Positions 1-64,000 of a DNA stretch of 64,000 bases are shown here, one piece after another (position 1 is the first letter of the stretch; each line of letters begins with the position of its first letter). The notes below the pieces were generated by a model. It searched no databases. It had not been told where the DNA came from and saw only the letters and a program-made list of their open reading frames with translations. This DNA comes from Sporocytophaga myxococcoides DSM 11118. GTDB lineage: Bacteria; Bacteroidota; Bacteroidia; Cytophagales; Cytophagaceae. The translations under genes and the position numbers were made by a program. Where the stretch lies: NCBI RefSeq assembly GCF_000426725.1, contig NZ_AUFX01000009.1, positions 310,001-374,000 on the forward strand, given 5' to 3'.

Positions 1-155
1 ATTTATTTTTAAGTAGGTGCAATCAAACACAACTTCTGTGGAAAAACTTTACCGCTTTTCTAATGACTCCTTCATTGGTGTCAATATTTTATCATACCAT
101 TACATGGACAATAATTAATAGCCTATAAAAATTTTCAATCAGACTAGAGAATAAT
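1..155. other. Leader region upstream of the RHS gene
   Basis: AT-rich non-coding DNA before the first gene. No clear Bacteroidota promoter (TTG near -33, TAnnTTTG near -7) could be placed with confidence, and no Shine-Dalgarno sequence precedes the ATG at 156, which is usual in this phylum. Confidence 0.4.
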
Positions 156-3100
156 ATGCAATTAAAAAAAAAGAAACTTGCCTCAATAGCTACCGCTATC
201 GGTATTGTTATTGGGGGCGTTACATATGTAGCAAATCCTTTCAGTAGTAATAATAAAAATCTTGGGAACGGCATCCAGGGATACTTTTCGGTAGACCTTA
301 ACGGAGCTGCACAATATTCGATCCCTATTGATGTGCCTCCCGGGACCAATGGAATGGAGCCCAAATTGTCTTTGCAGTATAGCAGTCAAATAGGCAATGG
401 AATACTTGGAGTAGGCTTTGAACTGAGTGGCTTATCTGTCATAGAAAGGTCTGGCGCTACCGTGGCTCAGGATGGATTCAGAGGAGGTATTAATTATAAT
501 GAAGATGATCGTTTTGTGCTGGATGGTCAAAGATTAATGAACATTAACTCATCTCCGACGCATTACAGTAATGATAGCGCTGAATACAGGACAGAACAAG
601 ATAGCTGGTCTAAAATTGTTTCTTTTGGCGGTAGCTGCGGACAAGATCCATGTTCTTTTCTGGTCACTCTTAAAAACGGGACCAAAATGGAGTATGGAAA
701 TTCATTGGACTCCAGGATAGAGGCACAAGGACCAAACTTTAACTCTGATTCCATGCAGGGTTCTGTAAGAACCTGGTTACTAAATAAGATGACTGACCTG
801 AATGGAAATCAGTTGCAGATTCAATACACACTTACTCCGCAAGACAGTTCAAACAATATTGTATCAAATGATGCAGCTTCCGGTCAATACTATCCAAATC
901 TCATTTCTTATACAAGCAATGACAGCCTGGAAGCTCAAAGGTTTGTAAGGTTTTACTATGAAGGCAGAGCAGACACGGTAACAAATTATGAAGGAGGCGC
1001 AAAAGTAAGAACAAAAGCCAGGCTTCACCTTATTACAACCAGCATCCTAGATACTGAAGGTGATACAATTACCGTAAAATCATTTCAGTTGAACTACGAA
1101 AGCTCCCCTGTCACAGGATTCAGCCGCATAACGTCCGTTGTTGAGATTACCAATGAAGGCAATTATTTATCACCTACATTATTCTCATGGGCAGATGGTG
1201 CCTCTCAATTTACCAATGACAATTCCAATGCTGGCTTTGGACTATATCAGGATAACGCGAATGCTTATCTGGCAGATTTTAATGGAGATGGAATTACGGA
1301 TCTTTTATCTGAAGAAATTGACAGCGTTTATTATGGAGGGAACGGAACCATCAACAATGGTGTATCAACAGGTATGATCCCTCAGGATAATATTCTTACC
1401 GGCGATTTTAATGGAGATGGGCTTGATGATGTATTCTCTTTAGGCGATCTGAATTCAGGAACTGTTTATCTTTCTTCTGCTACGCAAGTAAATAGTAAGT
1501 CTGTTTATGTTCAAAACCTGCAGACTAATTGTGTTTCCGGTTCGGACGGGCCTTGTGTTATGGTTGCTGATTTTAACGGAGATGGCATTACAGATCTTTT
1601 TTCCCAGAATGGTTACGATGGCTATATAAACCTTTTTAATAACAACGGAAATCTTGACACCGTCATTACTTTTCCCATACCACCTGCTAATAATAATATC
1701 ATTGCGGATTTCAATGGGGACGGACAGGCGGATATTCTCAATGGTTCTACTTCAGGAACAAACAACCTATATCTATCTGATATTTCCAAAACGAATTCTT
1801 TCAATCAACCATTATCAATACCTGACTTTAATATTGTAACAGAATGTGTGACGTCTTGCAGCTATGCAGGAGATTATAATGGTGATGGTAAGGCGGATAT
1901 ATTCTCTTTCAATGGAAATGATTATAGCATCTACTATTCAAATGGAGCGGGTTTTGATGTTGCAGTGCCAATTACAAATGTTCCCGGAAGTCTTATCAGT
2001 TTCTGGCCAGGAGATTATAATGGTGACGGAAATATGGATTTATATACTACAGGAAACTCTTCATCTGATACTTTATATATTTCCAATGGAGCAGGCTTTA
2101 ATAAAGTTCCACTTAATCAAAGTCTTCCCGGGAATACTGTTATTAATGGAGACTTTAATGGAGATGGGGCTGCAGATTTAATCTTTGTAGAGGCAAATCA
2201 AAGAACGATGTATCTGGCCTCTTCAGATCCTACCTATTCAGCCAGTAATCAAAAACCGGATTTATTAACAGCAATAAACAATGGTATAGGAAGTACGATA
2301 GTTGTGCAATACAAGCCATTAACAGATGGATCTGTTTACAGTAAATCAACTGTATCTACAGGTACTGGTATTCAGGATGGATTAAGCAGTTTTAATCGTT
2401 TTGCTTCAGCTCCATTATCCACTGTTCAAGCTCCTCTACAGCACATTCAGGATATTCAGTCCAGCATGTATGTTGTGAGTGGATATACCAAAAGTGATGG
2501 CCGAGGAAATATTTATCCATATTCTTATAATTACTCAAATGCTCAGGTAGACCTGGACAGAGGATGGCTGGGGTTTGCCTCTAAAGTTTATTCGGATAGC
2601 TCTCAGAATACAAGAACAAGCATTATTTATAATCAGGAGTTCCCCTTTACCTCTCAGGTGGATTCATTCATTCAACAGACTCTGGATAAATCTCAGCTGA
2701 TGCTGAAAAGGTTTTATACCTATTCAGATAATGTTACTGCTTCTTATGGCAGTGTTTCGAATGCTTATCAGGTATTAAAAAGCTCAACTACAGAACAGCA
2801 TTTTACCTATGGGGCATTTAACTATTCACTCCTTACAAATTATGCTTATGATGCTTACGGAAATGTTTTGAATACTGCTTATCTCGGAGATACAGATATC
2901 ACTCCACCATTATATACGAAAACAACTTATATCAACGACACTACTCAATGGGTGCTCGGGATTACTTCTTCAACTCAGAAAAGCAGTAATTCCTCATTTT
3001 CAGATACACTTCTTCTTGAAAAAAGATATTATTCTCTCTCTAGCTATAATCCGGATTCTATTCAGTCTTGGGACAATCAGCAGAATCAATGGATAACTAC

Positions 3101-6100
3101 CCGGAATTCTTATGACACCTATGGAAATGTAATTCAAAAGGTTAACACCAGTTACGATACAATAAGTTATCATTTTGATAATTACTACCATACATTCCTC
3201 AGTTCAACTATTTCACCTACAAACGAAAGAGGGTTCAAACTGGCCGACAGTGCTGTTTATGATGCTCGATTCGGAGCGTTGCTTCAGAAGTATGATAATA
3301 ATGGAAATGTACTGATATATGAACTGGATGATATCGGAAGAACCATATCCATTACAGGTCCTGATATCACTGATCCGGGAGAGACTATTGTACTTTCTAC
3401 CTTTAGCTGGGGATTGACTGCAGACAGCGGATATTATGCATTGAATGGAAGCATCCAGGATTGGGAATCTGAAACAATGCAATATACAGTGCAGTATTAT
3501 GACGGACTTACACGAAGCTATTGTTCAAAAAGTTATGGTGTAAATGATAGGGACAGTTCCAGAATCAATAGAGTTGATTATGCTTTTGATAGTGAAAATA
3601 GAATTGTAGGACAAAGCCTTCCCTACTTTGATAATCCTACCGGGCAGGATACAGTTTTTTGGTCCAGCAATACTTATGATCCTTATGGGCGTGTTATAAG
3701 AAAAGTACTTCCGAAGGATTTTAATGATTCCACCGTAACAACCATCACATATAACGGATATGTCACCAATACTGTAGTGGCTTCAGGAACTGTCAATGCT
3801 TCTACTACAGTGGCAAATTATGCCTATGTTAATTCTCAATATCTGATAGTATCAAAAACAACACAAAATTCTGTTACGGGTAATCTCACAGATGTTACCA
3901 CTTATCAGTATGATGGTATCGGAAGAATTACCGCTGTTGCTGATCCTGCAAAAATTACCAGCAACGTAACATTCAGTTCTTACAACAGAAAGATTAAGTC
4001 CTATGACCCAAGCATGGGAAATACATCCGCCATTTACAATGATTTTAACAGAACATTGCAAATAAAGGATAATGCGGGAAATAATATATTAAAAAGATTC
4101 GATGCTTTAGGCCGCATTATTTCTGATGTCAGAGGGGCAGCTGATTCTGTTAGCTACGAATATGATGATCCTTCTATACCAAATTCATTAGGCAAGCGAA
4201 GTAAAGTTATCAGGTATTCCGGTGATCAGGTGATCATGCACCGTTATACTTATAATGAATATGGTCAACAGGTAACGGACAGCCTTTTCGTAAATGGAAT
4301 AGCATACCCGACGCAGTATGCAATCAATCCTCTTAATCAAATTACAACTGTTACCTTGCCCGATTCCACTGTTTTTTACAGAACATATGATACCTATGGA
4401 AATCTTCAGTCAGTCGCAGTATCAGAAAAGGCAGGCGTTTCAGCAGTTAATTATGCTCAATATTCCAATTATAATGCTCAGAACCTGCCAGGAAACGTAT
4501 TGTATAATAACGGGACAGTTTCCACTTATACATATTATCCTGTAGGTAATGTTAATTCGTATAAGTTGACCAACGCAAATGGTGACTTGCTTAGTCAGAA
4601 TTATAACTGGGACTATCAATATAGGATTGCAGCAATCAATGATTTGGATAGTTCTGCTTATATGCAGAGGTTTTCTTATGACTACTCAGGCAGACTGGAT
4701 TCAGCTTTCAGCTTTTATGCCACGAATAGTTATAAGTATGACGTTTCCGGCAATCTGATTAAAAAGGATTCCATCCAGTATCAATACAATAACTTCCAGG
4801 TAAAAGGAGGCAGCAGTATTAGTAGTGGAGATGGAGTGGTTTCTTATATTTATGATCAGCTTGGAAACCGATCATCTAAAAGTATTGATTCGAATACAAT
4901 TAAATATTCATATGATGCATTGAGCCAGCTTGATACATTAACCGTTAATGATACAGCAGCCATTACATTTGTATATGATTATGATGGAAGAAAAATTATT
5001 CAGAATGATCTCTCCAATGCAATCACCACTACATTTGTCTGTCCATACTATGAAGTGAATACATTTGGTGGTGGAACTGAATTCATTACTAAATATGTAA
5101 AAGGATTATTTGGCCAGGTGAGTTCTCTGACCTATGCGTCAAAAATAAGTGAGGCAGGAACAACCTCAAATAACAACGGCGTACCATCTTTAGACACACT
5201 GTATTTTCATCAGGACTATCTTGGCAATACCCATATCGTTACAGACCTGAGGGGCAACCGAAACAGCCGCATAGACTATGATCCTTATGGATCTATTGTA
5301 GGACTTCAAGGTGAAAATGATTATCGATATAAATTCGGTGAAAAAGAATACAATAGTGTTACTGATTTATATTATTATGAAGCACGTTTTTACGATCCTG
5401 CGATTGGTCGTTTCCTCACAGCAGACAGCTATGTAGGTGGAGAGTTTTATCAACCGGATGTATTCAATTGTTATGCCTATGGCCTGAATAACCCGGTTAA
5501 TAATGTTGACCCTTCCGGTCACAAATCCTTCTCGAAAATAGCTTCCTTCTTTGTTGATGCAGGAGAAATATTTGCAGGCTTGTTATTGGAAATTGTTCCA
5601 GGAGCAGAGAATGTTGCCGGAGCAATCTTAGACGCTGGTATTGGAGGACTACAATATTCTATTACTACATCTTTCGGAAAAAATAAAAGCTTTAGCTGGA
5701 GTGAGTGGGGACAGCAGGAGGCATCTGGCGCTTTGATAGGTTTACTTTCCGATGGTGTCGGAGGAATCATTGATGAAATGGGAGGTGTAGAATCAACTGG
5801 CTGCTTTGTTAAAGGCACAAAAGTTTCCGGCGAGAAGGCTTTATTGAATATTGAAGATATCAAAACCGGTGATCTTGTATGGGCCTTTGATGACAAGACA
5901 GGCAAGAAAGAATTGAAAAAAGTGAATAAAACTTCTGTAAGAGAAGTTCATAAGCTTATAGCTCTGGAAGTAGGTAATAAGATTATCAAGGCAACTGAAG
6001 AGCACCCCTTCTGGTTGAAGAATAAGTGGGTAAAAGCTTCTGAGTTAAAGAAAGGCGATACGCTTATAACATATGACGGAAAGAAAGAGGTCATAAAAGG

Positions 6101-6653
6101 CAGCGTTATAGCTAATGGCTCATTTACCGTGTATAATTTGGAAGTGGATTCATTCCATGATTATTATATCACTGAAAGTAAATTTTTAGTTCATAACGGA
6201 ATCTGCTCATCCCGTGGAGCAGCCCTGGAAGATGATGCAGCAGCAGCTCCGGTTGCGGCGCCGGTAGTTAGGGAGCTAGACAATTTTAATCCAAATGAAT
6301 TTGATGATAATACAGGTTTTTCAGGAGTTTGCGATGTCGGTAATGGCGACATAAAATTAAGGCCAACCTCGCGAAATCCAGGTACTAATTTTACATTGGA
6401 TAATGGAGATATCTATCCTGGGAGGGGCCATCTGGCAAGAAATGGTAGCCATATAACATTGGCTAATAGTATGGGAGGAACATTCAATAAAGTTGGATTC
6501 TCTATAGTGAAAGTAGACGATAACGCTTTTGAAGTTGGCTGGAGATCCAGAAGTTTAAATGATATGCTATATCCTGGTGGATTAACAGATGAGCAAATGA
6601 ACACAGTCAGAGCAAATCTTGTTGCCAAATACGGAATTAATATTGTAAACTAA
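156..6653 (+). CDS. SpvB/FG-GAP/RHS-repeat polymorphic toxin-like protein with Hint domain
   Basis: A 2165-residue secreted protein. A basic N-terminus and hydrophobic stretch (residues 3-27) look like a signal peptide or anchor. Residues ~42-110 match the SpvB/TcdB N-terminal type. Seven FG-GAP/VCBS calcium-binding motifs of the form DFNGDGxxD lie at ~370-690. YD/RHS repeats follow, then an RHS core (~1708-1788) ending in the typical YGLNNPVNNVDPSGH. A Hint (intein-like) module runs from Cys1883 (CFVKGTKV) to FLVHN at ~2010-2014, with the HPFW block inside. In known polymorphic toxins Hint cuts itself to release the tip. The last ~130 residues (2035-2165) form a separate tip with a GRGHLARNGSHITLAN stretch that I do not recognise. 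No T9SS tail is seen, so the export route is unknown. A toxin role is inferred from architecture. Confidence 0.85.
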   Translation: MQLKKKKLASIATAIGIVIGGVTYVANPFSSNNKNLGNGIQGYFSVDLNGAAQYSIPIDVPPGTNGMEPKLSLQYSSQIGNGILGVGFELSGLSVIERSGATVAQDGFRGGINYNEDDRFVLDGQRLMNINSSPTHYSNDSAEYRTEQDSWSKIVSFGGSCGQDPCSFLVTLKNGTKMEYGNSLDSRIEAQGPNFNSDSMQGSVRTWLLNKMTDLNGNQLQIQYTLTPQDSSNNIVSNDAASGQYYPNLISYTSNDSLEAQRFVRFYYEGRADTVTNYEGGAKVRTKARLHLITTSILDTEGDTITVKSFQLNYESSPVTGFSRITSVVEITNEGNYLSPTLFSWADGASQFTNDNSNAGFGLYQDNANAYLADFNGDGITDLLSEEIDSVYYGGNGTINNGVSTGMIPQDNILTGDFNGDGLDDVFSLGDLNSGTVYLSSATQVNSKSVYVQNLQTNCVSGSDGPCVMVADFNGDGITDLFSQNGYDGYINLFNNNGNLDTVITFPIPPANNNIIADFNGDGQADILNGSTSGTNNLYLSDISKTNSFNQPLSIPDFNIVTECVTSCSYAGDYNGDGKADIFSFNGNDYSIYYSNGAGFDVAVPITNVPGSLISFWPGDYNGDGNMDLYTTGNSSSDTLYISNGAGFNKVPLNQSLPGNTVINGDFNGDGAADLIFVEANQRTMYLASSDPTYSASNQKPDLLTAINNGIGSTIVVQYKPLTDGSVYSKSTVSTGTGIQDGLSSFNRFASAPLSTVQAPLQHIQDIQSSMYVVSGYTKSDGRGNIYPYSYNYSNAQVDLDRGWLGFASKVYSDSSQNTRTSIIYNQEFPFTSQVDSFIQQTLDKSQLMLKRFYTYSDNVTASYGSVSNAYQVLKSSTTEQHFTYGAFNYSLLTNYAYDAYGNVLNTAYLGDTDITPPLYTKTTYINDTTQWVLGITSSTQKSSNSSFSDTLLLEKRYYSLSSYNPDSIQSWDNQQNQWITTRNSYDTYGNVIQKVNTSYDTISYHFDNYYHTFLSSTISPTNERGFKLADSAVYDARFGALLQKYDNNGNVLIYELDDIGRTISITGPDITDPGETIVLSTFSWGLTADSGYYALNGSIQDWESETMQYTVQYYDGLTRSYCSKSYGVNDRDSSRINRVDYAFDSENRIVGQSLPYFDNPTGQDTVFWSSNTYDPYGRVIRKVLPKDFNDSTVTTITYNGYVTNTVVASGTVNASTTVANYAYVNSQYLIVSKTTQNSVTGNLTDVTTYQYDGIGRITAVADPAKITSNVTFSSYNRKIKSYDPSMGNTSAIYNDFNRTLQIKDNAGNNILKRFDALGRIISDVRGAADSVSYEYDDPSIPNSLGKRSKVIRYSGDQVIMHRYTYNEYGQQVTDSLFVNGIAYPTQYAINPLNQITTVTLPDSTVFYRTYDTYGNLQSVAVSEKAGVSAVNYAQYSNYNAQNLPGNVLYNNGTVSTYTYYPVGNVNSYKLTNANGDLLSQNYNWDYQYRIAAINDLDSSAYMQRFSYDYSGRLDSAFSFYATNSYKYDVSGNLIKKDSIQYQYNNFQVKGGSSISSGDGVVSYIYDQLGNRSSKSIDSNTIKYSYDALSQLDTLTVNDTAAITFVYDYDGRKIIQNDLSNAITTTFVCPYYEVNTFGGGTEFITKYVKGLFGQVSSLTYASKISEAGTTSNNNGVPSLDTLYFHQDYLGNTHIVTDLRGNRNSRIDYDPYGSIVGLQGENDYRYKFGEKEYNSVTDLYYYEARFYDPAIGRFLTADSYVGGEFYQPDVFNCYAYGLNNPVNNVDPSGHKSFSKIASFFVDAGEIFAGLLLEIVPGAENVAGAILDAGIGGLQYSITTSFGKNKSFSWSEWGQQEASGALIGLLSDGVGGIIDEMGGVESTGCFVKGTKVSGEKALLNIEDIKTGDLVWAFDDKTGKKELKKVNKTSVREVHKLIALEVGNKIIKATEEHPFWLKNKWVKASELKKGDTLITYDGKKEVIKGSVIANGSFTVYNLEVDSFHDYYITESKFLVHNGICSSRGAALEDDAAAAPVAAPVVRELDNFNPNEFDDNTGFSGVCDVGNGDIKLRPTSRNPGTNFTLDNGDIYPGRGHLARNGSHITLANSMGGTFNKVGFSIVKVDDNAFEVGWRSRSLNDMLYPGGLTDEQMNTVRANLVAKYGINIVN

Positions 6654-6665
6654 AGAAATTAACTT

Positions 6666-6706
6666 CACATTAAAGTCCCTCTCCTAAGGAGAAGGACTTT
6701 GATGTG
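6666..6706 (+). terminator. Long hairpin after the RHS gene
   Basis: A strong stem: AAAGTCC at 6672 pairs with GGACTTT ending at 6700, with CTCTCC/GGAGAA inside. Outer pairing extends through CACAT and GATGTG. There is no T-tract, so it is probably an RNA-protecting or intrinsic stop structure just after the stop codon. Confidence 0.5.
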
Positions 6707-6743
6707 CTTGTTATTAATTGAGTTTCCTTCTCCTTCAGAACAT

Positions 6744-6775
6744 GGTCTTCAACTTAAAGACCTTTCTTTTTTCTT
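6744..6775 (+). terminator. Rho-independent terminator for the RHS gene
   Basis: GGTCTT (6744-6749) pairs with AAGACC (6757-6762), followed directly by a T-rich tract (TTTCTTTTTTCTT). It is the second hairpin downstream of the RHS gene. Confidence 0.65.
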
Positions 6776-6834
6776 GTTGAGCTTGAGAAACATCTGAGGT
6801 TTCAAAAAGAATAAATCTCAAGCTATCTAGGAGA

Positions 6835-6900
6835 TGACGATTGAATCGCGAATTATTTTGTGACTATCAGATCCTTCGCAGGACTCAGGATGACAAAGTA
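6835..6900. repeat. Dispersed intergenic element (REP-like hairpin plus ATCCTTCG...GGATGACAAA)
   Basis: Contains a CGATTgaATCG mini-palindrome resembling the GGCGATTGTATCGCC hairpin of the REP units at 13584-13687, then a CCTTCGCAGGACTCAGGATGACAAA-type string. A related CTCGTTTCCTTAGGATGACAAA string lies at ~26427-26450. This is probably an old dispersed repeat; the link to REPs is tentative. Confidence 0.35.
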
Positions 6901-6927
6901 AAGATTGATAAAGTAACAGTATCCTTT

Positions 6928-7584
6928 TTACCATTCACTTAAAGGATAACAAGCATAGGGTTCAAATCCGGAAAAGCCTTTTACTAATTGAAGATTAACC
7001 CCGGAACTATTCCAATATCCTCCGCAAGTGGGGAGTAAATCAAAGGCCTCCTTATATTTTCCTGATTTAAAATATTCAATAGTTAATGTTAAATCAATCT
7101 CCGATCTTCTCCATTCATCTCCTATTTTATCACGAACTTCTTTAGCCAGATTAAATTCACCTTTGACTGCAAGCAGACCCGCTAGCTGCTCCCGATCGTA
7201 TTCTGTATTTGCGATAGCTATTGCTTTTTCAAAATTGTTCTCTAATAGTGGTAAGTAATAAGGAATAATATCTTTGATTGACTTTAGTCCTGCAAAAATT
7301 TCCTGATTGGTTATCTTAGCTATTTCTTTTGAAATTTGTTCTTTTAAAAATCCAATATCCTTTTCGTAGTATCTATTATTGCGACCTTTCACCGCTCCAT
7401 ATAACGCTCTTAGTTCATTGAATATGGCTATGTGTCCCAATAACAAGGATACTTCCATGCATTCCGTCAATTCAATGACACCTACATCATCAACGCCCTC
7501 TTGATACAATTTGAGATTCTGTTTTAGCAAAGCAGGTATTATATTTGTTGGGTTGTTAATATCTGGAATATATGTAGATAACAT
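6928..7584 (-). CDS. Hypothetical protein convergent to the RHS gene
   Basis: A 218-residue soluble protein with no signal peptide or recognisable motif. It is rich in amphipathic helices; two segments, KAIAIANTEYDREQLAGLL and YFKSGKYKEAFDLL, look like degenerate TPR-type hairpins. It starts at ATG 7584 and ends with EPYACYPLSEW. It lies tail-to-tail with the RHS polymorphic protein, 274 bp apart. Immunity genes normally sit directly downstream on the same strand, so an immunity role is possible only by proximity and is not supported by the orientation. Function unknown. Confidence 0.7.
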   Translation of the reverse strand: MLSTYIPDINNPTNIIPALLKQNLKLYQEGVDDVGVIELTECMEVSLLLGHIAIFNELRALYGAVKGRNNRYYEKDIGFLKEQISKEIAKITNQEIFAGLKSIKDIIPYYLPLLENNFEKAIAIANTEYDREQLAGLLAVKGEFNLAKEVRDKIGDEWRRSEIDLTLTIEYFKSGKYKEAFDLLPTCGGYWNSSGVNLQLVKGFSGFEPYACYPLSEW

Positions 7585-7710
7585 CTTTTATAAATATATG
7601 CTGAGAAAATTGAGTTCAATCTAAATAAAAACGGTTGATCTTAAAAGGTTTTTCTCCAGGTTCTCAACAATCCTCTTTTACAGCGAATACTCGGGCACTA
7701 CATATGATAT

Positions 7711-7965
7711 TCAAATAGCTTTCGTATTTAATATTTTTATAAGTTTTCCTTTTCCAATCATTCTATCGTTCGATTCTATTTTATAAAAGTATATTCCCTG
7801 GTCCAGTTTAAGATTCTTCAATGTTATATTGAGATCCATGGAAGAAACTTTCACACCCACTTTATATTTTGTTTTCCTTGAAAATCAATCAACTTAAAAC
7901 AACATCTTCTACTTTGTCCAAACCGTTTATTGAGAATGTCATATCTTCAAAACATTCACACAGAA
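7711..7965 (-). pseudogene. Remnant of a T9SS C-terminal sorting domain gene
   Basis: Minus-strand translation of 7711-7860 gives VGVKVSSMDLNITLKNLKL, then DQGIYFYKIESND and a closing GKLIKILNTKAI before a TGA. This is the classic T9SS type A tail, in which LxxGIYFYKI and a K-rich end are conserved. Just upstream in a second frame is LIDFQGKQNIKW, which matches the usual (L/F)xDxxGK strand. In a third frame is EDMTFSINGLDKVEDVV, which matches the start of the domain after PNPF. Two frameshifts and no long upstream frame show that this is the decayed 3' end of a secreted-protein gene. The rest of the parent gene is not visible in this spacer. Confidence 0.7.
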
Positions 7966-8190
7966 ATATGAGCAAGAGCAAGAAACCTTTTCTTTATCAT
8001 ATTTTAAAAATCTCTTACTCAAATTGTTGCTTATCTCTTTATGTAGTTACAAAGTTGACCAGATATATGAAGCATATACAAGGACCTTGCGTTCCTCAAT
8101 TCAAAGTAATCTTTGGTAAATCCATCTGGACATTTCACCTTTTTACACGTAAATTCACTTACATTAATTCTTGCATTAATATTGAAAATT

Positions 8191-10797
8191 ATGGCATATA
8201 GTAATTCTATTTTTAAGCTATCCCTCATTGCATTCATATTTAGCATTTTATCCTTGTCCAGTTATGGCCAGGAAGTTAGTACACTGGCTGGTAAGAGCAA
8301 TGATGCAGACGGGCCAGCAGATCAGGCCAATTTTGCCTCACCAAATGGTGTAGTAGTAGACGCTCAGGGAAATCTTTTTGTAGCAGATATTGCAAATCAT
8401 AAAATCAGAAAAATTACTCCTCAAGGAATTGTAAGTACTTTGGCTGGCTCCGGGTTTTCTGGTTATCTGGATGGAACAGGATCCGAAGCTATGTTCAATA
8501 CCCCTTGGGGTCTGGCACTAGACAAAGATGGAAATATATTTGTAGCAGAATTTGGTGGCCGAAAAGTAAGAAAAGTAACACCCGAAGGTATAGTAACAAC
8601 TGTGGCTAAAAGTCCTCCTGTTGGTGTGCAAACGTTTTATCAATCTACCGCATTGGTAGTAGATAATACAGGCAATATATATGTAGCAGACTATTCCTGG
8701 GTGACTAAAATTACTCCGGATGGAGTGGTTAGTAAATTAGCAGGTTCTGGTTCTGGTTTTAAGGATGGGCCAGGTGCTACGGCAAAGTTCAAAGAAATTA
8801 CAGGCATAACAATCGGTGCTGACAACAATCTATATGTAGTAGATAATGGCAACAATAGAATCCGTAAAATCACAGCTCAAGGTGAAGTAAGTACCTATGC
8901 TGGTTCTACTGCAGGAATAGAGAATGGAAATATAAGTGTTGCTACTTTTAGCAGACCTTATGGTATCACCATCGATAAGGAGGGCAACATGTTTGTAAGC
9001 GAAGAAACCAGTTTTTCGATTCGTAAAATTTCAACAACCGGAGAAGTAAGTACACATGCCGGTAACGGAGGCTTTGGATCACAAGATGGTCCTGCTGCCA
9101 GTGCCTCTTTTTATTATCCTCATGGTATTGCTGCAGATAGTTCCGGCAATGTCTATGTTGCTGATTTAAGCAATAAAAAGATACGTAAAATTTCTTCGGA
9201 AGGAATAGTAAGTACTGTAGCGGGAGTAGGCCAGGCTAATAATAATGCAGTAGTAGATGGACAGGGTTTAATGGCTAGGTTCACTATGCCAGCAGGAGTA
9301 GTAACTGATGCAATGGGCAATGTATATGTAGCAGAAACAGGCAGAGTTCGTAAAATTACCCCTGCGGGTAAAGTAACCACCCTGGCAGGATCAGGAAATA
9401 TGGGGCATTCAGATGGTATTGGGACTAATGCTACATTGGGCAGATTGACAGGTATAGCACTCGATGCAACTGGGAATGTATTTGTTTCAGATATACAATA
9501 TCATTTCATACGCAAGATTACTCCTGAAGGAGTCGTTAGCACTTTTGCAGGCAACTATTCTGGTTATACAGATGGCAATGGAATCGATGCCCGTTTCGAC
9601 AACCCATCCGCCCTGGCATTCGATGCTGCTGGCAATCTTTTTGTTACAGACCAGAGGAATTACTGCATACGTAAAATTACACCAAACGGAGACGCTTCTA
9701 CATTTGCCGGAATTGATACAGCAGGTTATAAGGATGGGAATGGAACCAATGCTCGCTTTGGAGAAATTACCGGTATTGCTATTGACAAGGATGGAAACAT
9801 ATTTGTGGCCGACAAAGGTAATAACTGCATTCGAAAAATTAGTCCGCAAGGAGATGTCACTACCTTTGCAGGTTCACGTGTCCAGGGTTCCGCCAATGGC
9901 ATTGGCATTAAGGCTTCTTTTTATTCACCTTACGGTATTTGCATAGACGCTTCCGGCAATTTATACGTGACCCAGGTAGGACCCGAGGTAGGAACTGAAA
10001 GTACTCTAATTCGAAAAATAACTCCATCTGCAGTTGTAACTACATTGGCAGGTACAGGACAAAGGGGAAATATAGATGGTCCCAGTGCTTCAGCCCGCTT
10101 TAACTATCCTAGCGGAATTGCTGTAGACACCAATTATAATATCTATATAGCAGATCAATACAATAATTTGATCAGGAAAATCTTTTTGCCTAATGAAATC
10201 CAGGTCATGCATGCAGATACAAATTTGGTTTCTGGCTTGGCACAGATAGATTTTGGGACAGTAAAAATTGGAAACTCCAGTACTGCATTTTCTTTCAATA
10301 TTGAAAATGAAGCCAGTGCTTTAAAGCCTGTTGCTTTGCTTGGAAAGCCTATCGTTAAGGTAAGTAGCAACGATTTCATTGTAGACCTTAGTAATACTTA
10401 TTCTCCAGTTGAAGTAGGCTTTCCTGCTGAATTTACCATAACGTTTAAACCAAGCACCGTTGGTACGAAAACAGCAACAGTGACCATTATAAACAACGAT
10501 TTGAATGAAAGTGTATATACTTTCGAAATCAAAGGTCTTGCCACTCCTTTTGTAGATGGCATTGAATCATCCAGTTATTCATCGGTGAGTTGTTATCCAA
10601 ATCCGGCAAGTTCAAGGGTAATTATAGAAAGCCCGGCGGAAATGTTGCTGGAAGTGTATTCTTCTGAAGGTAATAAGGTCATCGAACAAATGGTAGAGCG
10701 AGGAGAAAATAGTGTGAACATTGAAGCTCTTTCGAGAGGCTTATACTTATTCAATTTGCCATCAATAGGTCATAATATAAAGGTGATAAAAGATTAA
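8191..10797 (+). CDS. Secreted NHL-repeat beta-propeller protein with T9SS sorting domain (copy 1)
   Basis: 868 residues from ATG 8191. This start is chosen because MAYSNSIFKLSLIAFIF begins a clear signal peptide ending SSYGQ and aligns with the paralog at 10892; longer frames have no such signal. Twelve repeats of about 55 residues follow, each with an NHL core (GI/VxxDxxGNxYVAD...IRKITPEG) and a (V/I)STLAG turn, enough for two six-bladed propellers. Residues ~670-786 form an Ig-like choice-of-anchor/ASPM-type domain with the FTITFKPSTVGTKTATVTI signature. The last ~68 residues (SCYPNPASS...GLYLFNLP...IKVIKD) are a T9SS tail. It is probably cell-surface or released. The ligand is unknown. 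Confidence 0.9.
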   Translation: MAYSNSIFKLSLIAFIFSILSLSSYGQEVSTLAGKSNDADGPADQANFASPNGVVVDAQGNLFVADIANHKIRKITPQGIVSTLAGSGFSGYLDGTGSEAMFNTPWGLALDKDGNIFVAEFGGRKVRKVTPEGIVTTVAKSPPVGVQTFYQSTALVVDNTGNIYVADYSWVTKITPDGVVSKLAGSGSGFKDGPGATAKFKEITGITIGADNNLYVVDNGNNRIRKITAQGEVSTYAGSTAGIENGNISVATFSRPYGITIDKEGNMFVSEETSFSIRKISTTGEVSTHAGNGGFGSQDGPAASASFYYPHGIAADSSGNVYVADLSNKKIRKISSEGIVSTVAGVGQANNNAVVDGQGLMARFTMPAGVVTDAMGNVYVAETGRVRKITPAGKVTTLAGSGNMGHSDGIGTNATLGRLTGIALDATGNVFVSDIQYHFIRKITPEGVVSTFAGNYSGYTDGNGIDARFDNPSALAFDAAGNLFVTDQRNYCIRKITPNGDASTFAGIDTAGYKDGNGTNARFGEITGIAIDKDGNIFVADKGNNCIRKISPQGDVTTFAGSRVQGSANGIGIKASFYSPYGICIDASGNLYVTQVGPEVGTESTLIRKITPSAVVTTLAGTGQRGNIDGPSASARFNYPSGIAVDTNYNIYIADQYNNLIRKIFLPNEIQVMHADTNLVSGLAQIDFGTVKIGNSSTAFSFNIENEASALKPVALLGKPIVKVSSNDFIVDLSNTYSPVEVGFPAEFTITFKPSTVGTKTATVTIINNDLNESVYTFEIKGLATPFVDGIESSSYSSVSCYPNPASSRVIIESPAEMLLEVYSSEGNKVIEQMVERGENSVNIEALSRGLYLFNLPSIGHNIKVIKD

Positions 10798-10891
10798 TTC
10801 TACCACCACAATTGATTTTAATAATAATTTCAAAATTTCACCCTAATCAAAAAGATTACCAACATTATCAGATAGTATCCAAATACAATTT

Positions 10892-13492
10892 ATGAGACAT
10901 AATTCCATTTTTAAATTATCCATCATTGTTTACATTCTTGGCTTCTTATCCACTTCCGGCTATGGTCAGGTGGTGAGCACTCTGGCCGGTTTGAGTCTTG
11001 ATGCTGACGGTCCGGCAGCAATGTCCGGGTTTTCTTCACCTAATGGCGTCGCAATAGATTCTAAGGGAAATGTATATGTTGCAGAGGCAGACAATAACAA
11101 AATCCGTAAAATATCTGCACAAGGTATTGTAAGTACTTTTGCCGGAGATGGTGGTTGGGGAAAGCAGGATGGAGAAGGTAAGAATGCACGTTTTATGTAT
11201 CCATGGGGAATTGCAATAGATACTGAAGATAATGTATATGTATCCGAATTAGGTGGACACAGGGTACGCAAAATAACACCGGATGGCGTAGTGAGTACTT
11301 TAGCAGGAAATGGAGATGCCGGTAGCTTAGATGGAACAGGTACCGAAGCGAGATTTATTGCTCCAAGCAGTCTGGTGGTGGATGGCACAGGTACGGTGTA
11401 TGTTGCAGATACTCGGAATAATAAGATTCGCAAAATAACTCCAGAAGGTGTAGTGAGCACATTAGCAGGTAAAAACACTTCCGGATTTGCTGATGGTGCT
11501 GGCGCTGATGCTATGTTCAGCAACCCATCCGGGATAGCAATAGATGCCAATGGAAATTTATTTGTAGCGGATTATTATAATGATAAAATCCGAAAAATAA
11601 CGCCCGATGGTACAGTAAGTACCTTTGCAGGATCAACAGACGGACGAACTAATGGAGATTTGAGTGTAGCAAAGTTCAGTAACCCATATGGCATTGCCAT
11701 AGATGCAGAAGGCAATATGTATATAGGTGAAGAGGGCAATAATGTTATTCGTAAAATTTCAAAAGAAGGTATTGTTAGTACATATGCAGGCACGGGTGGC
11801 ATAGGAGATAAAGATGGCAATGCCACTAGTGCTAATTTTTATAATCCTCATGGTATTGCTGTTGATGCTGCCGGGAATGTCTATGTTGCTGATATTAGAA
11901 ATCATAAAATCAGAAAAGTAACACAACAAGGAATAGTAAGTACAATAGGAGGTATTGGTTATGCCAGATCAGTAGATGGTACTGTTCCCAATGTTCGATT
12001 TAAAAGCCCTACTGGTGTGACAATAAATGAGCAGGGTATTATTTATATAGCTGACGAGATCAAGATCCGTAAGCTGACTCCTGCCGGAGTGGCTACCACC
12101 CTTGCCGGTTCTGATAAATATGGCAGTTCAGATGGCACAGGAGCGGAAGCAACCTTTAATGATATAAAAGGTATTACAATTGATGCCATTGGAAATCTAT
12201 TTGTTACTGATGATCATAAAATAAGAAAAATTACTCCTGAAGGTATTGTTACCACCTTTGCCGGATCAGATACTGAGGGATTTGTCGATGGCAATGGCAC
12301 TGATGCTCTTTTTGACAATCCATTTGGATTGACTATTGATGCGAAGGGTAATCTTTATGTTGCTGACCAATACAATAACAGTATTCGTAAAATTACACCC
12401 AATGGAGATGTAAGCACATTTGCAGGTGCCAAGCAAGGGGGCTACAAAGATGGCAAGGGCTTGGATGCTCGCTTTTCATCACCTCATGGTATAGGTATAG
12501 ATAAAAACGGTAACCTCTATGTGGCAGATAAAAGCAACCATAGGATACGTAAAATTAATCCTGAGGGGGAAGTCTCTACATTAGCAGGTTCTATGTTTCA
12601 GGAATCCTGGGATGGTACAGGTGCCTCTGCAGCATTTAGTTCAGCAGTTGGTATTTGTGTAGATAGTTCAGACAATGTGTATGTAACTCAGACTGGAACT
12701 GCAAATTTTAAAATCAGAAAAGTAACGCCCTCGGGAGTTGTAACCACCCTGGCGGGAAAAGGAATCCCAGGCTCACTAAATGGTCCCGCAGCTTCTGTCA
12801 GTTTTAATAATCCTGTCGGAATTACGATCGATGCCAATTACAATCTATACGTAGCAGATCAATACAATTTTCAGATACGTAAAATTTCTCTGCCTAATGA
12901 TATAAAGGTATTGTATGCAGATAATGAAGTAGAATCACCAGTAGATTTTGGCACTGTAAAACCTGGTAAAACTAGTCCAGCTTTTACCTTCAGTATCGAG
13001 AACGGAACCGCTGCCTTGAAGCCCCTGTTTTTATCGGGCAAACCTTTGATTACCGTAAGCAGCAATGACTTTATTATAGACCTGAGCAATACTTCCTCTT
13101 CAGTTGGCTTTGGCGATTCTACTGAATTTTCAATAACCTTTAAACCAAGTACACTTGGCTTGAAAACAGCAACAGTGACAATACCAAACAACAATTTGGA
13201 CGGAATTGACTTTACATTTGAAATCAAAGGATTTTCCGCTCCATTTGTAGATGGCATTAGCTCATCCAGCTCTTCATTGGTAAGTTGTTATCCGAATCCG
13301 GCAAGTACCAGGGTAATTATAGAAAGCCCAGTGGAAATGTTGCTGGAAGTATATTCATCTGACGGAAATAAACTGATGGAGCAAATGATGGAAAGAGGTG
13401 AAAATAGTGTGAACATTGAAACTCTTTCAAGAGGCTTATACTTATTCAAAATGCCATTAATAGGAAAGAGTATAAAGGTGATAAAAAACTAA
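10892..13492 (+). CDS. Secreted NHL-repeat beta-propeller protein with T9SS sorting domain (copy 2)
   Basis: 866 residues, a paralog of the preceding gene with the same order: signal peptide (to STSGYGQ), twelve NHL-type repeats, an Ig-like domain (~670-790) and a T9SS tail (~799-866, SCYPNPASTRVIIESP...GLYLFKMP). The tails are almost identical at both protein and DNA level (AATCCGGCAAGT, GTGAACATTGAA), while the repeats have diverged more, so this is a tandem duplication. Spacing is 94 bp with no terminator seen between the copies, so they may be co-transcribed; a strong terminator follows copy 2. Confidence 0.9.
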   Translation: MRHNSIFKLSIIVYILGFLSTSGYGQVVSTLAGLSLDADGPAAMSGFSSPNGVAIDSKGNVYVAEADNNKIRKISAQGIVSTFAGDGGWGKQDGEGKNARFMYPWGIAIDTEDNVYVSELGGHRVRKITPDGVVSTLAGNGDAGSLDGTGTEARFIAPSSLVVDGTGTVYVADTRNNKIRKITPEGVVSTLAGKNTSGFADGAGADAMFSNPSGIAIDANGNLFVADYYNDKIRKITPDGTVSTFAGSTDGRTNGDLSVAKFSNPYGIAIDAEGNMYIGEEGNNVIRKISKEGIVSTYAGTGGIGDKDGNATSANFYNPHGIAVDAAGNVYVADIRNHKIRKVTQQGIVSTIGGIGYARSVDGTVPNVRFKSPTGVTINEQGIIYIADEIKIRKLTPAGVATTLAGSDKYGSSDGTGAEATFNDIKGITIDAIGNLFVTDDHKIRKITPEGIVTTFAGSDTEGFVDGNGTDALFDNPFGLTIDAKGNLYVADQYNNSIRKITPNGDVSTFAGAKQGGYKDGKGLDARFSSPHGIGIDKNGNLYVADKSNHRIRKINPEGEVSTLAGSMFQESWDGTGASAAFSSAVGICVDSSDNVYVTQTGTANFKIRKVTPSGVVTTLAGKGIPGSLNGPAASVSFNNPVGITIDANYNLYVADQYNFQIRKISLPNDIKVLYADNEVESPVDFGTVKPGKTSPAFTFSIENGTAALKPLFLSGKPLITVSSNDFIIDLSNTSSSVGFGDSTEFSITFKPSTLGLKTATVTIPNNNLDGIDFTFEIKGFSAPFVDGISSSSSSLVSCYPNPASTRVIIESPVEMLLEVYSSDGNKLMEQMMERGENSVNIETLSRGLYLFKMPLIGKSIKVIKN

Positions 13493-13518
13493 ATAGGGAG
13501 GATTAGAATCTTCAAGTT

Positions 13519-13567
13519 AATGCCATGTGGCGCGCGTTTTCGAATGGCGTGCCACATGGCATTTTAA
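13519..13567 (+). terminator. Strong terminator after the NHL pair
   Basis: Perfect 13-bp arms AATGCCATGTGGC (13519-13531) and GCCACATGGCATT (13551-13563), with further GC pairing inside and a short T-rich run after. It ends transcription before the REP/RAYT segment. Confidence 0.75.
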
Positions 13568-13583
13568 TTTATATTAATCAAAT

Positions 13584-13630
13584 GTCCTTGTTTTCGCAGA
13601 GGATTTCCAAGAATGGCGATTGTATCGCCA
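13584..13630. repeat. REP unit L1 (degenerate) left of RAYT
   Basis: A 47-bp unit in the same orientation as L2 at 13641, with a 57-bp period. The second hairpin GGCGATTGTATCGCC is intact, but the first one (CCTTGTTTTCGCAGAGG) has lost pairing. It is an older copy of the same REP. Confidence 0.75.
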
Positions 13631-13634
13631 GTCA

Positions 13635-13687
13635 TCAATAGTCCTCGTTTGCAACGAGGATTTCCGAGAATGGCGATTGTATCGCCA
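13635..13687. repeat. REP unit L2, left inverted repeat of the RAYT element
   Basis: CAATAG followed by a 47-bp unit made of two hairpins: CCTCGTTTGCAACGAGG and GGCGATTGTATCGCC. It ends 3 bp before the RAYT stop codon. The reverse complement recurs at 14284-14335 with only two differences in the unit; both are paired positions in the second hairpin (G-C here, A-T there). Confidence 0.85.
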
Positions 13688-13689
13688 TC

Positions 13690-14235
13690 TCAAATAACAC
13701 TCACCTTTACCAGCCCCTTTCTTCCTGCATAATCCCTGGCGCTGCTGTGTAAATAATATTCCGGATTCTCCACCAGTCCAGCGCGAACTGGATTATTATG
13801 TATGTAATTTATCTTTTCCATTATATCAATACTGGCTAGTTCAATAGCATGATTGCTATCCATCCATATTTTATAATTTTCAGCTCGTCTAGTTCTCTTT
13901 GCTTCAAAAGAAAACTTATCTTTCAACCATTCAGATCTGCTCTCATTAATAGAATCCATAGTTGTAATAAACTTCTTTGATGTATATTTCTTAAAATCTC
14001 TGAGAAACGAAGACATATCCCCTGGTGGCGAAGCTTTTAATGCCAAATGTATATGATTACTCATTATCACCCAAGCATAAATTGTAACATGCTTTTCCCT
14101 GGAACAATAATTTAAAGAATCAACAATGATATCACGGTAGTCTTTTCTGGTAAATAAATCTATCCATTTTATTACTGTACAGGTAATAAAATAAGGAACA
14201 TGTTGATCAGAAATGATGTATCTGTCTCCTGCCAT
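13690..14235 (-). CDS. REP-associated tyrosine transposase (RAYT, Y1_Tnp/IS200-like)
   Basis: 181 residues, the usual RAYT length. The family HUH motif is NHIHLAL at about residues 60-66 (His-x-His). The downstream conserved block KINYIHNNPVRAGLV near residue 145 is diagnostic of RAYTs, and the nucleophilic Tyr is expected in the helix before it. RAYTs are domesticated single-strand transposases that bind and cut REP hairpins and are thought to spread them. Here the gene sits between inverted REP units, L1 and L2 on the left and R on the right. The start MAGDRYIISDQHVPYFITC fits the family N-terminus. The gene looks intact. Confidence 0.9.
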   Translation of the reverse strand: MAGDRYIISDQHVPYFITCTVIKWIDLFTRKDYRDIIVDSLNYCSREKHVTIYAWVIMSNHIHLALKASPPGDMSSFLRDFKKYTSKKFITTMDSINESRSEWLKDKFSFEAKRTRRAENYKIWMDSNHAIELASIDIMEKINYIHNNPVRAGLVENPEYYLHSSARDYAGRKGLVKVSVI

Positions 14236-14283
14236 AGCTGTAAAAAAATTAGTTGGTTGAATTGCAAAAGTAATAAAATAAAT

Positions 14284-14335
14284 AGCGATACAATCGCTAT
14301 TCTCGGAAATCCTCGTTGCAAACGAGGACTATTGG
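14284..14335. repeat. REP unit R, right inverted repeat of the RAYT element
   Basis: Begins AGCGATACAATCGCT, continues with CCTCGTTGCAAACGAGG, and ends with CTATTG. It is the reverse complement of L2. The end pair of the first hairpin here is A-T instead of G-C, a compensatory change that keeps the stem. Confidence 0.85.
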
Positions 14336-14355
14336 GGACTATTGGGGACTATTGG
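14326..14355. repeat. Three tandem 10-bp repeats GGACTATTGG
   Basis: GGACTATTGG occurs three times head to tail. The first copy overlaps the outer end of REP unit R. On the minus strand the last copy reads CCAATAGTCC, and its CAA TAG supplies the final Gln and the stop codon of the NTPase gene that ends at 14349. Confidence 0.85.
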
Positions 14356-16943
14356 GATGATATTATTCTACATAGCCCTGCCCTTAAATCCTCTTCGACT
14401 TGTTTAAACTTTTTCTCTTTTATTTCCCCATTAAGGTATTGAATTTTAAGTTTATCATTTCTATCATATGAAGAAAAATTCGGATGTGGCCGAAAACCGT
14501 AATCACCAATTAATTTAGAAGAGTACTTTTCAATATGTTCCAGGGTAGTAGCATTCATAAAATCGTATTGATCTCTTTTTACATTCTTATACTTAGAACA
14601 TAAAGATAATATCTCCCTTGCCTTCGAAACTTGAGCGTGTGGAAACCCCATCTTAGCAAGTGATAATAGCTCTATATAAAGTATACTGACAAAATTAATT
14701 TTCACTTGATCATCTATAAACTCAACTATAGAAGTTAAGATGTTTACCATCTTTCGTATCTCTTCATACCTTTTCCTTTCTAAATTTTCAAGAAGATAAA
14801 AATATAAAATTTTAAAGTCTATGTCACTTAAAGTAAGCTTCATATAATTTTGATAAAAATAATTCACATAAAGAGGTGCAAATACAGTCCAATTGCTTAA
14901 AGGAGAAATAATGGTATAAATCCTAAATGCATTAAAAGTAGCTAAATTTGGGAAAGATTCATCCTGCATTTCAAATAAAGGTCTTATAACCTTTTGACAT
15001 AATTCATGCTCTCCTTTAGACAGTAATTGTATTGCTATTTTATAAATATAGACTTCTCTTTCCTCTGAATTTTCAAGTTTTATTATATAATTTAATAGAC
15101 TTTCAAAACCTTCTAACAATTCCATTCTATAAAGTTCATATAATAAAATATCAATTAATTCATGGGTAACAGATAATAGATTATTAATATTCGCTTCCTC
15201 AGGTTTATAGTTGTTCTTAATAATTAGATCTACAGTTTGTGTTAGCGCATTTTTCTTTTCAACATTATCTTCCTCTAACAACACCCATTTCAATAAAACC
15301 TGGGATTTTGATTCAAGCGGACAAACATCTAAAGCCTTCTTTATATATTCTTTCGCTATTAGCGAATCGTTTAATGACTCGAATAGCTGACATAAATTAT
15401 AATATGCGATCGTTAAAAACTTATCGCGTTCTGGATTAGATGATCTATTTAATTCTTCAATTGTTTGCGTATCAAAAGAAATTATCAATTCCTTATTCTC
15501 TTGATAATTTAATTGAAAATATGAACTACTTAAATTAACCCTAGACTGAAAATAGTACTTGCCTGAAGGATACTCATCTACTATTTCACTAAATACACGT
15601 ATGGCGTTTGGATAATCCCCAACTATTGCATAACTTATCCCTACCGCATATAATGTTTCATAGTAAGCTTCAGGAAAACCTTTCTTATCGTATTGAATTT
15701 TTAAGAGGAAAGGAATTGCCTTGCTATATTTTTGTGTTTCAAAATAACTAAAAGCAAGCGGCGCTATGTCATTTCCTGACAAATTCTCAATATCTTCGAT
15801 AGACCCTTCGTAAAGTTTAATTACTTCATTAAATTCTTTTGACGAGTATCTTTCCAATGCAAGTTTTAATACTCCCTTTTTCTTCTTCTCAACACTTTCA
15901 ATCCAAGATTCTGATAGTGCTTTATCTATAATCTTATTCTTAATTTCAATTTTTGATGATTGAAAGTCTGAATTAATAATTCCCGCTAAGTATAACTTTT
16001 TTTTAATTTCATCACTTAAGACATTTCCCTTATGATATCTGATTTGAACTATAGCCTGCCTAATTTCATTATCAATTTCAACTAACTCTCTAATATGATC
16101 AATGGGAGCTTTATCAAAAGCCGTTAGGTAAATATCTTCAATTATCCTGTCTATAAGACTTATATCGATATCATGTCCCTTCAAAATATAACTTTCAACT
16201 TCAGAGCATACATCATAGGTCATTCGAGGATTTCCGCTAGTCCAATCAAAAACTCTTAAAAGAATTTTTTCTGGCAAAATCAAATTAGCTTTCCTACAAA
16301 AATCATTAAACTCCCCATATGTAAAGTCGTTTAAGAAAATTTTCTGACCTATATTAAAAGGAGAAATTTTAGGATTTTTTATAATTTCCGTCGGCTCAAC
16401 AACACCAGAAAGAAGGTAGGTCAATCTATTATATTCAGTGAAATTAATTCTTTCAAAATATATACTTCTTATTTGAGCAAAAATTTCATCTGAAAATTTC
16501 GCCTTGGTCAAAGCATCAATTTCATCTAAAATTATTACTAACTTTCCTGAAATTGTTTTTAACAATAATCTTAGTTCTTGGCCATGCTCAGTATGCGGAG
16601 GAAGTAATTTCTTATTCCTATTATCTTCTATTACTTCATAAATTCCTCCAAAAGTTTCAAAGTTGGTTTCAACTGCTTTGTCAATAATTCCTCTAAAACA
16701 TTCTCTTGATGTTTCATAGGAATTTGAAAGATCAACATAAAGAAATATATCATTTTTAGTTTGAAGTTTACTTTTAGCATTAATAAGTAAATTAGTTTTA
16801 CCCATTTGCCTTGCAACTAAAACATATCCGGGCCTACCCATATCCTGAATTACTTGTAAAACTTGACGATCAGCATCCCTTTGAACATAGAGATGATCAG
16901 GAATAATTGTATATGGCTTTAATATTTTTTCTTGAGCAATCAT
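14349..16943 (-). CDS. AAA_35-like (STAND-type) NTPase with C-terminal helical repeats
   Basis: 864 residues. The N-terminus YVQRDADRQV followed by YVLVARQMGKTNLL (Walker A, ~44-51) is the signature of the AAA_35 'AAA-like' family. Walker B is LVIILDEID at ~136-144, and a sensor-type YLLSGVVEPTEI lies near 180. A lid/winged helix with SGNPRMTYDV follows. Residues ~350-850 are helical repeats of TPR type, for example YYETLYAVGISYAIVGDY and NAIRVFSEIVDEYP. Its ATG overlaps the stop of the upstream PNP-NTPase gene (ATGA), so the two are translationally coupled. In STAND proteins the repeats sense a ligand and the NTPase oligomerises. The stop codon lies inside the GGACTATTGG repeats, so the true C-terminus may have been altered by insertion. 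Confidence 0.8.
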   Translation of the reverse strand: MIAQEKILKPYTIIPDHLYVQRDADRQVLQVIQDMGRPGYVLVARQMGKTNLLINAKSKLQTKNDIFLYVDLSNSYETSRECFRGIIDKAVETNFETFGGIYEVIEDNRNKKLLPPHTEHGQELRLLLKTISGKLVIILDEIDALTKAKFSDEIFAQIRSIYFERINFTEYNRLTYLLSGVVEPTEIIKNPKISPFNIGQKIFLNDFTYGEFNDFCRKANLILPEKILLRVFDWTSGNPRMTYDVCSEVESYILKGHDIDISLIDRIIEDIYLTAFDKAPIDHIRELVEIDNEIRQAIVQIRYHKGNVLSDEIKKKLYLAGIINSDFQSSKIEIKNKIIDKALSESWIESVEKKKKGVLKLALERYSSKEFNEVIKLYEGSIEDIENLSGNDIAPLAFSYFETQKYSKAIPFLLKIQYDKKGFPEAYYETLYAVGISYAIVGDYPNAIRVFSEIVDEYPSGKYYFQSRVNLSSSYFQLNYQENKELIISFDTQTIEELNRSSNPERDKFLTIAYYNLCQLFESLNDSLIAKEYIKKALDVCPLESKSQVLLKWVLLEEDNVEKKNALTQTVDLIIKNNYKPEEANINNLLSVTHELIDILLYELYRMELLEGFESLLNYIIKLENSEEREVYIYKIAIQLLSKGEHELCQKVIRPLFEMQDESFPNLATFNAFRIYTIISPLSNWTVFAPLYVNYFYQNYMKLTLSDIDFKILYFYLLENLERKRYEEIRKMVNILTSIVEFIDDQVKINFVSILYIELLSLAKMGFPHAQVSKAREILSLCSKYKNVKRDQYDFMNATTLEHIEKYSSKLIGDYGFRPHPNFSSYDRNDKLKIQYLNGEIKEKKFKQVEEDLRAGLCRIISSQ

Positions 16944-18556
16944 TTAAATTCAGTCAGTGTTTCCTTTAAAATTCTATCAAGAGTCATATTGGGTTGATCA
17001 ATACAGACTATATAATCTCTGAAAATTCTTTTTATTAATCTAGGTGAACCTCCAGAAGCTTCAATTATTTGTTTCCTTTCAGGTTCTCCAAAAAGTAAAT
17101 TTAAGTTTTCAGAAATTATTTTAGCTAGACTCTCACAATCATTCTCACTCCATAAATCATATCTCAAAAACTTTATTTTTTCATAGATCTTTTTTTGACC
17201 GTCCACAATATGATCTGTAGGAGAAAGTAAAGAAGAAAAAATAAATTTTATATTCTCTTTATTTACCGTAATTATTAGGCTGAAAAATTGTTGAATTAAA
17301 ATTTTAAATGATTCTTCGCTATCAACTGGAATCTCTTCGATATAAATAAAATTTTCTTTAGAGGGGAAAGATGATTTTAAGAGTAAAGAGATTTCTTTTA
17401 TTATATCTCTTAAATTATCAAATCTTTTAGGAGAAGATTTAGGAGAAATATTCTGAATTAGGTCAACATAGATTTGACAAAATAACTCATTTATTGAACA
17501 CCCAATACAAGCTGCTAAATTTATGTAAACGAAACTTTTTCTTCTAATAATAAGATTACGAAGAATTGAAGTTGTTTTTCCGCATCCAGTTTCACCGCTT
17601 ACCCAAACACTGTAAAAATCAAGCACTTTTGAAAGATTCTTATCTTCTCCTCTTTCCAAATAAAACTTTTCTTTTTCTAAAGAATAAAAATCAAACAATA
17701 CTTCTTTAACTAGTTGTGTAGGAATTTGAATAGACTGACTCTTTTGAGGGATAAAACATAAGTCACTAAAAGCATTAGGGCTTGAGAGCACTAAATGCGC
17801 TAAAGATGTTGCTGATGCAGCAGCAAGATTCTGATTTTGATTTTTGTTTTTACCTTTATTACCATCAGCAAAATCACATATCCCCTTAACAACTATCCAT
17901 TCAAGTTTCTTATTTACTGATGCAGTACTCACTCCTATTCCTTCCATCTCTCCGCCTTTTGCATTGCGAAATGCACTTAACAACTGATCTCTATATTCTT
18001 TATTATCAATCAATTCTTCGCCTGAAAGCAATGGTCCAAAAATAGTAGAAGCTTTGTTATTTTCATCCACCTTAAAGTTCCAATTTTTTGCTTGACTTTT
18101 AAATCTGTCTAATAATATATGACCTGCCTCCGGATGACTTCCTCTATAAATAGTTTGTTCACCTACTCTTCTAACATTGTATGGGATCAGTGATTCAGAA
18201 ACCAAAACATCACCAATTTTTTGTGACATTTCATCTAATCCAAACGCGATTCCAATCATTATAACAGCCTTGGGATCCCAAATATCAATTGCCTCTTTGG
18301 TAGTTATTATTGAACTATTGGATGAAATAGACCCCATTGTTCCACACTGCACGTGCACAATTTGATATACCCCAAATACACCTATATAAAAAGTAAATTT
18401 ATCATTGAAAACTTTAATAACTTTATCATATCCATTTACCGGTTTAAGATATAAATGTAAATGATGAGTTTCTATTGAAGTAGCCGTTAAAATTAGAAAG
18501 CTTATGCTATTCTTTAATTTACTAATCTCCTCTAATGATTGTTCTAAATAATCCAA
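16940..18556 (-). CDS. Nucleoside phosphorylase/nucleosidase domain fused to a P-loop NTPase
   Basis: 538 residues. Residues ~17-256 are a PNP_UDP/MTAN fold: an early LILTAT strand, CGTMGS at 71-76, IGIAFGLD at 101-108, GGEMEG at 201-206 (ribose-binding Met-Glu) and KGICDFADG with Asp228 at the catalytic position. Walker A is SGETGCGKTT (~320-329), a Walker B-like FIYIEEIP lies at ~403-410, and GGSPRLIKRIF is a typical lid. Known PNP-type effectors in bacterial defence (e.g. Detocs) and in fungal NLR-like proteins act on purine nucleotides. That role here is inference. Translation must begin at TTG 18556: an in-frame TAA lies four codons upstream and the next Met is at residue 74. It is the first gene of a two-gene operon. 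Confidence 0.8.
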   Translation of the reverse strand: MDYLEQSLEEISKLKNSISFLILTATSIETHHLHLYLKPVNGYDKVIKVFNDKFTFYIGVFGVYQIVHVQCGTMGSISSNSSIITTKEAIDIWDPKAVIMIGIAFGLDEMSQKIGDVLVSESLIPYNVRRVGEQTIYRGSHPEAGHILLDRFKSQAKNWNFKVDENNKASTIFGPLLSGEELIDNKEYRDQLLSAFRNAKGGEMEGIGVSTASVNKKLEWIVVKGICDFADGNKGKNKNQNQNLAAASATSLAHLVLSSPNAFSDLCFIPQKSQSIQIPTQLVKEVLFDFYSLEKEKFYLERGEDKNLSKVLDFYSVWVSGETGCGKTTSILRNLIIRRKSFVYINLAACIGCSINELFCQIYVDLIQNISPKSSPKRFDNLRDIIKEISLLLKSSFPSKENFIYIEEIPVDSEESFKILIQQFFSLIITVNKENIKFIFSSLLSPTDHIVDGQKKIYEKIKFLRYDLWSENDCESLAKIISENLNLLFGEPERKQIIEASGGSPRLIKRIFRDYIVCIDQPNMTLDRILKETLTEFK

Positions 18557-18742
18557 GTTCTTTTCTTACTATTTAAAATCTTTATCAAAAATAAATTTCC
18601 AAAAAACTCTTTCAAATCTCCAAAAATATCCCCGTCAACAAATATATAAAATAATGTTACAACTTACGATATTCCTTTAGCTAAGTTACCTGAGACATAA
18701 ATATTTAACTTACCCTCCAAGTTACTCTTCTTTAGATTGATC

Positions 18743-18779
18743 AATCTTGACAAACGAGTCAGTGCAAGTCAAGATTTTT
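18743..18779 (+). terminator. Hairpin with T-run beside the 21-bp array
   Basis: AATCTTGAC (18743-18751) pairs perfectly with GTCAAGATT (18768-18776), followed by TTT. It reads as a plus-strand terminator, yet no plus-strand gene lies upstream, so its role is unclear. It may belong to the repeat array that follows. Confidence 0.5.
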
Positions 18780-18797
18780 ACAAAAAATATTTTAGGT

Positions 18798-18830
18798 CCT
18801 TGTCCAAATCGTACTGCCGCAGTACGATTT
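18798..18830. repeat. Left flank of the palindromic array
   Basis: CCTTGTCC then AAATCGTACTG-CCG-CAGTACGATTT, a perfect 11-bp-arm palindrome (18806-18830). A direct, degenerate copy closes the array at 19095-19125. Confidence 0.75.
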
Positions 18831-19082
18831 CGTAGTTCCGAGGTTCTCCATCGAACCTCTGAGGTTCGACGACGCACTTCCGAAGTACCTCATCGAACCT
18901 CCGAGGTTCGACGACGTAGTTCCGAGGTACTAAGTCGGACTTCAGAGGTTCGACGGAGTAGTTCCGAGGTACCAAATCGGACCTCTGAGGTTCAACGACG
19001 TACTTCCGAGGTGCTAAATCGGACCTCTGAGGTTCAAGGATGAAGTTCCGAAGTACAAAATCGGACTTCTGAGCTTCAGTGT
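18831..19082. repeat. Tandem array of twelve 21-bp palindromic units, alternating in type
   Basis: Twelve head-to-tail 21-mers with no indels. Odd and even units alternate: type A is like CGTAGTTCCGAGGTACTAA and type B like CGGACCTCTGAGGTTCGACG. Each has a palindromic centre (AACCTCTGAGGTT, TACTTCCGAGGTA, ACTTCCGAAGT). The real period is therefore 42 bp. Because 21 is a multiple of three, both strands show open heptapeptide frames (RTSEVRR on plus, EPQRSDL on minus) that begin only at TTG codons. I treat this as a DNA repeat and not as a gene. Confidence 0.85.
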
Positions 19083-19094
19083 GACATTTCATAC

Positions 19095-19125
19095 ACTTGT
19101 ACAAATCGTACCGCTACAGTACAAT
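19095..19125. repeat. Right flank of the palindromic array
   Basis: ACTTGTACAAATCGTAC then CGCTACAGTACAATT, a direct repeat of the left flank (18798-18830) with a few mismatches that weaken its palindrome. Confidence 0.65.
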
Positions 19126-19130
19126 TAAGA

Positions 19131-19330
19131 AAGTCTGAACTGGGATTTTTGGGATTATAGGATAGACAGGATTTTCTCGGAATTGTCTGAACTGGGAATT
19201 ATGGGATGAGGAGATATACAGGATTATCTCAGCAGAAGACAAAAAGATGTTGTCATATTTTCATAAAACTTCTTTCTTAATCAAAGACAATCCTGTCAAT
19301 CCTTTCATCCCCTATAATCCCAGTAAATTT
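19131..19330. repeat. Cluster of three dispersed ACTGGGATT...ACAGGATT repeats
   Basis: Two direct copies start with GTCTGAACTGGGA (near 19131 and 19187) and run through GGGAT...GGATAGACAGGATT. A third copy lies inverted at ~19285-19325 (AATCCTGTCAATCC...ATAATCCCAGT). A further inverted copy follows the next gene (20318-20380), and a faint one lies near 25811. They make up most of the spacer and place an artificial in-frame extension in front of the next gene. Confidence 0.7.
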
Positions 19331-19417
19331 CTGGCATTTTTATTGATTCACCCCAAAGCGTGTTTTTTTAAGTCCCGACTATGTGATATTTTAATCGAAC
19401 TATTCAATCTGCTAACT

Positions 19418-20296
19418 ATGAAAAAAGACTTTATCATTATCCTTTTTTTATTTTTCATTCCTGCTCTGTCTTTTGCTCAGGAAAACATTATAAACAGGGC
19501 ATTCCTCGGGGTAAATGGAAACTACTTTGTTCCTATCTTCGGATTTCAAAGAGAAAATTATAAATCAGGCCCGGGCATTTCCTTTTCTTATCTTTCAAAA
19601 AAACTTCCTGTATTTAAACAGCTCCCCTATTCTTTGAGAATCGGAGCTAATGTCGGAGTATCAGGACAGGGTTCTCGAGATTTTAATCTTACGGCTCACG
19701 ATAGCCTGAGAAGTGTTCAGCGTTTCTACAATACTTTTTCCTACTTCACACTCCTTGGGAGATTTACTTTTGAAAAAAACAAAATATTCAAACCGTACCT
19801 GGAACTTAGCTTCGGATTGGGCAACTTCTCATCGCATGAAAGTATATCCAGAAATTTGAATCCTTCTTTCTATAGTAAGCCCAGAGGTAATTATCAGGAA
19901 AGCATGTCTGTTTTCGGAATATCGGCGGGGTATCTTATTCAGGTTACCGAATGGTTTATGATTGATGCAAAAATAACTTACTACCAGGGCACGAAAAAAA
20001 CTGCTTTCACCGATCTTGATCATTTTTCATATTCAACGCCCTATTATTATCACACCAAAAGAGAAGCTGTACCTTCTTTAATTTCTGCACAGCTTGGGCT
20101 TTTATTCAGGGTACCACGACCAAGTATATCTATGAGTCCGCCAGAACCAACTGAGCGTCCTTCCAGGTTAACGCCTGTAATAAAACCTATAAAACCAAAA
20201 GAAAATAAAAACGGCGAGCTGGCTCCCGGCAACGAATCCACTCCCCAAAAGCCAAAGGAAACAAAAACGTTTTATGGTCCGAAGAAGCGACATTGA
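19418..20296 (+). CDS. Outer-membrane beta-barrel-type protein
   Basis: 292 residues from ATG 19418, where MKKDFIIILFLFFIPALSFAQ is a textbook signal peptide. A frame open from 19247 reads through the dispersed repeat and is not a credible N-terminus. The body has alternating aromatic/glycine strands (SLRIGANVGVSG, YFTLLGRFTF, PYLELSFGLGNF, WFMIDAKITYYQ), as in small OmpX/OmpW-like barrels, ending in LGLLFRVP. After it comes a Pro/Lys/Glu-rich periplasmic or surface tail (~250-292). Function unknown. It is convergent with the next gene through a shared terminator. Confidence 0.75.
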   Translation: MKKDFIIILFLFFIPALSFAQENIINRAFLGVNGNYFVPIFGFQRENYKSGPGISFSYLSKKLPVFKQLPYSLRIGANVGVSGQGSRDFNLTAHDSLRSVQRFYNTFSYFTLLGRFTFEKNKIFKPYLELSFGLGNFSSHESISRNLNPSFYSKPRGNYQESMSVFGISAGYLIQVTEWFMIDAKITYYQGTKKTAFTDLDHFSYSTPYYYHTKREAVPSLISAQLGLLFRVPRPSISMSPPEPTERPSRLTPVIKPIKPKENKNGELAPGNESTPQKPKETKTFYGPKKRH

Positions 20297-20317
20297 AGAC
20301 TAAACCGGGATGTATGG

Positions 20318-20385
20318 AATGAGGAGACAGACAAAGATAATCCTGTCTATCCTTTAATCCCCATAAATCCCAGTTCAGAATATTT
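20318..20385. repeat. Dispersed repeat copy, palindromic pair
   Basis: GGAATGAGGAGACAGACA (plus orientation) faces AATCCTGTCTATCC and CCCATAAATCCCAGTTCAGA (inverted orientation). It is the same family as 19131-19330. Confidence 0.65.
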
Positions 20386-20396
20386 AATCTATGAAT

Positions 20397-20440
20397 AAAA
20401 AAAGTGGCTCATCTTCTCAGACAAGCCACTTCTATTTATT
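20397..20440. terminator. Bidirectional terminator between convergent genes
   Basis: AAGTGGCT (20402-20409) pairs with AGCCACTT (20424-20431), with an A-run before and a T-rich run after. It serves the beta-barrel gene on plus and the large T9SS gene on minus. Confidence 0.7.
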
Positions 20441-20464
20441 CTTTATTAATCTTATCTACCTCTA

Positions 20465-23400
20465 TTACTTCTTTATAACCCTTCTGTGAGTGCTTCCCTT
20501 TGAAGTTGTGATTGACAGAATATAAACACCTGGTTTGATTGCCCCTGTTGAAAAAGTCATTTTATTTAAACCTGACATCAGTGATATACTTTCATCTTCT
20601 ATGACAGCCAAACCAGACAATGTTCTCAGAGATAGTTTTGCATCTTCTTCATCAGACATTACTTCAAAGTTAAGTATATCATCAGAAAAAGGATTAGGAT
20701 AAATTTCAAGCATACTCACGGCTTCCCTCCTATCTATTGATGAAATCATTTTAGTTCCGACAATCACTTCTTTTACTACTGAACATCCAGATGTATTACT
20801 TACTCTTACTTCATAAGTACCAGGACATAAATCATTATGTGACCGGGATGAAGAAAGTCCTTTATTCCACAAATAAGTTATTGTACCGCCAGAGGTATTA
20901 ATCACATTTACAGTTGCGATTCCATTGCAGAGGCCTTCTGTAGCAGAAGCTGTATCAATGGAAACTGTCATCATGTTATTTCCCTTTTTGACGCTCCAGC
21001 TTTTAGTTAAGGTGCATCCTTTATCATCTTTAACAGTTACCGAATATGTACCGGAAGAAAGTCCGGTCAGATCCTCTGTTTTAGCATCACTGCTCCATGA
21101 GTAGGTATAAGGAGCACTTCCTCCTGAAGCTGATACATCAACTGCTCCATTTCCGCCGGCACAAGATTCATCTGTTACTGTTCCTGTCAGCTTCAAAAGA
21201 GAACAGTCAGGAACTATGACCACTTTATAATCTTCCGTTTCTCCCTGAATAGCAGTAGTGCATGGATCTACCAGATAAGACGCAGTTGCATTCATCATTC
21301 TTACCCGCATCACTGTTTCTCCCAAAAGTGTATTTGACGGCAAAGAAAAATAATAGGTAGATGTTCCGGCTCCGGCTACATTACCAAACATTCTTTCTGT
21401 TGAATTATCAAATATTCCATCCTGATTAAGATCTATCCATACTGCAAAGTAATCTGTTCCGCTTCCTCCGAATACGGTAGTCAGACCATAGTTTTTTCCT
21501 ACAGTTAAATTCGTTTCGAATGTATTGTAATAATCTGTGTACGATGGTCCGCCGTAATATCCGCTATTGCTGTTATTGATAGTATTCAGAATAATAGTCT
21601 GTATATAGTTGCCTGTAGTTGTACCTTTAGAATATGCAGGAACACAATAGGGTTTGCATACCTTAATTTTATTCACTTTGATTATTACAGAATCACTCGC
21701 TGAGCAATCTCCATTTGATACAACAACTTTTACCTGATACTCGCCTGCGTTAGTATACTTATATGAAAACTCGTTTCCTGAAGCTGCAAATGCTCCGTTT
21801 ATATACCATGAGAAATTATAATTATCTGGATTCGGAATTTTAAATATATACTCCTCTCCCTGACAGACAGCAGGGACATCATCCAATACAATTTCCGGAG
21901 GAGTAACAAAGCTGACAGATACTGTATCTCTTGCTATTGTCCCACAGCTATTCTTTACTTCCACCCAATAATCTCCGGAAGAAGATACTGTAATTCCTGA
22001 AGTAGTCTCTTTTGTTGACCAAACGTATGAATAACCCGAGCCAGATGCATTGAGGTTAACCAATGCCCCTGCACAAGCAATTTTATCATTTCCAATATTC
22101 AAGACTGGTTTGGGACAAATAACTTTAACAGAATCACAGATCCTGATTTGTCCACAAGTATTATCAGTAGAAAGACATACGTTGTATACTCCTGAACTTT
22201 CATATCTGTGAACAACCTCTTTGCCGGATGCTGTAGTGCCATCCCCCAAATCCCAGTTCAGGAATGTTGCTGAAGGTGCATTGTAATTCAAAACAACGTC
22301 AAGAAGAGTATCTTTAACACTAAACCTATCGGGTTCACCTATGCATGCTGCATTTATTGATTTTCGGACAGTGTCTTTACTACAGCCATTGTCAACCACA
22401 AGTGTAACAATGTAGTTTCCCTGTTTTTCAAATGTATGTCTGTAATCCTGATCAGTTGCAGTGCTCCCATCTCCGAAATTCCATTGCCATGTGAATGCAG
22501 AGCTGCCAGTTTTATTAAACTTACTATTATCTTTAAACAAAATAGTAGCACCTGTCTGATCACTTTCTCTTTCTGTAACGAAATCGGCAACAGGTCTTAT
22601 ACAGGCATCGCTATCCAGCACTAATAATAAGAGATCTTTAGAAGTTGAATTTGAAGCATTAGAAACGCCAGAGACAATAAAAGAACCATCTGAAGTCTTA
22701 TTAAAATAGGTGATTTTATCAACATTATCAGTACCGAAACTATTTGATGTCCGAATATTATAGTTTTCATCAAGGAGTATCGTATTAATGTCTGCATCAG
22801 ATCCGGCGTTAGTTGTAGAACCTAAAAGAATTATACGTCCGGATTTATTTTGTACCATACCATTAATAAATCCTGTTCCTGGCAATGTTTTGGTCCAGAT
22901 AGTATCAAGATTAAAATTAGTTTTTACAAGCCAGGTACTACTTCCATTTTCTCCCGTAAAATTTACAGGAAAAAGAAACCCGTCAGTTTGTTCAATGATT
23001 GCAGGAATAGAACTAGTGCTGTTCGCAAGTGATGAAGGATGATGAAAATATTTATGTAATAGTGCAGTGCCATTCGCATCTATCTTTCTTACAAAACCAT
23101 CACCCATGCCTCCATAAACGAATATGTCTCCGGTGGAAGATTCATGCACTCCGTTAACCACTCCATCATAGATTATAAAACCATTTCTCCAGATTTCCTC
23201 TCCGTTCTTATTTACCTTTATAATCCCTAAAGTATTGGTGGATATACCAAATTGTTTATTTGGGAAAATATAATTACCATCTGAAGTTTCCAATATCTTT
23301 CCGACACTAAAATCCCAACAGCAGATGCCTGAATAGGTAATTGTTCTTTCGGTAATAATATTTCCGTTTTTATCAAACCTCCACAAATTCACTTCTTCAT

Positions 23401-23749
23401 CATAAATCTTACTGACAAGATCATAGGTTGTGGCAATTATATATTCGCCATCTCTATTCTGAAGCCCTGATACCACATGATCGATAACATCAGGTTTACC
23501 AAATCCTTTATGCCACTGCACTTCCCCGCTTGCGTCAACTTTTATCAATATACCATCCACCTCATAATTATCGATTGTATTTGCAACAAGCATATAGCCA
23601 CCATCGTCTGTTTGAAATGCAACAGAAATTGTAGAAGGATCATAACTTACAAATTCGTTGTTGGGATATACCTTCATAAAGGAAACCTGAGCATACATAG
23701 TAACCTTAAATGAAATTAAAATGAGTGTTAAAAGTAGTTTTTGATTCAT
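20465..23749 (-). CDS. Secreted multidomain protein: PKD, GEVED, SprB-like and T9SS tail
   Basis: 1094 residues, starting with a signal peptide (LLLTLILISFKVTMYAQ). Residues ~25-385 hold repeats of the type GGYMLVANT...ILIKVDASGEVQW, a propeller-like segment common in Bacteroidota surface proteins. Two PKD domains follow (~395-545, WQWNFGDGST and LNWDLGDGTT). Ig-like segments come next, then a GEVED domain (~720-840, FAVWIDLNQDGIFDNST and CTTAIQGETEDYKV). A SprB-type repeat (~845-915, YTYSWSSDAKTEDLTGLSSG) and a T9SS tail (~1015-1094, LEIYPNPFSDD...KPGVYILSI...RRVIKK) end the protein. Adhesion or polymer binding is likely; the exact role is unknown. Confidence 0.9.
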   Translation of the reverse strand: MNQKLLLTLILISFKVTMYAQVSFMKVYPNNEFVSYDPSTISVAFQTDDGGYMLVANTIDNYEVDGILIKVDASGEVQWHKGFGKPDVIDHVVSGLQNRDGEYIIATTYDLVSKIYDEEVNLWRFDKNGNIITERTITYSGICCWDFSVGKILETSDGNYIFPNKQFGISTNTLGIIKVNKNGEEIWRNGFIIYDGVVNGVHESSTGDIFVYGGMGDGFVRKIDANGTALLHKYFHHPSSLANSTSSIPAIIEQTDGFLFPVNFTGENGSSTWLVKTNFNLDTIWTKTLPGTGFINGMVQNKSGRIILLGSTTNAGSDADINTILLDENYNIRTSNSFGTDNVDKITYFNKTSDGSFIVSGVSNASNSTSKDLLLLVLDSDACIRPVADFVTERESDQTGATILFKDNSKFNKTGSSAFTWQWNFGDGSTATDQDYRHTFEKQGNYIVTLVVDNGCSKDTVRKSINAACIGEPDRFSVKDTLLDVVLNYNAPSATFLNWDLGDGTTASGKEVVHRYESSGVYNVCLSTDNTCGQIRICDSVKVICPKPVLNIGNDKIACAGALVNLNASGSGYSYVWSTKETTSGITVSSSGDYWVEVKNSCGTIARDTVSVSFVTPPEIVLDDVPAVCQGEEYIFKIPNPDNYNFSWYINGAFAASGNEFSYKYTNAGEYQVKVVVSNGDCSASDSVIIKVNKIKVCKPYCVPAYSKGTTTGNYIQTIILNTINNSNSGYYGGPSYTDYYNTFETNLTVGKNYGLTTVFGGSGTDYFAVWIDLNQDGIFDNSTERMFGNVAGAGTSTYYFSLPSNTLLGETVMRVRMMNATASYLVDPCTTAIQGETEDYKVVIVPDCSLLKLTGTVTDESCAGGNGAVDVSASGGSAPYTYSWSSDAKTEDLTGLSSGTYSVTVKDDKGCTLTKSWSVKKGNNMMTVSIDTASATEGLCNGIATVNVINTSGGTITYLWNKGLSSSRSHNDLCPGTYEVRVSNTSGCSVVKEVIVGTKMISSIDRREAVSMLEIYPNPFSDDILNFEVMSDEEDAKLSLRTLSGLAVIEDESISLMSGLNKMTFSTGAIKPGVYILSITTSKGSTHRRVIKK

Positions 23750-24276
23750 AGAGGTTTTTAAAAATTGAATATTTATAATTGATAATTATGCTGAAATATT
23801 TAATGCGGACAATTGTGCTGTTTGAAATAGACCATATTCTCTCCTTTTACTTAAGGAACTTTCGCAAATATCTTTAATCTATTTAACGTACAAAACTGAT
23901 TAACAAACAATTAAACACTTCTCCATCCCTATATATAGAAGACGCAGAATAAGTAGTAATGTTACAATAAAATGAGGTTTTTAAATCTAAAAAAAACGTT
24001 TTTTATCTCTTTTTTACTATAAAGTCTTCCCTAAAACATAACCTTTGATGTGTTAGTGAAAAACAACATTTACTCGCTATTCGGGAATGCATTAGACATA
24101 AGAAATCAAACTTAAAACATTTCTCAATTCTATTTAAACGAAAGATGGAACTAAGGGAATGTTAATTAAAATTTTACACAAATTATAGAACTATTAAAAC
24201 TACATGTAATTTTCCTCTCATAACTCGCTTTTCTTAACAGATAAAATTAACTAATTTGAATGCTAAATTACTTTCT
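23750..24276. other. Divergent promoter region, no gene seen
   Basis: About 530 bp of AT-rich spacer between the divergent T9SS gene and the transglutaminase-like gene. The only structure I can point to is a perfect 14-bp palindrome AAAAAACGTTTTTT at 23991-24004. No conserved reading frame or RNA fold was recognised. Confidence 0.5.
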
Positions 24277-25812
24277 ATGCGAGTTATCATTACCATTTTT
24301 TCACTTTTAACAATCTTACAAGGTTATAGTCAGAATATTGATTCTTTACTTTATAATTCTAAATATGAAAAAAATATTTTTACTTCCTATTCAGGAGGCA
24401 AAGTAGATACACTGGGGATTTTTCTGGCACCTTCTCAAGACCTTGCGTCTGTATATGCAGCAACGCAGAAAATCAAATCTTTATATACAAAACTAGATGC
24501 TTTAGGTATCTCAGGTTTAAATGAAGCAAAAAAAGTAAAATTAATTTTCAAAACGGTTCATGCTGATTTATTAAAAAATTATCAGGGACTAACCACCTTA
24601 AGTGAAATATTTGATAACGGAACATATAATTGTGTTTCGGCGTCTGCCTTATATGCTCTGGTTTTCTCTCATTACCATATTCCATTTCAGATAAAGGAAA
24701 AACCAACGCACGTCTATCTTGTGGCCTATCCTGATAATCTTAATATTTTGGTTGAGTCTACACTACCTGGTATAGGTTATGTTCTTCCGACAAACGATGA
24801 GAAAAAAAATTATGTAAATCAACTGGTAGAATTAAAGTTTCTTAACCGGGATTATGTAAATCAAGCCGGTATAGACAAAGCGTATAATGAGTTTTTCTAT
24901 AAGCAGGATGAATCGATCTCTATTCAAAACTTGGCCGGAATTCAATACTATAATGAAGCTATTGAAACTATTAATAACAAAGAGTATGAAAAAGCATATT
25001 TAAATGCCTATAAAGCAGATACTCTTTATCCATCTAAAAAAAACAAATTTCTTAAAGTTAGTCTTTTAGGTGAAATCCTGAACAATGTCAATTTTACCAA
25101 AACCATTCATTTTTATTATCTCGCTGAATATGCCAACAAAGCCAATACAGAAGGCTCCAACAGGCAAACTAAAGGAATATTTGCTTTGAAAATGGACAAA
25201 TACCTGGTGGAACGACAAGACACCTCTTTTTTAAGAAAATCGTTTACAGTATTCTCTCAAAGTATTTCTGATACAGCATTCAAGAGTGAAATCTCTCAGT
25301 ACTATTATTCAGAATTAGGCAGATATTTCTATAACCGAGGGAATTTTGACGAAGCAATAGAATGTGGCAAAAAAGTATATTTGTTAAATGCTGGAAATTC
25401 AGATGCTCAGTGGCTAATCTCCGGTAGCCTTTTAAGCAGCTTCAACAATGGAGCAAGTGGAGTTAAAGAAATAAATCTGCTAGACAAGTATTCAAAAGAT
25501 TATCCTTTCCTGAAAGAAAACTCTATGATTCTTTCACTTTACCTTCATAATTACTGTTATGTAGCCCATACCAGTTTTCAAAATGATGACCGCACTGAGG
25601 GCATGAAACACCTTAAAAAAGCAGAAGAACTTATAAAGTTAAACAACAAAAATTTAAGGTTGAACTATCAGGCCATAGGGAATATGTATGGAGCTGCAGC
25701 AGAAAGCTACCTGCATAAAAACGAAAACACATCCAAGGAACTTATAAAAAAAGGGCTTGAATACTCCCCGGACAATGCTTATCTATTAAGGTTAAAAAGA
25801 GCTCTTGAGTAA
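24277..25812 (+). CDS. Secreted transglutaminase-like/TPR protein
   Basis: 511 residues from ATG 24277; MRVIITIFSLLTILQGYSQ is a signal peptide, and the longer frame begins only at a TTG. Residues ~95-165 look like a transglutaminase-like core: Cys119 in NGTYNCVSASALYALVF, His145 in EKPTHVYLVA and an acidic residue after it, the order of a Cys-His-Asp triad. The C-terminal half has TPR-like helices (YNEAIETINNKEYEKAYLNA, GNFDEAIECGKKVYLLNAGN, KELIKKGLEYSPDNAYLLRL). Such proteins often work in the periplasm or envelope as peptidases or scaffolds. Activity is not proven. Confidence 0.7.
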   Translation: MRVIITIFSLLTILQGYSQNIDSLLYNSKYEKNIFTSYSGGKVDTLGIFLAPSQDLASVYAATQKIKSLYTKLDALGISGLNEAKKVKLIFKTVHADLLKNYQGLTTLSEIFDNGTYNCVSASALYALVFSHYHIPFQIKEKPTHVYLVAYPDNLNILVESTLPGIGYVLPTNDEKKNYVNQLVELKFLNRDYVNQAGIDKAYNEFFYKQDESISIQNLAGIQYYNEAIETINNKEYEKAYLNAYKADTLYPSKKNKFLKVSLLGEILNNVNFTKTIHFYYLAEYANKANTEGSNRQTKGIFALKMDKYLVERQDTSFLRKSFTVFSQSISDTAFKSEISQYYYSELGRYFYNRGNFDEAIECGKKVYLLNAGNSDAQWLISGSLLSSFNNGASGVKEINLLDKYSKDYPFLKENSMILSLYLHNYCYVAHTSFQNDDRTEGMKHLKKAEELIKLNNKNLRLNYQAIGNMYGAAAESYLHKNENTSKELIKKGLEYSPDNAYLLRLKRALE

Positions 25813-25898
25813 ACAGGGATTTAAGGGATCAGAAGATAAACTAAATGATCTATCCAGTACCGCTAGCTCATTAAGAATTAAATTTAAGTAAAAAATCA

Positions 25899-26327
25899 AT
25901 GACGGAACTAAGTATTATTGAATCTATAATTGAGAAACTCAGTATCAATCCTGAAATTAAATTTGAAAGGAGAAATAATAGTGAACTTGAAATATTTAAT
26001 AAAGATAAAAACGGATTTAATATTTTATTGCAACTGGCCCAACGAGAGCATACACTCCACTTTGGCACCTTTCATTGGCACTATGATAATAACGAAGAAG
26101 AAATCGGTGAAATGATGACTCACCTTGTTTTCGGCTTAACAGGAATTGCAAGAGTGAAAGAATTTTCAAAAAATGGTAAATCATATAAATGGACATTGCA
26201 AGTTGTGGACAGAGATGGCAATTGGTATGATAATGGAACGATGGCTTTTATGAATTTAAATTTTTGGACTAAAGCGGAAATAAAATATTTACAAAACAAC
26301 CTTTTACCTGAAGAAATTTTCTTTTGA
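25899..26327 (+). CDS. Hypothetical protein, 142 aa
   Basis: Small soluble protein without signal peptide, start ATG 25899. It has an alternating aromatic/charged pattern (HTLHFGTFHWHYDNNEEE) and ends DVxFW-like (MNLNFWTKAEIKYL). Family not recognised. A degenerate dispersed-repeat copy lies just upstream (~25811-25850). Operon membership is unclear. Confidence 0.65.
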   Translation: MTELSIIESIIEKLSINPEIKFERRNNSELEIFNKDKNGFNILLQLAQREHTLHFGTFHWHYDNNEEEIGEMMTHLVFGLTGIARVKEFSKNGKSYKWTLQVVDRDGNWYDNGTMAFMNLNFWTKAEIKYLQNNLLPEEIFF

Positions 26328-26339
26328 TATTAACAAAAC

Positions 26340-26475
26340 CAGAGAATAAGAACGCCAAAAGAAAATTTTAGCTCCTATGTCTTTCGCCCCTATGTCCTAT
26401 CGCAGCAGATATAAAAAATCTCCCTCGTTTCCTTAGGATGACAAACCTAAATTTCTCTTATAACTTTTTCTTAAG
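26340..26475. repeat. Intergenic dispersed-repeat fragment
   Basis: Contains CTATGTCTTTCGCCCCTATGTC, a doubled CTATGTC motif, and CTCGTTTCCTTAGGATGACAAA related to the string at ~6870-6898. No gene is seen. Confidence 0.35.
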
Positions 26476-26480
26476 TAAGT

Positions 26481-27017
26481 ATGACATCTAAAATTCTATT
26501 TTTTAATAAAACTAAAACGAAAGTAATCCTTCCCTTTCTTTTAACACTATCTTTATCCGCTCATCCAGCCTTCTGCAATATCCAAATAGATACAGCATAT
26601 ATTGACAACAAGGGAATATTTCAAGCAAAGATTAATTCAATAACTGATTCTATAGCTATTGAAAGACTTCTCAATAGGACCTGGATTATTGACACTGTAA
26701 TTAACAATAGAGAATTCACCTACAAACCTAAATATACTTCAGGTATAAATAAATTTAGATTGCGTGGATTAAATACAAATTATATATACAAGGATACTCT
26801 GACATTTAGAAATGAATCATACAAACCTTGGGGACCTAAAAGATGTGTTGACACTATCAAATTACCTGATAAATATGAGTACAAGCTAATGGACTCAGCA
26901 GGCCGGATTATAAAAACCGGAATGTCTGACACAATAGATTTACGAGGAATAAGAGCTGGCGTATATTATTTGGAATATGACAATACAACAGAAAAGTTTC
27001 TCAAAAAAGATAAGTAA
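26481..27017 (+). CDS. Putative secreted protein, 178 aa
   Basis: A basic N-terminus followed by VILPFLLTLSLSAHPAFC, a likely signal peptide (the Cys is not in a convincing lipobox). The rest is beta-rich and Thr/Asp/Lys-rich with two strands like FRLRGLNTNYIYKDTLTF, and ends GVYYLEYDNTTEKFLKKDK. That ending resembles the GxYxLxxxxxxxKKxxK pattern of short T9SS-like tails without the upstream PNP motif. Function unknown. Confidence 0.6.
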   Translation: MTSKILFFNKTKTKVILPFLLTLSLSAHPAFCNIQIDTAYIDNKGIFQAKINSITDSIAIERLLNRTWIIDTVINNREFTYKPKYTSGINKFRLRGLNTNYIYKDTLTFRNESYKPWGPKRCVDTIKLPDKYEYKLMDSAGRIIKTGMSDTIDLRGIRAGVYYLEYDNTTEKFLKKDK

Positions 27018-27039
27018 ATTGAAGCTTTTCCAGATCTTA

Positions 27040-27727
27040 ATGAAAGAGAAAATAAAATCATATTTTACAAGCGGATGGATTCCTAGCGCTTCCCACCTCA
27101 TTGCAATAGGAGTATTCTTACTTGGGATACTTTTTGAGAGAGACTGGATTATTGACACCGCCCTTTTAATTTTCTATGCTAACATTATTGGAAATGTTAT
27201 TTCAAGTGTTGTTCAGATTGTAATCGGACAATGGTACTTCCTTATCTTTCAACTTGGAATATCAGGCTTCCTATTTTACTGGTGTTCTATGTTATTCCTT
27301 TTTTCACCTCCCGACTATTATGAAGCTGACAAAGAAATCCCAAAAGGAATCGAAATTGCAGAACTCTTGAATAAAAAACCGACACAAGAAGATTTTAACA
27401 AAAATCATTTGATTATAACTCACCTGGGTGAATGGGGAGTTTACTCCTACTATACCGATTATACACCAAAAGAGAAAGGTTATTTTTTCATTAAAGCATT
27501 TGAGATGACATCAAACGACTGGTTATCTTCTAAGGCTATCAAAAAAGAGCTCGACAATTCAGATTGAGTCATTGGAGCCTAAAATATACGAAGGTGCATT
27601 TACAATCTATGAAGGTTCCTCAGACGACAAATACGGAAGCAGAATTGAATTATGGTATCAGCCTTTAAATGGTAAAGAATATAAAGTCACAGAAAGAAAC
27701 TATATTATAGAAGGCTGGACGAGATAA
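27040..27727 (+). pseudogene. Membrane protein gene with a frameshift near its 3' end
   Basis: From ATG 27040 the frame encodes two or three membrane segments (HLIAIGVFLLGILF, ALLIFYANIIGNVISSVV, FLIFQLGISGFLFYWC) and a soluble part. It stops at 27567 after KKELDNSD. In the next frame, starting at the six-A run in ATCAAAAAAGAGC (~27540-27552), the sequence continues as SSTIQIESLEPKIYEGAF, then YGSRIELWYQPLNGKEYKV, and stops at 27727. Removing one A would join both parts into one ~229-residue protein. This is a recent inactivation, a slippage site or a sequencing error. A longer start at 26977 would overlap the upstream gene and is less likely. Confidence 0.65.
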
Positions 27728-27772
27728 GAAAGTGATCGATAAAATAAGAGAATTAAACTAATCAAATTAATC

Positions 27773-28501
27773 ATGAAAAAATTCTTAACATTATTTTTTC
27801 TGCTAACAACCCTTACAGTATCTGGACAAATATTAGGGCAGCAACCAGAAAAACCCACACTCAATGTAACAGGTTCTGCAAGAGTGATTGTCAAACCTGA
27901 CCTTGGAGTTTTAAATATTTCTGTTTCCGAGATAAAGCTTAAAATGAGTGATGCAATTAAAGCTCTTGGAGAAAAATCTTATCACTACAATGACCTTTTG
28001 AAAAAACTTGGCTTTAATGAAAAGGAAATAAAAACTACAAGCTTTTCTGTTTCTCAGAACAGAGTTTACCGAAATAACGAATATATAGATAGCGGATATG
28101 TGGCTTTTCAAAACATCAGAATTGAGTTTACTTATAGTCAACAAATACTTCAGAAAATTGTGGGAGAGTTTTCTAAAAGTGAAAAACCAATAAACTTCAA
28201 TTTTGACTTCGAATTATCGGAAACGCTAAAGCAGAAAGTTCAGACTCAAATTATAGATTATGCTATTAAAGACGGGAGTGAAAAAGCGGCGACAATGGCC
28301 AAAGCCTCCAAAGTTAAATTAGTAAGTATTAGCCATATCTCTTACGGCTCATGGAGCAGTGATGAAGGAATGCAGTTAGTAGAAAGAAGACATGAATATA
28401 GCGCTTCTATGGCTCCAGAAGGTGTAGGAGAATCTTTCAACTTTACTCCTGACGATCTAACTTTTCGTGATTCGGTAACAATTACCTGGAACATCGAATA
28501 G
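27773..28501 (+). CDS. SIMPL domain (DUF541) periplasmic protein
   Basis: 242 residues with a signal peptide (FLTLFFLLTTLTVSGQ). The SIMPL/DUF541 family start is clear: PTLNVTGSARVIVKPDLGVL (~30-50), then LLKKLGFNEKEIKTTSFSVS, and the C-terminal DLTFRDSVTITWNIE. These envelope proteins are of uncertain function; some are linked to oxidative stress. It is intact and of typical length. Confidence 0.85.
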   Translation: MKKFLTLFFLLTTLTVSGQILGQQPEKPTLNVTGSARVIVKPDLGVLNISVSEIKLKMSDAIKALGEKSYHYNDLLKKLGFNEKEIKTTSFSVSQNRVYRNNEYIDSGYVAFQNIRIEFTYSQQILQKIVGEFSKSEKPINFNFDFELSETLKQKVQTQIIDYAIKDGSEKAATMAKASKVKLVSISHISYGSWSSDEGMQLVERRHEYSASMAPEGVGESFNFTPDDLTFRDSVTITWNIE

Positions 28502-28540
28502 ATCAGATAGGCTGCGGCATTTAGAAATAAGTATAAAATG

Positions 28541-28559
28541 GCCAGTTCGCATGACTGGC
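28541..28559 (+). terminator. Hairpin after the SIMPL gene
   Basis: GCCAGT (28541-28546) and ACTGGC (28554-28559) form a short stem. The following ATATTGTCTT is only weakly T-rich, so terminator activity is uncertain. Confidence 0.4.
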
Positions 28560-28678
28560 TATATTGTCTTATAACAATTCAATTTGCAACTCTTTTGTGC
28601 CTTTTTAATCTTGTCTTAATCAGTGATTTACTTTAAATTACAAGCACACATAATTTAACTAAAAATAGGAGAGAAAAT

Positions 28679-29050
28679 ATGAACATGATATTAAATATAT
28701 TAATCGTAGTAATAGCTCTTGAGCATTTGTATTTTATGTACTTTGAAATGTTTGCATGGGAAACTATAGGAAAAAAAACTTTTAAATCCTTACCCGAACA
28801 TTTATTTAAACCGACCAAAGGGCTTGCCGCTAACCAAGGACTGTATAATGGGTTTCTTGCTGCTGGCTTGATCTGGTCTCTTTTCATTACTGATAGTGAT
28901 TGGTCTGCAAATATTGCCACATTCTTTCTTAGTTGTGTAATCATCGCCGGAGTCTATGGAGCAATTTCTGCAAGCAGAAAAATATTTTTTGTTCAGGCGA
29001 TGCCTGCCATTGTGGCGCTCTCAATTCTTATCATTCAAAAGTATTTATAA
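28679..29050 (+). CDS. DUF1304 family membrane protein
   Basis: 123 residues with four hydrophobic helices. The family pattern is clear: EHLYFMYFEMFAW at the N-terminus, LAANQGLYNGFLAAGL in the middle, and VYGAISASRKIFFVQAMPA near the end. DUF1304 proteins are small inner-membrane proteins of unknown function. Start ATG 28679 is preceded by AGGAGAG, one of the few good Shine-Dalgarno-like sequences in this window. Confidence 0.9.
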   Translation: MNMILNILIVVIALEHLYFMYFEMFAWETIGKKTFKSLPEHLFKPTKGLAANQGLYNGFLAAGLIWSLFITDSDWSANIATFFLSCVIIAGVYGAISASRKIFFVQAMPAIVALSILIIQKYL

Positions 29051-29079
29051 CTGATTAGAGAAAATGAACAAGCAGTAAC

Positions 29080-29865
29080 ATGAGATTTTTAACTTTTATA
29101 TTTCTTTTTACTTTATCCATCAACAAGTCTACTGCATGTCTTTCAGCAGATCAAAATAGGATGTTTCCAATTGGCATATCCCCTAAAGGATTAGTTGTAG
29201 TTGAAATTCATATGTACAGAGGAGATTCCACAGATGGAAAAACAGAAAGGCTGCATCCCAAATGGGGTGGGATAAGTTACTTAAATACTTACAACAGGAG
29301 TTATAAATTAATTGAATCCAGATTACTTGATACCCTAAGATTTTTTCCTGAAAGTGCTTATATAAATGTTTTTAAATCCACCTTCGACAAGGGTATCAAA
29401 CTGGCAGGAACAATCCCTGACATAATATATGCTGAACCTCAGGATATATCATTCTGTAGTTATCAAACTAATTGTACAAAGGCTGCACTTCAAACTGACA
29501 CCATTAATAATAAAGCATACGTTATTCTTGATTCTAAAAAGAAACAGGAAGTCACTGTTCTATATCATTCCAAATCCATTGCTTCAAATTACATCAATTA
29601 CTATAATGAATTTGACAAAGAACCCTCAGAGTTAAGGATGAAATATCTCATAGAAGGATTGCTGATTAATTCAATCAGAGAATATAAGGTTGGAGAATAT
29701 AATTTAACAATCATTCACCTCGGGAAAGGACAAGACTTCAGACAGGAAGGAGAAATTCCCAAAGAATACAAGCCGGACATTCAATTTAATACATTAGAGA
29801 ATAGTATCTTCAAAGAACCTGTCCTGCATCATGGTCATGGATTTGATTTTTTTATACTTGAATAA
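29080..29865 (+). CDS. Putative secreted protein, 261 aa
   Basis: The N-terminal FLTFIFLFTLSINKSTA is a signal peptide. The mature part has no recognised motif; it contains paired Cys (SFCSYQTNCTK) and ends with a His-rich EPVLHHGHGFDFFILE. It follows the DUF1304 gene by 29 bp, so the two may be co-transcribed. Function unknown. Confidence 0.65.
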   Translation: MRFLTFIFLFTLSINKSTACLSADQNRMFPIGISPKGLVVVEIHMYRGDSTDGKTERLHPKWGGISYLNTYNRSYKLIESRLLDTLRFFPESAYINVFKSTFDKGIKLAGTIPDIIYAEPQDISFCSYQTNCTKAALQTDTINNKAYVILDSKKKQEVTVLYHSKSIASNYINYYNEFDKEPSELRMKYLIEGLLINSIREYKVGEYNLTIIHLGKGQDFRQEGEIPKEYKPDIQFNTLENSIFKEPVLHHGHGFDFFILE

Positions 29866-30070
29866 ATAAGACTATATATCACAATATTTTGTTCTTTGCT
29901 ATTTTCAAAACGGTGATGTGTATCTGATTATTCTTTTCTTCAGTCTGTTCAACAAAGACAGAAATCTGTTTATAAACACATTAAACATTTTTAAGAATCA
30001 GCATGAAAATACTTAAGCGATTGTCTACTCTTTACTTTTTTCTCATCCGCTTTTTCACGAACTTTCAATA

Positions 30071-30886
30071 ATGAAGTTATTTGTCACCTCCCTCAATTCG
30101 GGCAGCAATGGAAATTGTTACTATATTGGAAATGAAAAAGAAGCAATACTGGTAGATGCTGGTATCAGTTGCAGAGAAATAGAACAGCGGATGAAAAGAC
30201 TAGAGCTTTCAATGAAAAAAGTCAAAGCTTTGTTTATCTCGCATGAGCATACCGATCATATAAAAGGACTTAGGGTCCTTTCAAAAAAGCACCAGATTCC
30301 TGTTTATTTTACCAGCGGTACGCTTTCAAATGCAAACCTTGACGATTCCAATCCACATTATGTGCTATTGACACCGGAAAAACCGGTTATAGTCGGCCAG
30401 CTTGAAATTACAGCCTTTCCAAAATTTCATGATGCCAGAGATCCTCAGAGTTTTGTAATCCGATATAAAGATTTATGTGTGGGAGTATTTACAGATATTG
30501 GTATGGTCTGCGAAAATGTGATCAGATATTTCAAATGCTGCAATGCCGTATTCCTGGAAGCCAATTATGATGAAAAAATGCTTATAGATGGCAATTACCC
30601 CTACTTTCTGAAAAAGCGAATATCCAGTAATGTTGGACACTTATCCAACACACAAGCTATGGAGCTCTTTCAGGCACACAGATCTGAAAATATGAGTCAC
30701 TTATTCCTTTCCCATTTATCTAAAGAAAATAACTCTCCCGAACTGGTAAAAGAGTTGTTTGAGAAGCATGCAGAGGGAGTAGAGATTGTGATAGCTTCTC
30801 GTACTCAAGAAATTCCAGTATATGAAATCGGAAAAACCAATTCAGCGCGAAGAGAAAACTATCAGCAACAGGCTCTGGAATTTTAA
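30071..30886 (+). CDS. MBL-fold metallo-hydrolase, YycJ/WalJ-like
   Basis: 271 residues with the family opening SLNSGSNGNCYYIGNEKEAILVD split as usual. The metal motif is SHEHTDH (HxHxDH) near residue 60, and later ligands lie in FPKFHDARDP and LSHLSKENN. WalJ/YycJ-type enzymes of the beta-lactamase fold are phosphodiesterases or exonucleases; some act at DNA ends. This is a core-genome type gene and looks intact. Confidence 0.9.
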   Translation: MKLFVTSLNSGSNGNCYYIGNEKEAILVDAGISCREIEQRMKRLELSMKKVKALFISHEHTDHIKGLRVLSKKHQIPVYFTSGTLSNANLDDSNPHYVLLTPEKPVIVGQLEITAFPKFHDARDPQSFVIRYKDLCVGVFTDIGMVCENVIRYFKCCNAVFLEANYDEKMLIDGNYPYFLKKRISSNVGHLSNTQAMELFQAHRSENMSHLFLSHLSKENNSPELVKELFEKHAEGVEIVIASRTQEIPVYEIGKTNSARRENYQQQALEF

Positions 30887-31128
30887 CTCTCAGAAATTTA
30901 AAATCTAGACTGAGACACCAATCACTTTTCTGATAAATTCTCTTACCTCATTCGGACAAATGGCCTGGTAAAGTTTGAACGATATTAAAAAAAATGTATA
31001 ATGCTTAAAAGAGACAGCATAGGTTGTTTGATACACCCGTAGGACAATGATACACTTTTGACAGCTATGTTCATATCACCTTAAAATCTCTTTCTGACTG
31101 TAGTTGAGGCTTTTCATAACTTTAAGAA
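30887..31128. other. Spacer, nothing recognised
   Basis: AT-rich DNA between convergent genes. No reading frame, repeat or RNA was recognised apart from the terminator at its right end. Confidence 0.5.
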
Positions 31129-31161
31129 ATTAAAAAAAATGGCCTGTCGAAAGGACAGGCC
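31129..31161 (-). terminator. Terminator for the M4 protease gene
   Basis: GGCCTGTC (31141-31148) and GACAGGCC (31154-31161) form an 8-bp stem with a small loop. On the minus strand the stem is followed by a T8 run. Confidence 0.85.
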
Positions 31162-31189
31162 ACCAAAATATTCTAAAAAATAAGTTTTA

Positions 31190-34100
31190 TTATTGCTTTA
31201 TAAACTTATATGAAGCTGCAACAGAATCATCTTTTATAGTAAGGTAATATAATCCTTCTGTTAATCCTTCAGTATCTATTATCACTTTATCAGACACATT
31301 ATTAAACAATTTGCTTATCACAAGCTGACCTAATTGATTAAAGACTTGAATCTCAAATTTATTCTGCTTGGCTTTGGGCACTACGACAGTTAATTCTCCT
31401 TTTGTAGGATTAGGATAAATAACAGGCTGAGGTTCTTCAATATCAGCCGATATAACACCAGTACTGGTACTTCTTTCTCCTACGGCAAAATAAACCGGCC
31501 ACATAGCATTATTTATTAATCTGCTCTGCACGCCATTCGATGAAATCTTATCTGCATTAAGGCTCACGTAGTTAATATCAAAGTCTCCATTTGCATCTTC
31601 TACTGTAAAAGAAATTATATTATCGTTTTTATTATATGCTGGAAAACCAAGAGTTGTATTTTCAGCTATAAGGTCTAACGTATTATGTTCCATATCAAAT
31701 CCAACTACTGCATATTCAGAAGAAATTCCATCTGAATATTCATAATCAAATGCAATAATATACGGTGAGTTTTTGGAAAAACTAGGATTACCTATGCTTT
31801 CTCCTTCTGAAAGATTATTAAACAACTTAAGAATTTCTCCTTCAGCAAAATCATTTGTATTATTATCCCATACTTTGATCAAGTTAATATCCCAGTATTC
31901 AATATTCGATCCATCCTCATTTTTAATACTGTTAAAACAATCGTACACCAATGACTCTCCATCATAAGACCATTCAATCGCATCAGCGTAGACAGGTCCT
32001 TGAGATTTCACTCCAGAATAGGTAGGATTATAAAGTTTAAAAGTAGCCCATTCTTCTTTCCCAAAATCATAAACATAAATAGAAGTATCCTTATCATAAG
32101 TGATAGCAGCTATCCTTTCTCCGTTTTTAGATACTGATACATTTGACCAGATTGGCTGATCTTGTATAAGCGTCAGACCTAATGAACTAGATGGATTTAC
32201 GTTAATGACATATATTTTTTGATCAGTACCTACAAACACAGCCTGTTCTCCATTGTCTGTAACGCTGGGTTTACTTTTAACTGATTTATTCAACAATGCC
32301 TTGAAATTTGTTCCGGCTGCAGTGGACCTGAAAAGTCCGTCTGTAGTAAAATCATCCGTATCGTATGATAACAAATATTCTGTTCCTGGATTAACAGGGA
32401 ACGTGCTTGTATAATCACCTCCAGCACCATCAGTGATTCCCACTGCATCGAAAGCTATAGCAGCCTGAGCAGCTTCAACAGATGAATTGCCATAAATATC
32501 TTTTGCAGATTGTATGACAGCTATTCTCAGATCAATAAATTTAGAGTTTGCTGTAAGGTAATTTGATAAAGCTCTGTAAAATACAGAAGCTGCCTTTCTC
32601 CTGCTATTCAAGGATGTAGCATATTTATAAAAAGCCCAATTGGGTATACCACTATTAATATGTACGCCACCATTATCTGCAGAACCATTATATTTTTCGC
32701 TGATATGTCTTGGCTGATAGCCATTATCATTCAATGAACTCCCACCATTATGAGGATCGGATAAAGACCGCAATGCACCGGAAGGAAATGCGGATAACTT
32801 AACTACATCTTCACCTAACTGCCAATCAGCAGTATCCATCATACTTCCAAAGATATCTGCCATAGATTCATTAATTGCACCAGACTCTCCTTCATACTTT
32901 AAATTTGCGGTATTCTGTACCACTCCGTGAGTCATCTCATGACCTGCAACATCCACTCCTCCAGCTAATGGTTTAAAGTCTGTATTCCCATTGCCGTAAA
33001 ACATTGCTTTACCATTCCAATAAGCATTATCCAGCCCTGACCCATCATCATCCACTACATTAATTACTGAATATATTGTTCCACCATTACCATCAATAGA
33101 TTCTCTGCCATGAGCGGTTCTAAAGTAATCGTACGCAATACCTGCATTATAATGCGCTGAAACTCCAGCACGACTGGACCATGAATTACTCGCGGAAACT
33201 ATATTCTGAACTTTAAAGCCATCTCCAAAAGTATTATTGGCATCATAAGTAATAATTGCTCCGGTGTTAGTAGCAGCATCATACATAGGCCTTGAAACAT
33301 CAATCATATAATAGGACGACCCCTCCTGATATGTACTAAAAGTTCGGTTAACACCATTCAAATCAATTGCAGAAGCTGTTCTAGGACCATCTGCATGGCA
33401 GGTAATCTTCAAACTTTTAAGGATGTTTCCAGACTTTGCATCTACAAAATATTCCCAGCTTTCAAGTTTATTCGGACAGATAGAAATTTTATATGCCAGT
33501 ACATATCTTTTTACAAGGCTATTATCTTCATATATAACTGTATCAACTTCAGGAGTGCTGTGGCTAACTACCATCTTTTCCGCATCATTGAACTCCTTTT
33601 TATAAAGGGTTTTAGAGGACACATCATTGATTACTGTAGTTACTGCGGACTTTAAATCAACAACTGGTTTTACGTCCATTTCATTCTTAATTACATGATA
33701 GTTTCCATTGAAAATTTCCGCAACGTTAGATTGGTTAAAATGGACAACAACTTCAGAGGCATTAACCTTAATACCTTTATATTTTTGAGTGAGTTTAACA
33801 TGTTTTTTACCAAGACCATCTGCCTGAATGCTTTTGATTTCAAAGTCTCGCTCAGGATTTGATATTTTAGTAAGGCTACTTATTGAATTCAGGTAATCAA
33901 AACAGCTATTTCTGATATCAGAACTGGATCTTGATGAAGATGTAGTGGAATTAGCAGGTTTTGAGATAAATATAGGCAGACCACTTTCCTGTGAAATAAT
34001 CACTTCAGTATTGTTGTCTTTCCTTAAATTACCAGCTCCCGTTCTCAAAGAGATTGAATTACGGCCATTTCCATATGCTGGAGTCCTTAAAGAAGTTTTT

Positions 34101-34258
34101 TGAGCTGTACGACCATCAATTACTGAAGCTTTTAAATCCGATTTATTCAGAAGGGTATCTTTATGTTTTTTACTATTAAATGGATCCTTTTGGGCCCACG
34201 TAGAAAAAGATATTAAGCTTCCGAGAAGAGAAAACTTAAAAAAAACAGAGACTTTCAT
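31190..34258 (-). CDS. M4 (thermolysin-like) metalloprotease with T9SS sorting domain
   Basis: 1022 residues: signal peptide (FKFSLLGSLISFSTWAQ), FTP/PepSY propeptide (~130-280, HVKLTQKYKGIKVNASEV), then the M4 catalytic domain. The zinc site is GHEMTHGV with His440, Glu441 and His444, followed by GAINESMADIFG, whose Glu is the third ligand. The M4 C-terminal domain has the HINSGIPNWAFYK signature. Residues ~640-930 form a TolB/WD40-like propeller segment (SKNGERIAAITYD, WSYDGESLVYDCF). A T9SS tail closes it (VIYPNPTKGELTVVVPKAKQ, then LTEGLYYLTI, KFIKQ). It is a secreted zymogen endopeptidase, probably for nutrient protein degradation. Confidence 0.95.
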   Translation of the reverse strand: MKVSVFFKFSLLGSLISFSTWAQKDPFNSKKHKDTLLNKSDLKASVIDGRTAQKTSLRTPAYGNGRNSISLRTGAGNLRKDNNTEVIISQESGLPIFISKPANSTTSSSRSSSDIRNSCFDYLNSISSLTKISNPERDFEIKSIQADGLGKKHVKLTQKYKGIKVNASEVVVHFNQSNVAEIFNGNYHVIKNEMDVKPVVDLKSAVTTVINDVSSKTLYKKEFNDAEKMVVSHSTPEVDTVIYEDNSLVKRYVLAYKISICPNKLESWEYFVDAKSGNILKSLKITCHADGPRTASAIDLNGVNRTFSTYQEGSSYYMIDVSRPMYDAATNTGAIITYDANNTFGDGFKVQNIVSASNSWSSRAGVSAHYNAGIAYDYFRTAHGRESIDGNGGTIYSVINVVDDDGSGLDNAYWNGKAMFYGNGNTDFKPLAGGVDVAGHEMTHGVVQNTANLKYEGESGAINESMADIFGSMMDTADWQLGEDVVKLSAFPSGALRSLSDPHNGGSSLNDNGYQPRHISEKYNGSADNGGVHINSGIPNWAFYKYATSLNSRRKAASVFYRALSNYLTANSKFIDLRIAVIQSAKDIYGNSSVEAAQAAIAFDAVGITDGAGGDYTSTFPVNPGTEYLLSYDTDDFTTDGLFRSTAAGTNFKALLNKSVKSKPSVTDNGEQAVFVGTDQKIYVINVNPSSSLGLTLIQDQPIWSNVSVSKNGERIAAITYDKDTSIYVYDFGKEEWATFKLYNPTYSGVKSQGPVYADAIEWSYDGESLVYDCFNSIKNEDGSNIEYWDINLIKVWDNNTNDFAEGEILKLFNNLSEGESIGNPSFSKNSPYIIAFDYEYSDGISSEYAVVGFDMEHNTLDLIAENTTLGFPAYNKNDNIISFTVEDANGDFDINYVSLNADKISSNGVQSRLINNAMWPVYFAVGERSTSTGVISADIEEPQPVIYPNPTKGELTVVVPKAKQNKFEIQVFNQLGQLVISKLFNNVSDKVIIDTEGLTEGLYYLTIKDDSVAASYKFIKQ

Positions 34259-34543
34259 TTTTGATTCAGAGTTAGACTTTTAACAAATATAAAATATTAT
34301 TGAACAAGATTTCTTTACCTTTAAGTATTTACAGTATCAACTTCCCAAAGGCGTACAAACTTTCCATAATAAAAATAATCAAAAAAGGTGATTTCTCCCT
34401 GACTGTTTATGAACAGAAGGATTTTTTATTTGCTATATCCAAGAAAGATAAATTCAACATTAAAAAGATTAACTAAACTCTTTCACACAACTTGTAACTG
34501 TTGAATTACAGATAATTGTTAATTCTTATCGTTTAAACACTAT

Positions 34544-35413
34544 TTAAAACTTCTTACTTACCAAATATTCATAAATAGCAGAAATATCTTCATCCCCCTT
34601 CCCATCTTGTTTAGCCATACCATAAACCTCTTTGGCTATAGCAGTAAGTGGTAAAGAGATATTACTCTCGTAAGCTGTCTGGAGAATTAAATGAAGATCT
34701 TTATGTGCCCACTTTAGAGAAAATTCAGGACTAAAGTTTTTAGATTCAAGTTTGGATTTCTTTAACTTCAAAAATGGAGAAACGACAGGACTTTCTGAAA
34801 GAATATTTACAATAGAAGATTCATCCAAACCAGAAGTCACTCCCAGATTTACGGCTTCTGAAAATGCTATCATGGATTGTGCTAACACTAAATTAATAAC
34901 CATTTTCATTTTTGTTCCATCACCGACTTTACCCAAATGATTAATAGACTTCCCCATGATTGAAAGCAATGGACGTGCGTCTTCCAGATCTTTATTATCT
35001 CCCCCTACTAAAAAAATCAATTCTCCCTTTTCTGCAACTCCTTTAGACCCGGATACAGGAGCATCAAGATACCTTAGACCAGCTTCTTTGGCTTTGGCAG
35101 CCATCTCTTCAACGAAAGAAGGATTTACTGTACTTGTATTAATCCATAAGGAATTTTTCTTTGCATTCATGATAATCCCCTCCTTCCCTAAAGCAATTTC
35201 CTCAATTACTTCAGGTGATGAAAGCATTGTAATCAAGATATCAGCATCTTTCACTGCAGCGACAACAGAAGAAGCAAGCTTAGCACCACTCTGTTTTAAG
35301 GCTTCAGCTTTTCCCTGACTTCTGTTCCAAACCAACAATTCGTTTCCCCCTTTAATCAGATTGGCTGCCATCCGGCTTCCCATAATTCCAAGACCAATAA
35401 AAGTTATTTTCAT
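34544..35413 (-). CDS. NAD(P)-dependent beta-hydroxyacid dehydrogenase (HIBADH/GLYR-like)
   Basis: 289 residues, the usual family length. The Rossmann motif is FIGLGIMGSRMAANLIKGG at the N-terminus. The substrate loop is DAPVSGSKGVAEKGEL (~118-133), and the catalytic Lys lies in GDGTKMKMVINL (~170). The family reduces small aldehydes such as succinic or glyoxylic semialdehyde, or oxidises 3-hydroxyisobutyrate; substrate cannot be told from sequence alone. It is monocistronic and intact. Confidence 0.9.
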   Translation of the reverse strand: MKITFIGLGIMGSRMAANLIKGGNELLVWNRSQGKAEALKQSGAKLASSVVAAVKDADILITMLSSPEVIEEIALGKEGIIMNAKKNSLWINTSTVNPSFVEEMAAKAKEAGLRYLDAPVSGSKGVAEKGELIFLVGGDNKDLEDARPLLSIMGKSINHLGKVGDGTKMKMVINLVLAQSMIAFSEAVNLGVTSGLDESSIVNILSESPVVSPFLKLKKSKLESKNFSPEFSLKWAHKDLHLILQTAYESNISLPLTAIAKEVYGMAKQDGKGDEDISAIYEYLVSKKF

Positions 35414-35668
35414 ATAAATCGTTTATCAGAACAAACTTAAATTGTCAATCCTTGTTAGAGGTTCCTTTAAAAAGTTTATGTCATTATTGAATATCTGCAA
35501 AACAAAAAAATGCTTAGGATAAGATGGAGTATCTGTTCCTGACATTCATAATAAAATGATTACTCCTGCTATCTGTTGAATCTGCAATAACCATTCATTA
35601 CAAAAGGCTTTGATGTATCATTTGAAGAAGTAATGAATATTTAAGGACATTGCTTTATAAGAAATAAA

Positions 35669-35755
35669 AATTATCACAATAACCTCAGAGCTCAGGAAAA
35701 TCTGGGTGATGTCTATGAAAAATCAGGCGACATTCCTAATGCTGTAAAGAGTTAA
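35669..35755 (+). pseudogene. Remnant of a TPR-containing gene
   Basis: Plus-strand translation gives NYHNNLRAQENLGDVYEKSG then DIPNAVKS and a stop. This is a clear TPR-like helix pair (xAxxxLGDxYxxxGxxxxAxxS) such as those ending serine-hydrolase/TPR fusions. The frame is closed on both sides and no parent gene is nearby. It lies in the 400-bp spacer between the dehydrogenase and the broken DUF4142 gene, which holds nothing else I can recognise. Confidence 0.5.
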
Positions 35756-35810
35756 ACATAATGCCTTTTAATAGCGGATATACCTTCAATACGAAAGAGA
35801 TTAATAAATA

Positions 35811-36211
35811 TCAGAGATCAGTCAATCGACGCACATTTGCATTATGCAAAGAATCTGTCTCCTGAGGCAGTATAACATTGTTTTGCAATGCCAGAGCGTT
35901 AAGATCACTTTGCGCTTGAGTAAAATCTCCAACCAAGGATGCACCAAAAGCTTTAATACTAGCGTTGGTAGCATTTGCTAAGGCTAGTCGTCCAAAATCT
36001 ACCTGTGCCAGATTAAATAATGTGATTCTTCGCGCAAAGGCATTATCTGCACCAGATAAAGTCTGAACTTGCTGAGGAGGTGGCGGACTATCATCCTTAT
36101 CATCTTTACAACTCAATAACGAGGTTAGCACTAAGATTAAAAATATACTTATTTTTTGCGAAGAGTTCCCTTAAAGAAATAATCTTTGAATTGAAGTTTA
36201 TTCTTTTTCAT
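35811..36211 (-). pseudogene. Broken DUF4142 gene, paralog of 37536-38129
   Basis: The start MKKNKLQFKDYFFKGTLRKK (ATG at 36211) stops at a TAA after a six-A run. One base further the frame continues as ISIFLILVLTSLLSCKDDKD, a lipoprotein signal, and then matches the paralog (PPPPQQVQTLS, SIKAFGASLV, DSLHNANVRRL). It ends at 35811, about 75 residues short of the paralog. A one-base loss in the A-run plus 3' truncation make this a pseudogene. DUF4142 proteins are small ferritin-like envelope proteins of unknown function. Confidence 0.75.
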
Positions 36212-36337
36212 AAGTCCTGTGTGATTAATTACATAACCCCAAACTCTATTTATGTTCAAAAAGAATAATCCCTTCCTTGTAAAAAAATGAATAAATTAAA
36301 AAGTCAGTACACATAAAGAACATAGCAATAAAATTAA

Positions 36338-36371
36338 ACCAGAGCCAACTGAAATTACAATTAGCTCTGGT
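36338..36371 (-). terminator. Terminator for the Mn catalase gene
   Basis: ACCAGAGC (36338-36345) and GCTCTGGT (36364-36371) form a perfect 8-bp stem. On the minus strand it is followed by TTAATTTTATT. Confidence 0.7.
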
Positions 36372-36399
36372 TTGCATGAATAAATACCTAAGAACAGTA

Positions 36400-37389
36400 C
36401 TACAACTTATTCTGACTTGAAGTTTTATCTTTTTTATAAGTACTCCATTGGTTTTCTCCTTTTGGTACAGCTTGTCTGACTTCCTGGCTTCTCTTCTTAC
36501 CTAGTTCTTTACTTTTTATTTCGACAGATTCCTGAGTTGCGTCTGTACCTTTAATTGGTTGCTTAAGTAACCCATCTGTTTCATTAACATGTTTTGCTGG
36601 ATCTTCAATATACTGCCAGGTTTCCGCAAGGCCGGTTGATTTACCTTCATTCCATGAATCTCTGATTGTAGCCCCGTTCGACATATTAAAATAAAGATTG
36701 CTAAATCTAGGATCACCCTGTAAAACACCAGGAGGAAAATTAGGCTTGATTGTTTCAAGTGCTGCTTCAAACATTTGCATATGTGCAATTTCTCTAGTCA
36801 TTAAAAACTTAAGAGTTTCTTTCACATATGGATCGTCAGTAAACTGCATAAGATATTCATATACAATTTTTGCTCTTGATTCAGCAGCAATGTCTGAACG
36901 TAAATCAACAGTAAGATCTCCGTTAGCTTCAACAAAAGCACCTGACCATGGAATTCCCTGGCAATTAGTAAGTGCAGGCCCTCCACCTGTAAGCACTCCA
37001 AACTGGGGTGCTGTGGTAGCCTGATGGATAAGGTTTTCCTTTGCAGATTTACCTAGCAGCATCTCCATAATTTCAGACTTGTCAGCAGCTTCTTTTAATT
37101 GGCCATTGACGCCATTAAGCAACATTTGAATCGTAGCACCTACTATCTCTAAGTGGCTTAATTCTTCTGTTGCAATATCCATTAACATATCATATTTTTC
37201 AGGATAAGCTTGTCTGACTGAAAATGCCTGAACGAAATATTGCATAGCTGCTTTAAGTTCTCCATTGGCTCCTCCGAACTGCTCAAGAAGAAGTGTGGCA
37301 AATTTTGGATCAGCCTTAGAAACCCTGGCATTAAACTGTAAATCCTTATTGTGGTGAAACATACTTATTTGGTTAAGGTTAGAAATCAT
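36400..37389 (-). CDS. Manganese catalase
   Basis: 329 residues. The di-manganese four-helix fold is evident: LLEQFGGANGELKAAMQYFV (first Glu ligand), then MDIATEELSHLEIVG (Glu and His ligands), AAESRAKIVYEYL and FLMTREIAHMQMFEAAL (second Glu/His pair). Family members convert hydrogen peroxide to water and oxygen without heme. The Lys/Gln-rich C-terminus is typical of the bacterial family. ATG 37389 is taken as start; an internal ATG at 37362 (MFHHNKDLQF) matches the common N-terminus of the family and may be the true one. DUF4142 genes on both sides suggest a stress-response cluster. Confidence 0.93.
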   Translation of the reverse strand: MISNLNQISMFHHNKDLQFNARVSKADPKFATLLLEQFGGANGELKAAMQYFVQAFSVRQAYPEKYDMLMDIATEELSHLEIVGATIQMLLNGVNGQLKEAADKSEIMEMLLGKSAKENLIHQATTAPQFGVLTGGGPALTNCQGIPWSGAFVEANGDLTVDLRSDIAAESRAKIVYEYLMQFTDDPYVKETLKFLMTREIAHMQMFEAALETIKPNFPPGVLQGDPRFSNLYFNMSNGATIRDSWNEGKSTGLAETWQYIEDPAKHVNETDGLLKQPIKGTDATQESVEIKSKELGKKRSQEVRQAVPKGENQWSTYKKDKTSSQNKL

Positions 37390-37535
37390 TGCTTAAAAAG
37401 AACAGGCAATGCTGGCAATTACATGGAATTTCTAAATCGGCATATATCCATCATTGAACTATTAAATTTTTACTAGATGAATTCCAGACTTAAGTAAATT
37501 GCAGCAAAGGAAAATGTACTTCCTTCAGGACTAAC

Positions 37536-38129
37536 TTATTTTACAAGATCAGCCTTCAATTGAGTAGCTTTCTGCAAATGTTCATTGATATGTGGTAAAT
37601 ATTTATTAGCATAATTTATCACATCCTGATCCTGCCCGGAATTAATTTCTGTATTAAAAATCTGCTGGGCCTTTTGATGATCTGTTACCTGTGTAGATAT
37701 ATACAAGCTATCAAACTGATATCCGTTCAAAACCTCTAATTGTTGCTTTATTGCTTTATGAAGAGAATCCAGCTCCTGAGGGACAGATACATTTTTCTGC
37801 GCAGCAAGCGCATTAAGTTCATTTTGCGCAAGAGTGTGCTCATTAACCATAAATGCACCAAAAGCTTTTATACTATCGTTGGAGGCCTTTGTAGCAGCCA
37901 ATTGCCCTAAATCAATTTCTGCAAGATTAGATAAAGAAGCATTATTTATAAAAACAGTATCTGTAACCGATAAAGTCTGAACCTGTTGAGGAGGAGGAGT
38001 ATTATCATCATCATCTTTTTTACAACCTAATGATGAAGCCAATGCTAAGATTAAAAGCATGCTAAATCTTTTAGGTGAACATACTCTTGTCATAAAATAA
38101 TCTTGTAAATGAAATTTATCCTTTTTCAT
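37536..38129 (-). CDS. DUF4142 lipoprotein
   Basis: 197 residues. A lipoprotein-type signal lies at about 23-36 (MLLILALASSLGCKK). The DUF4142 core shows DLGQLAATKASNDSIKAFGA, MVNEHTLAQNELNALA and VTDHQKAQQIFNTEI, ending in YLPHINEHLQKATQLKADL, a ferritin-like helical bundle with conserved His. Function is unknown; DUF4142 genes often sit near stress genes. It is the intact paralog of the broken gene at 35811-36211 and shares the upstream extension MKKDKFHLQDYF. Confidence 0.85.
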   Translation of the reverse strand: MKKDKFHLQDYFMTRVCSPKRFSMLLILALASSLGCKKDDDDNTPPPQQVQTLSVTDTVFINNASLSNLAEIDLGQLAATKASNDSIKAFGAFMVNEHTLAQNELNALAAQKNVSVPQELDSLHKAIKQQLEVLNGYQFDSLYISTQVTDHQKAQQIFNTEINSGQDQDVINYANKYLPHINEHLQKATQLKADLVK

Positions 38130-38473
38130 AAATTAAGTTTTGATAATTACATAACCCCTATCTTAATTAATGTTTAAAAAGAATAAAATATTTTAAAAAA
38201 GGTTATAACAGGATTTCATGACAGAAAATATTATGTATTATCTTAATTGCTGTTACCTCACTAAGGGCATCATATTAATTTATTATTCTTATCGTTCAAA
38301 GGGAACCAAGAGTATGTAACATGCATTGGTTAATACATTCAAACAGTCAAGATTCTATTTATACTTCTTCCTTCTTTCATATAACTTTTTCTTACTTAGT
38401 ACTATGGAAGGAGAATTGAACTCCAACCACACAGTAATAGTTGACTCTTCAGGGAACTTAATTAATATAAAAT
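38130..38473. other. Spacer with divergent promoters, nothing recognised
   Basis: About 340 bp of AT-rich DNA between the divergent DUF4142 and alpha/beta hydrolase genes. No repeat, RNA or reading frame was recognised. Confidence 0.5.
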
Positions 38474-39226
38474 ATGGGAAACCAAAAAAATCTTAATAAG
38501 CAAGCAGGAACTTCGGGAGAAGAGATACATCCTACAATTGTCCTAGTCCATGGTGCTTTTGTGGATGCTTCAGGATGGGAAGCTGTTTATAATAAACTGA
38601 AAAAGAATGGATACAAAGTCGCTATTGTCCAGAATCCAACCATCTCCCTCGAAGGAGATGTTGCAGCGACAAAACGTGTTATTGATACTGTAGAGGAACC
38701 TGTAATTCTTGTCGGCCATTCATATGGTGGTGCTGTGATTACTGAAGCAGGGAATGACCCTAAAGTGGCAGGTCTTGTCTATATCGATGCCTTTGCCCTC
38801 GACAAGGGAGAATCTGTATCAGCGCTTATCAAAGATCCTGTGCCAGGAGCACCGGCACCACCATTATTAGCTCCTCTGGATGGCTTTATACTTCTTGATA
38901 AAGAAAAGTTTCCTGAAGCGTTTGCCGCTGATGTGGATCCGGATAAAGCAAGGTTTATGGCCGACACTCAGATTCCTTGGGGAATAGATGCCGTCAATGG
39001 AACGATAAGCGAGCCTGCATGGAAAAACAAACCAAGTTGGTACCTGATTGGCACAAAGGACAGAATGGTTCCACCAGATGCACAGCGTTTCATGGCAAAT
39101 CGTTCAAGAGCAACAATAGTCGAGGCTGAAGGAAGTCATTCAATTTATGTATCCAAGCCTGATATTGTTACCTCCATTATTGAAACAGCAGCAAAAGCTA
39201 TCGCAGAAGAAACTCTTATAAAATAA
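38474..39226 (+). CDS. Alpha/beta hydrolase
   Basis: 250 residues. The family pattern is complete: TIVLVHGAFVDASGW (oxyanion loop), the nucleophile elbow GHSYGG with Ser at about 76, an acid in the YLIGTKDRMVP region and His in EGSHSIYVSKP. It is closest in style to the small soluble alpha/beta hydrolases annotated as EstC/pyrethroid-hydrolase or haloperoxidase-like. No signal peptide. The substrate cannot be told. A strong terminator follows. Confidence 0.88.
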   Translation: MGNQKNLNKQAGTSGEEIHPTIVLVHGAFVDASGWEAVYNKLKKNGYKVAIVQNPTISLEGDVAATKRVIDTVEEPVILVGHSYGGAVITEAGNDPKVAGLVYIDAFALDKGESVSALIKDPVPGAPAPPLLAPLDGFILLDKEKFPEAFAADVDPDKARFMADTQIPWGIDAVNGTISEPAWKNKPSWYLIGTKDRMVPPDAQRFMANRSRATIVEAEGSHSIYVSKPDIVTSIIETAAKAIAEETLIK

Positions 39227-39252
39227 TAATTTCAAACATTCTATTAAACTTT

Positions 39253-39282
39253 AAAGCAAGTTGATATAACTTGCTTTTTTTT
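39253..39282 (+). terminator. Terminator after the alpha/beta hydrolase gene
   Basis: AAAGCAAGTT (39253-39262) pairs with AACTTGCTTT (39268-39277) and is followed by a T-run. Confidence 0.9.
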
Positions 39283-39582
39283 GTGAAGATTGTGCTGGCA
39301 ATTGGACTTATAATCCAATTATCAGATTGGCGGTCAACCTGAAATATGGAAGACATAATAAGGTTTGACTCATATTAATAATAATAACCATTGGTAATTC
39401 TTCTATTAATAAATTCTGAATCAAAGAATTTAATTAACAGCTATATCTTTGACGGACCTCAGACCTTTAAAAGGTCAATCCTGCTAGTAAATATTTTATA
39501 TTTTTTAAGTATATTCCGTATATTAAAGGAGCTCAGGATAACTAAAAGCTAAAAAATGGTATTTAAAACTCTATATGTATCA
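39283..39582. other. Spacer before the lipoprotein gene
   Basis: Besides the terminator to its left, the only structure seen is a weak hairpin AATTGGA (39300-39306) with TCCAATT (39314-39320). A purine-rich AGGAGCTC lies near 39530. Confidence 0.4.
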
Positions 39583-40341
39583 ATGAAGAAATCATTGAAA
39601 ACTCTTTTTCACATATTCATTCTTGTATTTACCTTGGCAGGATGTACCCAAAGCAACAAAATAAATAATGAACCTCACATAGACTCCGTCAATACAAACA
39701 TTTCTGATACCTCGAAAACACTTAGTGAAAAGTTCCTACCAGAAAGTGAATTAACTCAAGGTGATTCACTTATAATATTTGATGACTCTCTGTTTGTTGA
39801 TTTGAACCCCGACCTGATTGAAATCTCCGAAGATAACTTCGAGCACTTTAAATACAATTATAAAATAGCCTGCGTATTAGACCCGGGAGGTTTCATCAGT
39901 GGATCCGGCCTTCAATTTACACATGACTGTGACGAAATTTGTGAAACATTTTTACTGGAGAAAGAAACCAACAGAAGGATTTTATTACCCTCTGGCTATG
40001 ACGCAGGAATACTAGACATGCTCGTTTCTTCAGCATGCGACCAACTGGTAGTCAGTTCATCATATGACGGATCTGATTATATGGATTATTACGAACATAG
40101 AGCAGAATTTTTTGTATTCAATGTAGCCCTAGGGAATGGACTAAATGGAATAACTCCTGCTTTTAAATACTATGCAAATGATTGGTCTATTGCCGAAATG
40201 ATATGGGTAAGCGAAAAGGCTGTAGCTTTAAAAACTTATGAAGAAAATAGAACTGGCGATGAAAGTCACTTACGTTACAAGTATTACAAAATGACCCTCA
40301 CTCCTCAACCTCCTTCAGACGAAAATTCTGATTTCTATTAA
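39583..40341 (+). CDS. Putative lipoprotein, 252 aa
   Basis: From ATG 39583 the protein begins MKKSLKTLFHIFILVFTLAGC, a lipoprotein signal with lipobox LAGC. ATG 39556 adds nine residues and gives a poorer signal. The mature protein is acidic and has paired Cys (HDCDEICETF), with no recognised domain. It is probably anchored in the outer membrane facing the periplasm. Function unknown. Confidence 0.75.
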   Translation: MKKSLKTLFHIFILVFTLAGCTQSNKINNEPHIDSVNTNISDTSKTLSEKFLPESELTQGDSLIIFDDSLFVDLNPDLIEISEDNFEHFKYNYKIACVLDPGGFISGSGLQFTHDCDEICETFLLEKETNRRILLPSGYDAGILDMLVSSACDQLVVSSSYDGSDYMDYYEHRAEFFVFNVALGNGLNGITPAFKYYANDWSIAEMIWVSEKAVALKTYEENRTGDESHLRYKYYKMTLTPQPPSDENSDFY

Positions 40342-40572
40342 CATTAAAATTTTTACCAGATTATTTTTTATCATAGATTCTTCGCTGATCATTTCCTTAA
40401 TAAGTTATTTATTAAGTTAGTGTAACAAGAGTTACAATCAAATTATTTTTCTTAAGAATACCTTTGACATAAACTACAACAGCCAACCTCAATTGAACAG
40501 CACCATTACATCAAAACTAATTAATCTGAATATAAACTATATTAATATAAAATAACCATTTAAACTATTAGA

Positions 40573-40977
40573 ATGACAACATCAAACAACAAAGCAACAG
40601 TAATACGATTCAACAAAGAATTTTTAGAAAAGGGAAATATTGATGTATTAAAAGAAATTGTAGCTAGCGGTTTTATAAATCACTCAGCTGCCGGCTCGGT
40701 TCCAAATACTATTGAAGGAATGATACAACTGGTCGCCATGTTACATCAAGGATTTTCAGATTTCAAAATTGATATTCACGATCAAGTTGCAGAAAATGAT
40801 ATTGTTGCTACACGTAAAACGATTTATGCAACTCATACAGGAGAAATAATGGGACACAAAGCGACAGGAAAACAGGTAGCTTTTAATGTTATGGACTTTG
40901 TGCGTCTTCGTGATGGAAAATACATCGAGCACTGGGGGCAAAATAACATGATGCAGGTGATACAGCAATTATCATAA
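40573..40977 (+). CDS. SnoaL-like (NTF2-fold) ester cyclase family protein
   Basis: 134 residues, the usual length. The family pattern is present: NKEFLEKGNIDVLKEIVASG, then FINHSA, GFSDFKIDIHDQVAENDIVA, and MDFVRLRDGKYIEHWG near the end. SnoaL-like proteins include polyketide cyclases, but most bacterial members are of unknown substrate. No signal peptide. It is probably monocistronic. Confidence 0.88.
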   Translation: MTTSNNKATVIRFNKEFLEKGNIDVLKEIVASGFINHSAAGSVPNTIEGMIQLVAMLHQGFSDFKIDIHDQVAENDIVATRKTIYATHTGEIMGHKATGKQVAFNVMDFVRLRDGKYIEHWGQNNMMQVIQQLS

Positions 40978-41195
40978 ACAATATATGTTCCTGATTCCAG
41001 ACAATCGATGATGATTGCCTTCCGCTATGACTTCATATTTCACTCACAATTTAATATCACTCAAATCTAAATAGATATTTTATTCTTTTCCCTGCCGTGT
41101 AAATTTTTATAAGATTATTAAATTAAACTGTAAACTATTTAAAGGAGGATTCAGTTAACAAAACTTGGTTCTTAATTAACTTAAAAATAAATAAT

Positions 41196-41708
41196 ATGTG
41201 GATAGGTTCAATTAGACTAGTAGTAGAAACAGCGAATTCCCAAAATGCGGGAACAGACAGTCTCGTACAAGCTTCTGTTTTGAGAGACGGTGTCGAACTT
41301 CGTTTACTGAACCTCGATTATCCAACTGAGGATGATTTGGAACGTGGCAGTATACGCAACTATGATTACATGGGCCCTACAAAACTACCAAGAAGAAATG
41401 ATAAAACTCCTGAACTTCCATCTGGCATTGGCCAAGATCCAATGCCTTATCCCGGCTATGGATTCGAATTCTCCAATGGACTAAGTGGACACCTTACCAT
41501 TCGACTGCGTATTCGTGGTAATGATATGTGGATTAAAGACAATATAGATTTATATGTCAGAAAAATTCATAAAAAAGCCACAAGCTTTGATACACTTGAT
41601 TGGGCTGAGGACTCCAACTGGACATATATTGCCACATGGAGTAAGGACATAGCTATGAGCACAGATGACAGAGAAGGTGTTACTATTTTAAACCTTAATC
41701 TGATATAG
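41196..41708 (+). CDS. Hypothetical protein, 170 aa, beta-rich
   Basis: Cytosolic-type start MWIGSIRLVVETANSQNAGT without signal peptide. The strand IRLVVETANSQNAGTDSLVQ is reminiscent of the opening of PLAT/LH2 or lectin-like beta sandwiches (GAGTDS-type turn), and the protein ends in AMSTDDREGVTILNLNLI. The family match is a weak impression only. An AAAGGAGGA purine tract lies about 50 bp upstream of the ATG, too far for a ribosome site. A hairpin follows the gene. Confidence 0.65.
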   Translation: MWIGSIRLVVETANSQNAGTDSLVQASVLRDGVELRLLNLDYPTEDDLERGSIRNYDYMGPTKLPRRNDKTPELPSGIGQDPMPYPGYGFEFSNGLSGHLTIRLRIRGNDMWIKDNIDLYVRKIHKKATSFDTLDWAEDSNWTYIATWSKDIAMSTDDREGVTILNLNLI

Positions 41709-41724
41709 ATATCTTAATAAATCT

Positions 41725-41751
41725 CCCCAGGTGCTGAAAAACCATCTGGGG
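41725..41751 (+). terminator. Terminator-like hairpin
   Basis: CCCCAG (41725-41730) pairs with CTGGGG (41746-41751), followed by a short T-rich stretch. Confidence 0.55.
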
Positions 41752-42523
41752 CTTTACATGACAGTGATAGAAAGAAGTTTTAAATTTATATCTGTATCAA
41801 TCTCTAAGTACATAGTCAATTGCGTTCGAGTATATGTATTTACCATGCAAAATTAAACTCCTAGAAATCAATTTCTCTCTGAACGCTGTTACTATTAAGA
41901 GACAATAACGATGATGCTGAGAAATAACTTTGCTTACATTTTCACCATCGACAGTAGAATTGCCATGGCGCAGATATAGATTAATTTAAGAATGAGATCT
42001 TGCATATTCTTTTTACTACTTTTAAAATTTTAACTGGGCTGACTTCATCTTCTTATTTGCTATTTTTTATATCTATATAAAGAATTTGAATATTCCGATG
42101 AACAATACTAATACACACAACCATACCCTGAGGTAACTCTATTTTTGAAAAAAAATCAAAAAAAATTTAAACAAAAAAACACCCCTAACATAAACTATTA
42201 ACTCCCTGCCACTTACAAATAAGTCAATATAATAAGTATAAAGAATGCCAAACATTAGTTATGATTAATTTTACACCAGGATGAAAATAAGTAAATGTAA
42301 CCAAGTCTATAAACAAAACTTACGACCACTAAAAAATACTAGACTAATGAGTTAAATTTGCACATAAACTAAAATATCTAAACATTAATTACTGCCAACC
42401 TGAGTTATTTTCAGAAAGCCTCACCTATTGGTTCAAGACAAAAAATATTGATTAAACAACCAGGGATCGTAAGGCAAAAAAACTTAATCCTTCATAAATA
42501 TGGGAAGCAAACATATAAACTAA
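41752..42523. other. Long AT-rich spacer left of the island
   Basis: About 770 bp with no credible reading frame, RNA or repeat that I can recognise. It includes A-rich runs near 42150-42180. It ends at the inverted repeat that bounds the accessory island. Confidence 0.5.
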
Positions 42524-42555
42524 ATTAGGCGATTCACCGGAATAGAACTGTAACA
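42524..42555 (+). repeat. Left boundary inverted repeat of the island
   Basis: Reads ATTAGGCGATTCACCGGAAT then AGAACTGTAAC. Its reverse complement matches 60437-60469 (GTTACAGTCCTATTCCGGTG, AGTAGCCCTAA) with about five differences in 32 positions. Confidence 0.75.
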
Positions 42556-42625
42556 TTTATTTGATTTTTCAGTATCCTATCCCTCTTTATATATCAATGT
42601 CCCCTTCTCTCATAAACCTTTACAA

Positions 42626-43663
42626 TCATTCAATATTTGATTGATACTTTGCTATTACATGTAAAGAGATGTTACGTAACTTTTCATTTGAATAACAAAC
42701 ACCGATAGGGTCATTGTTACTCATAAATTCAATTAATATTTCATTAGCGATTTTTAATTTGATATCATTGGATACTTTCAAATTTATTTCATTTAGAATA
42801 TCATTTATTTCATTTCCTGCTAAGGCTATCCTTTGAATTGTTAAAAATTCAATTGAATCAGCGATGAATTGATCCCATACTGTTTTATTGATTAATGTTA
42901 TTTTTTCATTGTATTGATATGCTGGATTAAGGTCAACTGGGTTATTAAAAGTTACCAGATCTTTGCTTTCATTGATTTGAGATTGAGGATGCGATAAAAA
43001 GAATAGTATTATGTAATTATTTATAATAAAAGTATAGGGGAAGGTAAAAGTTGGATGCAGCATAGTTAGGGTATTAGTGGGATTCTCGTTGCCTTCTTTA
43101 ATAAGGATGGCATATTGCAATCCGAAGAGAGTTGATTTATCTTTTATATTTTGTTTTGTAGTTTCAATTGACAGATTCAAATTTGCGTTAAGGACACGTC
43201 TCACTATTTCTTCATGATTAGGATCTAATTTAAAATTGAGGAGTCGTGTAACGCTTGCTCTCCATAAAACTGAATACCAGAACAAGCAACTTAAATCACT
43301 TTGGGCTTTAGTAGTGGTGAGGTTTCCTTCTGTACTATTAAGGTTGACTCCATAGGTTGAGTAATAAGTTTCAATTTCCCCGAACCTTTTTTCACAAGTA
43401 GTGCAAAGAAAATAGTCTTGGGTATAGTGAGATTTATTCTTCAATAGATCTTCATCAGATAATTCTCTACCCATAATTTCTTCAATTTTTTCAGGTAGTA
43501 CTTCTCGTCCAATGAATGGTTCAGTAAAGACCCCTGTTTTAAGACAAATGTCTTTTCCTCTTTCATTCACCATTGACTTTAATAAGAAATGAGGAATAAT
43601 GTGAGACCCGGTTTTATCGGCAGGTCTCTCAAGACATAAAGCACATTGTTGATGATTAGACAT
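42626..43663 (-). CDS. HNH-like/treble-clef zinc-binding protein
   Basis: 345 residues from ATG 43663. The N-terminus has CALCLERPADKTGSHIIPHF (CxxC followed by SHIIP), and ~75 residues later FLCTTCEKRFGE (second CxxC). This is the zinc-knuckle/HNH-like layout seen in uncharacterised nuclease-like proteins of defence islands. A canonical HNH with downstream Asn/His is not clear, so nuclease activity is only a guess. The C-terminal half is unrecognised. It is the first gene inside the left boundary repeat and points toward it. Confidence 0.65.
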   Translation of the reverse strand: MSNHQQCALCLERPADKTGSHIIPHFLLKSMVNERGKDICLKTGVFTEPFIGREVLPEKIEEIMGRELSDEDLLKNKSHYTQDYFLCTTCEKRFGEIETYYSTYGVNLNSTEGNLTTTKAQSDLSCLFWYSVLWRASVTRLLNFKLDPNHEEIVRRVLNANLNLSIETTKQNIKDKSTLFGLQYAILIKEGNENPTNTLTMLHPTFTFPYTFIINNYIILFFLSHPQSQINESKDLVTFNNPVDLNPAYQYNEKITLINKTVWDQFIADSIEFLTIQRIALAGNEINDILNEINLKVSNDIKLKIANEILIEFMSNNDPIGVCYSNEKLRNISLHVIAKYQSNIE

Positions 43664-43848
43664 AAGCAAAATAATTTCGCTGTTACTGATTCATATTAAT
43701 GAATTAAATATACCAAAATAAAGCCCTAATTAGGTTATTTTTTTATCGTTTCACGTTGCAATTATTTTAGTTTTTTGAATTGTATTTTACCTATTTATTT
43801 CAGTTTGTAAATTTGGAGTTCTAATCATATTAAATGTTATTCCTAAGC

Positions 43849-43892
43849 AACTGTAATTATATAATTCTATAATTATATATTGAATTACAGTT
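43849..43892. other. Long AT hairpin in a divergent spacer
   Basis: AACTGTAATT-ATATAATT-CTAT-AATTATAT-ATTG-AATTACAGTT: an 18-bp stem with a four-base bulge. It sits between the divergent genes at 43663 and 44043. It could act as a terminator or operator; the rest of this 379-bp spacer holds nothing recognised. Confidence 0.6.
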
Positions 43893-44042
43893 ATTTAACA
43901 TTAATGATTCTTAAATAATAGTTATCCAGAGTAAAATCACCCACCAGAATTTAAATTTTCAAACAATAGGACATTTTTTATATAAAGTACCTAACAAAGT
44001 TTCATCTTGCCAGTTAAAGGTAAAAACAGCCATTTTATATCC

Positions 44043-44507
44043 ATGAATTCGAGAAATAGTAATACAGACTATGATGTAGATAGCATAATTGAAGAGTCTT
44101 TAAGTAGTCTGAGGCTATTGCAGCAACGTCTTATTGTTGGAATAGATAAGGTAAAAACAGCAATTGGGGCTATTGAAGGATTAAAAGCATCTTCTTATAA
44201 AGAGGAAGCATCAGAGGAGCCATCCGCTACTGTTACATTATCAAAAGTAGATATAGATCGCTTGAATCAAGCATCGTGGAAGGAGTTAATCTTGTGGGGG
44301 CTATCTCAATTAAATAATAAGGCTACAATGGGAGAAATAACAGAAATGATATCTCGCCAACCACTACAACAATTAAGGAATAAAGGAGAAAACTATAGAC
44401 TATATCCAACACTAAAGGTACATGCGGATGCCATGGTGAAGAATCAGGTCTTAGAGAAAATTGAAAACAAAAACAGAAAAGGAGGTGTCATCTACCAGGT
44501 AAAATAA
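44043..44507 (+). CDS. Hypothetical protein with predicted coiled coil and winged-helix-like end
   Basis: 154 residues from ATG 44043 (MNSRNSNTDYDVDSI); a TTG at 44007 would add twelve. Residues ~15-50 are a coiled-coil-like helix (SLSSLRLLQQRLIVGIDKVK). The second half (SWKELILWGLSQLNNKATMG, then EITEMISRQ, ending RKGGVIYQVK) has the helix-turn-helix-wing rhythm of HARE-HTH/winged-helix domains. DNA binding is a guess. Two hairpins follow the gene. Confidence 0.6.
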   Translation: MNSRNSNTDYDVDSIIEESLSSLRLLQQRLIVGIDKVKTAIGAIEGLKASSYKEEASEEPSATVTLSKVDIDRLNQASWKELILWGLSQLNNKATMGEITEMISRQPLQQLRNKGENYRLYPTLKVHADAMVKNQVLEKIENKNRKGGVIYQVK

Positions 44508-44546
44508 CCATCACACATATCGCTACGCAAAGGGGAAAAAGAATAA

Positions 44547-44579
44547 AAAAAGCGCAAAGATTCGACCCAGTGCGCTTTT
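44547..44579 (+). terminator. Terminator after the 154-aa gene
   Basis: AAAAGCGCA pairs with TGCGCTTTT across a GATTCGACCC-type loop. Confidence 0.75.
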
Positions 44580-44620
44580 CAATATTTACCGTTTACCCAT
44601 TTTGCCTTGACCGCAAATGA

Positions 44621-44648
44621 CCTGTAAAATACAGGACGGGCTTTTTAT
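44621..44648 (+). terminator. Second hairpin before the transposase gene
   Basis: CCTGT-AAAAT-ACAGG followed by ACGGGC and TTTTTATT. A secondary terminator upstream of the transposase gene; it may also mark the left end of the insertion, but no matching right end was found. Confidence 0.5.
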
Positions 44649-44737
44649 TGTCCAAAGATACTGAATTTATAACCCTTGGGCTATCAGTATAACTGAAAAG
44701 TTAGTCCAAGGTTTGTCTAAACCTTAAAAAAAGTTAC

Positions 44738-45685
44738 ATGTTTGAAAATCAATCATTAGGAGATGATTTGTCATACAAGTACCTAAGGTCTAATTTTTTA
44801 ACCCACAAGCAGTGTATTGAAATAATATTTCGGTACAGGGCTTTGAAGACACTAGGGAAATGTATCAATTGTGAAAATCTCCTTATTTATTATAAGCAGA
44901 AAAATAGTAAACCGACAGCCTTTTACTGTACCAAGTGTCGATTTACAGTGTATCCATTGGCTAATACTCCTTTAGAGAAACTAAGAATTCCTCTTCCTGA
45001 TTTTTTCAAGTTTACTCTGAAAAAAATAGCACACAATTCAGGTTATAGTTCAAACATTATTGCTGAATTATATGGATATAATCGGGAAACGGCTTGGTAT
45101 TTATGTCATAGGATTCGTCGTTGGATGGCATTGGCTAATGCATCGATTAGATTGTATAAAATCGTGCAAATAGACGAAGCAGCAGTTAACACTGGATCAA
45201 AAGGGCTTGGAAAATATGCTAACAAAAAAAGAGGCTTTAACTCTTATTCTCACAGTATATGTTTAGGAATGGTAGATTCTGAGAAAAGAATGAGACTTTT
45301 CTTAATTCCAGATAGAGAGGAAGACACGTTGCTAGAAGTAATTACCAATTACGTTGAGATAAGTTCTATTGTTTATACTGATGAGTTTTCATCCTATCAG
45401 AATCTACTCAAATATGGCTATACGCATAAAACCGTTAACCATGCAAAACGTCAATACCGAAATGGTGATGCAACTACTAACCGAATTGAAGGAAGTTGGA
45501 AACTTCTAAAAAAGAGATTAGAAGGAACATATTATCAGATAACAGAAAAGTACGCCCACCTATATTTTGCTGAACATGTCTTTCGGTACACTAACCAAAA
45601 TGAATCTCTTAGCAAGAAGTTTAAAATCCTATTAGAAAGTTTGCCTCCGCTGTTTGAAAAAAAATCAACATCTAACCAGATCTAA
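44738..45685 (+). CDS. IS1595 family (ISXO2-like) transposase
   Basis: 315 residues, the family length. An N-terminal zinc ribbon (CxxC at 42/45 and 64/67) is followed by a helix-turn-helix (GYNRETAWYLCHRIRRWM). The DDE-type core has Asp146 in VQIDEAAVNTG, Asp215 in IVYTDEFSSY and Glu251 in TTNRIEGSW, plus the GTYYQITEKYAHLYFAEHVF tail. It looks intact. The stop codon is one base before the ATG of the DUF2779 gene, so the two form one transcription unit. I found no convincing terminal inverted repeats close to it. Confidence 0.92.
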   Translation: MFENQSLGDDLSYKYLRSNFLTHKQCIEIIFRYRALKTLGKCINCENLLIYYKQKNSKPTAFYCTKCRFTVYPLANTPLEKLRIPLPDFFKFTLKKIAHNSGYSSNIIAELYGYNRETAWYLCHRIRRWMALANASIRLYKIVQIDEAAVNTGSKGLGKYANKKRGFNSYSHSICLGMVDSEKRMRLFLIPDREEDTLLEVITNYVEISSIVYTDEFSSYQNLLKYGYTHKTVNHAKRQYRNGDATTNRIEGSWKLLKKRLEGTYYQITEKYAHLYFAEHVFRYTNQNESLSKKFKILLESLPPLFEKKSTSNQI

Positions 45686-45686
45686 T

Positions 45687-47204
45687 ATGGAAAATAAAAA
45701 TGATAAAGCATGGTTATCAGAATCAGTTTATACTGATACGCAGAGGTGTATAAAATCAACCTTTTTGTCTTTACACGAACCCGAATTAAAGATTAATACT
45801 GGATTCTCTGCTTCTCACACATTTCAAATTGTTGAGAAGACTGCTCGTACCCTGTACCCGAATGGCATTGATGTAATGGAGGAAGAATATATCAACTTTA
45901 ATCACTTTGTCTACTACACTAAGCACTTGCTTGATAAAGGCAATAAAACTATTTATCAGGCATGTTTTCAAAGTGAATTTAAAAGATGTAAAGTCGATAT
46001 TCTAATTCAACATAACGAGAAAAAGTGGACAATAATAAATGTAGTAAGCCGGACTAAGGTTGAGGATACAGATATTCTCCGTTTAGGGTTTATAAGTAAG
46101 ACCATTCAAGAGTTATATCCCAAGATATCCTTGGAGGCTAAAGTGATTTATCTAAATTCTAATTATGTCAGAGAAAATGAATTAGATCTTCAAAAGTTGT
46201 TTAACTCAGAAGATATATCGAGACGAATTAACTTAGTACAACCAATAGTAGACCGATTTATTCGGTCTGCTATTAAAATGTATAATGCCACTAAACCGCC
46301 TAATATTGGAATAGGAACCTATTGTCAAAAGCCGTTCCCTTGTCCTTTTCAACATATATGTTGGAAAGATATACCTGAATATTCCGTTTTTGATTTGAGT
46401 CATGTATGGCTAACTCGACAATTCCAATTTTATCAACAAGGCATTGTGAAATTAGAAGATATTCCTCGGACTGCTAAACTATCCGAAAATCAATGGATGC
46501 AAATTGATTGTGAACTTCAAAAAATAATAGTCACCAATTTGCCTGCTATTGACAAGTTTATGGAAGAGTTGGAGTATCCCATTTCACATATGGATTTTGA
46601 AACCTTCCAGCCTGCGATTCCTTTATTTCCGGGTACTTCACCTTATGATCAAATTCCTTTTCAATTCAGTGTTCATACTGAATATTCGAATGGAGATGTA
46701 ATTCATCATGAGTTTTTACATAATGGGAAAAGTGATCCTCGTTTGTTGTTTTTGCAAAAGTTATTGACTGTTGTGGGGGCAGAGGGGACAATCCTTTGTT
46801 ATAATCACAGATTTGAAACAGCAAGGTTGAAGGAATTGGCAATGTATTATCCTGAGTATGGAGCCGACATTATGAGGATTATCGATCGAATTAAGGATTT
46901 AATGTATCCTTTCGAGAAAAGATTCTTATATCACCCAGAGCAAAAAGGGTCAGTCTCTTTGAAGGTCGTGTTACCGGCTTGGGCTCCTGATTTGAACTAT
47001 AAGGGACTATCTATTGGCAATGGGGTTGCTGCTTCTGCGGAATATGAGAAACTGGGGCAGTCTTTTACATCTGCTAAAGAAAAGGCTAAGATTAGAAAAG
47101 ACTTGCTTGAGTATTGCAAGATGGATACGTATGCCATGGTGCGATTACTAAAGGTCTTGAAATCATTAATACAAAAGGAAGAATTAGTTAAAATTAAATC
47201 TTAA
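45687..47204 (+). CDS. DUF2779 family protein: RecB/Cas4-like nuclease plus DnaQ-like exonuclease
   Basis: 505 residues from ATG 45687. The N-terminal half resembles Cas4/RecB nucleases: Asp104 in CKVDILI, a TIINVVSRTK strand and a Cys cluster (Cys213, 219 and 225 with Cys21) typical of a 4Fe-4S site. The C-terminal half is the DUF2779 region: HMDFETFQPAIPLFPG with Asp303/Glu305 as in DEDD exonucleases, LCYNHRFETARL, and LLEYCKMDTYAMVRLL with the last Asp. The family's function is unknown. The one-base distance to the transposase suggests co-mobilisation. Confidence 0.82.
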   Translation: MENKNDKAWLSESVYTDTQRCIKSTFLSLHEPELKINTGFSASHTFQIVEKTARTLYPNGIDVMEEEYINFNHFVYYTKHLLDKGNKTIYQACFQSEFKRCKVDILIQHNEKKWTIINVVSRTKVEDTDILRLGFISKTIQELYPKISLEAKVIYLNSNYVRENELDLQKLFNSEDISRRINLVQPIVDRFIRSAIKMYNATKPPNIGIGTYCQKPFPCPFQHICWKDIPEYSVFDLSHVWLTRQFQFYQQGIVKLEDIPRTAKLSENQWMQIDCELQKIIVTNLPAIDKFMEELEYPISHMDFETFQPAIPLFPGTSPYDQIPFQFSVHTEYSNGDVIHHEFLHNGKSDPRLLFLQKLLTVVGAEGTILCYNHRFETARLKELAMYYPEYGADIMRIIDRIKDLMYPFEKRFLYHPEQKGSVSLKVVLPAWAPDLNYKGLSIGNGVAASAEYEKLGQSFTSAKEKAKIRKDLLEYCKMDTYAMVRLLKVLKSLIQKEELVKIKS

Positions 47205-47259
47205 ACCATAGGCCCGGCCTTTTTAATTCAATATAATTTAAACTTAAACCAACAAGGAT

Positions 47260-47484
47260 ATGTACGAATGCAATGAATATAGTCATCACTACAACAATCA
47301 TGAATTTTGTGAATTGATTGAGAGCATCTCCAATTACTACAAAGTTGCTTCCAGTATAGAAGATGCAGATCCTGCTGATGCTTGGAAGAAATTATCAGGT
47401 ATACAGAATAATAAGGTAATTCCTGAGGATATTGATCAAATGATCAAGAAGGCTTTTGTTCGGCAGTTGAAAAAATATTCTTAG
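47260..47484 (+). CDS. Small hypothetical protein, 74 aa
   Basis: Begins MYECNEYSHHYNNHEFCELI; acidic and helical, with Trp in DAWKKLSG and a basic end (VRQLKKYS). ATG 47260 follows an AAGGA-like sequence at 47253-47257. No family recognised. It shares a bidirectional terminator with the convergent XRE gene. Confidence 0.6.
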   Translation: MYECNEYSHHYNNHEFCELIESISNYYKVASSIEDADPADAWKKLSGIQNNKVIPEDIDQMIKKAFVRQLKKYS

Positions 47485-47490
47485 TATAAA

Positions 47491-47524
47491 AAAACTCTCC
47501 TGATCAATTCAGGAGAGTTTTTTT
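47491..47524. terminator. Bidirectional terminator
   Basis: AAACTCTCCTGA-TCAA-TTCAGGAGAGTTT with A-run and T-run on the two sides. It overlaps the 3' end of the minus-strand XRE gene. Confidence 0.9.
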
Positions 47525-47883
47525 ATTTGTTCTTTGAGTTGATCTATGGTCTCTTGTTGATAGGCAATTTTGTCCTCCAGGAGTTTGATCTTATCTTCAT
47601 AAAGGGATTTCAATTCTTCTGGAAAATTTACCACTACATACCCTCCATTCTTGATTTCATTATTGCTGAAGTTGAAAATATGTCTCTCGTCTAAATTCAA
47701 CAGGTCTGCCGGAGTAATACCCAATACATTTGCTATCTTTTCCATTTTCTCAGTGTTTATATCCACATCATTTCTTTCGATTTTCATATAGCCTCCAACC
47801 GTCATCTCCAACTCATCTGCAATCTCCTTTGCTGATATGTTTTTAACCTCTCTCAGTATCTTAATTTTATCTCCGATCTTCAT
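47509..47883 (-). CDS. XRE-type transcriptional regulator with coiled-coil tail
   Basis: 124 residues from ATG 47883; the 29 extra residues of the longer frame have no XRE character. The helix-turn-helix is MKIGDKIKILREVKNISAKE, then IADELEMTVGGYMKIER and NTEKMEKIANVLGITPADLL. Residues ~88-124 form a coiled coil (LYEDKIKLLEDKIAYQQETI). Likely a cytosolic DNA-binding repressor; the tail resembles mobile-element regulators common in Bacteroidota. Its target is unknown and may be local. Confidence 0.88.
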   Translation of the reverse strand: MKIGDKIKILREVKNISAKEIADELEMTVGGYMKIERNDVDINTEKMEKIANVLGITPADLLNLDERHIFNFSNNEIKNGGYVVVNFPEELKSLYEDKIKLLEDKIAYQQETIDQLKEQIKKLS

Positions 47884-48098
47884 AAAATCCCAATTGTCTA
47901 ATTTGTACAAATATAGTCTTAAAAGTTCAATTTTACACCTTTTTAGAAGGTTTATTTTACTTATAACCAACTAACCTTGAGTGAATTGTGTGATTTCTAA
48001 AGAGGTAAACCTAGATCCAGTAAAGATTTTTAACATTATCCAGTCCTCTCTAAAACATACAAGATAATGATATAATAACTATTCAATATTCAATTAGT

Positions 48099-49547
48099 AT
48101 GAAGTATTTAGTAATCTTTTTTCTCTTATTTTCAACTTTAGGTGTAGGTCAAACCCTTCCTCCCAAGTCTTATTGGATTGAGACTGATCAATTAGGTAGA
48201 AAGATAAATACTGGGGTTATAAAGGAAAGATATAATGAAGATGAAAATGCTAATATTCATGGTAAGTATATCAGTTATCATCAGAATGGAAATAAAGAGA
48301 AAGTTGCTGACTTTAATCACGGTAAGTTAAATGGTCAATATGAAGAGTACTATGATGATGGGACTATCAAATTAAAATGTGTTTATCAAAATAATATACT
48401 CCAAGGCTCTTATTATGCTGTGGAATGTAATAGTTTCTCAGGTATTGGCTACTGCTATGCTACTAAAACAAACTATCTTAATGGCAAAGAACATGGCCCT
48501 CACGAGAAAAGAAAGGTTGGTAATATTAACCTGTATTTATCTGGTAAAGTATCACCTACAGACATTTTGATTGAAAAGGGCCAATATGTTAATGGAAACA
48601 GAGAAGGTAAATGGCTTGTAGAAGGAGATGAAGGTAGTTATAGAGAGGGTATCTATAAACTAAGCAGAGAAGAAGGAATCTGGACTAATACTTCAACTCG
48701 TAAATCTGCTTTTGGACCTTTACCATACTATGAAAAGGGTTATAAGGCATTATTTAAAGCGGGTGAAGCAATTCAAATCTGGGACGAAACAGGGAAAGAT
48801 TTGGCTGATATTGCACGTGAGGAATCTCAAAAGGCAAAACAACAGCAAGAAATTGAAACTCGGATAGAGGCTGAAAAGAAAGAGAAGGAAGGAATAGATA
48901 AACTATTAAGTACTCCCAATCTAATTTATAACATGAATAGTTATGTGCTTGTAGAAGACAGCCAGAGACAATTGAATCAGTTCGCTCAAAATATTCTGAA
49001 ATACAATCAAACCAACAATAACCAGGTCAAGGAACTTTGGATTTTAGCCCACACTGCAAAGGGAAAAGAAGATGATGTAATAGAACAAAAATTGCAAGAG
49101 GATAAACTCTACATTTTATCCTTAAATAGATGTTATATGATTAAGAAGTATTTGATTGAATATGGGCTAAGTGATATACAGTTTCATTTTCTTCCTTGTG
49201 CATCTTATTTGGCTAAAGGAAAAAAGGTGGAGATTTTTTTAGATCAAATTCAAGATGTCAAATCCGGTCAGGAAATATGTCAAAAACTTACGGGACAAGC
49301 GGAATACTCCCCTGATAAAATTGTATTGAATCAGGCATTACGAAATGGAGTACTGCATAATGTCAAGCAACTCAAAGATGCCAATGTTAATCCTGAATTT
49401 AAATACAGAGTACCGATTGAGTTATGGATGGATGGATATTCCCAAGATGAACCTGAAATTGATAAATTTAAAAAGGAATTGATAAAGGTAGCAGGTGATG
49501 CTAAACAAGTCTTACAATATGTTTACCCATTAAACTTTCAACGGTAA
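48099..49547 (+). CDS. MORN-repeat (YwqK-like) secreted protein
   Basis: 482 residues with signal peptide (VIFFLLFSTLGVGQ). MORN_2-type repeats lie at ~30-200 (HGKYISYHQNGNKEKVADFN, HGKLNGQYEEYYDDGTIKLK, VNGNREGKWLVEGDEGS). A charged helix (~235-260) follows. Residues ~285-395 resemble a degenerate OmpA-like segment (LILAHTAKG near LSLNRCYMIKKYLIEYGLSD, the usual SxxRAxxVxxYLxxxG pattern). It is probably a cell-envelope protein. YwqK-like MORN proteins are sometimes annotated as antitoxins, which is not supported here. Confidence 0.7.
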   Translation: MKYLVIFFLLFSTLGVGQTLPPKSYWIETDQLGRKINTGVIKERYNEDENANIHGKYISYHQNGNKEKVADFNHGKLNGQYEEYYDDGTIKLKCVYQNNILQGSYYAVECNSFSGIGYCYATKTNYLNGKEHGPHEKRKVGNINLYLSGKVSPTDILIEKGQYVNGNREGKWLVEGDEGSYREGIYKLSREEGIWTNTSTRKSAFGPLPYYEKGYKALFKAGEAIQIWDETGKDLADIAREESQKAKQQQEIETRIEAEKKEKEGIDKLLSTPNLIYNMNSYVLVEDSQRQLNQFAQNILKYNQTNNNQVKELWILAHTAKGKEDDVIEQKLQEDKLYILSLNRCYMIKKYLIEYGLSDIQFHFLPCASYLAKGKKVEIFLDQIQDVKSGQEICQKLTGQAEYSPDKIVLNQALRNGVLHNVKQLKDANVNPEFKYRVPIELWMDGYSQDEPEIDKFKKELIKVAGDAKQVLQYVYPLNFQR

Positions 49548-49582
49548 GTTCTTCTCTTGTTGAGAAAGTGATTTCAATAATT

Positions 49583-49610
49583 GGGAGTCAATATCACCTA
49601 ATTGACTCCC
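49583..49610. terminator. Bidirectional terminator
   Basis: GGGAGTCAAT (49583-49592) pairs with ATTGACTCCC (49601-49610). It overlaps the end of the minus-strand gene at 49598. Confidence 0.7.
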
Positions 49611-49870
49611 GTGTTAGGAGTTGACATCTCTTTGGATTGTTTTCGCCAATCTTTTATTTCAAGAGGTTCTTCTTCTGACGGGGCTTCTGGAGTGATGCAT
49701 TTAGAGGGATCTATAGATTTTAAATCAACATAATCATCATCCTTTTCAAGTTCAGCCTCTCGTTCCAACTCCTCTCGTTTTGCTTTATTTCTTCTCTTAT
49801 TGATTAGAGCATATTCATCCTCAACCATTGCTCCCTGGCTATATCCCTCAAAAGTTAATAGGTATTTCAT
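49598..49870 (-). CDS. Small hypothetical protein, 90 aa
   Basis: Begins MKYLLTFEGYSQGAMVEDEY and is strongly charged in the middle (NKRRNKAKREELEREAELEK). No family recognised; the frame and ATG 49870 are credible and its end lies in a terminator. Function unknown. Confidence 0.55.
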   Translation of the reverse strand: MKYLLTFEGYSQGAMVEDEYALINKRRNKAKREELEREAELEKDDDYVDLKSIDPSKCITPEAPSEEEPLEIKDWRKQSKEMSTPNTGVN

Positions 49871-50059
49871 TTTAGGTACGCTTTTACCTATATATCAATT
49901 TTAGACAACACAAATCTGAAAATCTCGTATATACCCCTGACTTTAGAATTTTTTTCTTTTAAGTTATTGGAAATGAGGGTTGTTTTCCTATTTTTGTTTT
50001 TGGGACTTTTTATGCTGTGGGGACTTTTACTTATTACTCTTTAGAGGAATTCTTATACT

Positions 50060-50380
50060 ATGAAAAAAATACGCATTGATTCAACTCAAACAAAGAAATA
50101 TCAATTATCTGATTACACTACGGCTAATACTATTTCCTTTAAAAAATTCATTGCTTCAAGTCTAGCAGATTTCGATTGTAGGGTATACTATCACAGAAAA
50201 GAAGCGGATCAAACAGAAATAAGAGATCGATTCCTATTTCCTAAGTCTGAACAGGATATTGTTTCGGGATCATTAGATATTGATTTGGATTTTTTATTTC
50301 AAAATGCCCATGAAGTTTATTTAGAACTTGTCTGTGAAAAGGATATTACTGCGCAATTGGAGTTTCAAGAGCAGAACTGA
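50060..50380 (+). CDS. Small hypothetical protein upstream of DUF262, 106 aa
   Basis: Beta-rich acidic protein (YQLSDYTTANTISFKKFIAS, SLDIDLDFLFQNAHEVYLEL) without signal peptide. Family not recognised. It precedes the DUF262 gene by 95 bp on the same strand and may be part of the same module. Confidence 0.6.
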   Translation: MKKIRIDSTQTKKYQLSDYTTANTISFKKFIASSLADFDCRVYYHRKEADQTEIRDRFLFPKSEQDIVSGSLDIDLDFLFQNAHEVYLELVCEKDITAQLEFQEQN

Positions 50381-50475
50381 AAGGATACATAGAAATAAGA
50401 AAGTTTTAAAGGAATTATATTAATAATTCCCAATTAGTTTTAATCATGATTTATTAGAAATATAAAATATCTATT

Positions 50476-52158
50476 ATGTCAATTTCAAAAAGCCAAACAG
50501 AAAAATTCGGTCAAATCTTTAGCGGTAGTAGATTTATCATCCCTTCGTATCAGCGCAAATACAGTTGGACAGAAAAAGAGACAAAAGCCCTTTGGCAAGA
50601 TATCGAAGAAAGCCTAAAAGACAATATGAACCATTTTGTAGGAACACTTTCATTTAAAGAAAATAAACCTGAAGGGCTTTCTACAGATATTGTTTATGAA
50701 ATTATTGATGGGCAACAACGGATCACTACATTATTCATTTTATTAAAAGTATTAATTGAGAAAATACCAGATCAAAAAATACAAAATGATCAAATAACGG
50801 CTTTTATCGGGAGCAAAGGTAACCTAAGACTCTTGCCTCTTGGAGAAGATGGCGAATTTTTAAATACGTTACTTTTTGATTTTAACAATATTAATCTAAA
50901 TGCAATAGATAAGAGAAGTCAAAAGTACATGTATTCAGCGAAATCAACATTTACAGCATTAGCAAATGCATTAAGTCGTGAAGAAATTGAAGAGAGAATA
51001 ATTTTTATTCGAGATAGATTGGATGTATTATTTTTTAATGTTACAAGTCAGGCCCAGTCTGTTAAAATGTTCTCTATAATAAATGATAGGGGATTACCTT
51101 TAAGAATATTAGATAAAACGAAGAGTATTCTAATGCTCTATTCAACTCTTCATTTAATGGAAAGTCTGAATGACAGTATAAACTTAGCATTCGAAAAGAT
51201 ATTTGACTCATATGATGACATACTTGTATGGAGAGATAAACTGGGGATATTAGGTAGGTTGGAAGAAAATACAATTTTCACCCAGCATTATTATTCTTCA
51301 AGAAAACTATTTCCTGATACTTGGACTAATAGAGATGGTGCAGAAACTATATTTGACAATTTGAAAAAAAGATGTGAAGATCTGAAAAATAAACCAACCG
51401 AACTAAACACCTTCATTACTGAATACCTATCAGATTTTAAAGCCTTTTCAGTTAGTTATGCCCAACTCATAAAAGACATACAAACTGTTCCTATCTACCA
51501 AAAGCCATTTCGATATCTTGAATTTACTGCTACACTATACCCAGTTCTTGTAAGGCTGTATATGCAGAATAAACTTATTCAATTACTGCCCCTATTAGAA
51601 TCAATTGAAGTAAGAGTATATAAACTTAGAGGTACAAACCCAATTGCTGACATGTATTGGTTAAGTTCCCAACTTACAGAAAACGATTTAACAATTGAAG
51701 AGATAAAAGCATATTTAATTTCTTTCAGTGAGAAATTTGTGAATAATCATGTTTTTGAGACATACCTGGATAGCGCAATAGCGGAAAATAGAGTAGTAAA
51801 GTATATCCTATCAGAGTATTGCAATAATAATTTGGATATTGCGGTTTATAAAAACCTCCAAATTGAGCATATATTTAGCAAAGATCCCAATTATGATGTT
51901 TCTAGTTATGGTTTCTCTAAGGACTATGAATACGAAAAGAATAGGATTGGGAATTTGAGTTTGTTAGAAGAATCTATTAACAAAGGGCTAGGTAATCTTC
52001 CCCCTGTAAATAAAATTACTGGTTATCTTAGTTCTGTTATCACTGATACAAGAAATTTGGCAGGAGAAATCCAAAAAGGCAATTACTGCAAACCTTGTGT
52101 AGATAACAGACGAAAAAAGATTGTTGACTTTTGTATTGATAGATTTAAAGTGAACTAA
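50476..52158 (+). CDS. DUF262/DUF1524 protein (GmrSD-like)
   Basis: 560 residues. The DUF262 N-terminus has IPSYQRKYSW (22-31), the ParB-like DGQQR (78-82) and VVGTLSF-like HFVGTLSF. The C-terminal DUF1524 domain is HNH-like: LQIEHIFSKDP with His465, then EKNRIGNLSLLEESINKGLG. This order is that of GmrSD/BrxU-type type IV restriction enzymes, which cleave modified phage DNA using nucleotides bound by DUF262. It is typical of anti-phage islands. The gap to the next possible start is short (75 bp), so the kinase gene may be co-transcribed. Confidence 0.9.
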   Translation: MSISKSQTEKFGQIFSGSRFIIPSYQRKYSWTEKETKALWQDIEESLKDNMNHFVGTLSFKENKPEGLSTDIVYEIIDGQQRITTLFILLKVLIEKIPDQKIQNDQITAFIGSKGNLRLLPLGEDGEFLNTLLFDFNNINLNAIDKRSQKYMYSAKSTFTALANALSREEIEERIIFIRDRLDVLFFNVTSQAQSVKMFSIINDRGLPLRILDKTKSILMLYSTLHLMESLNDSINLAFEKIFDSYDDILVWRDKLGILGRLEENTIFTQHYYSSRKLFPDTWTNRDGAETIFDNLKKRCEDLKNKPTELNTFITEYLSDFKAFSVSYAQLIKDIQTVPIYQKPFRYLEFTATLYPVLVRLYMQNKLIQLLPLLESIEVRVYKLRGTNPIADMYWLSSQLTENDLTIEEIKAYLISFSEKFVNNHVFETYLDSAIAENRVVKYILSEYCNNNLDIAVYKNLQIEHIFSKDPNYDVSSYGFSKDYEYEKNRIGNLSLLEESINKGLGNLPPVNKITGYLSSVITDTRNLAGEIQKGNYCKPCVDNRRKKIVDFCIDRFKVN

Positions 52159-52233
52159 AACAGTTGGTTGGTTTTAATACGTTTCTATCCTATGGTCTAT
52201 AGGAGAGTAAAATTATTTAATAGACAAATACAA

Positions 52234-53604
52234 ATGATAGATATAAAAAATCTTAAAATTGTCGCGCCTAAAGGACAGGGATACTTTTGCATAGTTAAAC
52301 AATACGTTAATGACAAGACTGGAGAAACATATGCATTAAAGGAATTAAAAAAGGAACATTATTCAAATGAAGGATACTGTTATCGATTTTTAAGAGAGAT
52401 AAAATTACTTCAAGAATTAGAAGGATGTGAAAACATTATTCGCCTTGTTAGTCACGGAAATGATATAAATAATCAAAAATTATGGTATTTAATGCCTTTT
52501 GCGAAAGCCAACCTGTACGATTACATTAAAATTAATAACGGAACATTAACCCAAATTGATAGATATAGTATTGTTGAACAAATTATCAATGCTATAAAAT
52601 ATGCCCATTCCCGGAAGATTCTACATAGGGATATTTCACCAAACAATGTATTGGTTTTTATTCGAGATAGTCAAAGAATAATTCAAATGTCAGATTTTGG
52701 TTTAGGTAAAGCAATTGAATCTTTATCGTATTACACAGGCTCGAGTACATCAAATTATGGACAAATTCTTTATGTTTCTCCTGAACAGAGAGATAGCCTT
52801 CGAGATGCAACTGAACAAAGCGATATATACTCTCTCGGAAAATTAATATATTTTATTTTTACAGGTAAAGATCCTGATAACATGAAACAGTTTGAACTTT
52901 CTACACTCGTAGCAAAAGCAACTGAAGAGACTCCACAAGACAGGTATAAAAGTATCAATGATCTTGAAAACCACTTTAATGCATTAAAAGATCTACACCT
53001 TAATCAAGTAATCCCAATTGAAAATATCACATTTCGAGAGATTCTTGAGTCCGGAGAATATATAGATAATACAAAGGTACATGAAATACTGGTTAAAGGA
53101 ATATATATAGGTCATGTTTATGAGGAATATATTAAGCCAGTTAATCAATATCTGTCATCTAACCTATCTGAATATTATAATCAAGTCGGAAACGGAATAC
53201 GTGATTTTGTCAGAACCTATTCGGAACGACTTAATGTATGTTATCAAACAACAGGTTGGCCATTTTCTGCAATGAAAAAAATTGGAGAAATCCTTATTAA
53301 AATTATAAAAACAGTTAATGATAGTGAGACAAAATTGATTTGTTTCAAGCAACTCTGGTATTTAGCATTTGAAGCAGATCAGTGGGCTGTTCAAAGCGAA
53401 CTTAAATCAGTTTTTAATGATACACATATTTCTAAAGCAATTGAAACGCAACTTTCAGAGTACATCATTTCAACTGGTAGAGGGGTTGATATGGAACATT
53501 TCGGCAATTTAATACTTCCCAAGATTATAAAAGCAAGTATCATTAAATTAAATGAAATTACAAGGAAGGAAAAGGATGTAACAGGAGATGATTTTCCATT
53601 CTAA
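52234..53604 (+). CDS. Serine/threonine protein kinase
   Basis: 456 residues from ATG 52234, placed just before the glycine-rich loop PKGQGYFCIVKQ; upstream TTG/ATG choices only add basic residues. All kinase marks are present: ALKELKK (Lys36), LHRDISPNNVL (Asp133, Asn138), SDFGLGK (Asp154), LYVSPEQ and SDIYSLGKLIYFIFTGKDP. No membrane segment or PASTA repeat. Residues ~260-456 are an unrecognised helical domain. Cytosolic kinases inside defence islands (for example Stk2 or PglW) act against phages; here that is an inference from its place after DUF262. Confidence 0.85.
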   Translation: MIDIKNLKIVAPKGQGYFCIVKQYVNDKTGETYALKELKKEHYSNEGYCYRFLREIKLLQELEGCENIIRLVSHGNDINNQKLWYLMPFAKANLYDYIKINNGTLTQIDRYSIVEQIINAIKYAHSRKILHRDISPNNVLVFIRDSQRIIQMSDFGLGKAIESLSYYTGSSTSNYGQILYVSPEQRDSLRDATEQSDIYSLGKLIYFIFTGKDPDNMKQFELSTLVAKATEETPQDRYKSINDLENHFNALKDLHLNQVIPIENITFREILESGEYIDNTKVHEILVKGIYIGHVYEEYIKPVNQYLSSNLSEYYNQVGNGIRDFVRTYSERLNVCYQTTGWPFSAMKKIGEILIKIIKTVNDSETKLICFKQLWYLAFEADQWAVQSELKSVFNDTHISKAIETQLSEYIISTGRGVDMEHFGNLILPKIIKASIIKLNEITRKEKDVTGDDFPF

Positions 53605-53661
53605 TAACCTTAAAAATTACCATTTTAACATATTGTTATTGGCCATTTCAACTATAAAATT

Positions 53662-53937
53662 ATGCCTCCAACCGAAAAAGGAAGAATGAAGATTAAGGCT
53701 CTTAATGATAGGCCTTTTGAAATTATCTATGTTAGACTTGATCCAAATGATTTACACTATAATACTCAAAATCTATATGAAGATATAGTACCTTCCATAA
53801 ATCCTACTGAAGTAGTTTATGTTTATTTGAGAGGGGGCTATTGGCAATATGAATTTGGAATTGAAGGGAACAGAATTCCGGAAGTCCTAAGTAATTCATT
53901 GAGTTCAATATCTACTATATTAGAACGAATGTGTTAG
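53662..53937 (+). CDS. Small hypothetical protein, 91 aa
   Basis: Begins MPPTEKGRMKIKALNDRPFE; an alpha/beta protein with VYVYLRGGYWQYEFGIEG. It follows the kinase gene by 57 bp, on the same strand. Its last four bases overlap the end of the opposite-strand gene at 53934. No family recognised. Confidence 0.55.
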   Translation: MPPTEKGRMKIKALNDRPFEIIYVRLDPNDLHYNTQNLYEDIVPSINPTEVVYVYLRGGYWQYEFGIEGNRIPEVLSNSLSSISTILERMC

Positions 53938-54224
53938 TAATAACCATTCTCTTTTAGCAAATTTAGATTTTTTCTATGATTAGACAGCCATTCAAAATAT
54001 TGAATAATTGTTTTCATTACCATTGTATCACTTAGTTCTGTTGATGTAGTGGTAAATGTTATTTTTCCTTTTGAATTGTTTTTAATACTATAGAAAATTT
54101 CATTATTAACCCTAATGTCTATTGAGATTTTATATTCAGAGAATTTATTTATGATCTCTTCATACCCTTTAACGTCTTGAGTGGGATAGTCAATTCTTAA
54201 ATTATTCCATTCTTTGATAGCCAT
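53934..54224 (-). CDS. Small hypothetical protein, 96 aa
   Basis: Begins MAIKEWNNLRIDYPTQDVKG and is a mixed alpha/beta protein (SIDIRVNNEIFYSIKNNSKG). It is encoded opposite to its neighbours, tail-to-tail with the 91-aa gene and head-to-head with the KAP NTPase gene. No family recognised. Confidence 0.5.
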   Translation of the reverse strand: MAIKEWNNLRIDYPTQDVKGYEEIINKFSEYKISIDIRVNNEIFYSIKNNSKGKITFTTTSTELSDTMVMKTIIQYFEWLSNHRKNLNLLKENGYY

Positions 54225-54290
54225 AACCTTTTTTATTATATATATAAACGCTTATATGCTCTCATTTAGGTGATAAAAAAATAATATTTC

Positions 54291-55769
54291 ATGAAAAGAC
54301 TTGAAAAACCATTCCAAATAGACATAAGACAAGTTGGATTAGATTTTGAGACACATATATCACAAGCCCAAAATGACCGATTAATATTCTCCGGTGGCTT
54401 TGGTACTGGAAAAACTTATTTCCTCAATGATTTCTTTAATGCGAATGAAGAATATGAGGCTATCCATCTATACCCAGTTAACTATTCGGTAGCATCTAAT
54501 GAAGATATTTTCGAATTAATAAAGTATGATATCATAATTGAATTATTCATCAAAGGAGTCGATATAAAAAAGATCGACTTCAATAAATTCTTAACAGCAC
54601 AATTCTTCGTTCAAAATAAACTTTATGATATAGTTAGCCTTCTTTTGGAAGGTGCCTTCAAGATAAAAAAATCCCTCTTCCCTTTAGGAGAGGTTATCCT
54701 TGAATTAAAAAAGAAGGCTGAGACTTTAAAGAATGAATATGATGTTTATCACAAGGGTGTACAAATTGATGATAGAAAATATTTAGAAAAATATCTAAAC
54801 GATTTCGAGTCTCAGAAAGGTAACATTTATGAAGATGATAGTATTACCGCTCTGATAAGAGAATTAATTACCCAGATTAAATTAGATAGGAAAAAGCAAG
54901 TTGTTCTTGTCATCGATGATTTAGATCGGATAGATCCAGAACACATCTTCCGGTTATTAAATGTATTTTCCGCCCATTTCGAACACAATAATACTTCTAA
55001 TAAATTTGCCTTTGATAAAGTCATCTTTGTCTGTGATATAGAAAATATCAGGAATATTTTTCATGCTAAATATGGCTCGAGTGTAGATTTCTCAGGATAT
55101 ATAGACAAATTCTACAGCAAGGAGATATTTAACTTTGATAATTCCATAGAAGTAGCAAAACGCATCACAAACATCTTTAGCACTATTGAAGTAGACGAAA
55201 AATATAAGGGGACATTTGATTTAAGGGATTTAAATAAACGTATCACTAATGAAATCGGCTATATCATACAAGGCATGATTAAGGTCAATGCTCTGAATTT
55301 AAGATCTCTAATTAAACTGAGAAATAATCTGTATATTATTAGATTTTATGAGATCAAAATCCAAGGTAGAATTAAGCAGAACTGGAATTTTAATATCATT
55401 TTGATCTTTAATTTTTTGAGATTTGTCTTTGGTAATGATAGTGGTTTAGCCAATGCTTTAAAACGATGTGCGCAATTCAACCCCACTGACATATATGATC
55501 GATTTGACAACGATAATACTGACAAATTAGGAAACTTAATTCCAATATTGGACCCTTCGTTCTTTATTGAAAGAATGGACGGCGCCTCTTCTAAATACTA
55601 TGATCCTACATGCGATATAAACATATCCTTTAAAGTAGAAACCTTCGGAACTATGAGAGATGGAATATGGGGATCAGTTTCACACGTTGATTTCCCTGAA
55701 CGAATTAGATACTTTGTGTTGCTGGAAAAAACATATCAAGAAGCACTTAAAGCCGGTCTGTTAAAATAG
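54291..55769 (+). CDS. KAP family P-loop NTPase
   Basis: 492 residues. Walker A is FSGGFGTGKTYFL (~33-45), Walker B is VVLVIDDLDRIDPEHI (Asp209/Asp210), and FVCDIENIRNIFHAKYGSSV is the KAP-type sensor region. The C-terminal third is unrecognised. No membrane helices are obvious, unlike many KAP proteins, so it may be a soluble regulator. KAP NTPases are frequent in anti-phage operons. It is the first gene of a tight plus-strand run with the three genes that follow (gaps 25, 42 and 83 bp). Confidence 0.88.
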   Translation: MKRLEKPFQIDIRQVGLDFETHISQAQNDRLIFSGGFGTGKTYFLNDFFNANEEYEAIHLYPVNYSVASNEDIFELIKYDIIIELFIKGVDIKKIDFNKFLTAQFFVQNKLYDIVSLLLEGAFKIKKSLFPLGEVILELKKKAETLKNEYDVYHKGVQIDDRKYLEKYLNDFESQKGNIYEDDSITALIRELITQIKLDRKKQVVLVIDDLDRIDPEHIFRLLNVFSAHFEHNNTSNKFAFDKVIFVCDIENIRNIFHAKYGSSVDFSGYIDKFYSKEIFNFDNSIEVAKRITNIFSTIEVDEKYKGTFDLRDLNKRITNEIGYIIQGMIKVNALNLRSLIKLRNNLYIIRFYEIKIQGRIKQNWNFNIILIFNFLRFVFGNDSGLANALKRCAQFNPTDIYDRFDNDNTDKLGNLIPILDPSFFIERMDGASSKYYDPTCDINISFKVETFGTMRDGIWGSVSHVDFPERIRYFVLLEKTYQEALKAGLLK

Positions 55770-55794
55770 GTACATGAGTGTATAATGGAATTAT

Positions 55795-56652
55795 ATGAGT
55801 TTACCCAGAAACCATCACTACGTCTCTCAATGTCAGATTAAAAATTTTTTCAACCAGAAAGAAGGTAAAATCTATTTATATGATAAAGAAACAAATAACT
55901 TCTTTCATAAGACAACCACTAAAACTGTTTTTAGTGAAACTGATGCCAATTCAAAATTTGAGAACGGTTTAATTGATCATGGCTCACTTGAAATTGATTT
56001 AAAAAGGAACTTTGAGGATGACTTTACTTTCTGTATTAATGAAATACATGATGCTGTAGTAAAAAACAATCAAGTATTCACTCAAAAACTTTATCAGTCT
56101 TTAATAATATTAACTAAGTATGGAATAATTGGAGAAATTAGGCATCCCAAATTTAAGGCTCAATCAGACCAAATTATTGGTAACATATTTAAAGAAATAG
56201 CATCTCATGCAACTCCTGAATTGAAAAAACAATTTAAGGATCTCGATAATTTAATGTCTCAGACCAAATATTCTAACAACGTCATTTATTCTGAATTTGC
56301 CGACGAAGTCCTATCTAAAATGGGTGAGATTTTTTTTCACATTTATTATATCCAAGATGAAGGCCTTTTCATTCTTCCAGATCGTTCTTCCTATTCACAC
56401 CGTGCAAAAATAAACGAATACTTTAACCCTGATGTCAGAGAAATCGCTATCGTTGATATCCCATTGTCAAGTAAGATTTTTTTACATGCAAAATCAAAAA
56501 AAATGCAAGACGGTAGTGATAAGATTATTTTATTGACTCGTCAGAACAAAGATTTTATAGATAAAGTCAATATTAGCGTACTTCAAATAGCCAATAAACA
56601 AGTTGCTTGTGAATCAGGAGAATATTTAAAAGAATTAGTTAAATTATTATAA
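55795..56652 (+). CDS. DUF4238 family protein
   Basis: 285 residues. The family start is clear: PRNHHYVSQCQIKNFFNQKE then KIYLYDKETNNFF and TVFSETD. DUF4238 proteins are of unknown function and widely found in defence-like or mobile regions; the conserved His pair near the N-terminus could be a metal or active site. ATG 55795 follows the KAP gene by 25 bp. Confidence 0.87.
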   Translation: MSLPRNHHYVSQCQIKNFFNQKEGKIYLYDKETNNFFHKTTTKTVFSETDANSKFENGLIDHGSLEIDLKRNFEDDFTFCINEIHDAVVKNNQVFTQKLYQSLIILTKYGIIGEIRHPKFKAQSDQIIGNIFKEIASHATPELKKQFKDLDNLMSQTKYSNNVIYSEFADEVLSKMGEIFFHIYYIQDEGLFILPDRSSYSHRAKINEYFNPDVREIAIVDIPLSSKIFLHAKSKKMQDGSDKIILLTRQNKDFIDKVNISVLQIANKQVACESGEYLKELVKLL

Positions 56653-56654
56653 TC

Positions 56655-56681
56655 CTATTTCGCCGGAATAGCCAATAACTA
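56655..56681. repeat. Internal copy of the CTATTCCGG boundary motif
   Basis: CCTATTTCGCCGGAATAG with flanks resembling the two boundary repeats at 42524 and 60437. It lies between the DUF4238 gene and the 629-aa gene. The shared core is CTATTCCGG(T/C)GA in the opposite reading. Confidence 0.5.
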
Positions 56682-56694
56682 TAATTTAAAAATA

Positions 56695-58584
56695 ATGACA
56701 CAAGAATATAACAGCATGAGTGATATCAAAATTTCTCCAAAATACATTGACTATGGTGAAAGAACTGCTTATGATATGTTTAGAATTAATAATCCTGATA
56801 TCGATTGTGAATGCTTATATTCTGAGGGCGACTCCTATTACATTTACTGTCCTCAAATTAAAGATGATCTTGAACTACAAAAACTTAACGAATATATTGA
56901 CGATCATCGTCAAATTGGATCTCATATATCAGTTAGAAATTTCAAACCTGAAGGCGTAGTTCAAATTAAAGAACGTAATCTTACCGAAATAAATACTCTT
57001 ACAGGGGCGAATCGAACTAAATATGATTTATTGAACGAGATACATTTAGAAGTTAAAAGTATAATCAAGAATTATAAATTAATACATAATCATCTTGAAG
57101 TTAAACTATTTATTACTTCCTCAATCAATGAGGAAGAAATTGCTAAACTTCAAGATGTTTCCAATCGAATATTTATTAGAATTACTATCAGTAAAGTAGA
57201 TAGTTTAGATAGCATTAAAGAAGAAGATCCGGGGGAACCATTCTTGGGTGGGTTAATTTTAAGTAGGTTTAATTCAAATGGCTTTTCTGAAAGAGTAAAA
57301 AGCATATGGGAAGAAGATGAAGATTTTTGGATGGAGAATAGAGAGAAATTATTCTCGGAATCGGTAGATAAAACTATATTCACACCAAATCAATGGAATA
57401 ATAAAAAATCAAAATGTTTTATTGACTGCACGGTTTCACCGCCACCCTGTAAACTTATTAACTTATTAACTTTATATGACCAAGTATATGTTGTTGCACC
57501 GATCGCCGATTCTTATGATTCTTTCTTAAAAAGTTTTAACGTATCCAATCCTGAGTTATTAGAGTTATCTAATTTAAGTAAATTAAAATTTATTTTTCCA
57601 CAAAATTTAAAACGCTATCCAAACTTCTTACTTGAAGGATTATCTGAAATTAATAACACCACTCTGCTCTCAAGAAGACTTGCTGCAATTTCCGTTTCTG
57701 ATTTAAGAATGAGAAATCCACTTTTTTTTCCTAATATGTCAATTCAGGAAAGACAATTGGCGATTCGTGACTTAAAAAGCATAGTGAATAAAGCATCTAA
57801 AGTTGAATTAAAATTAGTTGACTTTTTATTGTTTGATATCTCACAACGGTGGTATATGTATCCTGAAATAATAGGTTCGGATGGTGCATTAGGTATACGT
57901 CACTTTGGTTTAAGTAGAAGTATTTCAAAAACAATTAGGCTTGACGATATGCAAACCATTTCTCTTGATTTAATTACTCAAATGGTTGAATGGTGTGGTG
58001 CATTAGATTGTCATTTAATCCCTAATAATCATTCCAAAGTTTCACTTGAGCCTGCATACAAACTTGTTGCCAATATATACACCGGTATGCCGGATACAAA
58101 TTGGGTACCTAAGAATTTTGATTACTCAAACTTCGCAGTAAGTAAAATTTTAAGTGTTGATAGCGAAATCCCAATTGTTGATTTTGTTTCGTCATTTAAT
58201 AGTCCTGATATTAATTTATTTAGAGAATTTATACATGGATTAGTCTATCATAAAAAAAGTATTGATGAAGTTGAATCATCAATTTCTGGGTTTAATTTTT
58301 TAATTAAGAGTTATGAGGATAGCAAAAAAAGTTTAAATGAATGGGATATATCAGGTTTTATTATTGATTTAGTTACAAATCCTTTGAATGTAGTTTTATC
58401 TTCATGGGTTATTAATAGGCTAGGATATTTAATTGAAAAATATTCCCCTAAGAACTCATCTTTGCAAAAATACCTTGATCAAATTGAAAGTATGAAAACA
58501 GGTGCTTCTTTGCCCAGTGCTGTATTGGTTTCAAGAATGAGAAATCAATTGGCAGATACGTGGAAAACTCAAAAATTTAAATAG
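56695..58584 (+). CDS. Large hypothetical protein, 629 aa, in a conflict-type operon
   Basis: Soluble, mixed alpha/beta, no signal peptide. Recognisable pieces are few: LFITSSINEEEIAKLQDVSN, KSKCFIDCTVSPPPCKLINL (Cys pair near 245-255), LYDQVYVVAPIADSYDSFLK, and a helical C-terminus. No catalytic motif could be assigned. Its place between DUF4238 and the HEPN-like gene suggests a shared system. MTQEYN at 56695 is taken as start; the Met eight residues later is possible. Confidence 0.7.
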   Translation: MTQEYNSMSDIKISPKYIDYGERTAYDMFRINNPDIDCECLYSEGDSYYIYCPQIKDDLELQKLNEYIDDHRQIGSHISVRNFKPEGVVQIKERNLTEINTLTGANRTKYDLLNEIHLEVKSIIKNYKLIHNHLEVKLFITSSINEEEIAKLQDVSNRIFIRITISKVDSLDSIKEEDPGEPFLGGLILSRFNSNGFSERVKSIWEEDEDFWMENREKLFSESVDKTIFTPNQWNNKKSKCFIDCTVSPPPCKLINLLTLYDQVYVVAPIADSYDSFLKSFNVSNPELLELSNLSKLKFIFPQNLKRYPNFLLEGLSEINNTTLLSRRLAAISVSDLRMRNPLFFPNMSIQERQLAIRDLKSIVNKASKVELKLVDFLLFDISQRWYMYPEIIGSDGALGIRHFGLSRSISKTIRLDDMQTISLDLITQMVEWCGALDCHLIPNNHSKVSLEPAYKLVANIYTGMPDTNWVPKNFDYSNFAVSKILSVDSEIPIVDFVSSFNSPDINLFREFIHGLVYHKKSIDEVESSISGFNFLIKSYEDSKKSLNEWDISGFIIDLVTNPLNVVLSSWVINRLGYLIEKYSPKNSSLQKYLDQIESMKTGASLPSAVLVSRMRNQLADTWKTQKFK

Positions 58585-58667
58585 GGAAAAATAGAGGTTC
58601 GATAAGTTTGGAAATTTCTCTAAAGCAGAGAGTTAAAGAAATTAAATTATCTTAGTATTAATTTTTT

Positions 58668-60431
58668 ATGGCTCGACTTCATGGAATAGTAAACACCGCC
58701 CCCCTGGTTCAAAAAAAGGTTAACTTCTTTGCCGATTACTTTTCTTATATGGTGGAATATATGGGCGAAGAAGAAGGTTTATCATTAGATAATCCTCTTT
58801 CCATAATTGAGAAGGTAATCTTTCAACTTGAAACAAATCTTACTAACTCCGTTCAATACCTTGAAAACTATTTCTCAAATCCTTTTTTGCTTAACACAAA
58901 GTTGATGTCGGAGTATAGTCATTATCCTAATGTTCTTGCATTGATAAATGCCTTCCAATCTCAACCTATCAAAAAGAAACTTGTATGGCTCCAGCAAAAC
59001 AAGACGACCTTCTTATCTAATGCAAAATCCTTACAGAGACAATTGAGTGAAAACATGTTTAAAAAGTCACTAGATGCTGCTATAAGTTATTTAACATGCC
59101 CACATGATATAGACTTTCACATTCAAGATTTCAGAACTCATACCCAAATAATAGTTTCAGAATTATTCTTCTCAGGACGTAATAGAAAAGATTTAGGCAA
59201 GACTTTTGAAAAAATAATAACAAAGGATATTAAGGAATTTCCCTTTCCTAAACACATTAAAAGTAATAGAGATAAAGCCAAATTCATGGCTAATAGATCC
59301 TTAAAAGAACAATTTGAGGGTATCTACAATTTACTTGATCATGATAGAGAAAAGAACACCTTTCTCTTTAGAATTTTTGGGTTAAAAACAGAAGACACAT
59401 TTAAGTTTAAATACAACCATGTAACATTTGTAAGTTCCAATGATACCAGGTTTGATAATTTTAAAAATGCCTCTCGTACCAATTTATTCGCCAATAGTTT
59501 CTTTTCACCTAAGGACTTTATAATTGCATATGTCAAAGTTCAATTTACTATCTCCGAATTAGGAAGGAAAGATGCCTTAAATATTATCAGAGAAGAAATG
59601 AAGTTTTTGCGATCTGCTACTGAAAGTAATTTAACCCTTGATCCCTATTCATATTTAGCAACTCGAAACTTTAAAAATTTTGGAGGATCTTTTGGCAGTA
59701 AAACGAAGGGGGTATTCATAGATAAAGAAAAAATAAGGATCATCAACGATAATCCATTTAAGTTTTTAAGGAAGTATCAAGGTGAGTGCGTTGAAAGATT
59801 TTTAAAATGCGAATCTCTATTTGTCGCAGCAAATGAGTCCGGTAAAACTTCTGACTATTGGCATTATTTAGAAGTTCTAATTCCTAAATCTGAAGATGAT
59901 AAGAAAAGGATTAAAAGCGTACTCTCTCATGCTATATTACTAAATTATATTTCTCTACATGAAAGACATTTGAAAGAGCATCTATACTATTATGTTTTTG
60001 ATATATTTTCAAATAATCATGAAAGCCTTGGTATTACAGAAGAACAAAAGAAATATTATTCTCAATATAAAAATATCAATTTAACAAAACTATCAACTGT
60101 CATTTCACATCCTTTCATTAAACATCTATTATCTGATTGGAAGAATAAAAGAAAAGAAATCGACTATGATTCATTGCAAAAATACTATTATTCAATATTG
60201 ACAGAAGCATATGAAATTAGAAATGGTTATATCCACGAAGGTATTAACAATGAAAAGTCTGTACTCAAAATATACTATTCTTTACCAAGGTTGATTGTTA
60301 GGTTCAGATGGGTCATTTTTGCAGAAATTAGAAAACAAAAGTGGAATAACTTCGATGATTTGATTAATAGTATTGAAGAACAAGGAAAGACTTTGCTTCA
60401 AAAAAATAGCCATATAACTAAAATATCATAA
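58668..60431 (+). CDS. HEPN-like protein, 587 aa
   Basis: A long helical protein. Near its end, IRNGYIHEG carries an Arg518-x4-His523 motif in a helical setting, as in Apea-like HEPN ribonucleases (Arg-Asn-x-x-x-His-x-Gly). The rest is unrecognised, with lysine-rich helices and a FVAANESGKTSDYWHYLEVL segment just before the HEPN-like region. HEPN proteins often act as RNases that stop growth on infection. That role is inferred from the motif and from the neighbouring KAP NTPase and DUF4238 genes. Confidence 0.7.
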   Translation: MARLHGIVNTAPLVQKKVNFFADYFSYMVEYMGEEEGLSLDNPLSIIEKVIFQLETNLTNSVQYLENYFSNPFLLNTKLMSEYSHYPNVLALINAFQSQPIKKKLVWLQQNKTTFLSNAKSLQRQLSENMFKKSLDAAISYLTCPHDIDFHIQDFRTHTQIIVSELFFSGRNRKDLGKTFEKIITKDIKEFPFPKHIKSNRDKAKFMANRSLKEQFEGIYNLLDHDREKNTFLFRIFGLKTEDTFKFKYNHVTFVSSNDTRFDNFKNASRTNLFANSFFSPKDFIIAYVKVQFTISELGRKDALNIIREEMKFLRSATESNLTLDPYSYLATRNFKNFGGSFGSKTKGVFIDKEKIRIINDNPFKFLRKYQGECVERFLKCESLFVAANESGKTSDYWHYLEVLIPKSEDDKKRIKSVLSHAILLNYISLHERHLKEHLYYYVFDIFSNNHESLGITEEQKKYYSQYKNINLTKLSTVISHPFIKHLLSDWKNKRKEIDYDSLQKYYYSILTEAYEIRNGYIHEGINNEKSVLKIYYSLPRLIVRFRWVIFAEIRKQKWNNFDDLINSIEEQGKTLLQKNSHITKIS

Positions 60432-60436
60432 AAAAG

Positions 60437-60469
60437 TTACAGTCCTATTCCGGTGAGTAGCCCTAAATT
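60437..60469 (-). repeat. Right boundary inverted repeat of the island
   Basis: Reads GTTACAGTCCTATTCCGGTG then AGTAGCCCTAA. It is the reverse complement of 42524-42555 with about five differences and lies six bases after the last island gene. Confidence 0.75.
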
Positions 60470-60500
60470 ATTTAACAGATTTTTTTTATAATTTACTTTC

Positions 60501-61076
60501 ATGACAACACAGCTCTTTCAAAACATCAATAAAACAGTAAGCCTATCTGAGGAAGAATACGAACAGTTTTATTCTTACACCCAGATAATTAAACTAAAGC
60601 GAAAAGAATTTCTTCTAAGCGAAGGGGATATCTGTAAACATATTTATTTTGTTTCCAAAGGCTGTCTTAGATACTTTTATTTAGTAGATGGACAAGAACA
60701 TACAGGTCAGTTTTTCTTTGAAAACAATTGGTATACTGACTTAGAAAGCTTTCTAACAGGAAAACCGTCACGGCAAAACATAGAAGCATTGGAATCAACA
60801 CAAATAATAACTATCTCAAAAGATTCCCTAGAGAAATTATATATTCTCAATCCCAAGTTTGAAAGATTTGGAAGACTAATGGCCGAACGTGCCTTTATCG
60901 GAATTAAGCAAAGAACTGAAATGCTAACCAACCAGAACGCAGAAGAAAGATATATAAATCTGATTCGTGAAAGACCAAAGGTAATTGAGCGCATACCACA
61001 GCATTACATTGCTTCCTATATCGGAATACAACCTCAATCTCTCAGCAGAATCAGAAAAAAATTAGGCAACTACTGA
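60501..61076 (+). CDS. Crp/Fnr family transcriptional regulator
   Basis: 191 residues. The cyclic-nucleotide-binding fold is present (LLSEGDICKHIYFVSKGCLR, FFFENNWYTDLESFL), followed by a helix-turn-helix (IPQHYIASYIGIQPQSLSRI). It belongs to the short Bacteroidota Crp-like group without obvious Fe-S cysteines. It controls unknown targets, possibly the barrel gene 76 bp downstream. It is the first gene outside the island's right boundary. Confidence 0.9.
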   Translation: MTTQLFQNINKTVSLSEEEYEQFYSYTQIIKLKRKEFLLSEGDICKHIYFVSKGCLRYFYLVDGQEHTGQFFFENNWYTDLESFLTGKPSRQNIEALESTQIITISKDSLEKLYILNPKFERFGRLMAERAFIGIKQRTEMLTNQNAEERYINLIRERPKVIERIPQHYIASYIGIQPQSLSRIRKKLGNY

Positions 61077-61152
61077 TTTCTTAACATAGGTGAATGTTTT
61101 ACGAGTTCCATCCGCTCACTTTTGTAACATTCAATCTAAACCTATAAAAAAA

Positions 61153-61797
61153 ATGAAAAAGTTATTGATCGTTATCAGCCTTATACTCTTCCATTCCCTG
61201 ATATTAAAGGCTCAGAACAAAACAGAAAGAAAACAATTTCCTTATTCAAATAGACTCAGCATTCAAACCGGTTTATTGCAAGACATTCTATTAAACGGCC
61301 AAAACATAGTATTGACATATACTACTCAGAGATGGGTGATTGACTGGAGCCATGGCAACTCCCTGGATTTTAACTCTGGCCATCATTTTAAAAATAATGA
61401 AGGATATAATACACAAAGGCTGGATGTTAAAATGCCTTGGACTACCGGTCCAAGTTTAGGATACAGAATCACTCCATTCTTTAACGTCAGAGCAGAATTT
61501 AAAGCTCACCGCAATAAGTTAATGTATGAAAACACTAACATCTCTATTGTTTCCTATACAACGTACACCGTCGGACTAGGAGCATTTTATTCCTGGTATC
61601 CCTTCAGAAAAAAAGACAACTGGCTTGATGGTATTTGCATTGAACCCGTTATCCGATTCTGGCCAACTGTTGGATCATCCCTCGCAGATAACTATCAATA
61701 TGAAAATAAACACACAGGAGAAAGAGAAACAATAGAACCATATAAACTAGGCTGGCTAGCTAATATAAATATTGGGTATACTTTTGGAGGAAAATAG
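61153..61797 (+). CDS. Putative outer-membrane protein, 214 aa
   Basis: From ATG 61153, MKKLLIVISLILFHSLILKAQ is a signal peptide; the earlier ATG at 61090 gives no signal. The body has amphipathic strands (RLSIQTGLLQDILLNGQNI, WTTGPSLGYRITPFFNVRAE, TYTVGLGAFYSWYPF) ending in NINIGYTFGGK, the aromatic C-terminus of a barrel. Function unknown. A strong terminator follows. Confidence 0.7.
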   Translation: MKKLLIVISLILFHSLILKAQNKTERKQFPYSNRLSIQTGLLQDILLNGQNIVLTYTTQRWVIDWSHGNSLDFNSGHHFKNNEGYNTQRLDVKMPWTTGPSLGYRITPFFNVRAEFKAHRNKLMYENTNISIVSYTTYTVGLGAFYSWYPFRKKDNWLDGICIEPVIRFWPTVGSSLADNYQYENKHTGERETIEPYKLGWLANINIGYTFGGK

Positions 61798-61826
61798 TAT
61801 AACTTTATTTGTAACCAGTTAAATTC

Positions 61827-61862
61827 AAAGTGCCTCTTTATAAAGCATTCAGAGGCACTTTT
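61827..61862 (+). terminator. Terminator after the outer-membrane protein gene
   Basis: AAAGTGCCTCT (61827-61837) pairs with AGAGGCACTT (61851-61860), followed by a T-run. Confidence 0.85.
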
Positions 61863-62080
61863 CATTACTTATAATAAATTATTATAATGGCTTTCCTCCA
61901 TACACTTAAAATATTAAATGCAACTAATAAACTTTGATTTATCTGTAGTTCTTGCGCCCACAAATATTTTAAATAATAAAATATCTAAACCACCTCATTT
62001 ACGGCAACACAATATTCCTCCTCGTATAAAACTACCCTCATCTTTTTTATCTATATTGTAGTACAATAATCCAATCATCA

Positions 62081-63202
62081 ATGAAGTGTTTATATTTTTC
62101 TCTGGTACTTTTATCATTAGCCAGATACGGAACGAGTCAGAATCTAGTGCCCAACCCAGGATTTGAAGAGTTTTTCAAATGCCCCTATACTTTCAATAGT
62201 AACTTTGCAAATAAGAAAATTGCACCACACTGGAATTCCCCCAGCGGGGGTACGCCTGACCTGTACAACAGATGTAGCAAAGGTGAAATGGGCACTCACA
62301 ATATTGCCGGTGTAACAGAGCCATATCAAGGCGATGGTTTCGCAGGATTTATATTATGGGAAGAAGGGATAGGATTCCGTGAATACCTTCAGGTTCGGTT
62401 AACACAACCATTGCAAAAAGGCGAAACCTACATAGTTTCTTTTTGGTACAAAATGTCCACATACTCCCAATTCAGTATAGACAGAATAGGGTTTTCTCTT
62501 CAGGATACTAATACACTATATAAATACACACACAACATTCCGGATGTGACTTATGAGAAAATAAAGGACAAAGCTTTTGATCCGCAATCAGGATCATGGG
62601 AATTGCTTCAAACAGAATACATCGCTAAAGGTGGTGAAACGTATTTGACAATAGGAAATTTCAGCGACAACAAAAAAACTAAGTCATTTAGCTTAGCTAA
62701 TATAAGTAGGCTAGAGCCTTTGTTGAAAACCTCAGCCTATTACTATTTGGACGAGGTAAATTTAAGTCTCAAGAATATAAGAACCCAAGAGGAAGAAACT
62801 GAACAGCTAAGCTCTGACAAAAAATTGATAACGAGTCCAGGAGCCTATGACCTGGATAATGTTCAGTTTGATTATGATAGTGATGTACTTCTGCCCTCTT
62901 CTTATAAAGATCTGGATCTGGTTGTTTATACATTGGAGAAGTACCCTGACTGGATATTAATTATTAATGGATATACAGACAGCAATGGTTCTATGCAGTA
63001 CAATCTTGATTTATCTGCTAAGAGGGCTCTTGCTGTCAAAAAATACCTAACATCAAAAGGCATTACTCCTAAACGGATTCAATGCCATGGTTTAGGTAAA
63101 ACAAAACCTTTAACAATAGGCGATGATGAAGAAAGTCAAAAGAAAAACAGAAGAGTGGAGTTTCTCTTTTTTGAAAATGAAATATCTAGATCTCAGGATT
63201 AA
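62081..63202 (+). CDS. OmpA-family envelope protein with N-terminal carbohydrate-binding-like domain
   Basis: 373 residues with a short signal peptide (LYFSLVLLSLARYGTS). Residues ~22-235 form a jelly-roll of the type seen in Bacteroidota proteins that open with LVPNPGFEEF (CBM-like; PYQGDGFAGFIL, YLQVRLTQPLQKGETYIVSF). Residues ~262-373 are an OmpA peptidoglycan-binding domain: LDNVQFDYDSDVLLPSS, INGYTDSNGSMQYNLDLSAK, RALAVKKYLTSKGI and KKNRRVEFLFFE. It links the outer surface to peptidoglycan. The gene is intact. Confidence 0.9.
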   Translation: MKCLYFSLVLLSLARYGTSQNLVPNPGFEEFFKCPYTFNSNFANKKIAPHWNSPSGGTPDLYNRCSKGEMGTHNIAGVTEPYQGDGFAGFILWEEGIGFREYLQVRLTQPLQKGETYIVSFWYKMSTYSQFSIDRIGFSLQDTNTLYKYTHNIPDVTYEKIKDKAFDPQSGSWELLQTEYIAKGGETYLTIGNFSDNKKTKSFSLANISRLEPLLKTSAYYYLDEVNLSLKNIRTQEEETEQLSSDKKLITSPGAYDLDNVQFDYDSDVLLPSSYKDLDLVVYTLEKYPDWILIINGYTDSNGSMQYNLDLSAKRALAVKKYLTSKGITPKRIQCHGLGKTKPLTIGDDEESQKKNRRVEFLFFENEISRSQD

Positions 63203-63243
63203 AACAATCAATCGATTAATATCGCATAATTAAATCATTCCAT

Positions 63244-64000
63244 TTACTTTGATTTCACCCCAATAGTAAGCCTTTTGGATCCAGCCTTACCATTTATAGA
63301 CAATCCATTTATCTGTATAGTATAAGTCCCCTTTTGATCTGAAGTATAAAAATAAATCGAAGTTTTTTGATCACCATTCAGCTTTAAATCTGAAGACCAG
63401 AACAATTGATTTCTAAAATCAGGAATCCTGTCATTCACGGCTTCTGAATTGTTGTAAACAGGTGAATAAAATTCTCTTTTCATTTGAAGCCCTTCATATT
63501 CTACTACCAAAGACTTAGGATCAAGTTCAAAACCTCCGAGGTCCCCTTTATAGGTGGAATAACTTATGATACCCGGAGTATTTAATGCTCCATGAAAATA
63601 TCTTCTTGCTACTACCTCTAACCTTTCCATTTTTTTAGGGTCAAATGCCAGGACCTTCTCAATGTTAAATACCGGAACACCATCAATAAGTGTCAAAGGG
63701 GCATCTTCGAAAACTTTTTTAGAAAGATTATTGCTTACCAAGAAATGAAACCCGTCTTTCTTTTTCCTCAGGAAAACTTCAGGAACATACTCTCTGATTA
63801 CATCTTCCATTTTAGGAAATCTGGTGTATTCATCAAGTAAATAAATTTTATCCGCTGCTCCATAGAATGGCTTCTCAGAACTAAAGGAATCTTTTAAATC
63901 ATTTTTTTTATTAAAAACCTTCATAACGCTGGAATTAACTCTTCTATCAAGCAGACTTTCTCGATGAGCTGCAGACAATATCAAAGGCGCTGATGAGTGT
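63244..64000 (-). CDS. C-terminal part of a large Bacteroidota surface/plug-domain protein (partial)
   Basis: The frame is open to the window edge, so the real start lies outside. The visible 252 residues include LLDEYTRFPKMEDVIREYVP, a DGVPVFN plug-like loop, EVVARRYFHGALNTPGIISY and FYTSDQKGTYTIQINGLS. These match a family of long Bacteroidota proteins (often MG2- or TonB-plug-like) of unknown function, found on the cell surface. The apparent start at 63984 is only a TTG. Confidence 0.65.
   Translation of the reverse strand, partial: HSSAPLILSAAHRESLLDRRVNSSVMKVFNKKNDLKDSFSSEKPFYGAADKIYLLDEYTRFPKMEDVIREYVPEVFLRKKKDGFHFLVSNNLSKKVFEDAPLTLIDGVPVFNIEKVLAFDPKKMERLEVVARRYFHGALNTPGIISYSTYKGDLGGFELDPKSLVVEYEGLQMKREFYSPVYNNSEAVNDRIPDFRNQLFWSSDLKLNGDQKTSIYFYTSDQKGTYTIQINGLSINGKAGSKRLTIGVKSK

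What the first reader, a model, noticed from the sequence alone, without database searches (positions are those of the whole stretch)
14349..18556. Translationally coupled PNP-NTPase and AAA_35-repeat NTPase pair, a candidate two-gene defence system
Seen: the first gene fuses a nucleosidase fold, with ribose-binding GGEMEG and catalytic-position Asp228 kept, to a P-loop NTPase. The second is an AAA_35-like NTPase with about 500 residues of helical repeats. Their stop and start codons overlap (ATGA). Known: PNP domains act as effectors in bacterial Detocs and in fungal NLR-like proteins, and STAND NTPases sense phage proteins. Inferred: the repeats of the second protein detect a trigger, and joint NTPase activation switches on nucleotide cleavage by the first. 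Having NTPase domains in both partners is not an arrangement I recognise from named systems.
Basis: partly seen in the sequence, partly recalled or inferred. Interest (0 to 1): 0.78.

Follow-up and report, generated by a model that had tools for sequence, protein, structure and literature searches.

The report
Two-protein bacterial immune switch candidate
Two neighbouring bacterial genes, each with its own ATP-driven switch, stay together in distant bacteria, with an exchangeable enzyme on the first and variable repeats on the second, so they look like an uncatalogued two-part alarm, probably against viruses.

Summary
Gene 1 (16940-18556, -) is an MTA/SAH-nucleosidase-like PNP domain fused to a P-loop NTPase; gene 2 (14349-16943, -) is an AAA_35 NTPase with TPR-like repeats; they overlap by ATGA. 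Scans with gene 2 alone found 31 further loci; all 31 have gene 1, or its remnant, directly upstream. Among 30 gene-1 proteins the NTPase is constant while the N-terminus is PNP (18), alpha/beta-hydrolase (9) or trypsin-like protease (3). The three protease loci also carry the upstream MBL gene known from Avs1, Lamassu and Hachiman. The two NTPases are homologous and both keep their ATP-binding motifs. Gene 2's switch is conserved, its repeats are not. PADLOC matched gene 2 in 0 of 30 and the isolated gene-1 NTPase only marginally. Best reading: an effector-exchanging, two-protein STAND-like alarm in which gene 2 senses and gene 1 executes, probably through mixed NTPase assembly. The arrangement has precedents: nSTAND2 two-gene operons in print, and tandem AAA_35 genes found here on plasmids of three other phyla. 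So it is a new variant of a known kind. The gene-1 model has the MTA/SAH nucleosidase fold; phage defence, substrate and assembly are inferred.

The parts
16940..18556 (-). Gene 1: PNP-type nucleosidase fused to a P-loop NTPase (538 aa, TTG start)
17789..18493 (-). PNP_UDP_1 domain, residues 22-256; Glu29, Glu203-Met204-Glu205 and Asp228 invariant in the 18 PNP-type proteins aligned; MTA/SAH nucleosidase fold in the predicted model
17012..17698 (-). Gene-1 NTPase module, about residues 287-515: YxxRxxD-like start, Walker A GxxGxGK[ST] (30 of 30), [ED]E Walker B (30 of 30), G[SN]PR-like motif (mostly)
16940..16943 (-). ATGA overlap of the gene-1 stop and gene-2 start; in relatives a possible gene-2 start codon lies within -8 to +32 nt of the gene-1 stop in 30 of 30 measurable loci
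14349..16943 (-). Gene 2: AAA_35 NTPase with TPR-like repeats (864 aa)
16221..16895 (-). AAA_35 NTPase, residues 17-241: [AS]RQMGKTN and DE[IV]D in 30 of 30 proteins aligned
14484..15848 (-). TPR-like repeat region, about residues 366-820, mean pairwise identity 17-22% against 58% in residues 1-200: putative sensor
14352..14483 (-). C-terminal cap, residues 821-864, conserved again (37% mean identity; present in 29 of 30 proteins aligned); role unknown

Best explanation
A two-protein, STAND-like intracellular alarm with exchangeable effectors. Gene 2 is the sensor: its fast-changing repeats bind a trigger, most likely a phage or other invader molecule, and its AAA_35 NTPase switches state. Gene 1 is the executor: it has no sensor repeats but carries a homologous NTPase, through which it joins the activated sensor, probably as a mixed oligomer. 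Assembly brings together and activates the N-terminal enzyme. In the window that enzyme is an MTA/SAH-nucleosidase-like domain which, with its catalytic residues kept, most likely splits the base from a purine nucleotide such as ATP and stops growth. In relatives the same chassis carries an alpha/beta-hydrolase (membrane or lipid attack likely) or a trypsin-like protease that would activate the MBL pro-nuclease encoded just upstream. Shown: the pairing, operon layout, effector exchange, homologous NTPases with intact motifs, nucleosidase fold by prediction, conserved catalytic residues, variable repeats, patchy distribution. Inferred: the trigger, mixed assembly, substrate and phage protection.
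For: Pairing: 31 of 31 loci found with gene 2 alone (L032 holds a cut and L042 a broken gene 1). Over 395 genomes with the same handles, gene 2 (E 1e-10) and the gene-1 NTPase profile single out the same two (298 and 342 bits; next 33.5). Effectors on one NTPase: PNP 18, hydrolase 9, protease 3 of 30. PADLOC relates these N-termini to defence effectors: 18 of 30 to 'Effector PN-superfamily', others to LmuA or Avs2. MBL gene in 3 of 3 protease loci. NTPases homologous: hhalign probability 98.2, E 3.9e-14, 196 columns; motifs intact in 30 of 30 of each. Gene-1 model: MTA/SAH nucleosidase fold, TM 0.87 to 4gmh. Distances of the two genes correlate: Mantel r 0.90 overall, 0.78 within PNP type. Switch conserved, repeats variable. 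Patchy: 1 of 19 genomes of the family, the window's own; absent at the same site in the two congeners examined.
Against: P0002 has no match at 1e-10 in 50,697 phage records; no trigger is known and nothing was tested on phage. The trees need only 2 effector changes (long branches make the gene-1 tree unsure), so exchange looks rare, not rampant. The Mantel correlation shows shared descent, not contact. Gene 2 and the complex were not modelled, and the gene-1 model has pTM 0.53, so domain placement and oligomers are unverified. The closest solved relatives are housekeeping nucleosidases; ATP as substrate is by analogy. Flank genes were scanned without a control. Low G+C is also found elsewhere in the window. 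Distant AAA_35 pairs partly carry HTH-like rather than killing N-termini, which suits regulation as well.
Confidence: 0.6

Rival explanations
1. A STAND-type signalling or cell-fate pair not aimed at phage: gene 2 senses an internal or social signal and gene 1's enzyme adjusts nucleotide pools or triggers programmed death.
For: Distant tandem AAA_35 pairs occur in Cyanobacteriota, Chloroflexota and Abditibacteriota with HTH-like N-termini in some first genes and WD40-like or other long C-termini in second genes. No P0002 match in phage records.
Against: The effectors here are shared with Lamassu, Avs and other defence models; two copies lie on viral contigs; the pair is patchy and sits at a variable site.
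Confidence: 0.2
2. The PNP domain makes a signal (free base or sugar phosphate) that activates another effector rather than emptying a nucleotide pool.
For: This role is predicted for PNP domains in other conflict systems (PMC7159879, passages).
Against: No obvious second effector gene adjoins the pair in the window (by eye; neighbours were not scanned against families); hydrolase and protease replace the PNP, and the only regular extra gene I saw is the MBL that fits the protease.
Confidence: 0.12
3. A toxin-antitoxin-like pair in which gene 2 merely restrains a constitutively active gene 1.
For: Adjacency and tight coupling.
Against: Gene 2 is large, with an intact NTPase and variable repeats; both NTPases keep their motifs in 30 of 30 proteins aligned, which a simple antidote would not need.
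Confidence: 0.08

Closest known systems
nSTAND2 two-gene operon (PMC8195603, section 15, read)
   Same: Mobile two-gene operon, a STAND NTPase in each gene, variable effector fused to one of them, proposed mixed ring.
   Different: There the effector-bearing NTPase is eroded and effectors are mostly GT4 or HEPN. Here both NTPases keep their motifs (30 of 30), effectors are PNP, hydrolase and protease, and gene 2 is AAA_35 with TPR. The nSTAND2 match of P0002 is below Pfam's cut-off (11.9 against 24 bits).
Tandem AAA_35 pairs found here; possibly the Npun2340/2341 STAND family (name seen in a PMC8195603 passage; link to AAA_35 recalled, not tested)
   Same: AAA_35-type NTPases in adjacent genes; the upstream gene short with a variable N-terminus, the downstream one long.
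   Different: Distant: the best plasmid hit outside this family has 123 bits against 362 for Sphingobium. First-gene N-termini are HTH-like, TIR or other; the first gene still matches the gene-2 profile (20-79 bits), whereas here gene 1 has diverged more.
AVAST (Avs)
   Same: Effector, STAND NTPase and variable repeats; the protease type shares the MBL gene and protease of Avs1.
   Different: Sensor and effector are two proteins, each with an NTPase; no PADLOC Avs model matches gene 2 (0 of 30).
Lamassu
   Same: Some hydrolase and protease gene-1 proteins and the MBL proteins match LmuA models.
   Different: Gene 2 is AAA_35-TPR, not LmuB; no PADLOC match.
MBL nuclease-trypsin pair (PMC12799240; opening text, passages and section 4 seen)
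   Same: Protease-type relatives (3 of 3) have the MBL gene overlapping the protease fusion.
   Different: The chassis is none of the four named there (Hachiman, AVAST, Lamassu, DRT); its fig. S2C lists further loci that I could not see. The window's PNP type lacks the pair.
Detocs and other PNP immune effectors (recalled, not read)
   Same: PNP-fold nucleosidase as effector.
   Different: Here fused to an NTPase and paired with an AAA_35 protein; no receiver domain in either protein.

Membership tests
PNP_UDP_1 / MTA-SAH-nucleosidase-like fold | Match above Pfam cut-off, conserved EMEG and Asp, and the fold | tested here: met
   49.9 bits against 25.1; Glu203, Met204, Glu205, Asp228 invariant 18 of 18; profile to 4gmh 7.5e-17; model to 4gmh TM 0.87 by target length, E 1.3e-16
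PNP_UDP_1 / MTA-SAH-nucleosidase-like fold | Purine pocket able to bind a nucleotide | tested here: inconclusive
   The fold matches include adenine-bound MTA/SAH nucleosidases, but the pocket was not inspected or docked
AAA_35 (PF14516) | Gene 2 matches the family | tested here: met
   53.7 bits against 27; 30 of 30 at E up to 0.01
STAND NTPase class | ORC/CDC6-like NTPase with winged-helix part and oligomeric switch | tested here: inconclusive
   G[NS]PR-like motif and repeats fit; weak nSTAND6 and nSTAND2 matches; oligomers not tested
nSTAND2 two-gene operon | PF20702 above cut-off | tested here: not met
   P0002 11.9 bits against 24; 2 of 30 relatives at E up to 0.01, best 0.0018
nSTAND2 two-gene operon | Effector-bearing NTPase eroded | tested here: not met
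   Walker A and [ED]E intact in 30 of 30 gene-1 proteins
Lamassu | LmuB SMC-type partner in the second gene | tested here: not met
   0 of 30 gene-2 proteins match any PADLOC model at E 0.001
AVAST | Avs STAND protein model | tested here: not met
   0 of 30 gene-2 proteins; the Avs2 match of L047 gene 1 lies on its protease part, residues 15-214
Detocs | PNP protein with receiver-type domain (definition recalled) | tested here: not met
   No receiver match in either protein at E up to 1; neighbours not scanned
MBL nuclease-trypsin pair | MBL gene directly upstream of the protease fusion | tested here: met
   3 of 3 protease-type relatives (L047, L048, L055), genes overlap, LmuA-MBL model to 3.9e-96; not in the window's own PNP type

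The most novel reading that the evidence does not exclude
A bacterial counterpart of paired plant immune receptors: a sensor NTPase and a separate executor NTPase, descended from one family and both nucleotide-competent, co-assemble to fire an exchangeable effector. This pair would be the defence-armed branch of a broad, uncatalogued class of tandem AAA_35 receptors across Bacteroidota, Pseudomonadota, Chlorobiota, Cyanobacteriota, Chloroflexota and Abditibacteriota.
Probability: 0.4. Interest if true: 0.75.

Novelty: new variant of a known kind. Interest (0 to 1): 0.57.

Why it matters
If right, sensing and killing in a STAND-type immune receptor are split between two proteins that each keep an NTPase, so assembly order, ATP use and effector choice can be studied separately, as in paired plant receptors. 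It adds a further host chassis for the mobile MBL nuclease-protease pair, and it offers a search handle (tandem AAA_35 genes) on a group of receptors for which the one defence catalogue available here, PADLOC 2.0.0, gave no match (gene 2, 0 of 30).

Tried and rejected
Filing under a known system: PADLOC matched mainly the N-terminal effector parts of gene 1. One LmuA model spans L047 gene 1 at residues 5-421 (6.3e-40), which could have made it Lamassu; the NTPase modules scanned alone (10 modules) gave no LmuA match and only marginal others (PDC-S59 to 5e-5, typeIV_RecD to 1e-5), so I rejected it, though that model's own C-terminus was not seen. nSTAND2 by genome search rang in 0 of 247 genomes and in none of 14 controls, so that search shows nothing by itself. 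A viral scan with the gene-1 NTPase alignment was not possible (no conserved stretch). The Aeromonas gene 2 has no DNA match in E. coli genomes and P0002 none in phage records. Frequent effector swapping was rejected: both trees need 2 changes (the gene-1 tree carries a long-branch warning). In one search, 160 of 395 genomes pass E 0.001; apart from the two true genomes the best has 33.5 bits, and I set these aside as noise (many are 450-520 aa frames, DnaA-like by my guess). The flank scan used 101 of the 204 flank ORFs of at least 150 aa, has no control, and showed only the first 25 of 243 families, so it is not used as proof. Rows left out: A3 lacks L032, L042, L053 (gene 1 cut, broken, duplicate of L028); A4 lacks L038, L044, L053 (gene 2 cut, ending early at 703 aa, cut). 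Literature: searches (listings with abstract starts) and passages of the four papers opened showed no description of this pair; most subscription journals are not held, and supplements were not seen.
Full report
Observation. Gene 1 carries a PNP_UDP_1 domain (residues 22-256, 3.5e-13) and, by Pfam, only a weak trace of an AAA domain; gene 2 carries AAA_35 (1.9e-14) and TPR repeats. In a solved MTA/SAH nucleosidase (3bl6, 1.7e-9) the Asp aligned with Asp228 and the EME of the EMEG stretch are the same. A profile of 18 PNP-type proteins finds that family at 7.5e-17. The predicted gene-1 structure (18 sequences, mean pLDDT 87.3, pTM 0.53) has a PNP-like half, a weak linker near residues 273-275 and an alpha/beta NTPase half ending in helices. 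Its best solved matches, all 50 rows shown, are MTA/SAH nucleosidases or the related futalosine hydrolase, TM up to 0.87 by target length, some of them adenine-bound. Glu29, also invariant, stands where these enzymes have a catalytic Glu (recalled, not aligned here). The pair is A+T-rich (30% G+C in 14001-18000 against 39-41% in 8001-14000 and 36-38% in 18001-22000), but so are other parts of the window, such as 50001-60000.

Conserved pairing. P0001 has one full-length relative among 395 genomes drawn from the phylum besides itself (G223, 43%; 16 of 395 pass E 0.001, most through PNP alone), and in the window's family only the window's own genome of 19 has a match. P0002 finds the same two of 395 at E 1e-10, in G223 beside gene 1. 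A profile of the gene-1 NTPase over 395 genomes gives 342 and 298 bits for these two and 33.5 for the next. One scan of genome contigs with a gene-2 alignment gave 29 loci (of 78 pattern matches) and one of viral contigs gave 2 (of 269). In all 31 a gene-1 ORF or its remnant ends next to gene 2 on the same strand. In L032 gene 1 is cut by the contig end, in L042 it is split between frames, in L053 gene 2 is cut; L028 and L053 have identical gene-1 proteins by eye, so I count 30 distinct; L030 is the G223 locus again. In 30 of 30 measurable loci a possible gene-2 start lies within -8 to +32 nt of the gene-1 stop. By record title, hosts are Bacteroidota, Pseudomonadota, one Chlorobiaceae MAG and one MAG labelled Mycoplasmataceae. 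A Sphingobium plasmid carries a hydrolase-type pair (L005).

Effector exchange. Of the 30 gene-1 proteins in A3 (28 loci, the window and L005), 18 have PNP, 9 an alpha/beta-hydrolase with a nucleophile-elbow serine ([VI][AC]HSxGG, 9 of 9), and 3 a trypsin-like protease with His, Asp and Ser stretches. Pfam agrees in part: PNP_UDP_1 15 of 30, DUF676 8, Abhydrolase_6 8, Trypsin_2 2 at E 0.01. PADLOC: 18 of 30 match PDC-M60C and Effector PN-superfamily, 3 one LmuA model, 3 another, 2 Avs2. In the 3 protease loci a third gene overlaps gene 1 upstream; it is an MBL-fold protein matching LmuA (best 3.9e-96), RTasMBL and Avs1a models. This is the nuclease-protease pair of Tuck et al. (PMC12799240; opening text, passages and section 4 seen), in which a protease fused to a defence protein activates a pro-nuclease. 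Effector type follows the trees of both NTPases, with two changes, so the exchanges look few.

Two homologous switches. Profile comparison of the gene-1 NTPase with gene 2 gives probability 98.2, E 3.9e-14 over 196 columns. Gene 1 keeps GxxGxGK[ST] and [ED]E in 30 of 30; gene 2 keeps [AS]RQMGKTN and DE[IV]D in 30 of 30. The genome scan selected on LYV[QD]RDAD and [DE]MGRPGY[VI]; the viral scan selected on RQMGKTN and IILDEID themselves, so for its two rows these motifs are not independent evidence. Distances in the two proteins correlate (Mantel r 0.90, n 28; 0.78 within 17 PNP; 0.72 within 8 hydrolase), which shows joint inheritance rather than contact. Gene 2 is 58% identical on average in residues 1-200, 17-22% in the repeats and 37% in the last 44 residues: a constant switch with a variable sensor.

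Surroundings. The right-flank gene (about 19332-20333) is in 4 of 4 genomes of the genus, the own one included. The two congeners whose site I fetched (of three) lack the pair there and hold other genes and transposases. A RayT-like transposase beside gene 2 is 99.3% identical in one of them. Flanks of relatives include matches to AriA, PtuA, Old, AbiLi, restriction enzymes and integrases (101 flank proteins), without a control set.

What is known. PADLOC 2.0.0 matches mainly the N-terminal parts of gene 1 (one LmuA model runs on to residue 421 of L047), gene 2 in 0 of 30, and 10 isolated gene-1 NTPases only marginally. Kaur et al. 2021 (PMC8195603, section 15 read in full; passages) describe a mobile operon of two nSTAND2 proteins, one eroded and fused to GT4 or HEPN, thought to form a mixed ring. 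That is the same principle, but that domain is below cut-off here, neither NTPase is eroded and the effectors differ. Of the 38 plasmid records with a distant or near P0002 match I looked at 9 distant ones of my choice (models). Six have a short gene with an AAA_35-like domain (20-79 bits) and a different N-terminus (HTH-like, TIR or other) directly upstream; L089 has a second long AAA_35 gene upstream; L093 has one downstream beyond a transposase; L092 has none. So the tandem arrangement is wider than this family.

Mechanism. The most economical reading is a sensor (gene 2) and an executor (gene 1) that join through their NTPases when the repeats meet a trigger, activating the enzyme on gene 1. 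Adjacency, homology of the switches, retained motifs, effector exchange and variable repeats are shown. The trigger, mixed assembly, ATP (or another purine nucleotide) as substrate and protection from phage are inferred. Gene 2 was never accepted for structure prediction, so the interface is untested.

Verdict. Real, conserved, not matched as a pair in the one defence catalogue available, and with clear precedents for its principle: a new variant of a known kind.

Noticed in passing
L086-L094 (plasmids of Cyanobacteriota, Chloroflexota, Abditibacteriota): Tandem AAA_35 genes: 6 of 9 loci looked at have a short AAA_35-like gene with a variable N-terminus (TIR-like in L088, HTH-like in L086 and L091, by eye) directly upstream of a long AAA_35 gene.
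   Followed up: partly
window 50476-60431: A second A+T-rich cluster that looks conflict-related by eye: a DUF262/GmrSD-like protein (50476-52158), a Ser/Thr kinase-like protein (52168-53604) and a P-loop NTPase (54291-55769) (names recalled, not scanned).
   Followed up: no
window 13647-14337: RayT-like (REP-associated, by eye) transposase unit beside gene 2, 99.3% identical in congener G017 while the flank gene is 91% identical: probably mobile recently.
   Followed up: partly
window 8113-13492: Two adjacent, 60% identical large NHL-like repeat proteins; a search with the second finds 23 matches in the own genome.
   Followed up: no
window 18763-19077: Short imperfect repeats upstream of gene 1, about 80% alike to a stretch near the orthologous site of congener G017.
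   Followed up: no
L042, about 5300-6996: Fibrisoma limi: gene 1 is split between two reading frames, the PNP part in one and the NTPase in another, while gene 2 is open; error, decay or something regulated is unknown.
   Followed up: no
L044 2440-4551: Novosphingobium gene 2 ends early (703 aa) although the contig goes on; decay, error or a short sensor is unknown.
   Followed up: no
L008 244-2540; L022; L010 916-2328: Other PNP fusions: PNP with a different C-terminus plus an overlapping second gene (L008), PNP with another P-loop NTPase (L022), HNH-like plus PNP near an AAA-like protein (L010) (by eye).
   Followed up: no
P0002 residues 821-864 (window 14352-14483): Conserved cap (GRNxxVxVxYxxG...KxKKVExDIxxGxC) after the variable repeats, present in 29 of 30 proteins aligned; a possible fixed contact or ligand site.
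   Followed up: no
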